Positions 1 to 64,000 of a stretch of 64,000 nt of DNA are shown in pieces. The notes under the pieces were generated by a model. It saw only the letters and a program-made list of their open reading frames with translations. It was not told the DNA's origin and made no database searches. The position numbers were made by a program, and so were the translations under genes. The first letter of the stretch is position 1, and every line of letters begins with the position of its first letter. This DNA comes from Diplonema papillatum (Eukaryota; Euglenozoa; Diplonemea; Diplonemida; Diplonemidae), in NCBI GenBank assembly GCA_030068145.1, contig JAPJBO010000813.1:39551-103550 (forward strand), given 5' to 3'.

Positions 1-367
1 GGACAGTAATACTCCTAGCGGGTAGAACTCAAGTGCGCGTGGACTATCGGAGTGTGCACTTGCCCTGTTTTTCCTCGCAGTGACTACTAGTGAGTGCGGC
101 CACCGACTATTTCTGAACGGCACCGGCGAGAGTATTTTTCAAAGGAGTGTGACAGAGTGTCGTGGGGATCATGAAACTTGGTTTTGGTTGACCCGCAGAC
201 AGTACCACCGAACACATGCAGCTTGGCTCGTTAAGTAGCAGAATATCCTCGGCGCTTGCAAAACATTTCGCAAAAAATGCAGCAGTCCAACAATCATCGC
301 AGTAAAGGTAAGGGCCGGGGGGTGCGGAAAGTGATACCAGCGGACAGGACGCCTTCGGGTGGGCAAG
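1..367 (+). other. 5' flank of the clathrin gene with an upstream ORF
   Basis: No gene was recognised before the clathrin start. An upstream ATG at 277 opens a 37-codon ORF that ends with TAA at 388-390, overlapping the clathrin ATG (368) in another frame. If the transcript starts upstream of 277, this uORF could reduce clathrin translation. A GGTAAG at 308-313 also looks like a splice donor, so a 5' UTR intron cannot be excluded. Transcription start and promoter are not visible. Confidence 0.3.
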
Positions 368-3300
368 ATGGACGGGCCCTTAGTATGTAAGAAGCTGACC
401 AACCTCAACCAAGTTGAAGGGGGTTTGAACCCGAATTCCATTCGATTCACAAATGTGACGATGGAAAGCGACAAGTTCATTTGCATCCGAGACACGTCCA
501 AAGACGGGCAGGGCGCTGACTCGCACAGCATTGTTATCGTCGAATTGACAGAAGAGGGTAAGGCGAAGCCGAGCACCAGGCACAGGATGAACCCGACAGA
601 TGCCACCGTCATGAACCCGGCTTCGAAGGTGCTGGCTCTCCGATCAGGGCAGGACATCCAAATCTTGAACCTCGACATGAAGCTCAGGCTGAAGTCGACC
701 CGCATGAACGAGCCGGTGCAATTCATGAAGTGGATCTCGCCCCAACAAATGGCAATTGTCACGTCTTCGTCAGTTTACCACTGGTCGATGGAAGGCGAGG
801 CCGAGCCCGTCAAGAAGTTCGAGCGTCGAGAGGAGTGCCAGATCCTCAACTACCGAACAGACGAAACACTGTCATGGCTTCTCCTTGTGGGTATCGCAAC
901 CGATGCCGTCCGCAAAGGAAAGGGTATTGTCCAACTTTACTCTGTCGACAAGGACGTGCACACCATCATCGATGGCCATGCCGCTTGCTTCTGCAAGTTC
1001 AAGCTGCCGGGAACTATGCAAACCATCAACCTTCTGTGCATCGCCTCTGGAGGGCCAAGCCCGCAGTGCTTTATCGCTGAGGTGTGCATCTTTTTTTCCT
1101 GTTTTCTCCTAACATCATGTCGTTTCAAGCAGTCCGATGCCTGTTGGCGGCGCTGCTGCAACAAGAGATCGCTGCCGTTTTAATGTAAACGCGCATCACT
1201 GTACCTCACACCCTTTGCGAGGCTGCCCACGACAACGAAAGAGAAAAGTAGAAAAAGGAAAGAAGAAACCAAAACTCCATTCCTTCGAAGAAAAAATTTC
1301 ATACATGAGACGGCAGGCGGCAAATACTCAGCTACGATTTCCCCCCGAGTTCTAAGAAAGTAGAATCGTAGAAAGCCGCCTGACAACACGCTAAAAGTGC
1401 TTGAACCCCCTTATTTATGATTTGTTGTGGTGCTGCCGTGCATTCGTCAAACCACCACGCAGGTTCCGCTGCCGAATCAGCCGATGTCTGGGCAGTTCAA
1501 CAAGGTGACTGTTCCCCTCCCGATTACCGAACCTCAGGACTTCCCGCTGGGCCTGCACGCTGACGAGCCGAAGGGTCTTCTTTACATTCTTTGCCGAAGC
1601 GGGTGGTGCTACGTCATGGACGTGCAGACGGGTACTTTGATCCACCAGGAGAAAGTAAGCGGCTCCCCGGAAAACGTAAACGTCTTCACCTCGGCCAAGC
1701 AGCACCACTACAACGGCGTGCTCAGCGTGAACACGAAAGGTGACGTGATGCTCTGCCACATCAACGAGAAGACGATCGTGCAGTGGGTGCAGCAGCGGCT
1801 CAACAACCAAGCCCTGGCTTTGAGGATTGCCACATCTGCCAATCTGGGGGGCGCAGACGACCTGTTTCGGCAGCGTTTCAACACGTGCCTGCAGAGCATG
1901 CAAATTGAGGCGGCCGTCAAGCTATGCATGGAGGCTCCCCGACAAATGCTGAGGACTCCCGAGGTCCTTCAACGATTCCAACAACTATCGAGCCAGAACG
2001 GGCAGCCAGCGCTGACCGTGTACTTCAAGTTCATGGTTGAGCACTCGAAGTTGAACAAACACGAATCTGTAGAGCTAGTGAAGGTAATGCTCACGAAGCA
2101 GCAGGGTATCGAGTTCGTGAAGAAGTACCTCAACGAGAAGAAGCTCGAAGAGTCCGAAGAACTGGGTGATATCATCGCGAACGCAGACCCACCGCTTGCG
2201 CTGCAGATCTACTACAACGGCAAGGCTCACTGGAAGGTTCTTGCGGTTCTTATTCGACAAAAGAATTGGAAGCATATCATCGAATATGTGAAGAAATCCG
2301 ACGACTGGAAGCCTGACTGGTGCGAGATGCTGGAGCGCGTCGTGTCTATGGGCGACATGGAGGGTGCCTCGAACCTGGCGCAAGCCCTTGCACAGGAGCC
2401 GAACCTTGAACCGCCTCTCGACCACAACAAAATCGTTGAAATGTTTGTCACGAAGACGGCGATCCGCCCCGCGACAGCCTACCTGCTCGAGGTGCTTAAA
2501 GACAACAGCCCGGAATTCGGCGACCTCCAGACCCGCCTTCTCGAAATCAATTTGATGCATTCCCCGGCGACGGTCGCCAACAAGATCTTCGAACTCTGCC
2601 AGCTGTCCCACTATGACGCGAAGAAGATCGCCCCCCTGTGTGAACGGGCGCAGCTGTACCAACGAGCTCTCGAAACATACAACAAGATTCAGCAGGACAC
2701 GGATTACCGCGAGTCGACGTTGAAGAATTTGAAGAGCGTGATTGTGAACACGCATGCCATCCCCCACGAGTGGTTGGTGGAGTTCTTCCAACAGTTGTCC
2801 AAAGACGACGCGTTGGCATGTCTGCAGGAGCTGATGGCGAAGAGCCAAGGCAGCTTCAGACAAGGTGAGCTTCCACCAAACTACAAGATCAGCGTTCGAG
2901 TGGCCGTCAACAACTACCGCGTTCTCGGTACAGAGCCGCTGATCAACTTGTTCCTCAGCTACCAAGCCTTTGATGCGATGTACTACTTCCTGGGCTCCAT
3001 CGTCCGCCCGAACCCCTCCGGAGAAGTGTGCAACGACCCCGAAGTTCACTTCCGCTACATCGAAGCCGCTGCCAACGTGAACCAGCCATCCGAAGTCGAA
3101 AGAATGACACGCGAGTCGCAGTACTACCCCGCGGAGAAGACGAAGAACTTTCTCAAAGAAAAACGGCTCGCCGACCTCTGGCCATTCATCAACGTCTGCG
3201 ATAAGCACGACTACATGGACGAAATGGTGCGCTTCCTCTACGACACCAAGAACTTGGCGTACATTGACATGTATATCCAAAAGAAGGCACCCACAAAGAC

Positions 3301-6300
3301 GCCACTGGTGGTTGGCTCCCTGCTGGACGTAGGCTGCAATGAAGACTACATCAAGCGTCTCATTGTCAGTGTAGGTTCCATGGCCCCTGTCGAAGAGCTT
3401 GTCGCAGAGGTCGAAAAGCGCAACCGTTTGAAGCTGTTGCAAGAATGGCTTGAATCTCGCGTCCACACTAGCCAGGTATGATTGAAACTAATTTGTTTCC
3501 TTGGGTAGCTTACAAAACGGACTACATTATATCCCCTGTGCAGCAGTGCGCTTCACAGCAACGTCAGCATACAGTGCTACCAGCCAAAGCTGCACCACCT
3601 TCGCTCGGGTACAAAAGCAGTACCGACACAGCTACATACTGCGGCAAGCTCGCAAAGAAATTCCGAACGAACGTGGATAGGAGTTAACGGCCCTCCTTGT
3701 CCTGCAGTCCCCCTTGCCTGAGCGGCTCCATTTCATTGCTTCCAATAAACGCGCAGGACAAAAACGTGTACAACGCCCTCGCGAAGATTTATGTCGACAC
3801 CAATCAGAACGGCAAGCAATTCCTTGCTGACAACGTCGGCAAGTACGACGCCGCCGTTGTCGGGAAGTACTGCGAAAACAGAGACCCGAGCCTCGCGGTC
3901 CTTTGCTACGAGCGAGGCGATTGCGACAAAGAGCTCGTCGAAGTGACGAGCAGAAACGGCATGTTCAAGCACCAGGTATCGTGTCATTCTTTCGCACACA
4001 AATATAGGACCTTCTTGCTTTTTTATCCTGCAAGTTGCAGATGCCGCATGGGCATTGTCTTGGGAACCGGAAAACCTGACGTACTGCACAAACCTTAGTC
4101 CCGAAAATGGTGTTCGAAAAATTGGTGTGACAAGAAAATAGCCAGCCAGGCAGCATAGTGTCTTGAGCCGAATTTCGAAGGACTGACAACCCGCCCAGAT
4201 GACCCTTAGGAGAGGAGTCGCAGAATCCGTGAACGTGGCAAGTGGGCTGTCCTGCATTCAGGACGTTCCTCCCTTGCCAAGAACTTCATACACGCGCCAC
4301 AAAACACACACAGTCGCGGTACTTGGTCAGCCGCAAGGATCCGGAGCTCTGGGAATTCGTGTTGGAGTCTGAGGAGCAGGAACAATACAGAAAGAGTCTG
4401 ATCGATGCTGTCGTCGCGACCGCGCTTCCCGAAGCCAAGCAAGCGGAAGAAGTCTCCGTCACCGTCCGCGCCTTCATGAAGGCCAACCTCCCCGAGCATC
4501 TCACCACCCTGCTAGAAAAGATCATCCTCCACGGGGATGACAGATCTGAATTCAGGAGCAACAAGTATGCACTTTCCCCGGAACAGTTTGTAGCAGGTTA
4601 CCACCTTAGTTTACCTGCCAGGACATACGGTGAAAGAATGTAACGTGCAGCCACTCCGATTCTCCAGGGCGGTACTCTCACTCTTCAACAAATCTTCAGG
4701 TACCTGCAGAACTTGCTCGTGCTGACGGCCATCAAGGCAACTCCCAACAAGGTCATGGACTACGTGCAACGCCTCGAGCACTTCGACGCGAAAGACATCG
4801 CAGAGATCGCCAGCAAAGCGGGATTGTACGAAGAAGCGTTCACTGTGTACAAGAAGCAGGGCATGAACGCAGAGGCTGCCGAGGTGCTGCTGCAAGACAT
4901 TCAGAACCTCGACCGGGCGAGGGACTTCGCCGAGAAGGTCAAGATGCCCGAAGTATACGCCTCCGTCGGGCGCGCCGAGCTGCAGAAGGGCGACATTCCG
5001 AACGCGATTTCGTTCTTCATCAAGGCAGACGACGCTTCGCATGCGTCCGAAGTCATCGCAGCCGTCGTTTCGTCCGGCGAGAAGGAGCGCTACTCGGACC
5101 TCGTCAAGTTCTTGAACATGGCCCGGTCGGGTACGAAGATGAAGAGTATGCTTTTTCATGACACGCAACCTTTTTCGGCTAATTTCTTGCTGTCGGGGTA
5201 CCTCAAGCTGAATTCTCATGTCGCTAATCTGTGATTCCCAATGTTAAACCCACCTCTTTCAACGCAGGCGAATCTATTGACACGGAGCTCTGCTATGCAT
5301 ACTGCGTCACTAACCGCCTCGTCGACTTGGAGGACTTCCTCAAGCAAGCACACCTGGCAAAGGTCGGAGAAGTGGGTATGAGATGCTACAGCGAAAAGCT
5401 GTACGATGCTGCGAAGACGTGCTTCCAAACTGTATGCTACTTGCGTTTGAGGGTACTTGGTCCACACTTTTTCGTGGGGAGGGAAGTTCAGAAGCTCAGG
5501 GAACGGGAGGTTCTCAAATTCAATCTCTTTGAATTCAAGAGTGCTGCAAAGACTCGCCTACACAAAACATCTACACCAACCATAGGTCTCGAACTTCCCA
5601 ATGCTGGCCAAGACGCACCTGAAGCTCGGTCAGTATCAAATGGCAATCGATGCGGCGGGTAGGACGAACTCCATCAGCACATGGAAAGAGGTTCGCTTAC
5701 TTTTATCTTTGATGATGAATGCGCAGCAGAGAGGTGCAAGCGAGGAAACATGCAACGTCATAATGATTATTTGTACATCCCCCAACTGGCACTTCGTAAC
5801 GCGGTAGCATGATGTCACAACCGACCCGTAAAACAGGTGTGCTACGCATGTGTCGATGCCGGCGAGTTCCGACTCGCAGGAATTGCGGCTCAGAACGTCG
5901 TCGTTGTCGCCGATGAACTCAACGAAATCATCCGTTTCTTCGAGGAACGAGGCCACATTGACGAGTTGATCTCACTTATGAAGCAGGGCTTGACTCACGA
6001 AAGAGCGCATGTCGGAATGTTCACTGAGCTCGGTATCTTGTACGCCAAGTACAAGAGTGACAAGCTCATGGAGCATATCAAGCTGTGGAAGGCCCGCATG
6101 AACAGCCACAAGTTGGTCGTTATCTGCGAGCAATACCACCACTGGGCTGAGATTCGGTACATCCACTGCAAAAATGAAGAATGGGACGCCGCGGCACGCG
6201 TCATGGTCGACCACTCGGTTTTGGCGTGGGATCACGAAGTCTTCAAGGATACCATTGCCAAGGTTTCGAGCCAAGAGCTTTGCTACAACGGCGTCAATTT

Positions 6301-7386
6301 CTATCTGGAAGAACATCCGGACTTGGTCAACGACCTCCTCCTCACCATCATCAAGCGAGTCGATCCAGACAGGATCGTGGTTGAAGTCCAGGGAAAGTGC
6401 CGGACCAGCAACTTCGACTTTATCTCTGTTGTGCGGCCGTACCTCGAGTCTGTGCAAGAAGGCAACCACGCGAAGGTCAACGAGGCACTCAACAAGCTTT
6501 ACATCGAAGAAGAAGACTATGAGTCGCTCAAGCAGTCGTTGGAGAACTACGATGCGGTCGACCAGGTTGAGTTGGCAGAACAGCTGGACCAACACGATCT
6601 GCTTGAAATGAGAAGAGTAGCCTCCTGGTTGTACCAGAAAAACGGCAAGTTCAGCCAGGCTATCGAATGCTCGAAGAGGGACAAGCTCTATCACGATGCC
6701 ACAAAAACGGCTGCCTTGTCCGGCGACAAGGAAGTTGTCGAGAAGCTTGTCAGGTTCTTCACTGACAACAACTTGCACGAGTGCTTCTCTGCGTGTCTCT
6801 ACACTTGCTACGAGTATGTGTTTGCCTTAATTGTCTTTGCAAGGGTGAGGCTGAGATGGTCCTTCTGGTGCATAGCTCTGCGCAGAACCGTTCTGCTCTG
6901 CTACCCTTTCTATGGGTTGTATTGAAATCTCTGAAGGAACAGGCAAAATGCGTCGAACACACGCTTACCGGGTAAACAAACACGCAGGTACATCCAGCCG
7001 GACGTGGCTCTGGAACTGGCGTGGCGCCACAAGGTTTACGACTTTGCGATGCCGTACATTGTCCAGGTGCTCAAAGAGTACATTGACAAGATCGACGATG
7101 TTTGCGCGCAGCTGAAGAGTGCAAAGGAGCAGGTATGCAATCTTCAACCCCCAGTTGGTGCCAACGAAGAATATGCAAGCATTTGGACTCACACGGTCGA
7201 TGCTGATGGAGTGCGCGATTCCCCCGGTAATGAAGCCGGTTGTTCCTTAGTACCGTAGTACCACACACTCAGGCCGCAAAACACGTTTCTGGAAACCAAA
7301 TGCCGCAGCAGACGGCTGCACCTCTGATGATCTCCAGCCAGGGGTACGGAGGCTACCAGCAAAACCAGTCGTATGGTGGGTACTAA
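368..7386 (+). CDS. CLTC: Clathrin heavy chain (10 exons)
   Basis: Coat protein of clathrin-coated vesicles, forming triskelia at the plasma membrane, trans-Golgi and endosomes. Exons by frame and splice sites: 368-1081, 1463-3475, 3757-3975, 4314-4564, 4700-5145, 5268-5431, 5586-5690, 5837-6813, 6988-7132, 7273-7386. The product is about 1715 aa, against 1675 in human. ATG 368 places the TMESDKF motif at the same distance from the start as in animals. An N-terminal beta-propeller (about 1-340) is followed by alpha-solenoid clathrin repeats. Hallmarks include [43 protein letters not shown] and the C-terminal DFAMPY segment. The tail is GYGG/Q-rich; the Hsc70-binding QLMLT box is not exact (PLMIS at best). 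Introns are 122-381 nt and most donors are GTATGY. Identification is certain; individual junctions are very likely because every exon joins in frame with family continuity. Confidence 0.96.
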
Positions 7387-9640
7387 GCAGCAGGGCGCGA
7401 GCATGTGCAGCCATGACAGCAGCTATGTGCGTTGGCGCGACTTATGAATAGATCCCCGTTCTATCCAACGACTTGCGGATCACGCCTACACATGCTGATG
7501 TATTTAGTCTTTGTTTTCTCTGTCGGGCAAAACAAGGACACGAGCACAGTCCTGGGAACGTGCATTTCCAGCTTTCTTCATCCTGTTCAATTTCTTCTTT
7601 TTTCGTCGTGTTTCGTCGACTTTCAAGCCTGGGCCTTGCCTCCTCTTCTAAACTGGTTTTAGTGCGGCTCTCGTACCTGTGTTCCACTTGTCGCAACCAC
7701 GAGTTTGGTTGAATGTCATCCCTTTCGCTGTCTGGCGGCGACCTTGTAGAGTTGTGTGATGTCACAGAGCAATATAGGGAATGGCCTCTTCACTCGGTGG
7801 GGTGTGCCTTTGGACATGTACAAGGAAGCTAGGGATGAAGCAAAGTGCTGCGAATGAGTCATCGCTCAACGTACCCCGTTTTTCAATGCGGTTCACCAGG
7901 TGCTTCAAAGAAAATAGTCGGGCACTCTATTTTTGCGTCAGGAGGGGTGTCTTGCTTTCTTGAGTGCAGCGCGTTGAGCCTTATCGTCCAGGGTACAGTC
8001 TTTTGCGTATGGGGTCGTCGCCAGCAGCTTTTGCTTGTTCTTCCATAATTTCTGTCGACCGAGCGCTTTTCTCGTCCTGTATTTTCTTTCTCTCACTCAA
8101 AGTTAAGCGCTAGCACTTTACCCGATGCGGTACAAGCACTCCTTTCACGTTCCGAACGGCTGCACCTTCGAGGCCAAAGTTGCCTTGTCAACGAGGCAGA
8201 GGTGAACGAACCACCGCACCTCCCCACCCCTCACCGCGTACCTTCACCCCCAGAATCTCGTTCTGTTTTCACTTTTCTTCCATTTTCTTAGTTTTTGTGG
8301 TACTACCGCGCAGGCCAGACCGCCGTCTTGTCATCCATCACCGCCTGCCACTGTTGGCGCGGGTTGACCCGAACAGCATGAGAGCGAATCTTGTGAACGG
8401 TCTCTGTAGGGCAGCTCATTTTTGAGGTGGAGATCGGGGTACAACACCGCTGCTGAAGGAAGCGGGAGGGTGGTAGTACGGTTCGATATCCTGGGACGAC
8501 GCGTGCTCCGTAAATTCTTTGAAGTGACGCGGCTGGACCGGGCAACTCTGCCCGTAGACTTCGCACCACGCAACCAGTGACTTTCTCTCTTCGCGTTCTT
8601 TCCTGTTTTGCTACTTGTACACCCCCTCTCCCTCGCTGAACGAAGGGGACTCCTCGGTCGAAGTTCTAGAGTTCGCGCCTGCACTACCGACTATGTTCCA
8701 TGATGCAAGAATGCGAAAGATAGGTGCAAAGATATTGCTCGTCGCAGCCACACGCAGCCGCTAAAGGGGCACCGGCACCCTCGCCAAAGCTTGCTGTCTC
8801 CGTCCTTCTATTTTCCCCCCCCAAACCCCGAACGCAATAAGCGTTGCTTTTTCTTTTCTAACTTTTCTCCAGTTTCGTACAACAGCTGAAGGTTGAGGGT
8901 TGAGCATCCTGTATTACGGCCACCAGATCCCGTGATGACGTTTCGAACCGCGGCTCGAAATGTAGCTCACGCTCTCCGCTCTTTCGTAGTTGCAAACTGC
9001 AGGCTATCCCGAGCTACGACGACATCTTTGCACTCTATAGTTTCCTTCTTCTCTCTTAACACTCTTTTTTGCATGGGTCGCAAGAATTCTTCACTCCTCC
9101 CGTGAGAAAAACGTCAGTTCTTTGTCACGCAAACGCGGTTTCCAGACGTCTTAGACTCGGATGAACCCGAAGTAGACTCCGAACAACTCTTTAGACGTTG
9201 GCACTTCTTTATCTGCCTAGTGTTGCTTTTTTGCAACACACAGGACCGCATACACTTTCAGCGATGACTCATTCCTGCGACCGATGTAAAATAATCATGT
9301 TCCCACTGAATAGAGGAAAAAAGCACTTGTTCTTTTATTTTTTGGCCACGAGTGCCGGGAAAAACTTGAGTGCTTTTTCCCTCTATGTACACAGTGAATA
9401 CATAGCTATTTCTCACCGCGGGTCTCTCTGCGTCTTTTCTATTTATTTTCGGCATTCTTTTGTCTCTGCACCGTCGAACTCGTTTTGTCGCAGAACTCGA
9501 ACCAAGGGTGTCTTCCAGAGGAGCTCTTTTCTTTCTCTGCCTTATTGTTCTTTCTTCTTTTCGTTTCCCCCTTCCAAGAGTTTCTATGTTCCAACTTGGT
9601 AGTCACCGCTCCTTTCCCTCTGAATTTTGTATCGATTCTA
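7387..9640. other. Gene-free stretch downstream of clathrin
   Basis: Only short ORFs in all frames, pyrimidine-rich in places, with no recognisable protein, RNA gene or clear repeat. It probably holds the clathrin 3' UTR and intergenic DNA. Confidence 0.5.
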
Positions 9641-9665
9641 GCCACCTGGTCTGGGCTCCTGGTAA

Positions 9666-9720
9666 GTTCCCCGAAATTCCCCGACACTTCCCCGCAACTC
9701 CCCGAAACTCCCCGATACTC
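9666..9720. repeat. CCCCGAWACT short tandem array (left copy)
   Basis: About five imperfect copies of a roughly 10-bp unit of the type ACTCCCCGAA. The same array recurs in the same orientation at 11841-11920. The block CACCTGGTCTGGG lies beside the left array, and the related CCAGGTGGTCTGGG beside the right one, so the two arrays look like the edges of one repeat-bounded segment. Confidence 0.7.
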
Positions 9721-9753
9721 AGCCCGATTTTTTGTGGGAAAAAGTGGGGCTGC

Positions 9754-9890
9754 CGGTGGGTGGGCAGGTGTACAGGTTGGTAGTTGAGTGGACAGATGGG
9801 TGGATGGTGGTGGGCAGGTCGGTGGATGGGTGAACAGGTGGGTAGTTGGGTAGACGGGTGCGGGCAAGTGGGTGAGGTGTGGAGGTAGGT
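9754..9890. repeat. GGTG/GGGT-rich low-complexity tract
   Basis: Degenerate short-period G/T-rich sequence built from GTGG, GGTG and GTAG steps. It explains the Pro/Thr/His-rich minus-strand ORFs here, which I do not regard as genes. Confidence 0.6.
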
Positions 9891-10895
9891 GTGCTAGTGT
9901 GCTTCGGACGCGGCTCTCTTGAGCCGTCCGTGTTCCTCCTCCTCCGATCCTCTTCCTCTACTAACCGGATGCATCTACTGTAGCTTGGACTCCTGGGCAG
10001 TTGTTGAGGCACACCCTTCAGCCTGCGGATTCGGAGGGCCTCAAGGCGAACCAGCAGTTGCTGGAAAACCTGCAGGACCTGCCTTTGAGTCCTTGGACAC
10101 AGGGAGGAGTCTGAACAGGACGCGTCGTGTAGGTTCAACCATCATCTGACTCTTCTGTTTGCGGTTGCAACCTTCGGTACCACGAGTTTGCCATTCTTAT
10201 GTCAAACTCTCCAATCCCCTCTTGGGTTTTGGTTTGGGCAAAAAGTATTCGCGCCCGCCATCTCCCGATGACCTTCCCACTTCTGACCACGCTGCAGCAG
10301 TCACGTGTAAACCGGGCAGACCCAGTCGTCCCCCATCTGGTCCCGAACGACGAGCACCGCTCCTGCACCCGAGTTTAGCCTTCGATGATTGGAAGCCGCA
10401 TCGGAAACAGTGGGTCAACCCATCCCGGAATTCTGAATTCGTGCACCCGGTTGAAAGGAGTGTCCACTTCGGAGTCCACGTTCACTTATGTGGGGAGTTG
10501 TAGAGTACGGGAGGAACCGGAAATCTCCGGAAAGATGGTACCCGCATTCCAACTCGTCTCGGGAATGGTCAGTCGACGACCGTATGCAGGTGGGTGGAGG
10601 CCCTGGGACTGCGAAGGTGTGACCACCCCATAAGGAGGACTCTCTATCTTGCGTTATCTCTCTGTCCCAGTCGCCATAGCAACCGTATCCTTGGCCAAGC
10701 ATCATCCTGCAACCCTGCTTTCGGATGGCCATCGTGCCTCTCATTTTGGTTATCAACCTTACTCCTCGCTCGAATTGCCGTCTTCGACCGTAGCTGCCCC
10801 TGGTCCTGGTGGTTAGGGTTAGCATGCAAAGAGCCTGTGGCGATAATCTGCATCTGCTCTCTTTCGTGACTACCTCTTCGTGCTACCTCTCTTCG
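9891..10895. other. Repeat-derived flank of the frameshifted Cys/His-rich copy
   Basis: No gene is seen. The stretch from about 10590 (GGAGGCCCTGGGACTG) resembles 41041-41090 of the element at 39513-42986. 10821-10854 matches the reverse complement of the sequence just downstream of that element's ORF (about 42602-42635). The stretch is therefore transposon-like flank rather than unique host sequence. Confidence 0.5.
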
Positions 10896-11620
10896 TCACT
10901 GGTACCTTATCTTGACCTCTGCCCGCCGCGGAGTGCACGTCTCTGTCTTCGATGATGGCGAGTCCTTACGCCGCCGCTTCGTTGCAGCGGCCGTCCTAGT
11001 GTCGTCGCCTTGTCTTCGGCGTTCTCGATGGCGGTGTTGGCGCCGGCATCCGCCGCTTCCCTTGTGGCGCTTTGGGCCGATGGTCGCAGCCTGCGTCTCG
11101 ACTTCGGTGTCGCTTCGGGCGTCCCCAGGGGCGAAGGCCCGCGCTTCCGTCTCTTTGCCGCCGACTCCGCACATCGGCATATCGTGCTGCAGGCAGGCAT
11201 CCGCGGTGTGCAGCATTCCGCGATCGTCTTGCACGTCCCGCACTGCGTCATCCTGTGCTTCTCGCAATACTTCACGGCGAGGCCGTCCCCTGTCGCGTGG
11301 TGTGCCTCGGCAGCAGCGCGCTACCGACGCTTGCCGATGCTTGCACTCTTCGCATTTCGCTTTGTGATGTCTCGTGCACACTCTCTCGTCCTTGGTGGTG
11401 GCCTGGGCACATGCACTGGGTCTCCGCCGCCCACTAAATTTACCCTCTTCTGCCCCTTCTTGCCGGAGGTGCCGTCTTCGAAGGCGTCCCACCAGCACGT
11501 CCGCCCATACGTGGAAAATACGTCCATCCCCCAGACCTCATCATTGAAGGCGTGCCTGTTCGTCCCCAGCTGCGACTCGAGCACGAGCATTGTCTCTGTA
11601 CCCGCACGACCTCTGGTGGA
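10896..11620 (-). pseudogene. Frameshifted copy of the triple Cys/His-module protein
   Basis: Read on the minus strand, three frames carry consecutive pieces resembling the intact ORF at 40930-42588. One piece has ETMLVLESQLGT and EVWGMDVF (intact: ETMEVLETQLTT, EAWGMDLF). A second has VCTRHHKAKCEECK (intact: VCHEHQKVKCDVCK). A third has YCEKHRMTQCGTCKTIAECC (intact: FCAQHRLTQCATCKTIAECC). The pieces lie in the right order but need at least two frame changes, and the third Cys module is broken. I call it a decayed paralogue. CCCCGAWACT arrays lie on both sides of its region, whereas the intact copy is associated with CGATTACACT arrays. Exact ends are approximate. Confidence 0.7.
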
Positions 11621-11840
11621 ACAGTTCCTGCTCTCCTTGCCGCAGCGGATCCTGTCGCTACCTGTGTCAAACCGTGCCAACCTGTACCTCCCAGTCTGAC
11701 CTTCCTTCTCAGCCTCTATCTTCGTCTTCGGGGCATAGCCAAACACGGGACCGCTCTGCGCAAGGTAGGGCCATAGTAGCGTAGCCCCCTCCCCGCCTTC
11801 GCCAAGGCCGGCTGCAGGGAAAGTGGTCGCCACAAGGAAA

Positions 11841-11920
11841 TACCCCGAAACTCCCCGAATTTCCCCGAAACTCCCCGAAACTCCCCGATACTCCCCGATA
11901 CTCCCCGATACTCCCCGATA
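11841..11920. repeat. CCCCGAWACT short tandem array (right copy)
   Basis: Eight to nine near-identical copies of a 10-bp unit alternating ACTCCCCGAA and ACTCCCCGAT. It lies just upstream of the frameshifted minus-strand copy, the position the CTACACTCTA/CGATTACACT array takes relative to the intact ORF at 41.3 kb. Confidence 0.85.
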
Positions 11921-12312
11921 TTTTCGTCTGGACCAGGTGGTCTGGGGCTGCACGGAACAAATTCTAGCCCGACGATTCTAGACACAACATCACTGTCAAC
12001 TGTCAACCGGGGATATGCGGTGGATCTACTTATTGTAGCAGCACGGAAAGAAGTGAGGAGATCGGAACCTCCCCGGAGAGATGGTCCCTGACTCTATCTC
12101 GTCTCCCTCTTTCTCTACCATTGAACGACGAGTGCGACTTCAGTGGTGTAGGAGTCTGTACAGCAAGTGGACCCGCAAGGGACATGTTCTGCAGCAGTGC
12201 CGCTCGGTAGAGAAGTAGTGCATCGCTGAGAAGCACGGTTTGCGAGTTTTATGCAAAACTCGGAATTGTGAGTCTTCAAACACACCTATCTAACCACAAG
12301 CAGGAGGAGACT

Positions 12313-13740
12313 ATGGAAACTCACGTAAAGCTTTTCTACACTTTAGCGTTTTTGGCGCCCTCCGCAGTTGCCCAGGTTTGCGACTCGGATCAGTACATCG
12401 GGTTCGATGGAGCAGTTACGACGCCCGGCTTCAGTGTCAACAACACGCACCTCGCTGCAGGAAGCGGCAGTTTGAACGTCAACGTGGAGAAGGCAGTGTA
12501 CGACTTGTCTCTGAGCGGCTCGCAACCCGGAACCATCAGCTGGTTCGGCTTCTTTGAAAACAATGATGCGGAGCTGCAAGTCAGAGTGTCGTTTAGGACG
12601 ACCGGAAGCGATTCTGTGGGCGATTTCATCATGTACATGGCACGCAACGGCGCGTTCGGCATGAGCTTTGATGGCGAGGAGCAGACCTTCACCAGCAGCA
12701 TGATTTACACGTGGCACGAGTGGACGGCTACATTCGACTGGAAAGGACGTTCGATCACCATGCACACAGACTACACGTCGCAAGGCACGATTGTCATACC
12801 GGACAAGGTCGTCGGCGTGGAAGCCTTGAAGCTCAGCCAAGGCGTGGGAACTGAAGGAAAGTTCGACACTTTAAGAGTCTTGTGCCCCCTCGCTCCACCG
12901 ACTGTAGTGGTGGAGCCAGCGTGTCCAACCGCAAAAGACGGAGGCAAGCTCGTATTCAACCGCGGAGGCAGACGAATCGGAACCTCCGATGCAGCAGCAC
13001 TGGTTCCGAACACCAAACACTGCGGCACGGCAGAGTCCGAATGCGCCCCGCTGAACGCGTGCTCTGTGACATCAGGCAACTTCACCGTGCCGTCCGCCGA
13101 CCAAGCCGTTTGGGAATTCAAGCAGCTGATGGCAGGTGAGGAGAAAGCGCTCAAAGTTTGCTTTTTCCACGATGCCTTGGACGAATGGGTCCAAGTGGGC
13201 ACTATTCCCGTATGCGATGCTCCCGCCGACATTGACGATGACGATAGCACCCTGGTCATGTACATAATCATAACTGTGGCCATCTGTGTTTTGCTAGTCA
13301 GTTGCTTGTTGTTCTTAATCTACCGATCGAGGAAGCAGAAAGAGCCGTACAATTTCAGCGAAAATGTTGCTCGTGCGGCGAGGGATGACGAGAACATCGA
13401 GCTTGCCGGGTACACCTCCCCAAGTCTGGGTCCGAGTTCGCCGCCACTGCACCCAGTTATACCGCCGCAGTCACCGTCACCCGCCGGGTCAGATGCTTAC
13501 TATGCTCAGTCGCAAAACTCACCAAGCAAAGCACGCCGAGGAAGCTTCCCAACTGTCCGACCTCGTCCCAATGCATCGCCGGGCATGCAACCTCGACCAT
13601 CACCTGGCATGCAACCTCGACCATCACCTGGCATGTATTCCAACCCGTCGCCTACCCTGCCGCACAGCTCGGACCCGTACAGCCAGCCGTCCCCAACATC
13701 ATCCCCACGCCAGCCACTAAAAAACACTGGCTGTTTGTGA
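12313..13740 (+). CDS. Putative type I membrane protein with lectin-like ectodomain
   Basis: 475 aa from ATG 12313; the frame is open further upstream, but only via non-ATG codons. A signal peptide is visible (residues 1-20, ending SAVA). The long ectodomain is rich in beta-strand-like sequence with several Cys. A single transmembrane helix spans about 315-338 (core IIITVAICVLLVSCLLFLIY) and is followed by basic YRSRKQK, giving an N-out, C-in topology. The cytosolic tail is Pro/Ser-rich and includes near-perfect repeats of PSPGMQPR. The first ectodomain part (about 20-200) resembles a concanavalin-A/LamG-like jelly roll by its WHEWTATFDW-type strands, but this is an impression only. No family is recognised. 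No intron is needed. It could be a sorting or adhesion receptor. Confidence 0.8.
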   Translation: METHVKLFYTLAFLAPSAVAQVCDSDQYIGFDGAVTTPGFSVNNTHLAAGSGSLNVNVEKAVYDLSLSGSQPGTISWFGFFENNDAELQVRVSFRTTGSDSVGDFIMYMARNGAFGMSFDGEEQTFTSSMIYTWHEWTATFDWKGRSITMHTDYTSQGTIVIPDKVVGVEALKLSQGVGTEGKFDTLRVLCPLAPPTVVVEPACPTAKDGGKLVFNRGGRRIGTSDAAALVPNTKHCGTAESECAPLNACSVTSGNFTVPSADQAVWEFKQLMAGEEKALKVCFFHDALDEWVQVGTIPVCDAPADIDDDDSTLVMYIIITVAICVLLVSCLLFLIYRSRKQKEPYNFSENVARAARDDENIELAGYTSPSLGPSSPPLHPVIPPQSPSPAGSDAYYAQSQNSPSKARRGSFPTVRPRPNASPGMQPRPSPGMQPRPSPGMYSNPSPTLPHSSDPYSQPSPTSSPRQPLKNTGCL

Positions 13741-14408
13741 CGAACAACAATCCCGCTCGGGTGAAAGAACAGTACGTCTGCTGCCCTGTGATTGGCTTTG
13801 CGTTCCGTCAAGGGGTGCATCTCCAGAGATTTGCTGTGATGATGTATCCTTCGTCTCGTCGATGTGTTTCAATCTCCGTCAGAGAACATGCTTCACGATA
13901 CAAATGCTTGGTGGACAAGTCTCGCGATAAATAGTAGCCTCATCATCAAACAACAAGTTCTTCTCCCCCGCAATCAATAATTGTCCCAACCCCGAGCCAC
14001 CCCTCGTGAACGATATTCATCCACTTATGCCGTACCCTGGTGTCTGCCTGTCAAATTGTGTACCGTGTAGCCTTGCTAGTGTCCGGCATGACCCGTGCCC
14101 TTTCATTTCTTCGGAAGAATTCCGTGCGGCATCGATCTACACGGGTTCGGAGTTTCGAGCCGATGAGACATGTTAGGGATTTCTCGATTCCTTGTCAAAG
14201 TCTCCTCGAACACTTGGGTTGTCGCTGAGAACTGTGTTCATGAGAGGGGAAGAACTCAGCAGCCTTGCGGATGTGCCATACACTTGATTGTGCTTTGGCC
14301 CATCAACGAACATCAAGCCTACCGAGTTCAATACATCTTGAGAATACAGCCGAAAAGAGAAGACAACTGAACATGTCCTGAACGTGAGAAATGGCGAAGT
14401 ATCAAGAC

Positions 14409-14434
14409 GGGCATTCAGTTTGTACTGAATGCCC
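14409..14434. other. Perfect 11-bp stem, 4-nt loop hairpin
   Basis: GGGCATTCAGT, loop TTGT, then ACTGAATGCCC. It lies alone in intergenic DNA with no T-tract, so it is not a typical terminator. It could be the tip of a small RNA precursor or of a MITE-type element. Confidence 0.6.
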
Positions 14435-15289
14435 AAAACCGCGGTGGCAGAGGAACTTTGTAGGTTTGTATACTGAACTACACGACGAGCCATTGCCAGA
14501 GGGCATCCACGTCGGAAGTTGGCACATCTACAAAGGATTAAGAGAAAAATGAGTCTATCAAGATTTATAAAATTGCGACCAGCACATAAGAGCGTGCATC
14601 GTACCATCAACAACTTGCATTTGTCCGCAACTTGTTCAACCTGAACCCGCGTGTGTCCTGTCCGCAAATCTCCTCCCATTTCCTTTCCTTTTTAGTACGT
14701 GTGGCAAATACTCGAGAGGGCCGCCAATTGCGAATCACAAATCCATCCTGGCGCTAGCGTCCCTGACACTTCACAAGAAGAGGTCTTTTGGTCCTGCGAC
14801 GACAGAAGTTCCTTTTTATTGGAACAGGTGGACAACCCCAGATAAAACACTGGAGAAAGTGCCGGGTGTGCGCAATCTATTTGGTAGTTGGATTGCTCGT
14901 CACCTTCTAGCTTCCGTTAAAATCAGCAGGGGCGCCTCCGAGTGTTTTCTTGACAGTGTCTTGGTTTTTGAAGGATAGCATCAACAGTACGACTGCTCGC
15001 ACACAGACGATGCTGGACGGATGCTGCATGTGGTTTTGTAGATGTGACCGGCGTCGCGGTTGCAGTGCTGTGTTAGTCTTTTTTGTGTCATCATGATCTT
15101 ATCGGGTTTCAGCGGTCGTACTGTGCGTTTCCGAGGTTCGCTGTCTCTGGAACATGTAGCCCTGGTGAAAAGTCACAAAGCTGTGCCAGTTGTGATTATT
15201 TCAAGCAAATTGCGTTTTTCTGATGCGGGTGTTTCCGGCACTTTGGCAAAGTAAGATAAAATGAACGAACCAAAACGTTGCTTTGTCGC

Positions 15290-15327
15290 GCCATTTGTCC
15301 TTTACGGTGCCATTTGTCCTTTACGGT
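15290..15327 (+). repeat. 19-bp perfect tandem duplication
   Basis: The unit GCCATTTGTCCTTTACGGT occurs twice head to tail, about 210 bp upstream of the ORF at 15535. Confidence 0.9.
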
Positions 15328-15534
15328 TTGACTCAACACGGCTAGTTGGCGACCACGTTGCATTCGCGTGCGGGGACCGGATGGTGGAGGCAAATGAGTT
15401 AGGAACTACTACGTCACCCGAATCAGAATATAGACGCGAGAGGCCTCCTCGGGCAGTCAGTGAGATTGACCTGCTAGATCCCGCTTGGTTTCTTTTGTCG
15501 TACTTGACTGACTCAGCTGCTTCGTTTTTCACTC

Positions 15535-16413
15535 ATGAACATCGTATCAAACCGGTCTCAAAATGCAGGAGAGAATGATATGGCAGCCACTTCTCCTAAT
15601 GCTATCGGAAGACATCGGCGCCGGGTGCTGACAGGGACTACCAATCTGGAAAGGCGTCGTCCTGCCGAAGAGCCTGTGTCTGACAAGACATCGGCCGACT
15701 ACGCGACGCGTTTTGACGGCTGCGCATCCGTCCTTTCGAATCCCAATGAGGACAGACTTCCCCCGTGTTCACCGTCGCGAAAAGAAAAGCAATTTCTGCC
15801 TAGTCGTCCTCCGCATGACACGTCGCACAGTTTGCCATTCTCCCCGAAGGAACCCGGTAGCTCGCGCTCAAACCCAACTGATCCGTCGTTGCGCTTTGTT
15901 GATGGCGCGACTGTGCGCAGCAACGGGCGAAGGCGTGCCCATGACTCAACTCAATGCGAGCCGACTACGTTCCCGCAAGTCCCTGTCTTCCCTCCTCCAG
16001 TGACTCATCCCAAAATGCGCTACGAGTTAACTGTGTATCCGGACACCAAGCGAACAACGGAAATGCCAGAGGGTTCTGGTGGGTTCAGCCCTTCTGCAAT
16101 GCGCTTCAATGTAGGTGGTCGTGTTCTGAATGTGCTTGACCACAAACGTGAAGCTGCATCTGTGTCAGAAGCTCGCGTAGTTCGAAAGAGGGGCTGGCTC
16201 GAAAATGTAGATCAGAGCATCTGGGACCTGCAAGCGCAATGCCAAAAACTAGACACAGCGAGGCTCGGCGCATTCCGAAGACGCGCTGCTGCAGCACACT
16301 GCTTAGTTGACGCTCGTAGAGAAAAGGACGCCAGACGCCTGGGCCGCCGCCTCTACCCCCATCTGGCACAGACGCCACAATGTAGGCAAGAGACAAGTGG
16401 CAGCGTATCGTGA
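15535..16413 (+). CDS. Hypothetical disordered basic protein
   Basis: 292 aa from ATG 15535; an in-frame ATG at 15580 is an alternative start. No family is recognised. The first ~170 residues are Pro/Ser/Arg-rich and look disordered (RRPAEEP, PFSPKEPGSSRS). The C-terminal ~90 residues are Arg/Ala/Lys-rich with helical character (RRRAAAAHCLVDARREKDAR), possibly a short coiled coil. There is no signal peptide or membrane segment. The composition is protein-like and the frame stays open over 0.88 kb, so I keep it as a gene. A spliced continuation toward the next ORF (16875) cannot be excluded. Confidence 0.5.
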   Translation: MNIVSNRSQNAGENDMAATSPNAIGRHRRRVLTGTTNLERRRPAEEPVSDKTSADYATRFDGCASVLSNPNEDRLPPCSPSRKEKQFLPSRPPHDTSHSLPFSPKEPGSSRSNPTDPSLRFVDGATVRSNGRRRAHDSTQCEPTTFPQVPVFPPPVTHPKMRYELTVYPDTKRTTEMPEGSGGFSPSAMRFNVGGRVLNVLDHKREAASVSEARVVRKRGWLENVDQSIWDLQAQCQKLDTARLGAFRRRAAAAHCLVDARREKDARRLGRRLYPHLAQTPQCRQETSGSVS

Positions 16414-16874
16414 TGTAACTAGCTGGTTTCAAACTGCTTCAAACTGGCTTCAAACTACACACGTGTGCACAAACAAGGCTCGTTGCGAACCAAACCGTCT
16501 CGTATCAAGACGTATTCAGTCGATCCTTTGCTCCCCGCTGCCAGACATGGCAAATCAATCCAAGTTGTGCGAATTGAAAGGCTTCGTTGCCATCTTTTGT
16601 TTTGTTGTACTGTGGCACACATACAAGATTCCGCTTCCTTGGAAAGCGGCAACCACAATCCCCTCACTTCATTATTCAGCGTTGCGAGTTGGATAACGGC
16701 AGTGCCGTCTTCAACGTTGTTGCCGTTGTCTTTCGTTTCCTCAACCGCTTTTTGAAACAATGAATTTGCGACCTCGATACAGACTGAATATTCTGAGAAT
16801 TGACTGCTCCTGACTTCGTAGAACGGTCTTCCTGATCTCACGACACAACATCCCCAGGTTCCGGATAATTGAAA

Positions 16875-17894
16875 ATGGGCTCCACAAAAACAATGAGACA
16901 AAACTCTTACATGGACTGGACAGAAGCTGCAATGAGGCAGCCCCACAGGTTCCCGGATGGTGTGAAGAAGAGCGACGTTCGAAAGCTAGCAGGACATCTT
17001 GCCCAAGGCACGCGACAACGACGTCGAACCTTGCCAGGGCGAATAAGCGGGCATGCTCCTGTGCCGCCATCCATACAAGACTGCAGTAATGAAGAGAAAC
17101 GTCTGGCAGATCTATCCTCTACTGCGTCTTATTTCAAAGGACAGGCCAACTCTCTGCCGAAGGAACGGATCCCGTTCGACGAGGAAAGCTGCCTCATCAG
17201 CTCCGAGCATACAGTAGAACCACCACCAATTCCTAGGTTGGTAGACACTTTGTCAGGGTTTGTTGGGGGAAGCCAGTCCTTTGCAGATCAGGGATCAACC
17301 TCCACTTCCCTGCTGCGGTCAATACCTCTGAACAACGCGAAGAATCCGCGTTTGAAGCATCTCAGCTCTATCATCGACTCAGGGTCCCTGACAATCACCA
17401 AATCGTGTTCTAACCGGAATCCTCCATGCGCGCCTGGCAAAATCATCGACACAACAGCGGACTCCTCCCTGACCCAAGAAGCCTTCATGACGCGCTATCG
17501 AGGGCTTCACCGTCCATCTCCTTCTTTTCCACACGCCCCGGCACCCAACACTCGCTTTTCGAGCACTGTCTGGCCTGATACGCTCTCCACAGTACAATCC
17601 GGTGAAGGATGCCCGAGTTATTTATCCGCAGGCGATCGATTTTCCGAAAGCTCCAGGGGTCTCAATGTCACTCGGCAGATGACAGAAAAGGCACTCCTTG
17701 CTTTCGCATATGAAACAAAGCTCCGAAAGAAAAACTGGGCGACGCAGCGCTTTGAAGACTCTCTCAACAGAACCTGCGACATAGAGCAGAGGAGGCAGGA
17801 AGCGCGGGCCGATGCTCGTGCTGTCTTGCGACAGCAGTATGAAGATCAGGTTTCCGTCACCGAAGCGAGCCGCACGAGGCGCAGCAGGTGGTGA
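16875..17894 (+). CDS. Hypothetical protein with basic coiled-coil C-terminus
   Basis: 339 aa from ATG 16875. No family is recognised. A Ser/Pro-rich, probably disordered body (about 1-260) ends in a charged helical segment with ALLAFAYETKLRKKN and IEQRRQEARADARAVLRQQY, typical of a coiled coil. The last codons lie next to a GTGGTG, and open frames continue to 18180, so the true C-terminus may be spliced to a downstream exon. Its general style (disordered N-terminus, Arg-rich helical end) is like that of the preceding ORF, but the two do not align. Function unknown. Confidence 0.5.
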   Translation: MGSTKTMRQNSYMDWTEAAMRQPHRFPDGVKKSDVRKLAGHLAQGTRQRRRTLPGRISGHAPVPPSIQDCSNEEKRLADLSSTASYFKGQANSLPKERIPFDEESCLISSEHTVEPPPIPRLVDTLSGFVGGSQSFADQGSTSTSLLRSIPLNNAKNPRLKHLSSIIDSGSLTITKSCSNRNPPCAPGKIIDTTADSSLTQEAFMTRYRGLHRPSPSFPHAPAPNTRFSSTVWPDTLSTVQSGEGCPSYLSAGDRFSESSRGLNVTRQMTEKALLAFAYETKLRKKNWATQRFEDSLNRTCDIEQRRQEARADARAVLRQQYEDQVSVTEASRTRRSRW

Positions 17895-18191
17895 ACACGT
17901 GCATCTTGGCTCCGAAAGTAGCCCTGCGACCGCGCCTTTGGGACTCTCTCATTGCACCGTCAGCAGCATGGTAAGAGAGACGAGAGCGAGCGGCGCAAGC
18001 CTCGACCCGCAGAGGCAGAACAAGTGTGAAGACGAAGTGACCGCATCGAACAATGCCCGGCCTTGTGCAAATCGGTCACAGCCACAACCACTACCGCAAG
18101 CCATATTTGAGAGACCGGCTGTCGAAGGACAACCTCACCAAAAATGCAACACGAGTCCTATTGAGAAGCAGTGGTCATGACAAAGATCAGC

Positions 18192-18280
18192 AAAGATTCC
18201 CCACTCTCGAGAGCACATCACCTATCCGCAAAGCAGCGACCTTCGTCCGAAAGATTCCCCACTCTCGAGGGCACATCACC
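18192..18280 (+). repeat. 31-bp direct repeat, 58 bp apart
   Basis: AAAGATTCCCCACTCTCGAG followed by RGCACATCACC occurs at 18192-18222 and 18250-18280 with one mismatch. It lies in a stretch (17895-18796) with only weak ORFs. Confidence 0.85.
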
Positions 18281-18652
18281 CAGCGGACATAGAAACGCAG
18301 GCACGCCCGATGCATCGTACGGCTCCACGCAGTCTGATGATCTGCGAACCGTCGTTGTGTGATACTCATTTGCATGCACATGAGAGTTCTGAGAAGACCG
18401 TTTCGAACCGCCTTCGGTGGCATTCTGCAGGGGTCGAGGAGTGGTGACAACGGCATCGCCGGATTATCTGTGCACTCGCGTATTTCGGCCCTCGAAAGAC
18501 AGCCGCATCATGCGGTTTCGACTTCAGTAAGACAACGCGTTGGTCATTTGTCCCTCTTTCCAGAGCTTGACGAGTGGGCCACTCGCCACGCCGCCGCTTC
18601 CTTATGTCTGCCATTTTTTTGGAGCACTATGGACTAGACAGCCTAAGGAGAA

Positions 18653-18742
18653 ATGATGGTAAAATGGTAGCGGTTTGATAGAGTGCACTGCATGATCATG
18701 ATGGTAAAATGGTAGCGGTTTGATAGAGTGCACTGCATGATC
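18653..18742 (+). repeat. 45-bp perfect tandem duplication
   Basis: Two identical head-to-tail 45-bp units (18653-18697 and 18698-18742), each starting ATGATGGTAAAATGG and ending GCACTGCATGATC. They lie 54 bp before the ATG of the next gene, so they are in its promoter or 5' UTR. Confidence 0.95.
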
Positions 18743-18796
18743 AAAAGCGACCTGATGGGGAAAAAGTGACAGGCAACACGAATAAAGATAAAGAAC

Positions 18797-19882
18797 ATGA
18801 GGCGATGTCTCCTACGGCTTTCAAGTGCCGGGGCTGTACCGAGGTCTGCGGACACGATAAAGTTGTCCGATGTAAAAGCCGTAGAGTTCTATGAGCACAA
18901 AGAACTGCGGCGAGAGGAATTCATACACTCTCCTCGCTTAGTGTTCACGAGCAAGAGCAAAGGGTGTACCGTTGAAGTGATTCCTCTGTATCACATGTGC
19001 GTGAGTCCGTGGTACGTGCAAATGGTGCTGCGCCGGATTTCGACATCGGAGCATTTCTCCACCGTGTACCTCGGCTCGCCTTACGTATCGGTCGCCGAGT
19101 CCGAGGCACCGCCGGCGAAAAGAAGCTATTCACGCAAACTTGCCCTCGAGTTATCGTTCACGAACGACTTCCCGAAGATCATCCCCATCGCAAATCCCTC
19201 CCGCGCGCCTACATTCTGTCAGCTTCATACGAAGGAGCAGTTCCTAGACATGATGTTAAGGGGGAACCCTGGCGGGCTAACCCCTCTCCTGACAGCCCTG
19301 AATACCAGCGCCGCACACGATAAGGACTCCATATGCATACTAGTTCCGCGCCGAGGAATCGAGACGATATTGAAGGAGCTGACAACAGACCGCGGTTGGA
19401 ATCTCGAGACGCATTCAATGGCGATCTCTATTCAGTCCCACCGCAATTACGGCTTGTTCATTAATTTCATGGCTCGCTTCGCTGAGGTTTTGGCTGTGCT
19501 TGTTTTGCTGTGGAATTTAGACGTGCTGCTCGCGCACTACAGAACTGTCCAAGACGCCCTTGAGGCTGACGGTAAGGAAAAGCTTCTTCCCATCGAGGAC
19601 ATAAGGTACTTCTCTTCGGGCTACAAGCCGGAACAGGACATTGCAGTCGCAAAGTTGCGAGAGCGGTTGCTGGCAGCACCGCCGGGGAGCGGGGAGGACA
19701 CGCGCGAACACAACAACTTCTTTTCGCGTGCTTTCACGTGGGAGAACATTGCCTACCCGAAACCGAACCTTTCTTACCAAATGATGAAAAAGGAACTGGA
19801 GCAGAGAAAAGCAGAACAACAAAGTGCGGAACAACTCGCTCAGAGAAACGAAGAAAAGCAAAAGACTGCGGAAGAGTCGTGA
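18797..19882 (+). CDS. Hypothetical single-pass membrane protein, possibly mitochondrial
   Basis: 361 aa from ATG 18797. The N-terminus MRRCLLRLSSAGAVPR has no acidic residue and is Arg/Ser/Leu-rich, like a mitochondrial presequence. One hydrophobic helix lies at about 220-245 (FAEVLAVLVLLWNLDVLLAH). The C-terminus from about 325 is a Glu/Gln/Lys-rich coiled coil (ELEQRKAEQQSAEQLAQR). The middle is soluble with mixed composition. I recognise no family. Organelle location is inferred from the presequence-like start only. A perfect 45-bp tandem duplication lies immediately upstream. Confidence 0.65.
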   Translation: MRRCLLRLSSAGAVPRSADTIKLSDVKAVEFYEHKELRREEFIHSPRLVFTSKSKGCTVEVIPLYHMCVSPWYVQMVLRRISTSEHFSTVYLGSPYVSVAESEAPPAKRSYSRKLALELSFTNDFPKIIPIANPSRAPTFCQLHTKEQFLDMMLRGNPGGLTPLLTALNTSAAHDKDSICILVPRRGIETILKELTTDRGWNLETHSMAISIQSHRNYGLFINFMARFAEVLAVLVLLWNLDVLLAHYRTVQDALEADGKEKLLPIEDIRYFSSGYKPEQDIAVAKLRERLLAAPPGSGEDTREHNNFFSRAFTWENIAYPKPNLSYQMMKKELEQRKAEQQSAEQLAQRNEEKQKTAEES

Positions 19883-20021
19883 AGCCGAGTTTGGTTTGCC
19901 ACCATTATGAATTGTGTGGTGCAATCTTTGCTCTTTGCGACTAGTTGTGAAGTAGCTAGTTTGGCACAAGCACTCCCCCGCACCCAGCAGGAACAAGCAC
20001 TCACACGCTGAAGAACTCAAA

Positions 20022-20270
20022 ATGCGCATCCACGTTCATGTTCGGGAAAAAGTGGTTCCTGTAGATTGCGGTGATGGCGCACAAAAAATTGCTTGGCTAG
20101 GGAACGTTGGCGTTGCTCGATACGACAGCACTCATGGAGTCTCGTTGGGGAAACCCCTAGGAATACGCCAAGAAGGAGGAAACATGTACACTCCTACCTC
20201 CCTTGTGTGCAATGAGCTTAAAGACGAGCAGCACGTGTTTGTTGTCCTAAAAGGTGACTTTGATACATGA
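20022..20270 (+). CDS. Small hypothetical protein (82 aa)
   Basis: ATG 20022 opens an 82-residue frame starting MRIHVHVREKVVPVDCG. It contains NVGVARYDSTHGV and ends in EQHVFVVLKGDF. Alternating hydrophobic residues suggest a small beta-rich fold, perhaps beta-grasp, but no family is recognised. An AAAG|GTGACT near the end could be a splice donor, so the protein may continue in another exon. It lies 139 bp after the preceding gene. Confidence 0.4.
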   Translation: MRIHVHVREKVVPVDCGDGAQKIAWLGNVGVARYDSTHGVSLGKPLGIRQEGGNMYTPTSLVCNELKDEQHVFVVLKGDFDT

Positions 20271-20367
20271 GTCACAGGCCATCGCACTTTGGTAGTCACA
20301 CAGGGCTCTACTATCTGCAGGTGCTGAGCATGTACCAACATAATATGCAGGTGGGCACCTAGCACCC

Positions 20368-20781
20368 ATGCTGCGAGGTAAATGCATCAACGTGCGTTCG
20401 CATACCATTTGCGTGCTCGCAGTGTTGGGCATCTGCACAGCACACTGCAGCTTCGGGTTTGCGATGTTTGCACCTGAGACCCCGGCAGATTGTCTAGCTG
20501 TTTCTGCTTGCACTTCTGTGCGTTTTTTCTCAACTTGCTCGAACTGTGTTCAATCTTTTTTAGCTTCTGCAAATGCCTCGTCTAGTGACTGGCTACAGAG
20601 TTTTGATGCTCAGGCTCAACGGTTCATTTCCGGTTCTGGGTATGTTGTTAGCAGTGACAAGTTAAGTAGTTATCGCTTCCTTAATGGCAAAGCACCATCT
20701 CGAATCAAGATGACGAAAGCCTCGTTAAAGGCTTGTCACGTACTCCAAAAGAAAGCGGTATTTCGAATATTGCCACCTTAA
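20368..20781 (+). CDS. Possible small secreted protein
   Basis: 137 aa from ATG 20368. A hydrophobic stretch near the N-terminus (ICVLAVLGICTAHC) resembles a signal peptide or anchor. It is followed by Cys-containing, Ser/Ala-rich sequence. The 3' end runs into a degenerate duplication (around 20739 and 20836) that also covers the start of the aldo/keto reductase gene, so the last ~15 codons may not be genuine. No family is recognised. Confidence 0.3.
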   Translation: MLRGKCINVRSHTICVLAVLGICTAHCSFGFAMFAPETPADCLAVSACTSVRFFSTCSNCVQSFLASANASSSDWLQSFDAQAQRFISGSGYVVSSDKLSSYRFLNGKAPSRIKMTKASLKACHVLQKKAVFRILPP

Positions 20782-20880
20782 TAGCAAAAGTCCAGCTCGA
20801 ACCAAATCGACGAGCCTCTTTCCAAAAGCTTCAGCCACGTACCCAAAAGAAAGCGGTAATTCGAGTATGGCGTCTGCAGC
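20700..20880 (+). repeat. Degenerate ~97-bp tandem duplication at the reductase start
   Basis: CACGTACYCCAAAAGAAAGCGGTA-type sequence occurs at about 20737 and again about 97 bp downstream. The second copy runs into the ATG of the reductase at 20867 and the first ends at a degraded equivalent. A local tandem duplication of the promoter/start region is the simplest reading. Confidence 0.6.
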
Positions 20881-21910
20881 TGGCCGCTTCGTGGCAGGCT
20901 TTGTTGCATCAGGTGTGAGCTTTGGAGCCCTCACAGTGTGTGCTGACGAGAAGAAGCAGCCGGTGGCAAAGGAGTTTCCGATTCCAATGATGGGGATGGG
21001 TACCGCTGCACTTGGTGATGCAGCAGAGGATGCGATTCTTTGTGGACTTAAAAGTGGCTACCGAGCAATCGATACTGCGTTGCTCTACGGCTCTCACGAA
21101 GCTGTAGGCAACGCGCTCCGCAAGAGCAGAGTCCCTCGTGATGAAGTCTTCATCACGACGAAGGTTGGCTTCTTCCCGCCTGAGGCAGGAACATTTGGGC
21201 AGCCCGGCGCTTTGCCCGCTTGTGTCGACGAGAACCGTAAGGGGAACGAAAAGTCTGGTGTTGAACGGAGCATGAAGGAAATGAAACTGTCGTACATTGA
21301 CCTGTGCCTCATCCACACGCCTGTGACGACGTCGTTGGAGCTCTGGACAGCCTTTCTACCTCACTATGCCGGGTTGTTCAAATATGTTCCCTTCTTCGTG
21401 GTCAATTCCACCGAAGCGGTCCTTACGTGTTTCTTGAACAATCAGGATCGTGGGTTCGAGGTGCGTAAAAGGTCGTGGGAGAACATGCTGGAACTGAAGC
21501 GGAGCGGTTTGTGCAAAGCAGTTGGCGTGTCTAATTATGAAGTGAAGCATCTCGAGGAAATGCTGAAGTACACAGGAACGTTGCCAGATGTTAATCAAAT
21601 CGAAATGCATCCGCAGTACCCTCGGGCTGATGTCATCAAGTGGTGCCACGAACATGGAGTCGCAGTGACAGGATACGGGTACCACGTTTGCTTTGACCAG
21701 CCGTCGGCACCAGCGAGCCCAACAATCTTGAAGTGGATCATGAGCCAAGGTGTAACTGTCATTCCGCGTTCGAAAAACCCTGAACATATCCGTGAAAACT
21801 TTGCAAGCTTGAACGCCGCACTCACTAAAGACGAACTGGCCCAAGTCAGCGCTGTATTGAATAATCGCAGTTACTACTGGAACACGAACGTTGTTCCCAC
21901 AAAGATCTGA
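20867..21910 (+). CDS. Aldo/keto reductase
   Basis: NAD(P)H-dependent reductase of carbonyl compounds, TIM-barrel fold; the substrate is unknown. 347 aa from ATG 20867. The catalytic tetrad of the family is visible: Asp69 (AIDTA), Tyr74 (LLYGS), Lys99 (ITTKVG) and His150 (LIHTP). The signatures VGVSNYEVKHLEEML and VIPRSKNPEHIREN (cofactor-binding end) are also present. A 30-residue N-terminal extension (VAGFVASGVSFGALTV) is hydrophobic and may be a targeting or anchor sequence. An insertion of about 35 residues after the His motif (LWTAFLPHYAGLFKYVPFF) lengthens the usual loop. No intron is needed. Confidence 0.93.
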   Translation: MASAAGRFVAGFVASGVSFGALTVCADEKKQPVAKEFPIPMMGMGTAALGDAAEDAILCGLKSGYRAIDTALLYGSHEAVGNALRKSRVPRDEVFITTKVGFFPPEAGTFGQPGALPACVDENRKGNEKSGVERSMKEMKLSYIDLCLIHTPVTTSLELWTAFLPHYAGLFKYVPFFVVNSTEAVLTCFLNNQDRGFEVRKRSWENMLELKRSGLCKAVGVSNYEVKHLEEMLKYTGTLPDVNQIEMHPQYPRADVIKWCHEHGVAVTGYGYHVCFDQPSAPASPTILKWIMSQGVTVIPRSKNPEHIRENFASLNAALTKDELAQVSAVLNNRSYYWNTNVVPTKI

Positions 21911-22406
21911 GTCGGAACTAATGTCGAACCCAGAACTTTGTCCTTCCAACGTTTGGTGGGGTTACGTTACTTCCGCAGTACGAAATTCTCCTTCATTGAC
22001 CGCTCCTGCCCGTGCTTTTTTGCAGTTTGTGTGGCAAAGACGCAAGAGTCCTTTGCATTTCTTATAACCCTTTTCTGAATACCTGAGAGCGTGCAGACGA
22101 GCTTCCAAGGAGCACCAGGAGAACTGCCGACAGTCTTGGAGAGATAAAAAGTCCCTCAACTCAATGAGTGGTAAGAATCGAAGATGCGTTCAAATCTCAA
22201 TCTTTGCTCACTGAGGTCTACGTTTGAAACGTCTGAACTTATTCGGATTGCCCAAGCTTCTGCTGTGAGACGTCTTGCCGACCCCAGTTTTGTTTGAAAG
22301 CGACCAGGATATACAGGAGTTTGCTGTGGTCACTGTCTTCTCTGCAGAATCTCTTCTGCAGAGAATATGATGACAAGTTCCCCCACCAGGTTACGGTAAG
22401 AAGTAA
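21911..22406. other. Intergenic, nothing seen
   Basis: No ORF with recognisable features. Probably the 3' UTR of the reductase and the promoter of the sulfatase. It contains a short direct repeat TCTCTGCAGAATCTCTTCTG around 22340. Confidence 0.4.
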
Positions 22407-24002
22407 ATGTCATGTGCGACTCTGATATTGGGGATGGTTGCCTGCGGCAGCTCCCCGTCGCCGAATATTTTCATGGTTCTTGTCGATGATTTTGGATGGG
22501 GAGACATTGGATACCACGGCGCCAAGCTTTCGTCTGGAGAATCTTTGACACCCACTCTTGATGCATTGGTTGCGGAAGGTATCGAGTTGAATAGGCACTA
22601 CGTGCACATGATGTGCACACCGACTCGATCCTCGTTCCAAAGCGGGCGACTGCCCATTCATGTTACAACGGAACTGGTTGGCCAGTGCGACATCAACGGT
22701 GCGATTCCCCGCAATATCACTGGCATCGCTGCCCAGTTGAAACTCGCCGGCTACGAGACTCATCAAGTTGGCAAGTGGGATTGCGGCATGACGACACCTC
22801 ACCATACTCCGCAAGGTCGTGGATACGACACGTCTCTGAACTATTTCGGACACGGAAATTGGATGTGGACAGAGGCGACATGGCTCGGCTCGTACAACAA
22901 CAAGTCTGAAATTCCACCACCAACCATCATCGACTTCTGGAACACCGATAGTCCGGCAAAGACATTGAATGGCACTGGCTACGAAGAATACATCTTCAAA
23001 GATCGCATGTTCGATATTTTGAACAACCACAATAAATCGCGACCGTTGTTCCTGCAATACGACTCGAAGGTGGCTCATTACCCACTCGAGTCCCCGCCGG
23101 CATGGCAAGAAAAGTTCTCAAGCATCGAGCAGGTGAACAGGAGAGTGTACTGGTCCATGGTCAGCTTTTTGGACGATCAGCTGAACGCTATCGTAACGAG
23201 AATGAAAGAGCTTGATCTCTGGAACAACACGCTCATGGTTCTATCTTCAGACAACGGAGGGTATACAAAGGCTGAAGACGGCCGATGCAACACAACATCT
23301 GGTTCAAATGGGGAAAACAGCACTGACTGGGGGCACTCCGCTGCGTGTTTCAATGGCGAAACAGGCGCGTCGAACTACCCTCTGCGAGGAGGTAAATACA
23401 CTGTGTTTGAAGGAGGAATCCGAGTGAATGCTTTCGTTTCCGGAGGGTTCGTGCCGGAATCACAGCGGGGTTCCAAGATCGGCGAAATGATGCACATCAC
23501 AGATTGGTACACTACCTTTTGTGCATTGGCTGGCGTGTCAGCAGAAGATCCGTGGGCCAAAGAGTCTGGCTTGCCTGGGATCGACGGATACAATATGTGG
23601 CCGCTGCTCTCTGGGGAAAATGCGACCTCACCAAGAGACACGATCCTTGTCGATAATCAGCTGCTTGTGCACAAACAGTGGAAGTACATTGCCCCGGACA
23701 CTCTATGCTACGGGAATGCACGTGGCGGGCCCTCCTATCCCAACGCAAGTACAGCAACCGATCCCATATACAGCCACACACTTCAGTGTCCTTCAATAGG
23801 CTGCTTGTTTGATGTTGTGAACGATCCTCACGAATATAGTGATGTCGCGTCTCAGAATCCTCAAGTTGTCCAAATGATGTCCGAACTCATGGCAGAGCAA
23901 GTCAAAACAATTTGGACTGCTCCTCATGGCAACGACCCACAGTGCCAAGAAACGGCTATCTCCAAATATGGCGGGTTTTTTGGACCTTGGAAGGAGATCT
24001 GA
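22407..24002 (+). CDS. Arylsulfatase-type sulfatase
   Basis: Hydrolyses sulfate esters of carbohydrates or aryl compounds, probably in the secretory/lysosomal route or outside the cell. 531 aa from ATG 22407. The sulfatase signature CTPTRSSFQSGR places the Cys that becomes formylglycine at residue 70. Metal-binding VLVDDFGWGD lies near the N-terminus and SSDNGG further on. The start (MSCATLILGMVACGSS) is short and hydrophobic, a weak signal peptide. The usual GKWHLG motif reads GKWDCG (Asp125), with MTTPHHTP following; I recall a KWDAGM variant in algal sulfatases. Overall similarity is to the arylsulfatase B/I/J type. Several N-glycosylation sequons are present. Substrate unknown; sulfated polysaccharide turnover is plausible. 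Confidence 0.93.
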   Translation: MSCATLILGMVACGSSPSPNIFMVLVDDFGWGDIGYHGAKLSSGESLTPTLDALVAEGIELNRHYVHMMCTPTRSSFQSGRLPIHVTTELVGQCDINGAIPRNITGIAAQLKLAGYETHQVGKWDCGMTTPHHTPQGRGYDTSLNYFGHGNWMWTEATWLGSYNNKSEIPPPTIIDFWNTDSPAKTLNGTGYEEYIFKDRMFDILNNHNKSRPLFLQYDSKVAHYPLESPPAWQEKFSSIEQVNRRVYWSMVSFLDDQLNAIVTRMKELDLWNNTLMVLSSDNGGYTKAEDGRCNTTSGSNGENSTDWGHSAACFNGETGASNYPLRGGKYTVFEGGIRVNAFVSGGFVPESQRGSKIGEMMHITDWYTTFCALAGVSAEDPWAKESGLPGIDGYNMWPLLSGENATSPRDTILVDNQLLVHKQWKYIAPDTLCYGNARGGPSYPNASTATDPIYSHTLQCPSIGCLFDVVNDPHEYSDVASQNPQVVQMMSELMAEQVKTIWTAPHGNDPQCQETAISKYGGFFGPWKEI

Positions 24003-24573
24003 GGTCTAAAGGGTCAAAGGTTCTTCGTCTCAACTTGCCAACGTACCCGTTCAGACAATTGCCATTCGTTTCCGAGCGTGCATTGACAAGCAGCCCTCGT
24101 TTTGTTGTCCTTTGATCGCCTAGCGGTTGACTTTCGAAATGAAAGCGTGCACGAAACGCGTTATGTCATTTAGGATGGGAGGATAGCAGTTGGTGACCTC
24201 CACTTACAGGGAGTTTTCAAGACAGTCTTGGGACCATCTGGGTCAGCTCAGGGTGTTATGACTTTCCAACCTGGGAACGTGGTGCACTGGAAGCTGTGTT
24301 CCGACACATCGGAATCGTCACAGTTATCTTCTCCCTGGAGGAATGTACGATCACCAGCTTAGTTTTGACCTCTCGGCATAGCGTAGATACGTGTATCGTT
24401 ATGAAGTCGTAGTTCTTTGGTCTCAGCGGCCGCAATACAACACGCAACAGCTACGTTGGAAATAGTAACTGTCATCAGAATCTGTTTCAACACAAAAAAA
24501 CAAAGGAAGTATCGACTGAAACACGTCGTAAAATCATGCAGCAGCGTGAGACTTACAAAGCGGATGACACGAC
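24003..24573. other. Intergenic, nothing seen
   Basis: No supported ORF, RNA gene or repeat. It separates the sulfatase from the ABCA gene. Confidence 0.4.
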
Positions 24574-27500
24574 ATGACCGGGGACGAGTTGTGTTCCAAC
24601 GCGCGGCGCGGGGTCGGTGATTTCGCGTTTAGAGAAGATGAGCGAAGACTATTTGTTGGTGTTCCACCCCGGACGCTTTTGCGTCAGACCATGTACCTGA
24701 TAATACTAAATTTGAAGGTCCGCTGCCGCTACCCATTCCATTTGGCAGCTGAACTCATATGCCCTGTTCTCCTTGTCTCGATGGCATGCTTCTTATTCAC
24801 AGTAATGGAGCCCACCTCCGCTGAGCTGAATTTGTACGGGATGTACACCATGCCACCGTTGGGCTCAGCGCCTCCGAATAACAAAGTGGTACCTTCATAC
24901 CCACCTCTTCTCCCTGCGGGGACACTGTGGTTTTCGGTGGAGACATCGATAGGTACTCCGCAGTGGCAGCGTGGTGCTCAGGAGATCATTCGCGAGGTTG
25001 TCGACACCATGCTGCGAAATGAGACGTTCTATGCGAGAGGGGGTGTAGCGCGTTGGTTTGACGACCCACCCACAATGGAGAAATTCTTGTGTGAACACAA
25101 CGACTCGTACGAGCTCCCCTTTGCGGCTGTCAGCTTTTCACCTGTGTTTTCACTCCACCAGTCTTGTATCGGTCGCCGTATGAGTTTGTCAGGCTGGCAT
25201 GACTTCAAAAACTTCACCACGGGCTTCCACTACACCATACACAAAAAGGATCTTCCAGATCCCGGGAAGATGTTCGCGTCCATCAAGCCCTATGCATCCG
25301 CTCCCACCCGGCAGTACGCTGAGGGACTGCTTAGACTGCAATACTCGTTAGATACCACGCTGCGGACGATGCTGAGCAAGGAAGTTGACGTCAATCTCAC
25401 CGCTTCCAAGTGGGCTCACAGAGTGAACGAAGCGCTGCCGCTTTTTCTCAAGCGTTATCCTCCGCCGTCACAGGAAACATACGATCGGTTGGGCAACTTG
25501 ACGAGCTATTCTGCTTTGAAACGGTTGATAGCTCGTGACGAAGTTTTGCGAGGAGTAGGGAGCTCAGCCATTGCTCTTTCGTGGATAGTGACGTTCTCGC
25601 TTGTCACAACAATCACAGTGAGAGCACGTTATGTCGGGTTGTCTTCTTGTCTTATGGTTATGGGCATGTCGTCCATTGCCCAAGGAGTCGCGTTGGTCGT
25701 CTCAACGTGCTTCATCGCCCTTGTGTCCGTGGCTTGCCAAGTCGTTCTGCTCACCGCTTCAGACGCTCTCATAAATGTGAATGAAGGCGTTTTGGCACTG
25801 TACTTCCTCTGCTACGTTCTAAGTGTGGTTGGCGGAGCTCTACTTCTTGGTGTCTTCATAACAAATCCGTCGCACACAGCTCTGGTTTCTGTTCTTGTTT
25901 ATATGATCGTAGTAACATCTGGTGCCGTAATTGCAGAGTGTGACGAAAATCATTACGGGGAAGAACGCTGCGCTGTCGAAACTCGGTCTTTGGGTGCCGG
26001 CTTGCTCTCACCGATTGCTTTCATCCTCGGCTTCCAAGAAATTGTTGTCCGCATAAACGATCGTGGCAGGTCTGTCACGTGGTCCAACCTTTCGACACGG
26101 AAAGCGGCAAGTAGTTTGAACTCGGTGGACGCCGACGATTTCTCCATATCGGCGACCCTTGGAATGATGGTAGCTGATGCATTCGTCTATTTTTTTATTG
26201 CCTGGTATTTGAACAGAATCGCTTGGTCGAGGTACAGATGGTGCTTCCCTCTGGAGAAGGGGTTCTGGTTCGGCCCTGGCAGCAAGATGAAACCAGCTGT
26301 TATGCCACCAAGCGATGACTACGAGAAACCAGTGTGTGGGCCGTGCACCCGAGGTGTCATTTCTGTTCGGGGCTTGACCACTTCTGTCCCGTTGTCGAAC
26401 TGGCTGCTTTCTTTCGCTTGTTCAAGAAGGAAAACAGTCCTGGACAACATTGACATAGATCTTTATCCAGGACAAGTTCTCGCCCTCGTCGGTTCTGCAG
26501 GCAAGTCGTCATTCGTCCGCTGTCTAACAGGTCAACAGATACCGGACTCCGGCGAGGTGTACCGAGATAGTGAGCTCATCATTCCGGCATACTTCCAGCA
26601 TCAGATGAAGATTGGCTTGAGTCCCCAGAAAGACATTCTTTTTGAGTGTCTTACGGTGTATGAACATCTGTACCTCACGGCAGTTCTCAAAGGCATTCCT
26701 CGGCTTCAGCTCAAAGCTCAAGCCGACAGTATGGCTTCCGAAGTGGATTTGCTCAACAACAGAGATCGGAGAGTTTCGGATCTGACGCCGGGCCAGAAGA
26801 AGAAGTTGCAAGTTGCGATGGCGTTTATTGGGGGACCGAAGATTGTGTTCTTAGACGAGCCAACACTCGACATGGACCCCGTATCCGTGAGGCAAGTGCG
26901 GGATGTGGTGCGGAGGTTCAAGAGAAATCGAATTGTTGTCCTCGTTACAACATCCATGGAAGAGGCCGAGCTGGTCGCAGATCGCATATGTGTTTTCCAA
27001 TCTGGTAAAGCACGATGTATAGGCTCGTCAGCCTTCCTGAAAAGGCGGTTTGGTTGCGGTTACTTGGTTACTGTCAGCAAGAGGGTAGCTCTCTATGGTA
27101 CATGTTTGCCGCTGGATGAGAGATATGGTCCACTTGCACGACGTATTCGGAAGTTAACACCATCAAGCTACCTTCGCGAATGTCCCAGTGAAGTAAAAGT
27201 GCACGTGCCTCTCCAGTGCACAAGCGAGCTCATAAATTTACTGAGCGATCTGGAAGACTTCGCCTCCTTTATTCAGCCCTATGTGCGAAAATGGGACCTG
27301 CGAATGAATGGACTCGAAGACATTTACCTCCACCTTCTGGAGGAGGCTGACGAGCAATGGGCATGTTTGCAAGGTCATGTTCTGACAGAAGCACCCAGTT
27401 TCTTTGTGGGAAGTGACCGGACTTGTGATGGAGTCCGCGAAAACTCTTGTCCTCATGCGAGTTCCTTGTTCTGTAGCGACTGCAAGATCAAACTTTGCAC

Positions 27501-30500
27501 AGAGTGTGCAAGGTCTCTGTGCATGAGTACACGTACACGCTTCCCGAAAACGAATCAGTCAAATATCATTCTCATGTCGCCGGCAACTGGGATACAAACT
27601 CTGACCTCTTCGCTCACTCCTCGCCTCGATTCACAACCTGCCCGGTTCAACAGCTTTTGGCTTGATTCCAATTTACATGAGTACTTGTCCAATGCACACT
27701 GCAGCCCTTTTGACAGGAGTCCGTCTCTTGAGAATTCTGTGATGTGGAACAGAGTTTCCCATTCAGTGACGTCACCACCGCTACCACCAATTCCGAACCC
27801 TCCTCCGGTGTGTATTTACAATGTCACAAAATTGTTACAATGTACAGACAAAGTGGATGCTTTAAACCTATTTTGCGTCGGGTGTACCTTTGGGTGCCTT
27901 GATGACCACTCCAGTCTAATATCAACTCTCTCAGTTTGGCGCATTGGATTGAGCAGCAGCATTGCCACATATCTGCCAGTTAGGCTGGATTTCGATATTT
28001 CGTTAGCACTTGGCACTGGTTGTAACGGTGCGCGTGTAGACTTTTTATTAGTGGTGCGTTTGATTTTAGCTTATGTACCATGGCAGTCTACCTGGCGGTT
28101 ACTGGCTGTTACTGGCAGTTGCTGGCAGCGCAGAGCAAGGGTGTACGTGATTTAAACACTGGGTGTACTTACATGTTTTCTCCAGGTTCGAGTTTAGCCC
28201 CTGCTACTCGAAAAACAGGCACACATTTCGCTGAACGTACCATCTGTCTTGCACTCATCCTCATCCACCAGTCCAGTCTTCGTCACCATCTTGACGAACT
28301 TCTCGACTACCTCTTTCAGAGTTGGAATGGTTTGGGGAAGTTCCGCCTCCTCGGGGCAACCTTCCAGACCGTCGTGTACCCGCTTTTCGTGGATCCTTAC
28401 GGCGTTGTGAAGTGGGCGTTGGACCATCCGACAAGCTGTAGAAAAGGCGGGAGTGTGATGTATTCCGCAATTCTTGTTGCACAATGGAACAAGGAAAGTT
28501 TATAAAGGTACCCAAGACGAAGCAGCAAGCGGTAGCACTGCCAGGTGTATCTTCCCAAGGAAAAGCTCCCACAGCGTTTAAAAGACGGGCGGTTCGCGGA
28601 GGCGTGTCCTTGAGCAAGGTGTGGTGGAAAAAGGAGCTCGCAAGCTGGTTGAAGCTTCTGCGCGTGTGGCCAGCGCAAAAGGAGGGAGCGACCGTTCCAG
28701 TCCGCACCTCACCCCACAGCCTCCTTCTCTGCTAGCAAAAGACCCTTGGGATAGGAGCCATTGGGACAATCCCATGGTACCGCGTGAATGGCGCGATCGG
28801 GCCCACGGCAGCGCAGGCCAGCTGCAACGTGGTCGCGCACAGCCTGTCTGCTCGCGGTCGATCCGGCCCGGCCCGCAACCGCAGCCACCATGGCGGCCAC
28901 ATTCGCCCGTGCCCACACGCCGGCCAGCTCATCCCATCGAGCTAGCAATCCAGCTGAGGAGACAACTGAGGATCCGGTAGCGTCAGCCGGCCAAGGAACC
29001 GAGCGAGGTGCGTCTCGTAGAACAGCGCATTAAACTTGAGTTTAGTCGCAAACCGGAGCGGCGCCTACGGCTCCGAAGGCAACCGCACCGAAGGAGAATT
29101 AAATGGAGGTTCAGTAGCGATGTGCACAGAAAGTACTGCACAGAGCTCTGGATGTCCGGCGGTGCGAACAGGTCATGCCAACGGCCTACTTGTTTGCGCC
29201 GTCTTCGTCAACAAGTCGCGCAGAAGAAAGCAAGCGACGGGGAACAAGGGCAAATACATCCAAAACGCTCTGGACATCTGCGGTACAGCGAAGAAGGAGT
29301 TAGTTCCGTTGCCAGCAAAACAAGAAATGCATGACTGGACACTAAACTGACGTGAAATGTGAAACGGAGTGGACTCGGGTTCGTCAACGGCAGCTACTTC
29401 TTCGTCTTCCCCACTTCGCAGCTTCGGTCGCGAAGCATGGAATCTCCGCCAATCGTTCTTCTGAAGGCGCTCCATTGTTGATTTTGCCCCCTGCACACGA
29501 CACTGCTGCAGCAGTCGAATCGGAGCGGAACCAGGTTTTCTCGTTTCCTCTTTCTACCAGCCACCTGGTCTGCTTCCTCCTGCTTTGACTTGTTCCACAA
29601 CAGTCTTTCTAGACGCACTTTTCGTTCTCCAACTCGAACATGGCAATCAGATTCGCACGTTTGTATTGGTAGCAGACCTTCATCTTCCCGCAAATCCCTT
29701 CGAAAACAGATGCCAGAGATTTCTCGTCACACTTCCTACCTCCTCATCGGGTGGACAGTACTGCACAGGCTCGTAGTAACACCCGGCGGCAACCGGATGG
29801 ACGACGCTCCGGAGACAGTCAACATCTGACGCTGTGGAGATGTCGGGTATTAGATCCTTTGAACGCATCACCCTTAGCGAAGCGTGCGGAGGGGGGGGCG
29901 ATTCGCAGTTCACCTGTTACAGGAAAGGTTTGACATTTGAGTCAAAAAATAAACGCAAAAATGTCCAGAAACTGGGTTTGACACCTTCAGAAAAACTTGA
30001 AAGTATCATGTGGTGGTGTTTGAATGAGTTACTGGCAGCGCAGACCTGTCAAACGCACCAATGGGGGGCGAGTTGTTCGCCAGTGTAGCACCCACTCTGT
30101 GAACTGGGTTGAAATTCTAAAATTTGGTTCTCTAGCGAGCTATCCCGCTTTTCTGGGGGCACATTTCTGTATCGTTTTGTAGGGTTACTTTTTGACCAGC
30201 GGAATTGAGCGAGTTTTTCCCGCGCGGCAGGACTTATAACCCCCTAAAAAAACCTACCCAGTTACTGTTATAATCAGGCCTTCAAACACGCTACAGATGC
30301 CTTCTTTGCTTGCATCTCAAATGGTAGGGTTCGGTGTCTCAGCAATAAATGCTCCAGATGAAATGGAGTCTCCTGGTCGCGCATCAAAGATAGACCATAT
30401 TGAAATTAAGGTATGGAGTTTTCATGGGCCATAAGCTGTTCAGTTCGTGAATTGTGAACTCGAAGAAGTTCGTCTAACACTGCTGCTGTCTCGGCTGGTT

Positions 30501-33500
30501 TTGTTTGCCACATGCACAGCAAGGCAGGTGAAGCGAGTGCTGTTCAGTAGCACCACGTCGCCAGCCGAATTTTTACTACGTACTGAGGACTCCGAAAAAA
30601 GTTGGAGCGGACAAAAGAGGGTTATACCGCGAGAGCCCGAAAATGGGTGAGTTGGACCATTTTCTCTGGTCCCCGTCTCGGAACAGGACTCAAACTGTGA
30701 CCCAGGTGGTGACTTGAGATATGCCTGTGTAAAGACTCTCAGCTGTTGCACGGGGCCGAAAACCCCGTGCAGCTACCACCGCAAGATGAAAACAGAAGTC
30801 TTGAGCCGAGTGCTGGATGGGGAAGCTGACAGCCTGCTGCGAAGGATAGAGGAGAGAGGACCCAAAAGCAGCGTCGGAAACTCAAAGTCAATGCCGACTG
30901 GTGAAAGTGACAAGTGGGCTGGACTTCGATTCAGCAGTTACCCGCTTAAAGCCTGAACTTAAACACACACACACACCCACAGCTTGTCCACAGTGACGCT
31001 GATGACACTTCCGCGCTGCGGGATGAGTTCACTCTTCCTGTTGGAACACCTCGTACACCAAGCAGCGAAGACGGACTTGCTTTGCCTGAGGCATCAGCAT
31101 CTCTTCTCACACATGAAAGCGAGAACGACCTCTTCACAGCTGACTCAGATGTAGATGAAGGTACTGAGGGTGATATGTCACCCTTGACAGCTCCAGTTGC
31201 TCATGTTGTTGAAACACAACACTACGGAGAAACAACACGACCGGTAACTCCAACTGCACCTTGTGATTCTGGAGAAAAAGCAGTTGATACTGCCCAGCTA
31301 CCAACACCCATGAGCTCTCGTCGTGGGAAGAAGTTACCTCCACCGCTGGAAGCCCCTCGTGAGCGTGCAAGCGATACCGAATCAGATAGCAGCTGGGAAA
31401 AGATTCTATCTCCAGCAGCCATTGCCCGCAAAGCCCCAGTGCTTCCGGAGGTCATTTTCGCGCAAGCACCGCCCACAGGGGCGTCATTCTGGACGCAGCT
31501 GAAGGTGCTGACCACGCTCAAACGATACACGATGGTCCGCAACAACAGTAGGGCCGCCCTCTTGCATTACACGGTGTCCTTGTGGTTTGTTGCCGCCGGC
31601 ATCCTGAGCTTGAAGTTTACTGACACATCCTTTGCTCGGCCTGCCTTGACCCTTGGTCCTCAGTTCATTGCACCTCCGCATAACAAACGAGTGAACATTA
31701 TGACTCAGGGGCCGTGCGCTTTTCAAGGTTCGTTGCAACCTTGTGCAGATTGCGATGACTCTGTATACACCTGGTTTTTCGACGTCAGCAACTCGACTGA
31801 TTATTCAACACTTCTGACTCCAGGAAATGCACCTTTCGACTCTGGAGTTGCGGTTCAGTGCAATACGACGCATACAGTTCTGTGGTACAATGCTAGCAGC
31901 CTCCACGTTCTGCCAGCAGCAGTCAACATGTTCGTCAATTTGCTGTTGTCGGATTTCTCCCCCAGCAATTTAAAGTTCAACAACTCTGTCAATCAATCCG
32001 TATCGCTCGCAAGTCTGTTCGCAGAAGATACTTTTCAAGTACACACAAGCATCCACACCATGCCTGATGGAGCAACAACAGATAGTGCAATGCCACTACT
32101 TGGATTTGGTCTCCTGGCAAGTGCAGGCATGGCGTTTTTATCCGGAAGTTTTGCTGTGCCAATAGTGACGGAGTACTCGTCTGGTGCCCGTTTACTACAG
32201 CAAACAGCTGGTGTATCCACAGCTGTCTATTGGGTTGCTCATTACGTTTGCGACTGCATCGTTACTGTCGTCCTTTCGTTCAGTATCAGCGCACTCTTCT
32301 TCATCATCGACCCGATGTTCCGAAGTCCCGATGAGCTGGTCGCTCTTGTGCTCATAACGTTCACTTATCTGCAGGCTTCCGTTTTCATAGCCTATCGGGC
32401 AGCCCATTTCTTCACAACTGCTTGGGGGGCGCAGGCCGGAATTTCGAGTGCTTTGCTTCTGATAATGGCCATACCGCTCATACTGTCGGTGTCTGTATCG
32501 TCAACTGGAGCCACCTTCGTGCGCAGCTTTTCGACATTGACGGTCTTCGTCTTTTCACCACTGTATTCACTGATCAACGCTTGGCTTGCCCTGTCTGGAT
32601 ACCTTTCGGAAGACGATTCGCAGTCTGCGTTCGCAGCAATTCACCAGCCCATGATCGGATTACTGATTCAGATAGGCGGTGGTTTGGTCTTGCTGAGCCT
32701 GCTTGAGCTACACAACCCGTTCATGAAGTACATCAAGCAGCGCTTCCCGCGTCCATCTGGCTTTTATGCAACTGCTGACGATCCGGACAATCAATTTGGA
32801 GAGGAAATTGAGTTGGAAAGGAAAGACATTGAAATGGCTCGGTCATCGGGGAGGATTCCAGCTGTCGGCATTGTCACCCACCAGCTACGGAAAACTTACA
32901 GGTATCGATCTGGTCGGGTAACAGCTGTACAATGCTTGGACCTCAAGATTCAACCAGGCGAGGTTTTTGCGCTACTGGGGCCCACAGGTGCAGGGAAGAC
33001 GACTACAGTAAAGATGCTCGTTGGCGCCCTCTCTCCAACACAAGGCAACGCCTACCTTCATGGCCGATGCATCTTGAGCGAAATGGGTGAGATTCGGAAG
33101 ACGCTTGGTGTTTGTTTGCAGAAGAATGCTCTTTTGCCAGAACTGACTGTTTCTCAACATATTTACCTGCTTGCAACACTGCGTGGCATCAATGTCGAAA
33201 CGGTCAAAAGCTTGGCAGACGCGTTAATGAACGAACTTGACCTTTATCGGTGGAGATCATCTCTTGTGCGCGATCTTAGTTCATCAGTCTCGCGGCGACT
33301 CTCCCTGCTCTTGGCATTTGTCGGCCGGCCATCGTTCTTGATTCTGGATGAGCCCACATCCGGTATGGACCTCATTGGCCGCAAAATGTCGCAGCAATTT
33401 ATGCTAAATTGGATGAAGCAGGTGCGCAAGTCTGCAGGCTCTAAACTTGGTGGGGGAGCTGCAGCTTCATCTCAAATTTGTGCGGTGTCTGACAAACCCA

Positions 33501-36500
33501 TTGTTCTATTAACATCCCATTCGATCCACGAGGCTCAAATGCTGAGTACAAGGCTTGGAATTCTCGTGGCTGGAAAGCTCCGATGTCTTGGAAGACTGCA
33601 GGACCTCAATGCAAAATTTGGAAAGGGCTGGATTCTGTCAGTGCGGACGACTGATGACTTGAACTCGCATGCGTTCATGAGGTTCCTTCAGGAGGTTGCC
33701 CCAAATGCAAAGATAACAGCAGAAAAGTATGGGTCGATGGTTTATCAGCTTCCCGGCAATGTCAAGAGCTCTTCGATCTTCCGCCATCTTGAAAAACACA
33801 AGAAGAAGTACAACATCGTGGACTATTCGCTCAGTCAAGTTTCGTTGGAAGGCGTATTCATGAAGACTGTTGTTGCAGCTCCGCCAAAAAAGCCATCGAT
33901 TATACCGAAGCTCAAAATAGTCATGCTTTGTGTCGGTTCTCGTGGAGACGTACAACCTTTTCTTGCTCTTGCCTTGGCCTTGGCTGACAAGGGCCACACT
34001 GTCAGGCTTGCGACTCACAAAAAGTTTGAAGATCTTGTAAGTGGTGAGGTTCATGACAGACTTTCTAAGAACTGTTCAGGTACTGTGGAGTTCTTTCCTT
34101 TGAGCGGCGAACCAGACGCTTTGATGACTTTCATGGTCGAGAATCCTGATCTTGTCACGATAAATACAGACAAAATTCGAGCCAATCAAGAAATGATGTA
34201 TTCCATTTTCAACTCTTGTTGGGCCGCTTGCACAACTCCTGCCAACTACGTTCCCGATGTACTTATTGCAAATCCACCCGTGCAATGCCATGTTCATATT
34301 GCGGAGCGTCTGCAAATTCACCTTCAAGTTCACTTCACCATGCCGTGGTCCCCAACTGACATGTATCCGCATCCCTTTGCTGCTACCGACAAGTTCGGCA
34401 ATGAAGAGAGTTACAACCTTGTCGAAAAGATGATTTGGCTTGGTCTCGGGTATGTCTTTTCTTTCTTCGGTTTGAATCTGGGGGTCATGGGGGGGCCTTC
34501 ACGAGGTGACACTGTTGACCGCGCCTTTATTGAGCTGCTCCCCCAACCGCCAGCATCATGTACTTGACGCGAAGCGGAACGAAGCACCGTCCGGCCAATA
34601 GAGGGCCACAAAAGTGGCAAATCGACCGGTCTGGTGCTTAGCAGCCAATGGCCTGTGATGGCTGAGTGCACACCTAAGCAGTGTGTGTTGTGTCTTAGGG
34701 CCTGGTCAACCACCTCATCAGGCACAAACCTTTCGCGACCGTGATTGGACAGTCGTGATGCCGGGGGCGGTCTTCATGGACAAGATAAAGCAAGACCTGC
34801 CCTGCGCCTGCTGTCTCTGGCTGCTTCGGTAGACGACACATACCTACTACTCGAATCACGTCTGGATGCTGCGGAGGCAAAGCAGAAACAAGCAATGCCT
34901 TGACCGGATGTTGGCCGCCAGGCCTATTTTGGGGCATACCAGTATGAGAAAAAGTTGTGCCGAAGGGAAACCTCCTGGGATGGCTCTCGTTGTCGCGGCG
35001 CCGCTGAACGTCTTCGACTCTTGACAGCTTCGGAGCAAGCGGGTTCTTGGAGTACAGGAGAGATGAGAAACAGCGGGTCGCAAGACACCGGTATTGTTGC
35101 ACAGAAGGCCGAACACAGTGTCCCAGTGAGAATACCCTGTCTGACTCGTCTAAACTCGTCAATATTCGAGTTTAGATAGACGAGTTTGACACGAAAATAC
35201 GAGTTGTTTGCTCTCAGAAAACCTGTGGCCCCCAGTGGGGTTGCTGTTCGGACCCGGGCATTAATTCACCCTGTGTTGCTGCTCATCCAACGAGCTTCAG
35301 TTTCAATCTTCAATGTCACAGGCCGAAGGTGAATGAATTTCGAGTGAACACGCTCAAGCTTCCTCCCATGCATCGTGGGGCTGGATTGGCATCGCGCATG
35401 CACGTGCCTCACATTTATTGCATTTCTGAATCTGTTTTGCAACGCCCATCGGACTGGGGCCCTCACATCAGCATGGCAGGTGTTTGGACCTTGAAGCAAA
35501 GAACGGTATGTTGTTTACTACTTTTTTAACTTTTAGCCCTTTCTTGAACATCCTGGTGTTTTTCTCGGGCTACTACTACTACTAGGTGATGGCCGATGCA
35601 CCCCCGGGCTGGAGTGGGGAGTCTGTTCGCTCTACTATTTGCGTGATGCTTTGGCTGATGCTTTTTTTGCAGCTACGATACAATCGCCTCAGCGTCCTAG
35701 TCTGTGTGTGAGCTGCACAAAAGTGCATGAGCAAACCACTCCTGGGCGAACCGAGGAAAAGCGGCAGGCCGGCAATACAAGAGAAAGTACAAGAGAAAGG
35801 GGCCGCATGGGCGGCACACAGGAAGGTGGGAAGGGGGACGGGAGGGAAACGGCCTGGATGTTTGCCTCCCTGTCCAACCTCGTAGAGGGTAGAAACGCGT
35901 ACATCAACGTGGTGCAAACGGAATTGGGATTCCAGTAGTCGCGCTTTCGGCGTTCAAGCAAGCTTGCTGTGTTGCAGACCCGTTACGTGGTGCCTGAGTG
36001 ACAGTGGTTTTCCGCTTAGCCAACAAAATGAAATCGGTTGGCTAAAAAATTTCGTGGTTCACAAAAAGAGGTCAATTTTTTTCTCTCGACCGATCTTTTT
36101 GCATGGTGTTAAGAGGGTCGGCAGGTTGTGGCCTCCGGCTTAGATGGAATTCCTGTCCACACAGGAAAAACACTGGGTGATCCCTTGTGTGAGAGGCGTC
36201 CACGCTTCCTTCAGTTTCAGGTCTCTGCGGATGCTCTCGCGGTTGCGAGTGCTACACTGTGCGGCACTTTGCGATCCCTTCGTTGTCGGCTTCACAAGTG
36301 CCGCAGCCCTCAGTCTGTGTGCTGAGCAGCATGTCCTGAGGCCGCGGATGCAATCTCCTTCACGATGGAGCCGTTTGTACATTTCGCCTGTGTACTCTAA
36401 CCATCCAAACACACAACAGCTGTATCAGCCACCATCGGCAGTAGTTTCGTTCTTACAAAATCGGCGACCAATCTACATCGGCTTCGGGTCGATAGTTGTG

Positions 36501-37048
36501 ACTGACACTGACACGATCACGAAAGTCATCTCGAAGTTTGTTTTAAAGCTGCTCGATATGTGCCCGGACGCCTCGATAATCCTTCAACGGTGCGAAGGGA
36601 AATCTGAGTGGAAGGGACTGATGCACGATCGGCTACTTTTCTGGACAGAAGCTGTCGATCACACATGGCTTTTCCCACGATGCAGCCTTATTATTCATCA
36701 CGGAGGTGCAGGAACAGTCACAACAAGCATCGCTTCTTCCCGTCCTATGGTATGCCTCTGTGTGATCCACGCCAGTATTGGTATTCAGTAAGAACTGACT
36801 CTTGGCATAGAGTATTCTGGTACACCAAGCTGTGCTGTGTCTTGCAGACCGCACCCAGTGCAATAGTCGCTCTGAACTAACACTACGTGTCACCGAACCA
36901 CCAGAACCATTCAAACACACAGATCATCATACCTTTCTTTGGCGATCAGCCCTTTTGGGGGAAAATTGTTGAAAACATGGGACTCGGTGTGTGTATTCAG
37001 AAAGACCTTTCTGTGCAGACCTTGCTGCACGCCGTGGGCGTTTGTCAG
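24574..37048 (+). CDS. ABCA-type full transporter fused to UGT80-like sterol glucosyltransferase (3' incomplete)
   Basis: Proposed exons: 24574-27807, 30983-34449, 35322-35505, 36420-36749, 36923-37048; at least 2447 aa. The order is TMD1 (first helix at ~55-75, extracellular loop, helix bundle from ~325), NBD1 (P-loop ~640, FLDEPT ~758), a Cys-rich B-box-like linker (~959), an acidic linker, TMD2 (from ~1245), NBD2 (GPTGAGKTTT ~1744, FLILDEPTSGMD ~1864), then from ~2053 a glucosyltransferase. The latter has CVGSRGDVQPF, LIANPP, HFTMPWSP, YIGFGSIVV, WLFPRCSLIIHHGGAG and IPFFGDQPFWG, hallmarks of sterol 3-beta-glucosyltransferases. NBD2 and the glucosyltransferase start share one uninterrupted exon, so the fusion is direct. 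ABCA proteins move lipids and UGT80 enzymes glucosylate sterols, so coupled glycolipid synthesis and flipping is my inference. The 3.2-kb first intron is inferred from matching phase. About 40-60 C-terminal residues were not found. Confidence 0.85.
28776..28976 (+). repeat. Dispersed repeat in ABCA intron 1, inverted copy at 40.5 kb
   Basis: Begins GGTACCGCGTGAATGGCGCG, passes CAGCCTGTCTGCTCGCGGTC and ends GAGGATCCG. It matches the reverse complement of 40513-40673, which lies inside the terminal-inverted-repeat element. This suggests that a relative or fragment of that element sits in this intron. Confidence 0.8.
30258..30280 (+). repeat. Short dispersed motif, three copies
   Basis: CCAGTTACTGT followed by an A-rich triplet and ATCAGGCC occurs here, at 59534-59557 and at 61228-61250. 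Two of the three copies continue into CTTCAAA. The other two lie next to the large 33-bp satellite blocks, so this could be a boundary piece of a dispersed element. Confidence 0.6.
34509..34850 (+). repeat. Intronic dispersed element, copy 1
   Basis: Starts GACACTGTTGACC. Shares with 49496-49888 the blocks CCCCCAACCGCCA, GTACTTGACGCG, AATAGAGGGCCAC, GGCCTGGTCAACCACCTCA, GACAGTCG and CTTCGG-AGACGACACATA. It lies in the third intron-exon interval of the ABCA-glucosyltransferase gene, about 60 bp after the donor at 34450. It is in sense orientation, as is copy 2 in the rhomboid gene. Confidence 0.85.
35149..35176. other. Intronic 10-bp hairpin
   Basis: TCTAAACTCG and CGAGTTTAGA form a perfect stem with an 8-nt loop inside the intron 34450-35321; more ACGAGTTT-type sequence follows. 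No function is assigned. Confidence 0.5.
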
Positions 37049-37080
37049 GTGTGTTTTTAATGTAGGGCTTTTTGTCTTAA

Positions 37081-38072
37081 AGGGGGTAGACCTATTATCC
37101 ACCCGATTTTTTCCGGAACATTAAAACTAGTGGCATTTAAAAATTGCTATTATCCAGGCTTTATCCAATGGTTATCCAAGAGCTATCCAAGGGCTATCCA
37201 GAGTGTTGTTGCAGGGTGGTGTTTTTTTCCTTCGCACTTTCGGCGCGATATTGACTATTGTTTGGTAAAACCAACCTTTCCGGTCGAAACCCAGCTCACA
37301 TTCCCTGTTAGTGGGTGACCAAGCCAACGCTTAGACAATTCTGCTTGCCTAGGTTAGGAAGAGTCAACATCGAAGGATCGAAAAGCAACATTGCTATGAA
37401 CGCTTGGCTGCCACAAGTCCCCTTCCCTGTGGTAATATTTCTGTCGGCTTCATCCCTTGAACATAACTGAGGGATTTCGATATCACAAGGCACTCCCACG
37501 ATTCCCGTTCTTTTGCCGCCTGGCCGACGTTTATCCCCTGCACTGGATGCGGTAGAAGTCAAGAAGTGCCCCAGAACAACCCACAGGTTGACATACCAGC
37601 CGTAACTGCACCAATTGCACCTGCACCGGGTCCGACCAATTCTGAGTGCACTGAGACAACAGAAAATAGTCCACACCAGCCACGAGGACGGCGCTTCAGC
37701 CGTCCTCTTCATAGTGCCAGCAAAGCAAATCGCACCCAGAGAGAGTGTGCCGGCTCACAAAACACCACCAAATCGCGGCCATTGAGAAACTATTGATCAG
37801 CCTCTTTTTCTAGCGCTATATTTGTGGATTTTTCGTTTTAACAGCTCTTTTTTCTCGTTTTCACTCTCTCGCTTTTGCTTGTTGGCAACATTTACATTCA
37901 AGACTGTTTCCACACGTCTTCTCACTTGTGTGCTGTTGTTACACTCACAGCGGGTGGAGAGGCCCACTTCCATAAAACATTAACTCGCCGCTGAAAAATT
38001 AAAAAGTTAAATCTCCAAAACCAGTCGACTTATTATCCTAGTATAATAGGTCCCCCTGGAGGTCTACCCCCT
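37081..38072. mobile_element. 992-bp segment with short terminal inverted repeats
   Basis: Begins AGGGGGTAGACCTATTAT and ends with the inverted complement AGGTCTACCCCCT, preceded by ATAATAGG. That is a perfect 13-bp inverted repeat plus an 8-bp block displaced by nine bases on the right. TTAA precedes the left end (37078-37081) but is not repeated on the right. The inside is AT-rich with one 76-codon Pro/Thr/Ser-rich ORF (37566-37796) of no known family. It starts only 33 bp after the last recognised glucosyltransferase exon. I infer a non-autonomous DNA element. Confidence 0.4.
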
Positions 38073-38128
38073 GCTAGCTTTTTATTTAGCTTATTATAAT
38101 ATATTACATAGTTGGCAAGCAAAGACGA

Positions 38129-38195
38129 CTTTGCTTAAATTTTCTTAGGAGATTTGCTTCAGATTACGAGCAAATAAATGCAAATTTAAGCAAAG
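38129..38195. other. 14-bp perfect inverted repeat
   Basis: CTTTGCTTAAATTT at 38129-38142 and AAATTTAAGCAAAG at 38182-38195, with a 39-nt AT-rich spacer. It lies just right of the 992-bp inverted-repeat segment and could be a MITE remnant or cruciform-forming site. Confidence 0.6.
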
Positions 38196-38788
38196 AAGAC
38201 ATCATGCACTAGGGATTTTGACAACTGAGGAAGTATGCAACGAAGGCAGGAAAAGGCGAACCTGCGGAAACGGAGCCGGGACTGCGTTGTACGATAGCCG
38301 TGCAGGGCGACAAGAATGGTGCCGTTGAAGAAAAGTCTCGCAAGGCTCAACCATTCGTACCGTGTTCCCGGAACAGAAGGAGAAGGACGATCGAAACCCC
38401 CAACATGACACCAGAAAAGCTGAAGAACGACTCGATGTGATCAAGGTTCTGACTCTCGCAGACCTTGTGTCTATGAGGGCAGGGGGCGTTAGACATGAAC
38501 AAGGGCACTCGTTCCTCTACTGTCCGGTGGGTCATGTTCAAAGAACACGGGGCAGTAGTTGCATGTCAACAAGGTGGGAACATGGCCGGTCTCAACAAGA
38601 GGCCACACCGAACCAGCAGACGTTCGAAGTCGATGTGCACCTACCAAGAGCAGACGGCAAGTAAGGCCGGTGACAAGGTGCGAGCCGTGCCGCAGCGGCA
38701 GGGCTTCGCAAAGCTGCGACACTGAGCGGCAGGTTTCATTCGTAGGCCCGGTGGAAGCAAGGACAGTGGCCGAGCTTATGCATGTAAA

Positions 38789-38806
38789 CTCGGTCAGCTG
38801 ACCGAG
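38789..38806. other. 18-bp perfect palindrome
   Basis: CTCGGTCAGCTGACCGAG, followed within 40 bp by ACTCGGTCCGGCC and a poly(A) run of about 17. Similar CTCGGYC/GACCGAG words recur around 43305-43360 beyond the inverted-repeat element, so these words may mark an older insertion boundary. Confidence 0.6.
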
Positions 38807-39182
38807 CTTGCACTTTAAACCAGAAAAAACTCGGTCCGGCCAAAAAAAAAAAAAAAACTATGATTTTGAATTTTTGGGGAGGTTTTTTTGGGTGGGAGCT
38901 GGAGGGCGACCCTCTCAGCCCTGTTGGGTCTGGCTGACAACTTTAGCTCCTTTTCAAATTCACAAATTTATTTGAATCCTTCATGGCCTTCCACACAACA
39001 ACTGCTCAACCGTACTTGATGGAGCCTGACAGGGACAGGTGTCCCAGGATTCCCTTTCCTCGATTGCTGACCATTACATGTCAGTCGGACCAGGCATCAC
39101 AGACAAATATACCTGTCCAGATTTTGAAGCGCCCGCCAAAGTGGATCCAAGCACACAAAACTTCCATCATATCTGAGTGTGA

Positions 39183-39515
39183 AAGCGTTGTGCCGAGATT
39201 CGTCAGTTGGGTCTCTCGGATCTCAACACTGTGATTCAGCGCTTCACAACAGGGAACCTGTCCGTGAAGTACCCGGCAACCTGCAAACTTCTCCAGCTTG
39301 CCTCCATCCTTCCTCTGGGATCCGCATCAGTGGAGCGCTTGTTTTCCAAACTTCGGTTGGTGTCGACAAGGTTGCGCAAGCTGGCTGCTGACAATCTGGC
39401 AACTGTTCTTTTCGTTGGCGTGGAGTGTAAAATGGGGGCACGAGGCATTGACGAAGAGACACTGGCAAAATACATTGCAAAATTCTGTGCAAACCCAAGG
39501 AGGCTGCACTCCTGA
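39183..39515 (+). pseudogene. hAT-family transposase C-terminal remnant
   Basis: An open frame with no usable ATG encodes a segment typical of the hAT dimerisation domain: KYPATCKLLQLASILPLGSA, ASVERLFSKLRLVSTRLR and NLATVLFVGV. In hAT transposases this domain (consensus with S-A-x-x-E-R-x-F-S) lies at the C-terminus. The frame closes at TGA 39513-39515, which is also the first three bases of the terminal inverted repeat of the next element. The catalytic part is missing upstream, so this is a remnant. It might have supplied transposase, or may just be older debris. Confidence 0.75.
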
Positions 39516-40929
39516 GCCAATTCACCTACCCCCCCTGAAAGCGACTTGAGCTCGATTACACTCGATTACGCGTCGATTACACTCGATTACACTCGATTAC
39601 GATCGATTACAATCGATCAGCTTTTGGTGAATTGGGGGGGTACTGTAACAATTGATTAAACACACAGCACTCAGCCAATCCTGATTAGCTGATGCAACGT
39701 GTCTATTATCGAGCCTTCTTCTGGGGCTAAAGATGCTGATAGCACGATCATCGAATATCGAACAAAAAGAAGCATATTCGTCTGAAAAAAGGATGTAGCC
39801 AGGCAGTGCAGCAGGGGACGAGGAAGTTCGGACTGACTTGTGGAAGCAGGTTGTCGAGTGCATAGGGGCTCGGGTACCCGTTTTCCCGTATTAGCAACCT
39901 TTGCAATTTAGCGCAGCTAATACTCGAGCCTTTTGGCATTCCCTGCGGGGCAGTTCCAGGCGATAGGGCAAGCGCTTGGCAGACACCCTGTCCTCGAAGA
40001 TGTCAAGTTTCTGTTTGTGGGTTCGATCTCCCTGGCGACAACAAGGCGGTTGAAAACGGAGGCTAATCTCACCTTTAGGCACTGCAATGTCACGCATGCC
40101 ATTGTCAGACGCTACCGTCTGGCATTGCGCAATTCGTGCCATAGTCGTTGGGGGTATTGACAAGGGGGTTCAGTGGACACTCATCTGTTGGCTCCTCGTT
40201 ACTGCCCACGTAGGTTCCGGGAGGTCTGCTTGGCTGCACGCGGCTTGTGGTGTTGCTTCGTTCTTGAACTTTTTCTTCGGCTTCATGCGGTTCATCGTCC
40301 CGGCCTGCCCCTGGTACACGACTCGTCTCGTCTCCGTAGCTCGTCTATCCTGCTTCACTTCGTGCTTCCATCGAGCCTACTTGCGCTGTCACATTCCGAT
40401 GGGTAGTGCGTCTGCGGGAGGAACCTGCCGTTATTGTGGCTGACACACCCTGTCCCTGCGGCCTTCATCGCTGTCTGCTCTCGTGCGGCCACTGTGGGGC
40501 ATGATTCCGCCTCGGATCCTCGGTTGTGCTCCTTAGCTGGATCGCTAGCTCGATAAGAAGAGCTGGTGTGTGGGCACAAGCGAATGTGGTTGCGGTTGCG
40601 GGCCGGCCGGCGTGACTGCGAGCAGACAGGCTGCATGCGCGTGGGCCCAATCGCGCCATTCACGCGGTACTCCAAAGGCCTAATCGGGCCGGGCCGGCAC
40701 ATACAGATTGCGACCGGGGCCAGCGTCGCACCTCGGTCTCGTCCCTTACAGCCGGAGCACGTGGCTCTCCCCAAGCCTCTGGGAAGGTGGCGGAGCTGGG
40801 AAGACGCGAGAGAAAACCAAAGTAGCGGCGGCCGACCTCTGTCTGCAAGCACGTCTCTGGCAGGGCAGTCGGCACCAAACGGAGCACAGTACCTCTTCCA
40901 AAGCAGTCGGCTGAAGCGGAGCACAGTCA

Positions 40930-42588
40930 ATGGGCATTCAGAGAGTGCAAAGCATGTCTCTTGTAGGGCAGTGGGCAGCGGGCTTTGAGGGAAAGGTCAG
41001 CGCGGTAGCGATGACCAGGAGAACACATACAGATGGGTGGGGAGAGGCCCTGGGACTAAGGCGTGACTACCCCCGTCCCTGTCCCTCCCAGGGCGCCACC
41101 CCGAATCTAGCCTGGCTCCACCACGGTGAAGGCCCACACCTGCGGTTTCCGTCCCTCGTATGCTTGTGCTTGGCACTTCTTGGGCCAGACAGTGGTCAAC
41201 ATGGTCGCTCATGGGTCAGCCAGGGGTCCACCAGTGGTCGAACCCAAAATACTAGTGTCAATTTCGATCACACTCTACAACGCTCGACTACACTCTACTA
41301 CACTCTACTACACTCGATTACACATTGGCTGGATGGGATGTGCTGGTCGGTAGCGGGTGACGTTTCGACAGCGGAGCTCGCCATCGACTTTGAAGTGTAC
41401 ACCGGGCTCGATCTGCCGGGCAGTGTCGTAGCAACGACGGACGGGACACCGTTGAGCATGCGCGCGAGGGTACTCGCGAGGCTTTTGAAAACCGTTGGGG
41501 ATGCGCTGGAGCGAAACGGCGACGAACCGCCTCTGCCGGGAAGGAAACTGGGGACGGTAGGGTCGCTGAGAACGGTGGGAGCCCCGCCGTGCCTCACGGG
41601 GTACGAGATGAGGCCAATCTTCCGTGGTGGTACGGAGACGATGGAAGTGCTCGAGACGCAGCTGACGACGGCTCGGCACGAATTCAACGGCGAGGCGTGG
41701 GGGATGGATCTTTTCCCGACGTACGGAGGTGGAAGGGCGGAGCGTGCGGCGAGATGGGCGGTGTTCAACGACGCTACGGAGAAGAAGAAAGGCAGGAAGT
41801 CGGCAGTCGTCGGAGGGGATCCGTGGTACGTGCCGGAAGGGGTTCCCCAACACGAAAAGTGGGGTGAGCGGGTGTGCCACGAGCACCAAAAGGTGAAGTG
41901 CGACGTCTGCAAGCGCCGGGGCAAGTCGGTGGCGTGGTGCTGTAAGGCCCACCACAAGGAAGACGACGGCCTTGCGGTGAAGTTCTGCGCGCAGCACCGC
42001 CTGACGCAATGCGCGACGTGCAAGACGATCGCAGAGTGCTGCCGCAACGGACACCACCGGTGCCTTGATCATGGCATGCCGACGTGTGCGCACTGCAGCC
42101 GGCTCGCGGATTTGCGGAGTCGAAGGCCCAAACTGTGCTGTCGGAAGGGGCACCACCGGGCGACCGTGGCGAGAGGAGAAGAAGCAGCATCGAAGAAGAG
42201 GAAGGCGGAGCTGGAGGGCGCCGCGCCAGCGCCGAGACAGGCGAAGCGTGAGAACGTGGTGTTCATTCTGCAGGAAGCAGCAGAAGGCAAGCGAGAGCCC
42301 GCAACATCAACACCGACGTCAGCAGCGAAGGTCGGGAAGACGGCGCCAACGCCAGCGAAGAAGCGGCGATCAGACTCCGCGGCGGAGCCGGTACCGAAAA
42401 GACGCAAAGGACGCGTCGATGCGCCACGACCATCGCCCAGGCGCCGAGAAAAAGCAGAAATCGACGCGCAACCGATGAACCTCGACGAGCAATCGAAGAA
42501 GAAGCGAAGCACCAAACGCGCGCCTGAGCGCGACGATCAAGACGAGCTAAAGAGGCGAAAGCATGACACTTCACGTGCGAAGAGATAA
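40930..42588 (+). CDS. Novel triple Cys/His-module protein, basic and probably nuclear
   Basis: 552 codons from ATG 40930; an in-frame ATG at 41338 (MCWSVAGD) gives 416 aa and avoids translating the CTACACTCTA array, so it is the better start. From about 41870 three consecutive modules follow C-x2-H-x4-C-x2-C-x(5-13)-C-C-x(2-3)-H-H. They are CHEH..CDVC..CCKAHH, CAQH..CATC..CCRNGHH and CLDH..CAHC..CCRKGHH, each with up to eight zinc ligands. The last ~140 residues are Lys/Arg-rich with several nuclear-localisation-like clusters (KKRKAE, PKRRKGR, KKKRS). I know no family with this pattern. A frameshifted relative at 10896-11620 and the surrounding inverted repeats mark it as mobile-element cargo; DNA or chromatin binding is inference. 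Confidence 0.75.
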   Translation: MGIQRVQSMSLVGQWAAGFEGKVSAVAMTRRTHTDGWGEALGLRRDYPRPCPSQGATPNLAWLHHGEGPHLRFPSLVCLCLALLGPDSGQHGRSWVSQGSTSGRTQNTSVNFDHTLQRSTTLYYTLLHSITHWLDGMCWSVAGDVSTAELAIDFEVYTGLDLPGSVVATTDGTPLSMRARVLARLLKTVGDALERNGDEPPLPGRKLGTVGSLRTVGAPPCLTGYEMRPIFRGGTETMEVLETQLTTARHEFNGEAWGMDLFPTYGGGRAERAARWAVFNDATEKKKGRKSAVVGGDPWYVPEGVPQHEKWGERVCHEHQKVKCDVCKRRGKSVAWCCKAHHKEDDGLAVKFCAQHRLTQCATCKTIAECCRNGHHRCLDHGMPTCAHCSRLADLRSRRPKLCCRKGHHRATVARGEEAASKKRKAELEGAAPAPRQAKRENVVFILQEAAEGKREPATSTPTSAAKVGKTAPTPAKKRRSDSAAEPVPKRRKGRVDAPRPSPRRREKAEIDAQPMNLDEQSKKKRSTKRAPERDDQDELKRRKHDTSRAKR

Positions 42589-42939
42589 CCGCGCAGTCGG
42601 CGATGCAGATTATCGCCACAGATTCTTTGCATTCTAATCCAAACGATTACACTCTACTACACTCGATTACACTATATTACACTGCGGTACCGAAAAGACG
42701 CAAAGGACGCGTCGATGCGCCACGACCATCGCCCAGGCGCCGAGAAAAAGCAGAAGTCGACGCGCAACCGATGAACCTCGACGAGCAATCGAAGAAGAAG
42801 CGAAACACCAAACGCGCGCCTGAGCGCGACGATCAAGACGAGCTAAAGAGGCGAAAGCATGACACTTCACGTGCGAAGAGATAACCGCGCAGTCGGCGAT
42901 GCAGATTATCGCCACAGATTCTTTGCATTCTAATCCAAA
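42391..42939 (+). repeat. 253-bp duplication of the ORF 3' end
   Basis: 42391-42643 and 42687-42939 are nearly identical (constant offset 296). Both carry the last ~66 codons of the Cys/His-module ORF plus its downstream flank, separated by an ACTCGATTACACT array. The array is probably where the duplication or recombination took place. The second copy has no start of its own that I trust. Confidence 0.92.
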
Positions 42940-42986
42940 ATATTACACTCGATTACGCTCGATCAAGGGGTGGGTGAATTGGCTCA

Positions 42987-44312
42987 ACTACGCGTCGCTG
43001 GAGGAAAAATTGGCTTGTCGCAATGCTGTGCAGCACTGGAGATCTCTTTAAAAGACCCCTGACCGAGATTTTTTCAACCTCTTTTTCGGATCTGGCCAGC
43101 CTAGTTCAACACCGGCAGGCAGAACCGGCGCTCCGAAGCCACACTTCCGCATGAAGCACTGTGGCAGGGCGTCTTGCGGTCTGAGACGGGTTGATGCACA
43201 CCGTAAACAGAGCAGCGTGTGCAGCTGGGGTTCGCAGGCTACTGCCAGCTGCTGTGGGAAGCGTTGCTGGTAACGTTGCTTGCTAATTTTAGACTACCAC
43301 TGCTGACCGACTTTGACCGAGTTTGGCCAAAACCTCGCCAGGTCAAGCTCGGCCCCTGAGCAAGGAGTCAGGCAAGAGAGAAGAACCGCAGAATGAGCGC
43401 AGACGCTGGGCAATGCTGTTGAAGAAAGAGTTAAACACCGGCAGCCAAACAGACCTTCAGGCAGGGAACAGCTACGGTGGTGAAGTAACGAACCTCATCC
43501 GAGTGTCGGGTGAAACCCCTTGCTTGTGTGTTCACTGGAAACGCGACCACCAAGTTTCTAGATTCTTTGGCGGGGTCCAGGTTTTCTGATGCCCTTCGTT
43601 CCCCTCATATTCGTGCTGCGGATCAAATACCCCTTGATTCCCCTTTCTGCAGTCGTTTTGCATTCGGAAGACCAGCGGAAGGAAAAAAACTGCAACTTAC
43701 CACGGGCAACCAAGGATCTGTGTATCTCCCAACTTGGGGGGCCCAAGAGATATTTTTCCCGCCAGAACCTCCCAGAGAAAAAGTGCCCCAAAAATTTTTT
43801 TTCCGCTGTGCAGGGCCAAAATCCCCCCCCTCAGTAAAAACGCCCAATTTTTTTTTTGGTAAGCGGCTATAAGCTAATTATCCCTTTAATGTAACTAGCG
43901 ACTGGTCACATTGGTCTGGCGACCACGCGACAGGAGCATTTCCAACACCGAACAACCTGACAGAGTCCGCAAGTGCTGCAGACAGCTGAAGAAATTGGGC
44001 GAAGACTGGGCGAAGAGGACGGTATTGCCGAGGTATGCTAGATAGTAGTAGTAAGGCGACCGGAAGTTTCACGGAGATTGTCTGTGCACTTTAACTCGTC
44101 GCTCAGAGCAGCTCTTGCATATGAATATATTGCGATATTCACACTGTATACTCTGCCCTGGTGCGTTTCGGGTCACCAACAGCACAGGCAGGTAAGGTTA
44201 GTATGGATTTACCATCACAGTAGCTCAAACTGGGAAATTGCAATACAGTTCATAATATATGTGCTGACGCTGCGGGAATTTTGAGAGCGACCACTGAAGC
44301 TGCCTTGATCAA
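42987..44312. other. Gene-free stretch right of the element
   Basis: Short ORFs only. Homopolymer runs (T, C and A tracts) occur at 43785-43860. Nothing recognisable as a gene; it may contain upstream exons of the DysF gene that I could not define. Confidence 0.4.
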
Positions 44313-44954
44313 GTGTTGCAACAGGAGAGAAGGTACCTACAAACCTACAATACACAGGGAATTGATGCGTTTTACTCGTACCTACCCCTTGTTGATGTTG
44401 ACGAAGAAACGTGTGCATGGGAAGAGTCGTCTTACGAAAACCAGAGATACTACCCGTTCCTTGGGTGGACAGACACCCTATTGCCAGGGGATCCTCCCTG
44501 CTGGAGTGATGTTTCAGGCCACCTGAGAATAGAGCGGTATAATTTCAGGCTACCACAGGGGTGGACATGGGATGGCGATTGGAAAGTCGACTCTTCTGCT
44601 TGGCTATCAGAAGATCAAGGATTTCAGTATGCCGCTTCATGGTGCAGTAGGTTTCACAAACGACAACGTGTTTCCGACTTTGTAAGGCGAAGGAAGTGGA
44701 TCCGACACCGTGTTGTACGTCGAATTGAGCCCGAAGTCGACCAAGTTGAAAAGTTAAAAAATGAAGTTGCAACACTTCATCAGCTGCTTTCACAGAAAGA
44801 GTCACTGATCGAGACGCTCTGCGAGGAAGGCAGGTCGTCATCATCTTTCAACGATTCCTCCAAAAATCAGTACTCAGTGAGCTACAAGTCGGAAATTAGT
44901 GCTGTGCAAGCAAATCGAGCGATGCTCACAAAGTCCAGGCTGAAGACAAGGTGA
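44313..44954 (+). CDS. Dysferlin-domain (DysF) protein, ends uncertain
   Basis: The open frame 44313-44954 begins at a non-ATG codon, so an upstream exon is likely. It contains the paired DysF motifs: YENQRYYPFLGW...LLPGDPPCWSDVSG (DysF-N) and LPQGWTWDGDWKVD...GFQYAASW...FVRRRKWIRHRV (DysF-C). This is the pattern of Pex30/Pex31-type peroxins, TECPR1 and ferlins. A coiled coil follows (VEKLKNEVATLHQLLSQKES). There is no membrane segment in this part. In yeast such proteins act at ER-peroxisome or ER-lipid-droplet contacts; that role here is inference. The frame closes next to AAG|GTGACT, and another open frame (44951-45193) follows, so a 3' exon is possible. Confidence 0.75.
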   Translation: MLQQERRYLQTYNTQGIDAFYSYLPLVDVDEETCAWEESSYENQRYYPFLGWTDTLLPGDPPCWSDVSGHLRIERYNFRLPQGWTWDGDWKVDSSAWLSEDQGFQYAASWCSRFHKRQRVSDFVRRRKWIRHRVVRRIEPEVDQVEKLKNEVATLHQLLSQKESLIETLCEEGRSSSSFNDSSKNQYSVSYKSEISAVQANRAMLTKSRLKTR

Positions 44955-45516
44955 CTTTTGATGCGTCACTCGGATTGCTTCAGGCCAGAGTTCTTCGACA
45001 CTACTATGACAGACCGCTTCAGAGCTGTTTCTTTCGCAATCCGCTTTGCTACTTGGCTGTTGACAGAAGTCGAAGTGCACTAGCTTCACCTCTTGATGCG
45101 AACCTCACTAGCTGCCTTTTCTTGCCTGTCCTTCGAAGTTTAGACAGAAGGTTTCAAAAAGAACTGTGTGTCTTGTTTCTTTCCAGTGAGTAGGGCTGCA
45201 GTCCAGTATTCCAATCATCTCTCTACCCTTGCTGCCTCAGCGAACATGATAAGGGCTTGGGAGCAATGTGTGCGCATAGGGCCCCTACCTACCGTGTTGC
45301 CAATCGGAACACGAAGCAAGCCCCGTAGTCCTTATTGATCAGCACAACGACACCTTGTCGAGGCTTGATCAGTCCGCTCAGGTGCGTCGAGCGAGAGTTT
45401 CTGCCAACGGTTCATTGAGAAGGGTAACATGTCGCAAATTGTGTTTTGGCAGTAGAGTCGTGTTCTTGAAAGCGCCTTCGGCTTCCAGGTCCAAAAAAGG
45501 CGGGTTGCTGGGGAAC

Positions 45517-46374
45517 ATGAAGCGCACTTTAAAAACCATGTGGGTTGCTTATGCGTTGGCCGTCTACATCTATATTCTCTTTCTGCTGTACTTCTCAAAA
45601 ATAGAGGTCAATGCTAGCACAATTCGCCGTGTTATTGCCGGGTTGTCTTTTTCAGTTCATGTTTGGGCGGTTTTCAGCAACCCTGGAGAGCTGGAAACAA
45701 ATGTGGAGGACGGCAACCTCACAGGACCTAGGTACGAGTATGATGGTATCATGTGGGTGTCACGCAAGTTGTGCAAGGGGTGCGAGGTTATACAACCTTC
45801 TAGATCGAAGCATTGTTGGACCTGCCAACGATGTGTCAGGCGGTTCGACCACCATTGCATCTGGATTGGGAACGATGTAGGAGAGGACAACATGTTCGTT
45901 TTTTTGCTCTTTTTGGTCACCAAACTGGCTGTCAGCATTTTGGGTGTCTTTCTGAGTTACAGTTCGATTTCCCTCCTTGCTTGTCAGCATGATAGCAAGT
46001 TATGCACACTCGAAGAATTTGAAATTCCAGCGGCTTTGCTAAGTTGTGGACTTTTGCATATCAGAAAGTCAAAACACCACGGTCTTTTTACAAATGTTGC
46101 AGTTAAGCAGGCCGCCCTGAATTCCTTCATGCACACAAGTGCAGGCTTGAGCGTAATTGTTGTTTTTTACTCTTGTATTATCTTCGCTGTGCTGCTTGCA
46201 TTATTGCTCTCATCTGTGATATATGGCATTTTCACGAACGAGACTTCCTACGAAAACATTCTTCGCATTCGCCTCCGACAGCAAGGTATTCAGGTTCCGA
46301 ATATTTATTCGGGTACTTGCATCGAGAACTTGAGAGATGGCATCCTACCCCGCTCTTTGAAACATTCCACATGA
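45517..46374 (+). CDS. DHHC palmitoyltransferase (ZDHHC4/Swf1-like)
   Basis: Integral membrane S-acyltransferase that attaches palmitate to protein cysteines, probably at the ER/Golgi. 285 aa from ATG 45517; the frame is open back to 45355 without an ATG, so a spliced N-terminal exon is possible. Two N-terminal helices (VAYALAVYIYILFLLYF and the segment after VNAS), a Cys-rich domain (CKGC, SKHCWTC, CVRRFDHHC) and two more helices are visible. The catalytic Cys is residue 114 in DHHC. The stretch after DHHC reads IWIGNDVG, where the family usually has PWVNNCVG, so a zinc-ligand Cys is Asp. The frame ends at TGA 46372-46374, overlapping an ATG of the kinase frame. Confidence 0.88.
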   Translation: MKRTLKTMWVAYALAVYIYILFLLYFSKIEVNASTIRRVIAGLSFSVHVWAVFSNPGELETNVEDGNLTGPRYEYDGIMWVSRKLCKGCEVIQPSRSKHCWTCQRCVRRFDHHCIWIGNDVGEDNMFVFLLFLVTKLAVSILGVFLSYSSISLLACQHDSKLCTLEEFEIPAALLSCGLLHIRKSKHHGLFTNVAVKQAALNSFMHTSAGLSVIVVFYSCIIFAVLLALLLSSVIYGIFTNETSYENILRIRLRQQGIQVPNIYSGTCIENLRDGILPRSLKHST

Positions 46375-48177
46375 CCACTGTTCTTCTCCGTTCGTCCTGC
46401 ATGTATGCCCTGACGAATGTGCCACAGATTCGTTTCTTTCGATCTTTCTCGACATGCCTCAGAATGCTCGAAATCATCATGAAACTAAATGACATAGATT
46501 TACAATGTTCAATCTGCAGGACGAAAGGAACAGCAAAATCCAAAAGTATAAGCTGTGCATCACGAGTGCCAACTGGCTCGAAGGCGGTGGAGGTGCATTC
46601 TGCAAAACAAACAATCCGACACCAAGGTGAGGTGGCTTCTTTCGGAGAAGCCGGCAATGATGGGGATAAGGTAGGAAATGCAATGTCTAGTGGGGAAGAT
46701 AGTGTCGGCACAAGCCCTACAGGAGTGTCTCCGATGTCGTTTGGAGCTGGTACCCGGCTGAATGAGCAACCTGACATTACAACACCAGATTTTAATCGGA
46801 AGGCATCTCGCACTGATAGCAGCAATGGTGCTAATGGAGACACTACACCAATGACACCCAAAGGAGGTCCGCGCAGCTTCAAAAAGCACAGACCTGCAAA
46901 GCTGCCTGCAAACACAGATAGCCCATCACCAGCATCGCGTTGTGTCCAAGTCACGAGCGGAAAGCTCCAAGTAGGTGAGTTCGAAGTCACACGCGATGGT
47001 GCAAGCAAAGAAGTGTGGCTACTTGTGAACAGTAGATGCGACCCATCGAGCTCTCTTCTAACTTCCCCAATTATTTACAGCAATGCTCCACATGATAAGC
47101 AGACAAATGTCTTTAGTGGTCGGATGCAGTTTAGAGATTTCGTCGACGATGGCTATCTTGGCAAAGGTCATCATGGAACTGTTCGGAAGGTCAAACATGC
47201 GCCTACACATCGATACTTTGCCATGAAAGAAATTCCAATTCGTCCTGGAGATCCCAAAACTTCCGGGAGCAACATTGATCCTCAGTTGGAAAACGTGCTA
47301 TTGCGCGAGTTGCACATGCTGCATGCTCACTATTCATCAGACCACATTGTCAAGTATTATGATGCCTACTTCCGAGATGGTGAGCTCAAGATCACTCTAG
47401 AGTATATGGATCACGGTTCAGTGGCGGACATAACAGAGAGACTCGGAAGAGGGTGGCCAGGACAGCCGCTATCTGCAGTTGCTGAGCAGGTATGATTATT
47501 CTTCAGGCAGCGAGGAGCAACAACCCCTCAGGGTCATTCTATGAGGAGAACACTGCAGGAAACTTGTGTGAGGAATATTCAGAACGTTTTCGCAGCGGTT
47601 TCTTGCTTTGAGAACACTCCACAACACACAGGTGGCACAGGGGTTGCATTACATGCACAGCAGCAACAAAATTCATCGTGATATTAAGCCTTCGAATCTA
47701 TTGGTAAATCACAAAGGCATTGTGAAGATCAGCGATTTCGGAATAGCTGTGGTTGGTGACCAAGAAGGCGAGGTTGGCGAGCCTGGGGGTACTCTTTGCT
47801 ACATGAGCCCCGAGAGACACGAGAAAAAGAAGCACGGTCCTGCTGCAGACATCTGGGCTCTCGGCATCACCTTAGCGCAATGTGCCCTAGGTGGAGAGTT
47901 GCCATATAATATCTGCACAGCCGATGGGCCCTTCGATGTAGTCCAAATCATTGCAGCACCCTTAGCTTTTAATCCAGAAGTTGATCTTTCGCCCGACTTC
48001 AAGGAGCTCATCTGTCAATGTGCTGCAAAAGATCCGACACAACGACCTACTGCCCAAGCATTTTTTAGTTCACCCTTCATGGTTGCTCTCAACAAGAATG
48101 GCCCAAAAGCCATCATTGATTTTCTTGCTAGCCAGGGTTTAGATACTCAGGCACCAAGACCAGCACCTGATTCTTGA
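46371..48177 (+). CDS. MAP kinase kinase (MAP2K/STE7-type), two exons
   Basis: Exons 46371-47489 and 47632-48177; 554 aa from ATG 46371, but the true start may be a later ATG (46464, 46479) or an unseen exon. The N-terminal ~200 residues are Ser/Thr/Pro-rich and disordered. The kinase domain has a Gly loop (GKGHHGTVRKV, ~262), AMKEI Lys, EYMDHGSVADI, HRDIKPSN (~387), DFG (~407) and SPER. A TSGKLQVGEFEVTRDG segment before the domain resembles that of plant/protist MAP2Ks. The dual-specificity family activates MAPKs. The activation loop DFGIAVVGDQEGEVGEPGGT has no Ser/Thr before the GT, unlike the S-x3-5-S/T of family members, and carries several Glu. The 142-nt intron joins EQ to VAQGLHYMH in phase 0. 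Confidence 0.9.
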
Positions 48178-49009
48178 CTTGTCTGCTTGGTGTTCTCCAC
48201 AGTGACCGACACTTTTCTAAGTTTGTCGAACCGCAGAGAGGGGAAGCTGCCAAATGCGAGTACACCCAGCATACACTTTTCTCCAGACGGGCATACAAGC
48301 CCAGTCTTCTCCGATTTCAATGATGACCGTCGACAATCATGGAACTTTGAGACATGCCTCCAACTGAGTCAGTTCATAAGCGGCTTACAGTCAAGTGAAT
48401 GCTTTGCTTGGCAATACTGAACAAGGCAACAGGGCAGTGCCACCCATCCAAAGTCTTGAACTCCTTGTGCTCTAAATCTAGCTTCCACTCATGCCAGCAC
48501 CCACACTCCCTGAATGATCGACTCCAGGGTGGAGCATTTAAGACCCCTCTACTTTCAGCTTCTTTGTTTTCAAACATGGCATTCGGACATCCTGATCCAC
48601 CTTTTACTTCATGCTCAATGACAGCTTGGGTTACATTTTTGTGCTCCACGTGTGTCTGAGTACCTGCTGATGCGAAACGAAACGAGGTTCAGCATGTATG
48701 ACCCTTATGTTACTCATGAGCACTTCCCATTTTGATCTGTCACACGTGTTGTAATATCCTGGCCTGCTGAAGCTGTCTTGCCTACAATGTTGTTTTCTTT
48801 TTCATTTGTGAGTGTTTCAGACTGCTTTCCATTCGTATGTTCCTCATGCTGTTTCACCCTACTGCTTTTCCCTTGGTATGTGAATTTGGCTGCTTGTGCT
48901 CTTCCGGAAACACCGAGTGCTATAACAACACTGTGGTTCAACCAGCCGCACCGAAGACTCTGGTCAGGCGAACATTTGGTCGGAACTCGTTCAGGAGGAG
49001 GGGGTAGGA
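48178..49009. other. Intergenic, nothing firm
   Basis: Short ORFs only. An 84-codon frame from 48778 overlaps the rhomboid start in another frame and has a hydrophobic N-terminus (TMLFSFSFVSVSDCF). It could be an alternative 5' exon with a targeting signal, but I see no clear splice pair. Confidence 0.35.
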
Positions 49010-50540
49010 ATGGATGGAAGCAGGATTTATGAAGAACTTGAACACCAATTTCTGAGTGTGCGTCGACAATGGGATAGACTTCCACTTCCCTTGCAAGGTG
49101 TAGTTGGTTTGAACACAGCAGTCTTCTGCTTGGCGAAGACAAAGCCTGGTTTGCGAATGCTACCGCGGCACGGATGCCTGTCGTGGGACAATGCTGTCCG
49201 GCGGCGGCGGTTCCACACAGTTGTAACATCTGTTTTCACACACACCACCTTTCTTCACCTTGCTTTCAACACCGTCATGTTCGTTAACATTACACCACTT
49301 GTCTACATTGGCATGGACAAGCGAAACAAGACTTTATCAGTAGCGATGCAAGCAGTGTTCTACATTACTGCCTCTGCAGTGACAGCCAATGTGATGAGTC
49401 TGTTGTGCACACGAGCAGTGCCTGCGCTCTCTCGGCTGTCCACAGTTGGGCTCAGCGGCGGAGTATGCTTTTTCTTTATTTAGGAAAAGGTCGGAGACAC
49501 TGTTGACCACACCTTAATTGAGTTGCGGTCACCGATCCCCCAACCGCCAACCGCTAGCATCCTGTACTTGACGCGACGCGGAGTGCTGGCACCGCCCGGC
49601 GAATAGAGGGCCACGAGGGCAGGCTATCCTCGTGTTGTAGCCATGTTGTGTAAAAGTCTGGGGGCCTGGTCAACCACCTCACACAAACCTTTCGCGGCTG
49701 TGACTGGACAGTCGGGATGCCGGGGGCGGGTCTCCATGAAGAAGAGAAAAGTAAAGCAAGACCCCCCTGCACCTGCTGTCTCCAGCTGCTTCGGCAGACG
49801 ACACATACGAACTACTTAATATCAAAAGCCCCAACCCACGTGTTGATGTTACCTTGATCAACTCACACCAAGCTGAACCTACTACTATGGAAAAGGTCGG
49901 ATTCTGCTTGCTGGGGCCTGTACTACCAACCGGTGAACGAAATCCGGGGGTTTGGGCCACACATCCTGCAGGCTCTTACGGGCTCAGTCCCTTCAATCAC
50001 TTCAAAAAGCGTTGCTTTGGTAGCAGTGGCTGCACCTCGAACGTGACGTGCACAGGAAATCGGCCAGAAACTGTGATCATAGCACAAGTCGGTACCGACT
50101 CTGGCGTTTGTCTGCAGTACCTTCATGTCCACTGTGGAAGCCCGAGGATTAAGCCGGTCCATTCGCCCCTGATAGTCCCTCTGCCTGAGCCGACTGTTTG
50201 GCTCACGCTTTTGGATAACTGTGCTTGTAAAAGTCAAATAAAAAAATCTACCAGCTAAAGAAGGCAACAAACACTCACACAGCTGTACTCGGCTCTAATA
50301 GGCGCAGCAGCCCTGCATCCTGATCTGTCTGTATCTGTTCTCCTGTTACCTGAGCCAGTCTCTATAGAAACTGTTGTGTGCTTTGCTCTTTCCATTGACA
50401 TCATCGGGCTTCTCGCATTTGGGTTTCACATGAGTAACGGAGGCGTGGCCCACCATGTTCACCTGATGGGTGCTCTGGTGGGATGTCTGGGATCGCGGTA
50501 CTACCTTGTACCTAATCAGTCTCGCAGTTCGTGGTGGTGA
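49010..50540 (+). CDS. PARL-type rhomboid protease, two exons
   Basis: Intramembrane serine protease of the mitochondrial (PARL/Rbd1) type. Exons 49010-49462 and 50283-50540, 236 aa. The join is phase 0 and restores the PARL order without a gap: TVGLSGG|LYSALIGAAALHP aligns with SLGASGAIMTVLAAVCTKIP. The catalytic Ser149 lies in GLSG and His211 in HHVHLMGALVG; helices for a six-helix core are present. An N-terminal presequence is not obvious, so an upstream exon with mitochondrial targeting may be missing. The 820-nt intron contains a dispersed repeat element. Inner-membrane location and substrates are inferred from the family. Confidence 0.88.
49496..49888 (+). repeat. Intronic dispersed element, copy 2, flanked by 13-bp direct repeats
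   Basis: Related to 34509-34850 over its left ~310 bp. It is bounded by perfect copies of GGAAAAGGTCGGA at 49483-49495 and 49889-49901, as expected of a target-site duplication. Its right end contains CCTACTACT, also seen at the right end of copy 1, so copy 1 probably has an internal deletion. It lies only ~33 bp after the splice donor at 49463, in sense orientation. No coding capacity. Confidence 0.75.
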
Positions 50541-50771
50541 GTCAGGCGTTGTTAGTTGCTGCCTGAGGCGGCCGACTCCTTCGCAAACCCGAACAGGTCA
50601 TATTATTACGAGACTCTTTCACTTGACACCACTAGATTCGGGGGACAAAAAACACCGGCCTGCTTTCTCTGACCTTGCTTCGTGTTGTTTTGACAACACG
50701 ACCTACAAGAACCTTAACCGTTAGCTGCCACCGCATTTTGAGGTTTCCCCATCGTTGAGAAGGTGTGTAAC
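50541..50771. other. Short spacer between rhomboid gene and minisatellite
   Basis: Nothing recognised; probably the rhomboid 3' UTR. Confidence 0.3.
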
Positions 50772-52006
50772 TGACCTTTGGAAGCCTTGATGTTGACCAA
50801 CTTTTCTGCAGGGACTGCCCTTTGGAAGTGACCTTTGGAAGCCTTGATGTGGCCCAAGTTTTTTGGAGGGACTGACCTTTGGAAGCCTTCAAGTTTTCTG
50901 GAGGGACTGACCTTTGGAAGCCTTCATGTGCCCCAAGTTTTCTGGAGGGACTGCCCTTTCGAAGCCTTGATGTGCCCCAAGTTTTCTGGAGGGACTGCCC
51001 TTTCGAAGCATTGTGGTCCAAGTTTTTTGGAGGGACTGACCTTTGGAAGCCTTGATGTGGCCCAAGTTTTCTGGAGGGACTGACCTTTCGAAGCCTTGAT
51101 GTGCCCCAAGTTTTCTGGAGGGACTGCCCTTTCGAAGCCTTGATGTGCCCCAAGTTTTCTGGAGGGACTGCCCTTTCGAAGCATTGTGGCCCAAGTTTTT
51201 TGGAGGGACTGACCTTTGGAAGCCTTGATGTGGCCCAAGTTTTCTGGAGGGACTCCCCTTTCGAAGCGTTGATGTGCCCCAAGTTTTCTGGAGGGACTGC
51301 CCTTTGGAAGCCTTCATGTGGCCCAACTTTTCTGGAGGGACTGCTCTTTCGAAGTCTTGATGTGCCCCAAGTTTTCGGGAGGGACTGCCCTTTCGAAGCC
51401 TTGATGCACCCCAAGTTTTCTGGAGGGACTGCCCTTTCGAAGCACTGTGGCCCAAGTTTTTTGGAGGGACTAACCTTTGGAAGCCTTGATGTGGCCCAAG
51501 TTTTCTGGAGGGACTGCCCTTTCGAAGCCTTGATGTGCCCCAAGTTTTCTGGAGGGACTGCCCTTTGGAAGCCTTCATGTGGCCCAAGTTTTCTGGAGGG
51601 ACTGACCTTTAGAAGCCTTGATGTGCCCCAAGTTTTCGGAGGGACTGCCCTTTCGAAGCGTTGATGTGCCCCAAGTTTTCTGGAGGGACTGCCCTTTGGA
51701 AGCCTTCATGTGGCCCAACTTTTCTGGAGGGACTGCTCTTTCGAAGTCTTGATGTGCCCCAAGTTTTCGGGAGGGACTGCCCTTTCGAAGCCTTGATGCA
51801 CCCCAAGTTTTCTGGAGGGACTGCCCTTTCGAAGCATTGTGGCCCAAGTTTTTTGGAGGGACTAACCTTTGGAAGCCTTGATGTGGCCCAAGTTTTCTGG
51901 AGGGACTGCCCTTTGGAAGCCTTCATGTGGCCCAAGTTTTTTGGAGGGACTGCCCTTTGGAAGCCTTCATGTGGCCCAAGTTTTCTGGAGGGACTGACCT
52001 TGAGGC
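50772..52006. repeat. 44-bp minisatellite, about 28 copies
   Basis: The unit contains CCCCAAGTTTTCTGGAGGG, then ACTGCCCTTTCGAAGCC, then TTGATGTG. Variants differ at a few sites (TTTCGAAG/TTTGGAAG, TTCATG/TTGATG). Because 44 is not a multiple of three, all six frames stay open over hundreds of bases, producing apparent proteins of up to 303 aa with 44-residue periodicity. I do not regard these as genes. Confidence 0.97.
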
Positions 52007-52024
52007 CCGCACCCCCCGGAGCGG

Positions 52025-52180
52025 GGGGACAAAATCTGACTTGCCACCTCCTCGCGGTGTCCCCTGGAAACGTGTTTTTCGAAACGCGGCCAAGGCAAGC
52101 AGTACCTTTGCTGTGGGTGAAAGCCCCTTACTTCGTATCTGGCGTCCGAGCTGCGCACCTACCCTTCCCGGGCGTAAAAG
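52025..52180 (+). repeat. 156-bp duplicated block (copy 1)
   Basis: Nearly identical to 53379-53534 at a constant offset of 1354 (GGGGACAAAATCTGACTTGCC to GGCGTAAAA). Copy 1 follows the 44-bp minisatellite directly and copy 2 precedes the 14-bp CAG-rich array, so the block marks the edge of two different tandem arrays. Confidence 0.95.
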
Positions 52181-53088
52181 ATCCTGCCCCAAGCTGCCCA
52201 GCAGGAACGGGGGGGGCGGTGCAAAGAGGCACCTTCCAGGTGAGCCTTGCCAAGTTTGACTCCCTTGTGGCCCTCTCATCGTGAAGGCGGGGTAAAATCG
52301 GGATGGTTACCAATGTGCCCCCGGTTTTTTGAATTAGTTGGCCCCAGTCTGAGTGACAGGTGGCGGCTTGTGGCTGAGCCGCGGCCTTTCCAGGCCCTTA
52401 GCCGACTCTCCTTTCGTTTTTCTGAGTCCCCAGTGCCGTGGGGCAGGCGCCGGTTGCAGTGTGCAACTGGTGCGGGTTCAAACCGCGCCTGTCTGTGTTC
52501 GTGGTTGTGCCGTTTTTCGTTGTGAAGAAGTGAACCCGGAGAACCCACCAGGTCAGGCACCAGGTTTCTTGTCTGGCAAACTGTACGGCCTGGTGTTTAA
52601 AAAAAAATCAAGGCTGTCTGTGCGGTTGGCTGTGACAAGTCCACTCCTGCATTTCACAAAATTTGCAGCAGGAGGGACTGAGTCACACCAATCGAAAAGA
52701 CACCGGAGAATACCCGAGTGTCGGCCCACAAACGAAGTATTTGAACTTCCCCTTTTGGAACTTGCTTGTCTTGCCCATTTTTCCCAGTTTGCCTCGAAGG
52801 CCCCCGTACGATTCTTCCAAAAAAAAAAAAACCCGCAAACCCGCAAACCCGCACTCGGTGGCCCTGCGGGCCCCCTCGTGCATTTGATGGATTCTTAGTG
52901 CTTCGATGTGGGCCTTCTTGTCCAGGTTCGGCCTCTTGTGTGAAGAGGCCGACTCGAAAGAAAACAGGATTCAGCACACACAACGCAAACAGGAACTAGA
53001 AGAAGAAAAGAAATTCACAAGATGGTTCGGGTCGGAGTTGTGCTTGAAAAATCTGGTGTTCGAGAGTTCGTGTGGAAGCAGTCAAGGT
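52181..53088. other. No gene seen
   Basis: Short ORFs of simple composition. Contains CCCGCAAA-type runs at 52830-52855 like those at 55880-55910, and a T-arm-like GGTTCAAACC at 52475 that does not fit a tRNA. Confidence 0.4.
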
Positions 53089-53300
53089 ATGTGAAGTTCC
53101 GAGTCAGCGAAAAGGTTCTGACAGAGCTATGGGTACATATTTTTGTTGATATTTTGACCGATGCATCCAACGAAACCGTCACAGGAATTCGAAGCTCCTA
53201 CGAACGACGTTCTTTCAAGGGTCGCAACTTCGGGAGAACGTGCCCCCCCATTTCGACATGCAACAGTTGCCTATCACGTTTTCGGTGTTCCTTCAGCAAA
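53089..53300 (+). repeat. Dispersed ~200-bp repeat, first of four copies
   Basis: Starts near AAGGTATGTGAAGTTCCGAG, contains GAAAAGGTTCTGACAGAGCT and TTTTGACCGATGCATCCAA. Degenerate relatives begin at about 56093, 56361 and 56560. None codes for a recognised protein. Confidence 0.75.
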
Positions 53301-53378
53301 GTGCTCCTGAGAGGTCGTGAAGTCCAAGAAGCTGGCCATCAAAGGCCCCGGAATTCTCAATGGGTGGTCTTGGGGTTG

Positions 53379-53534
53379 GGGGACAAAATCTGACTTGCCA
53401 CCTCCTCGCGGTGTCCCCTGGAAACGTGTTTTTCGAAACGCGGCCAAGGCAAGCAGTTCCTTTGCTGTGGGTGAAAGCCCCTAACTTCGTATCTGGCCTC
53501 CGAGCTGCGCACCTACTCTTCCCAGGCGTAAAAA
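53379..53534 (+). repeat. 156-bp duplicated block (copy 2)
   Basis: Second copy of the block at 52025-52180, with a handful of substitutions and no indels. Confidence 0.95.
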
Positions 53535-53546
53535 GGTCGGCAAGAA

Positions 53547-53872
53547 AGCAGCAGCAGCAAGGCAGCAGCAGCAAGGCAGCAGCAGCAAGGCAGCAGCAGG
53601 CAAGGCAGCAGCAGCAAGACAGCAGCAGCAAGGCAGCAGCAGCAAGGCAGCAGCAGCAAGGCAGCAGCAGCAAGGCAACAGCGGCAAGGCGGCAGCAGCA
53701 AGAGAAGGGGGGGACAACGAGGAGCCGGCGAGCAAGGCCAGCAGCAGCACAGGCAAGACAGCAGCGGCAAGGCAGGAGCGGCAGCAGGACAGCAGCAGCA
53801 AGGCAGCAGCAGCAAGGCAGCAGCGGCAAGGCAGCAGCAGCAAGGCAGCCAGAGCAAGACAGCAGCGGTTAA
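53547..53872. repeat. 14-bp GGCAGCAGCAGCAA minisatellite
   Basis: CAG-rich unit of 14 bp, degenerate in the middle (around 53700-53780). The period gives 42-bp coding cycles, so Gln/Ser/Ala-rich ORFs on + and Leu/Cys-rich ORFs on - are artefacts. Confidence 0.92.
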
Positions 53873-53933
53873 TCAGCAGGAGGAAGAGCACCAACAGAAG
53901 GCAGCAGACAGGATAGGAGCTTTGAATTCAAAT

Positions 53934-54341
53934 AAACATAAACAGAAAATCAAAACACAGGCGAAGTTTGTTTGAAGCGCTTAAGAAGGAAATCGGAGCT
54001 TGCAATGAAAGCAGTCTTTGCAAGCGAAGGTCCTTGACTGCAGTGTTTGGTTTTGCGAGAATTCCACAGCTTCGGAGAAAGGCAGCAGAGCAGCAGGAGC
54101 AAGAGTAGCAGCAAGAAGAGCAGCAAGAGGAGGAGCAAGGCAGCAGCAAGGCAGACAGCAACTTTCGTTTCAAAGAAACCTAAACAGGAAATTAAAACAC
54201 AGACGAAGTTTGCGAATCGGGGCTTCGATGAAAAATGCAAGCCTTTCCATTTCGAAGGGGGAGGGTCGTTTACTGCAGCGTTTGGTTTTGAGAGAGTTTC
54301 ACAGCTTCGATGAAAGGCAACAAGAGAAGCAGGAGCAAGAG
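53934..54341 (+). repeat. Two ~165-bp degenerate copies, 242 bp apart, with CAG-rich spacers
   Basis: AAACMTAAACAGRAAATYAAAACACAG starts copies at 53934 and 54176. Both pass through CTGCAGYGTTTGGTTTTG and end in CACAGCTTCG followed by GCAGGAGCAAGAG runs. Confidence 0.8.
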
Positions 54342-54593
54342 CAGCACCAGCACCAAACACAGGAACAACAGGAGCAGCTAGATGAGCAGCAGCAAGGCAG
54401 CAAAAACCCCATCGAAGTCAAGAGAAGGTTGCTTTAAGCCTTTTGTCCACACTTTTCTTCTTATTTTAAAGAAATGAATGTAAAGAAATGAAAAGATGTC
54501 CCAGTGCTGGCATGGCAGGCCCCTTTTGGCCCAAAAACAGGTAGCCACCGTTGTCAGCACATGGGGTTTCCACTCATTCGCATTTTTTTTTGT

Positions 54594-54712
54594 AGCAGCA
54601 GAAACATCAGCAAGACTGAAGCACCAGCAGGGGGAGAAGGAGCAGAAGCAGCAGCAGCAGCAGCAGCAGAAGCAGCAGCAGCAGAAGTAGCAGCAGAAGC
54701 AGCACAGCATCA
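54594..54712. repeat. CAG/GAAGCAG microsatellite
   Basis: Mostly (CAG)n with GAA interruptions. Confidence 0.9.
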
Positions 54713-55225
54713 GCAGAACCAAACCAGGAACCCAAAACATTGGGAGGAAGGATGGGGGAGGGGAAAATGGCTATTGGTTGTCTCTTGTGTGCGTGCTTTG
54801 TCCTATCTTTGAAGGGTTGAAAGGAAGCTGCACTTTGCAACGCGGGAGTACCTGTCGAGCCAGTCAGCAAGATCAACCCGTGTCACTATGCCAGCATTTT
54901 GGATCAGATGCGAGCCCCTCCATAGGCTTTGTTGAGCGTCCTTGACGTTCATGCTTTGAGCAACTCCTGCAGGCAGTTCCTCGCAACTGGCCGAAAAAAC
55001 TTTGTCTCACGACATTGTATGTGGCTAACCGCAGTGGAAACGAAACAGGAGGAAGCAAACCTTTCGAGGTCTGCGTGTTCATAGTTCTGATGATCCCTAA
55101 TCGGTGGAAGTTTTGGGCAGATTAGAGACAGACAAAGCACACGCATAGCAACAATCTTTGGCACGGGGACTGTGATACTTGGGTATATTTTTCGAATTTT
55201 CAAGTTTTGGAAAAAAATATTATGA

Positions 55226-55510
55226 GCACCAGGCAGCACCAGCAGGAGCAGCACCAGCAGCAGGCAGCACCAACGGCAGGCAGCACCAACGGCAGGCAGC
55301 ACACGCAGGCACCAGCAGGAAGCACATAGCAGGCAGCGCAGTACCAGCAGACACCCACCCAGGCCAGCACCCAGCAAGTCAGCACAGCAAAGTCAGCACC
55401 AGCAAGTCAGCAACCAGCAAGGTCAGCACCACAAGTCAGCACCAGGCAAGTCAGCACCAGCAAGTTCAGACCAGCAAGTCAGCACCAGCAAGGTCAGCCA
55501 GCAGCAGCCA
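55226..55510. repeat. CAGCACCAG/CAAGTCAGCACCAG repeat tract
   Basis: The first half is built from CAGCACCAGCAGG and CAACGGCAGG units, the second from CAGCAAGTCAGCAC units. Confidence 0.85.
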
Positions 55511-55835
55511 AGCCAACAAAAAGCCTTGAGTGAGAGACAAGCCCCTAGACACACAGGACTCCCACCACTCATCCTTTTGCTTTCCATTTCTGCGCGTTCT
55601 TTGCGGGGTCCTGTTTGCCAAGCCTGATTGGAAGAGATGGGGGGCACAGGGCCACCACCTCCTGCAAACCCGGTGAAACCGGACCTGTGGAATTGGATGC
55701 TGCCAAAAAATGAGCTGGTTTGCGGGTCTGGTTCATAGGAAAACCAATAGAAACTGGATTCTGAATTTTGAGTTTTTCAGAATTTTTTTTTGACAAAGGT
55801 GAAATTTTTGCTTGGAATTTTTCATTGTGACGAAC

Positions 55836-55841
55836 AGACAG

Positions 55842-55876
<35 letters not shown>

Positions 55877-55910
55877 GACAAACCCGCAAACCCGCAAACC
55901 CGCAAACCCG
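55836..55910. repeat. (CAGA)n and (CCCGCAAA)n tracts
   Basis: CAGA tetranucleotides (with CGGA variants) are followed by four copies of AACCCGCA. CAGA runs also end the window (63978-64000). Confidence 0.95.
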
Positions 55911-56039
55911 CACACGCAATCCCGCCTGGCGGCGGGATTGCGTGCCCCCCCCCACACCCCCCTGTGATGGAGTGCGACTCGAAAGAGAACACCGAACAGG
56001 AGGAAGAAGAACCAACCAAGAAGTAACGAACAAGAAAAT

Positions 56040-56655
56040 TGCACAAGATGGTGTCCGACGACGTCTTTAGGATTTCGCAGGGAAGCAATCAAGGTATGTT
56101 AATTTACGAGTCATTGTAGAGGTTCTGGGAGATGTACGGTACTCATTTTGGTAAGATTTTGACCGATGCATTCAAAGAAACCTGACAGGAACCCGAAGCT
56201 GAGACGAACGACAGTGTTACGAGGGTCCGAACTTCGGGAGAACAAGACCCCCATTTCGACATCAGGTCTCCTACTGCCTTTTCATAAGTGCAGGAAACGG
56301 GGCTTCAGAGGGCCTGGGGTTCTCGATTGGTGGATGTGGCCGTCTTGTGCGGAAAGAATCAAGGTATGCGAATTTGCGGTTACTTGAAGAGGTTCTGAAA
56401 AAGCTGTGGGTACTCATTTTAGTGAGCCTTTGACCGATGCATCGAAATAAACTGTAACAGAAGCTCAGAATACGAAAGGGATTTCGAGAGTCGGAAAGTC
56501 GGAGGACAAGCCCCCATTTCTGAAGTCGGGGGAAGGTCGCCTATCGTGTTTCTTTAGCAAGGTACGTGAAGCTGCGTGCCGTTGAAGAGGTTCTAAGAAA
56601 GATATTCATTTTCTTTGGATGAATTCTTGACCGATGCATCCAATCAAGAGACACA
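56040..56655 (+). repeat. Further degenerate copies of the 53.1-kb repeat
   Basis: Three partial units start at about 56093, 56361 and 56560. Each has GAGGTTCT followed by a segment with TTGACCGATGCATYCAA. The first also shares CGAACTTCGGGAGAACAAG and CCCATTTCGACAT with the 53.2-kb copy. Confidence 0.75.
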
Positions 56656-56875
56656 CACAAAATATCTCCCTGTAGAGATCACAAAATTGCAAGCCCCCAC
56701 CCAGGAGATGGATAGTTGCCTGTTCCTGACACATTGTTGTTGTTTCTCCAATTGTATTCTGTCACCGAAGACCTGTCTTTGACTGATGATCAAGCACAAA
56801 TCTTCGACAGCTTTGTTTTCTGACTTCCTGTTTGGGCAAACGAAACTGTTCATTCGTTGGCAACCAATCTATGAA

Positions 56876-59490
56876 CATTTGCAGTAATTCAGCGCCGCTC
56901 TTGTAGTCTTTCTTGCGCCGTTCTCTGGCCATTTGCAGTCGTTCTGCGCCATTCTTTACCATTGGCACTCAGTCTAGCTCCGTTCTTTGAACATTGGTAG
57001 TCGTCCCTGCGCCGCGCGTTGGTCATTTGCTTTCATCCTTTGGGCGATCGCTGGCGCCGCTCGTTGGTCATTGGCTGGTATTCTTGGCACTGTCTCCGGT
57101 CATTTGCAGTCGTTCTATCGCTGCTCTCTGCCCATTGCAGTCGTTCTATCGCTGCTCTCTGCCCATTGGCAGTCATGCTGACGCCGTTCTGTGGCCATTT
57201 GCTGTCCTTCAAGCGCCGTTCATTGGCCACGAGAGCACCGCCCTTTGGCCATTCACTGTCAGTCTGCCGCCGCTGTTGAAGAGAATTGGTAGTCATTCCA
57301 ATTCCATTCTTTGGCCAGCGACGGTTGTTCTAGTTCTAGCATTATTCTTCGGCCGTTGGCAGCCAGTCTAGCGCCGTTATTTGAACTTTGGTAGTCATTC
57401 TAGCGCCGCTCATTGGTCGCATTGTGCTCATTCTAGCGTCGCTATATATTGTCATGCTGGTGCTGTTATCGGGCCATCTACCGTGCATCAAGCGTTTTTA
57501 GGATTTTGCTTACGGGCGTTTGATGTCATTCAAACACCGTTCTTTGGTCAGTCTATCGAACGCCGATCTGTGGCCGTTCGCTGTCAATCTGGTGCCACTT
57601 CTTAGGCATTCGTGGTCATCCAATCGGCATTCTATTATCAGCGATCGCTGTCATCTGCCACCGCTCTCTGGGCATTCGTAGTCGTTCTACCGCAGCTCCT
57701 TTCCCATTTGCTGTTATTCTGGCTTCGTCCTTTGGACATGATGAAGCGTTTTGGCGCCGGTCATTGAGCCGTTGTTGTTGTTGTAGCTTCCATCGAGGTT
57801 TCGGCGTTTGCTGCCGATCTTTGGGCGTTTGTTGTTATTCTAGCGTTCTTTGGTCTTTGCAGTCAATCGAGGACCGCTCTTTCGTCGTTTGTTGCCGATC
57901 TTTGGGCGTTTGATGTCATTCGAACACTGTTTTCTTTGTCCGCCGCTCTCTGGACATTCGTCGTCGTTCTACCGCTACTCCTTGGCCATTTGCTGTTGTC
58001 CTGACACCGCCCTTTGCGCATGATGAAGTGTTCTGGCGCCGATCCTTGGTAGTTGTTGTTATTCTAGCGCCGGTCTCTGGTTATTTGCAGTCGAGGGCCG
58101 TTTGCTGTGTCGCTGGCGCCGATGTATGGGCGTTTGATGTCATTCAAACACCGTTACTTTGCCATTTACAGTCGCTCGAGCGCCGATGTGTGACCGTTGG
58201 CTGTCAATCTGGTGCCACTTCTCAGGCATTCGTGGTCATTCAAACGCCGTTCTGATATCAGCGTGCTGTCATTCCGTCGCCGCTTTATTGGCACTCGTAG
58301 TCGTTCTACCGCCGCTCATTGGCCATTTGCTGTTATTCTGGCTCCGTCCTTTGGACGTGATGAAGCGTTTTGGCGCTGATCCTTGGGCGTTTGTTGTTAT
58401 TCTAGCGCCTGTCTGTGGTAATTTGCAGTCGGTCGAGGGCCGTTTGTTGTCTCCCTGGCGCCGATCTTTGGGCATTGGATGTCATTAAATCGCCGTTTTT
58501 TTGTCATTAGCAGTCGCTCGAGCGCCGATCTGTGGCCGTTGGCTGTCATTCCGCCGCCGCTTTCTGGGCATTCGTAGTCATTGGCCATTTGCTGTTATTC
58601 TGGCTCCGTCCTATGGGCGTGATGAAGCGTTTTGGCGCTGATCTTTGGGCGATTGCTGTTATTCTAGCGCCTGTCTTTGGTAATTTGCAGTCGGTCGAGG
58701 GCCGTTTGTTGTCTTTTTGGCGCCGATCTTCGGGCATTGGACGTCATTAAACCGCCGTTTTTTTGTCATTAGCAGTCGCTCGAGCGCCGATCTGTTATCC
58801 GCCTGCTGTCATTCCGCCGCCGCTTTCTGGGCATTCGTAGTCGTTCTACCGCCGCTCATTGGCCATTTGCTGTTATTCTGGCTCCGTCCTGTGGACGTGA
58901 TGAAGCGATTTGGCGCTGATCTTTGGGTGTTTGTTGTTATTCTAGTGCCTGTCTTTGGAAATTCTCAGTCGGTCAAGGGCCGTTTGTTGTCTCCCTGGGC
59001 CTTTGTAGTCTTTCTTGCGCCGTTCTCTGGCCATTTGCAGTCGTTCTGGCGCCATTCTTTGACCATTGGCACTCAGTCAAGCTCCGTTCTTTGGACATTG
59101 GTAGTCGTCCTTGCGCCGTGCGTTGGTCATTTGCTTTCATCCTTTGGGCGATCACTGGCGCCGCTCGTTGGTCATTGGCTGGTATTCTTGGCACTGTCTC
59201 CGGTCATTTGCAGTCGTTCTATCGCTGCTCTCTGCCCATTGGCAGTCATGCTGACGCCGTTCTGTGCCGTTCATTGGCCACGAGAGCACCGCCCTTTGTC
59301 CATTCACTGTCAGTCTGCCGCCGCTGTTGAAGAGAATTGGTAGTCATTCGAATTCTATTCTTTGGCCAGCGACGGTTGTTCTAGTTCTAGCATTATTCTT
59401 CGACCGTTGGCAGTCATTCTAGCGCCGCTCATTGGTCGCATTGTGCTCATTCTAGCCTCGCTATATTTATATATTGTCATGCTGGCGCGT
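56876..59490. repeat. ~33-bp degenerate satellite, block 1
   Basis: A long run of variants of GGCCATTTGCAGTCGTTCTAG followed by CGCCGTTCTTT, period about 33 bp. Higher-order duplication is visible: 56912-57450 recurs at 59004-59460 with few differences. Because 33 is divisible by three, long frames remain open (up to 208 codons at 58717-59343) with an 11-residue periodicity (e.g. VVILAPVCGNL). I treat these as non-genic. Confidence 0.93.
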
Positions 59491-60475
59491 TTGGTATCGA
59501 GCAAAGTTACCTAGCAGGTACTGCCAGTTACCTACCAGTTACTGTAAAAATCAGGCCGGGTTTCAATATTTTTTTCCCCCAGTTCGTACTGTTGTGTACT
59601 AGAAAGTTTGGGGGTTTCACCACCTGGGCGGGTTTCCCGAGGGATGCATCCAAGTTGTGTGCGAAATAACGAGTGAGGATAGAAACCTCACACAAATTAT
59701 CTAAAACCTGACACTAAACAAACCGCAAAGGGCAGTGAAAACGCGCAGGACGGTGTACCCCCCGCCTGCTGGTGAGATGAGACTTTGTGGTGCTTACTTG
59801 GAAAACATTAATAAATTGTCCACAAGTGGCGGGTAAGGAAAGTCTCCAGCGACCAAGTGCTCTACCGAACATCCCGTCAAACGATTGTAACCGACACACC
59901 GCGACCGACCCCGCAACCTGTTATGCCGTGCAACATCCAGTCCCTCGGAGAAAAGCCGTAGTGACGAATTCGTCCACCAGCCACAAGACTTTTCCAGAAT
60001 GTGATTTCTGGCTTCATTTTCCTACAGTCCCCATCGCCCCCTCCACCTTTCTGTTATGGCAGCACCAACGGAGGCTTCCCGCTGTTTCTGATTCAAAACG
60101 AAGTAGTAAGGTCCCTTGAACGGCAGGGAGCAAGGATAGGGAGTGAGCCAGCCCCCATGCTTATTTTTGTTGCCACTCACGTGCAAGCCGATCAGACGAT
60201 GCAGTAACTTTACCTGCCCGGCAAGAAAGACCTCATGGAACCTGCAGCACAAGATAGGAAACTATCCTCACCTTTTAGAGTGAAGAGGTCAAAGGTTCTC
60301 ATACCCAGTATCTCCAGCGCATCCGAAGTGGAATTCCTCCTCCGCATCGCAAGCGGGCTGTACTACGAGTATCACAAAGTACTGTCCCTCCGACGATCTC
60401 GATCATGAAGTGGCTCGTGGTGCTTGGTCCCAGTGCTGGAAGGGGCATGAGGGAAAATGAAGCGAATCTTGCGAG
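59491..60475. other. Non-satellite island, nothing firm
   Basis: Breaks the two 33-bp satellite blocks. Carries the short dispersed motif at 59534 and two overlapping open frames (59787-60119, 60001-60207) without recognisable features. Confidence 0.35.
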
Positions 60476-60786
60476 ATGCAAACCACAAGAGTTCGTGACG
60501 AGATGGTAAGGCAAAGGTTTGCTGTAAGGAGTCCGAGTTACCGACTGTCATCCTTGTCATCCTTCCTCAGGGTCGTCTCAAAGAGCTTCTTGCTCTCTTG
60601 GCAACAGAGCGAAAGAAGCAGCTGGTCGAAGAAAAGCGGCTGTGGGGCAACACCAAGCAGTTGGCAGCAGAAAACGTTGAAGCTCGGAAAAGGAAACGAT
60701 TCCATTCCGCTTGGACTACAGAACGGACTGGCAGAGACCAGTACCACTTCAGCAGTGCCAAGCTAGAGGAGCAAAATCGACAATAA
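60476..60786 (+). CDS. Possible small charged helical protein, spliced
   Basis: ATG 60476 to a GTAAGG donor at 60506, joined in phase 0 to an exon from 60571 (after CCTCAG) ending at TAA 60786. This gives about 82 aa rich in Lys/Glu/Arg (RLKELLALLATERKKQLVEE). A second open frame (about 60800-61120) has similar coding-like composition (VLEWQESEDEKDIDF) but is separated by a frame change. The whole could be a decayed gene or element ORF. No family is recognised, and the 64-nt intron is shorter than others here. Confidence 0.25.
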
Positions 60787-61261
60787 GCCAGCGAAAAAAG
60801 GAAGGCCTGTGTTGGAGTGGCAAGAGAGCGAGGATGAGAAGGACATCGACTTTCTGCATGCAAGCTTGCTTGAGGGTGACATGGAGACTCACACAAAAGT
60901 TGCAGCGAAGGGCCCCCAGATGTGCAAATCCAAGACACGACAACGAATTCCCCCGGATGCCCTTATACAGAAGTCGACCAAGACAAGAGACCATTGGACC
61001 CGCCGCTGTTCTTCCACGAAGGAGATGTCAACGAGAATTGATGATTTGCTGCAAGAGTACATGGGTTGTTTTTCCTCCATCACATCTTGGCATCTGTTGC
61101 GAAGGGATCGAGCCTTGTAAGCGTCGAAGTTTCCGAGCCCTTTTTTCTGCTAAGTGCGAAAAGCTGCACAAAAATATTTATTTTGAGGCTGAAAAAAAGT
61201 TACCTGCCAGTTACTGTCAGCTACCTACCAGTTACTGTCAAAATCAGGCCTTCAAATGCGC

Positions 61262-63280
61262 CACATGCTGGTTCTGTTATCTGGCCATCTACCCTGCATC
61301 AAGCGTTTTTAGGATTTCGCTTACGGGCGTTTGATGTCATTCAAACACCGTTCTTTGGTCATTCGCAGTCTATCGAACGCCGATCTGTGGCCGTTCGCTG
61401 TCAATCTGGCGCGCATTCGTGGTCATCCAAACGCCGTTCTGTTATCCGATTGCTGTCATCTGCCACCGCTCTCTGGGCATTCGTAGTCGTTCTACCGCAG
61501 CTCCTTTCCGATTTGCTGTTATTCTGGCTTCGTCCGTTGGACATGATGAAGCGTTTTGGCGCCGGTCATTGAGCGTTTGTTGTTGTTGTAGCTTCCATCG
61601 AGGTTTCGCCGTTTGTTGCCGATCTTTGGGCGTTTGATGTCATTCGAACGCTGTTTTCAGTGCTCCTTGGCCATTTGCTGTTGCATGATGTAGCGTTCTG
61701 GCGCCGATCCTTGGTAGTTTGTTGTTATTCTAGCGCCGGTCTTTGGTCATTTGCAGTCAGTCGAGGGCCGTTTGCTGTGTCACTGGCGCCGATGTATGGG
61801 TGTTTGATGTCATTCAAACGCCATTACTTTGTCATTCGCAGTCTAGAGCGCCGATCTGTGGCCGTTGGCTGTCAATCTGGTGCCACTTCTCAGGCATTCG
61901 TGGTCATTCAAACGCCGTTCTGATATCAGCTTGCTGTCATTTTGTCGCCGCTTTCTTGGCACTCGTAGTCGTTCTACCGCCGCTCATTGGCCATTTGCTG
62001 TTATTCTGGCTCCGTCCTTTGGACGTGATGAAGCATTTTGGCGCTGATCCTTGGGTGTTTGTTGTTATTCTAGCGCCTGTCTGTGGTAATTTGCAGTCGG
62101 TCGAGGGCCATTTGTTGTCTCCCTGGCGCCGATCTTTGGGCATTGGACGTCATTCAAACGTCGTTTTTTTGTCATTAGCAGTCGCTCAAGCGCCGATCTG
62201 TTATCCGCCTGCTGTCATTCCGCCGCCGCTCTCTGGGCATTCATAGTTGTTCTACCGCCATTTGCTGTTATTCTGGTATGCTCTTGGAAATGATGAAACG
62301 TAGGTCATTCACTGATATTCTTGGCACCATCTCCGGCCATTTGCAGTCGCCGACAACGTTCTTTGGCCATTCGCAGTCGTTCTGGTGCAGCTCTTCGGCC
62401 GTTTGCTGTAATTCTGGCGCCGTGCCTTGGAGTTTTGGAGTCGTTTTACCCTGCTTCTCAGTGGCCATTCGTTGTCTCTCTGGCGCCGTCCTCTGGCCGT
62501 TTGTTGTCATCCTTTCGTTTTGTGGCTAGCGCCGCTTGTTAGCTGGTCAGTCATGCCGGTTCCGCACTCTGGGCATTTTTCGTCGTTCTAGCATCACTCG
62601 CCGGTTTGGGTCGTTTTATCGCTGGCGCCCTGGCCGTGCATTGTCTCTTGCACCATTCTCTGACTCTGACGGGTTTACCGTCATTTTAGCACCGTTCTGT
62701 GGCCATTACAAGTCGATGTAGCGCCGCTCCCCGGCCGTTCTAGCTGCTGGAAAATGATGCCGTTTCTTGGACATTTGGAGTCGTTCTACCGCAGTTCTGT
62801 GCCCATTCGTGTCTCACTGGCACCAGTTGTGGTCATTGTGTTCTCGTTCTAGCGCCGCTCTTCGGCCGTTTTGTGGGCATTTGGGGTCGTTTCTATCGCT
62901 GCTCTGGGGCCATTCGTTGTCTCTCAGGCGGTGTCCTCCAGCTGTTTGTGGTCACTCTAGCGCCGTTCTAGCACCGCTTGTTCAGCATTCACTGTGTCAT
63001 TCCTGGCCCCGCCTTTCGGCCGTCCTGCAATTAAGGCGACATCCTTTGGACATTTGGAGTCTTTTTACCACTGCCGCTGCAGTCGTTCTACGGTCGTTGT
63101 GTGGCAGTTTGAGGTCATCGTAGCACTGTTCTTTGGCAATACCGTTCTCTGGCCGTTTGGGCTGGCAGTGCGCTGTGTTCTGGCACTGTTCTTTAGTCAT
63201 TTGTGGTCGTTCTGTATCTCTGGCGCCACTATTTGACATTGTCCATGCACTCGTTCTAGCACCATTAGCTAGCTTCTTTG
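61262..63280. repeat. ~33-bp degenerate satellite, block 2
   Basis: Same family as block 1. 61272-61930 and 61975-62290 follow 57463-58270 and 58300-58480 closely, with local deletions, so the blocks arose by segmental duplication. Beyond about 62300 the units become more divergent. Confidence 0.92.
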
Positions 63281-63489
63281 ATACAATGCTTTTTCCCCTA
63301 TGCAAAAGAAAAAGGAAATAGTCTTCCCATCAGTGCTGGCGTGGTTGGCCCTTTCCCCTGCCAAAAAAACAGGAAACCACATATGCCAGCACAAGGGTTT
63401 GCCATTTTAAGAAAACTCAACAAAGCTGATGCAATTCACAAGAAAGAGTCGCCGGGAAAATTGGCGCAAACTGACTCCACATCAATCTA

Positions 63490-63870
63490 ACCACCAACGT
63501 CCGACTAGTCGAATTTCTGAAGTCATACACCCCCAACTACCAAAGTCGGAATGTGACTCAAAGTGACCCGGAATGAAATGCAGTCGTGGCTTTTCTAAAG
63601 CCACAAACCCCTCAACCACCCAAGTTGGAATGTAGCCCGAAAAGCTGACCCACAGTGACCCAGAATGAAATGCAGTCGTGGCTTTTCTAAAGCCACAAAC
63701 CCCCCAACCACCAAACCACCAAACCACCAAACCACCAAAGTTGGAATGTAGCCCGAAAAGGTGACCCAAAGTGACCCAGAATGAAATGCAGTCGTGAAAT
63801 GCAGTCGTGGCTTTTCTAAAGCCACAAACCCCCCAACCACCAAAGTCCGAAAAAGTGCGAAAAAGTGTCC
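63490..63870. repeat. ~110-bp tandem repeat, three copies, with CCACCAAA runs
   Basis: Each unit has GTTGGAATGTAGCCCGAAAA, GTGACCCAGAATGAAATGCA and GTGGCTTTTCTAAAGCCAC, the last an 8-bp hairpin with 3-nt loop. It explains the minus-strand VVGGFVALEKPRLHF repeats. Confidence 0.92.
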
Positions 63871-63977
63871 CAAAATGACCTGAAAAAGTGACAGAAAGCG
63901 ACCCGTGAACCAGTTTTTGGCCCTTTTGGGCCAATTTTTTTTTTGTCAAAAAGTGACCTGAGAAAGTCGCGGGTTCG

Positions 63978-64000
63978 GACAGACAGACAGACAGACAGAC
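63978..64000. repeat. (CAGA)n at window end
   Basis: Pure tetranucleotide tract running off the window. Confidence 0.95.

Follow-up and report, generated by a model that had tools for sequence, protein, structure and literature searches.

A Diplonema gene that appears to encode an ABCA-type transporter, a sterol glucosyltransferase and a DysF domain

ABCA1, ABCA3, ABCA4 and ABCA7 share a TMD-NBD-TMD-NBD layout, in which the first TM of each half leads into an extracytoplasmic loop and NBD2 is followed by an R1 regulatory domain. ABCA12 is an ABC transporter linked to glucosylceramide, and in the ABCA12 and ABCC10 systems the glucosyltransferase is a separate protein. To our knowledge, the route of steryl glucosides to the non-cytosolic leaflet is not settled, and GRAM and PH domains are not required in sterol glucosyltransferases outside the fungi. 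In the fungal enzymes, GRAM and PH domains precede the catalytic domain, and membrane-binding domains are required, according to the available part of a review of fungal sterylglucosides (PMC9698648), from which the words transporter, translocat and leaflet are absent. In the available part of a second such review (PMC7151148), transporter and flippase occur in the reference list only, and export occurs once, in relation to drug efflux. ABCC10, like ABCA12, is linked to glucosylceramide (PMC9862172, available part). DysF sequence is common to TECPR1, dysferlin, myoferlin and Pex24-type peroxins. Recruitment of TECPR1 requires seven residues: W77, L88, L89, I142, K152, K153 and W154 (PMC10476172, available part).

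The window analyzed here is a 64,000-nucleotide stretch of Diplonema papillatum DNA, and it contains a single gene in which an ABCA-type transporter, a sterol glucosyltransferase and a DysF domain appear to be encoded together (Table 1). An initial annotation had placed the transporter and the glucosyltransferase in frame within one uninterrupted exon and called for a domain search of its translation. A Pfam search of the exon 2 region (30983-34564) matched ABC2_membrane_3 (2.8e-12), ABC_tran (1.1e-24), R1_ABCA1 and Glyco_transf_28, with R1 followed by Glyco_transf_28 inside 30983-34449 and no stop, bearing out that arrangement. The domain content first described is supported by sequence for the ABCA and glucosyltransferase parts; it did not include the C-terminal DysF domain, exons 6 and 7 or the fact that the ATP sites are degenerate on one side. 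The gene end first placed at 37048 is replaced by the stop at 44954, as the UGT51 alignment continues through exons 6 and 7. ABCA1, ABCA3, ABCA4 and ABCA7 differ from this protein, in which an enzyme and a DysF domain lie downstream of R1, one composite ATP site is degenerate and the extracytoplasmic loops are short.

Table 1. Positions of the gene and its features within the window
Feature	Position	Strand	Description
Whole gene	24574-44954	+	7 exons, 2668 aa
Exon 1	24574..27807	+	1078 aa; TM1, first extracytoplasmic loop, TMD1, NBD1, linker start; open frame, Pfam, ABCA matches
NBD1 (ABC_tran)	26440..26865	+	Pfam, ABCA alignment
Exon 2	30983..34449	+	Linker, TM7, second extracytoplasmic loop, TMD2, NBD2, R1, N-terminal glucosyltransferase part
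NBD2 (ABC_tran)	32936..33361	+	Pfam, ABCA alignment
R1_ABCA1 regulatory domain (PF23321)	33620..33838	+	1.7e-10; 41.2 bits vs cut-off 27
Join	33839..33916	+	26 residues from R1 match to Glyco_transf_28 match; in frame, one exon
Glyco_transf_28 N-domain (PF03033)	33917..34369	+	1.8e-16 (Pfam, exon 2 region)
Exon 3	35322..35505	+	Glucosyltransferase; UGT51 alignment, splice sites, codon score
Exon 4	36420..36749	+	YIGFGS and HHGGAGT motifs; UGT51 alignment, splice sites, codon score
Exon 5	36923..37048	+	PFFGDQPFWG motif; UGT51 alignment, splice sites, codon score
Intron 5	37049..43963	+	6.9 kb; transposon-like content
Exon 6	43964..44032	+	23 aa; near-terminal helix of glucosyltransferase; UGT51 alignment, splice sites
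Exon 7	44358..44954	+	Glucosyltransferase end, DysF domain, coiled-coil-like tail, stop TGA
DysF domain	44433-44705	+	PF06398 1.5e-10; 41.1 bits vs 26.8

The Pfam domains and ABCA matches of both halves support the full-length ABCA-type transporter that had been proposed. In the first half, from 24574, ABC_tran matched at 2.6e-21 and ABC2_membrane_3 at 6.8e-07 (29.1 bits, slightly below the gathering score of 31.6) in a region that aligns with ABCA1, and the closest solved relatives of this half are ABCA1, ABCA7, ABCA4 and ABCA3 (1e-97 to 3e-83). The second half likewise has its best solved matches among ABCA proteins. The chain carries two characteristics by which we recognize ABCA proteins, namely, two TMD-NBD units of the ABC2_membrane_3/ABC_tran type and an R1 domain placed after NBD2. 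A third, that in each half a glycosylated extracytoplasmic loop follows the first TM, is predicted: the loops measure 255 and 157 aa by hydropathy limits, and 10 of the 15 N-glycosylation sequons counted fall within them (412 of 2668 residues). This concentration of sequons places the NBDs and the glucosyltransferase, by prediction, on the other, cytosolic side. NCBIfam added only ABC families for exons 1 and 2, many of them bacterial. A candidate B-box zinc finger of the linker reached 15.2 bits, below the cut-off of 24.1, and is not claimed.

When joined across its exons, the glucosyltransferase matched PF03033 (5.4e-17), PF06722 (3.4e-08) and PF00201 (6.6e-06), giving the Glyco_transf_28 N-domain and UDPGT-like C-domain of a sterol glucosyltransferase. 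Its catalytic domain resembles those of UGT51 and UGT80, and its alignment with yeast UGT51 is end-to-end and colinear, running into exons 6 and 7, with 134 of 381 aligned positions identical (35%, 1.5e-58) and the donor-site motifs HHGGAGT and FFGDQPFWG present. These data support a UGT51-like enzyme and, with it, the initial identification of a sterol glucosyltransferase. A profile search of the genome found a Glyco_transf_28 N-domain match in this gene alone. No Pfam match to GRAM or PH domains was found in exons 1, 2 or 7 or in the joined glucosyltransferase; where fungal UGT51-type enzymes have these domains, N-terminal of the catalytic domain (PMC9698648, available part), this protein has the ABCA transporter, and a DysF domain follows the enzyme.

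The DysF region matched TECPR1 at 8.7e-13 and keeps seven of the eight residues of the TECPR1 Trp/Arg stacking ladder (W116, W118, W122, R159, R161, R165 and R167), with W138 replaced by F. Among the seven TECPR1 recruitment residues, in contrast, L88 alone is identical, and W77, L89, I142, K152, K153 and W154 correspond to Y, P, A, Q, R and V. The exposed tip residues of a sphingomyelin-binding DysF domain (TECPR1 W77 and W154) are among those replaced, and sphingomyelin binding by this domain is unsupported. NCBIfam gave no match for exon 7.

The domain order, the open frame over the join, the complete colinear glucosyltransferase and the DysF domain are backed directly by the sequence. We propose, with belief and doubt about evenly balanced, that the protein is an ABCA transporter bearing a UGT51/UGT80-type glucosyltransferase and a DysF domain on its cytosolic C-terminus, making and moving a sterol glucoside. 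The glucosyltransferase, on the cytosolic face, would use UDP-glucose to glucosylate a membrane sterol (or other hydroxylated lipid) of the cytosolic leaflet, and the product would be passed to the transporter for transfer to the exoplasmic or lumenal leaflet, a step for which one of the two composite sites would hydrolyze ATP. By keeping the enzyme end at the membrane or by reading membrane lipids, the DysF domain may act much as the GRAM and PH domains of fungal sterol glucosyltransferases do. We infer that glucosylation is coupled to flipping, which is consistent with the predicted topology of the glucosyltransferase. More tentatively, a single-site ABCA fitted with the sterol glucosyltransferase and with a DysF domain that reads the membrane may form a three-in-one machine, one polypeptide that both produces steryl glucoside on the cytosolic leaflet and carries it to the opposite one; if true, an ABCA protein could be named as a steryl-glucoside translocase.

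Proteins encoded by fused genes often belong to the same pathway, and this gene therefore points to ABCA transporters as candidates for steryl-glucoside translocation; its one construct lets synthesis and translocation be tested together. An ABC transporter and a glucosylated lipid would lie in one pathway here, as with ABCA12 and ABCC10 (for the latter, PMC9862172, available part). The predicted product also combines an ABCA in which one of the ATP sites is degenerate with a glycolipid enzyme that bears a DysF domain. Among the matches listed, the literature held neither the same architecture nor a degenerate-site ABCA or glycolipid-enzyme DysF domain within it. A query of 33620-34449 gave no pattern match in viral_contigs and 16 stretches with a pattern match in genome_contigs, none of which encodes a relative; neither collection is well suited to finding a eukaryotic gene, and absence there carries little weight.

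The two NBDs differ in what they retain. The Walker A of NBD1 (LVGSAGKSS, at 26485) is two residues short and its H-loop (TTS, at 26941) lacks His, alongside a signature LTPGQ at 26779 and a Walker B FLDEP, whereas NBD2 keeps its Walker A (GPTGAGKTT), Walker B (LILDEP) and H-loop (TSHS) and has a degenerate signature (LSSSVS). Because the NBD1 Walker A and the NBD2 signature belong to one composite site, the protein looks like an ABCA with a single hydrolytic ATP site; we do not hold two complete ATP sites to define the ABCA subfamily. The lost motifs could also signify weakened transport, and all eight readable paralogue NBDs, in contrast, have a canonical Walker A and LSGG. In a fused protein that is real, the ABCA part might thus be mainly a membrane anchor or lipid sensor controlling the glucosyltransferase, with the product not its cargo, and could substitute for the membrane-binding domains that fungal sterol glucosyltransferases need (PMC9698648, available part). 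We consider this possible though somewhat improbable, as the other composite site retains the NBD2 Walker A, Walker B and H-loop, and both TMDs and R1 are kept in long open frames. Transport persists in ABC transporters with one hydrolytic site, as is established for several ABC families.

It is unlikely, though GT1 enzymes as a family use a wide range of acceptors, that the fused protein glucosylates and transports a non-sterol such as ceramide or an exogenous hydroxylated compound. Bacterial glycopeptide glycosyltransferases (GtfB and others) also match the enzyme, far more weakly than UGT51, which is by far its best solved relative (the next best match is 2e-14). Profile searches of the genome found sterol-reductase matches on two contigs and no match to the squalene/oxidosqualene cyclase C-domain (PF13243), the latter in a search that reads exon by exon. 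An analogous search with PF00201 missed the C-domain of this very gene, so the PF13243 absence is weak evidence against sterol synthesis.

The open frame across the join (30950-34567) spans 1205 codons, and neither a stop nor a required intron separates the R1 and Glyco_transf_28 matches; in-frame codon scores are -0.02 before and +0.02 after it, against -0.28 and -0.39 in the shifted frames after it. In all five ABCA paralogues with a readable R1 end, the frame stops 11-60 residues past R1. The locus might instead give two mRNAs, one for the ABCA and one for the glucosyltransferase-DysF part, through an internal promoter or alternative processing, with the joined frame rarely translated; in-frame Met codons occur close to the join, in FMK immediately upstream and in IVM where the glucosyltransferase begins. 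We judge this two-transcript reading quite unlikely, since the join lies within a single 3.5-kb exon and there is no in-frame stop after R1, such that an ABCA-only mRNA would require its own processing. An assembly error at the join, the initial annotation's own caveat, or a read-through is likewise unlikely given even codon use, the lack of a stop, a window without any N and a single copy (an 801-base probe spanning the join had one match in the 271-Mb assembly).

The 3′ end of exon 1 is its least certain boundary and is most likely at 27807, where the phase 0 donor GTGTGT at 27808 fits; a first guess near 27373 was dropped. Codon scores are intermediate for 27373-27807 (-0.129) and intron-like for 27808-28152 (-0.311). 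The short exon 6 scores +0.076 in frame and +0.040 in one shifted frame and is therefore unsupported by composition alone, and the model could be wrong at intron 5. An artefact, whether assembly chimera or decaying gene, is very improbable: the assembly is a draft of 2910 contigs, intron 5 has transposon-like content and the gene is single copy, but the model exons contain no in-frame stop except the final one, codon use does not change at the join, the window is free of N and a splice consensus is common to all introns. The acceptors are [ACG]ACAG in six of six introns, and the donors of introns 2-6 are GTATG[TC] in four cases and GTGTGT in one.

In the 271-Mb, 2910-contig Diplonema papillatum assembly, the window (contig positions 39551-103550, up to the contig end) contains a plus-strand gene lying between a sulfatase frame and a DHHC palmitoyltransferase frame. 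A single exon lies within an open frame of 1205 codons with ABC transporter domains, R1 and glucosyltransferase in that order, the last two Pfam matches being 26 residues apart; ABCA proteins usually end with R1. The in-frame ABCA-glucosyltransferase fusion proposed in the initial annotation is therefore established at the level of genomic sequence.

Features of the fusion gene and its neighbours (window coordinates)
Feature	Position	Basis
Clathrin-heavy-chain-like gene, neighbour		Reading of open frames alone
Aldo/keto reductase, neighbour		Pfam
Sulfatase, neighbour	frame end 24002	Pfam
Fusion gene	24574-44954
Exon 1	24574-27807
Open frame	30950-34567
ABC2_membrane_3, ABC_tran	within 30950-34567	Pfam
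Exon 2	30983-34449
R1_ABCA1	33620-33838	Pfam
Glyco_transf_28	33917-34369	Pfam
Exon 3	35322-35505
Exon 4	36420-36749
Exon 5	36923-37048
Exon 6	43964-44032
Exon 7	44358-44954
DHHC palmitoyltransferase, neighbour	frame start 45280

When exons 2 to 5 were joined, the last 405 residues aligned end to end with the yeast sterol 3-beta-glucosyltransferase UGT51 (structures 5xvm, 1.5e-58, and 5gl5, 1.7e-58; 134 of 381 aligned positions identical), the second-best solved relative being the much weaker GtfB (2e-14). The gene had been taken to end at 37048, which proved too early: up to that point the UGT51 domain lacks its C-terminal residues, which exon 6 and the start of exon 7 supply, the alignment continuing through both. 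The glucosyltransferase is, as judged by alignment, complete. Acceptors read [ACG]ACAG in all six introns, and donors of introns 2-6 read GTATG[TC] (4/5) or GTGTGT (1/5); GTGTGT at 27808 is the best donor for intron 1, its phase matching acceptor 30983. The glucosyltransferase exons and exon 7 have in-frame codon scores of -0.07 to +0.08, above their own shifted frames (exon 6, +0.076, with one shifted frame near at +0.040), and the three frames of five intron stretches give -0.16 to -0.46. The spliced frame has 8007 bases and 2668 residues, with one stop, at its end. Intron 5 holds a long Cys/His- and Arg/Lys-rich frame (40915-42588) flanked by CGATTACACT-type tracts, whose 3' part recurs almost identically at about 42690-42885; Pfam gave no match to 41299-42585 and a weak hAT dimerisation-domain match at 39183-39509 (20.5 bits, cut-off 21.4).

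The closest solved relatives are ABCA1, ABCA7, ABCA4 and ABCA3 for the first half of the transporter (1e-97 to 3e-83) and ABCA3, ABCA1, ABCA4 and ABCA7 for the second. By hydropathy each half has one transmembrane segment, a loop and a transmembrane block, the loop lengths (255 and 157 residues) depending on limits set by the analyst. Because N-glycosylation sequons cluster in the two loops (10 of 15, counted excluding the two transmembrane segments), the NBDs, glucosyltransferase and DysF domain are predicted to be cytosolic. UDP-glucose is on the cytosolic side. The best-supported mechanism is glucosylation, hand-over and export, of which we infer the substrate, hand-over and transport: the fused enzyme would glucosylate a membrane sterol, or another hydroxylated lipid, on the cytosolic side, and the product would pass to the ABCA part, which would export it to the opposite leaflet with one ATP site active.

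Substrates other than sterol are one rival. The similarity to UGT51 points to a sterol, and this genome has three sterol-reductase matches (PF01222, best 8.8e-129), spread over two contigs. Beside these, the exon-wise genome search, weak for split domains, found no oxidosqualene/squalene cyclase C-domain (PF13243). Uptake could therefore supply the sterol, an overlooked cyclase could make it, or the acceptor may not be a sterol; perhaps the organism modifies sterols without making them.

The rival in which the ABCA part is an anchor or sensor turns on the ATP sites. NBD1 has a Walker A (LVGSAGKSS) two residues shorter than that of ABCA1 in alignment, an H-loop without His (TTSMEEAE), an intact Walker B (FLDEP) and the signature LTPGQ. 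NBD2 has intact Walker A (GPTGAGKTT), Walker B (LILDEP) and H-loop (TSHS), with LSSSVS as signature. In ABC dimers Walker A of NBD1 faces the signature of NBD2, so the main losses fall in one composite site; the other, with LTPGQ, is also short of full LSGGQ. A genome search gave 43 matches at 30 loci, two being the window's own (L012, L028). Among nine of the other 28 that were read, canonical Walker A and LSGG occur in all eight NBDs with readable motifs (NBD2 of L013, L014, L015, L038 and L039; NBD1 of L019, L022 and L027), three pairs of which are halves of single genes; L034 is a C-terminal end alone.

Exon 7 encodes a DysF domain by sequence match (PF06398, 1.5e-10; TECPR1, 8.7e-13; dysferlin, 2.1e-07; myoferlin, 2.5e-06), followed by a coiled-coil-like tail (KIF21A match below threshold) and TGA. 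Sphingomyelin binding by TECPR1 occurs at the tip of its N-terminal DysF, and recruitment was lost when W77, L88, L89, I142, K152, K153 or W154 was replaced by alanine (PMC10476172). The fusion protein has Y, L, P, A, Q, R and V at these positions, with seven of eight TECPR1 ladder residues retained, and we do not claim a sphingomyelin sensor. Fungal sterol glucosyltransferases use GRAM and PH domains for membrane association and lipid binding (PMC9698648); by analogy, transporter and DysF may stand in their place. DysF is in wide use in this genome (nine matches above cut-off), including within other large frames at L003 (Vps13-like by reading), L004 and L006.

Separate transcripts for ABCA and glucosyltransferase are an unlikely rival; the join lies within one exon. 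Paralogue frames stop 11-60 residues past SL(E/D)QVF at all five loci with a readable R1 end (L013, L014, L034, L038, L039), versus 631 in the fusion gene. Since these stops come from unspliced sequence and could be intronic, the uniqueness control rests chiefly on PF03033, whose single genomic match is the fusion gene. One further GT1-like gene, on another contig (C225), stands alone; the PF00201 genome search, being exon-wise, overlooks split domains and missed the window's own C-domain. An artefact is the weakest rival: a join-spanning probe occurs once in the genome, the window contains no N, and in-frame codon scores are -0.024 before the join and +0.020 after it (shifted frames after, -0.28 and -0.39).

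The individual modules (ABCA, R1, sterol glucosyltransferase, DysF) are already known; their order here appeared in none of the matches listed in literature searches, and the join had no relatives in prokaryotic and viral collections. As these searches covered those sources rather than UniProt or eukaryotic genomes, related protists may share the architecture unremarked.

Elsewhere in the window, the minus strand of 50632-52127 reads as a head-to-tail array of SKGQSLQKTWGTSRLRK-like units, the plus strand being open too. 18S 3' ends lie on many contigs, at L045-L048 and 36 other places (40 scored of 189 candidates), as dispersed rDNA copies; L047 carries a divergent small-subunit sequence.
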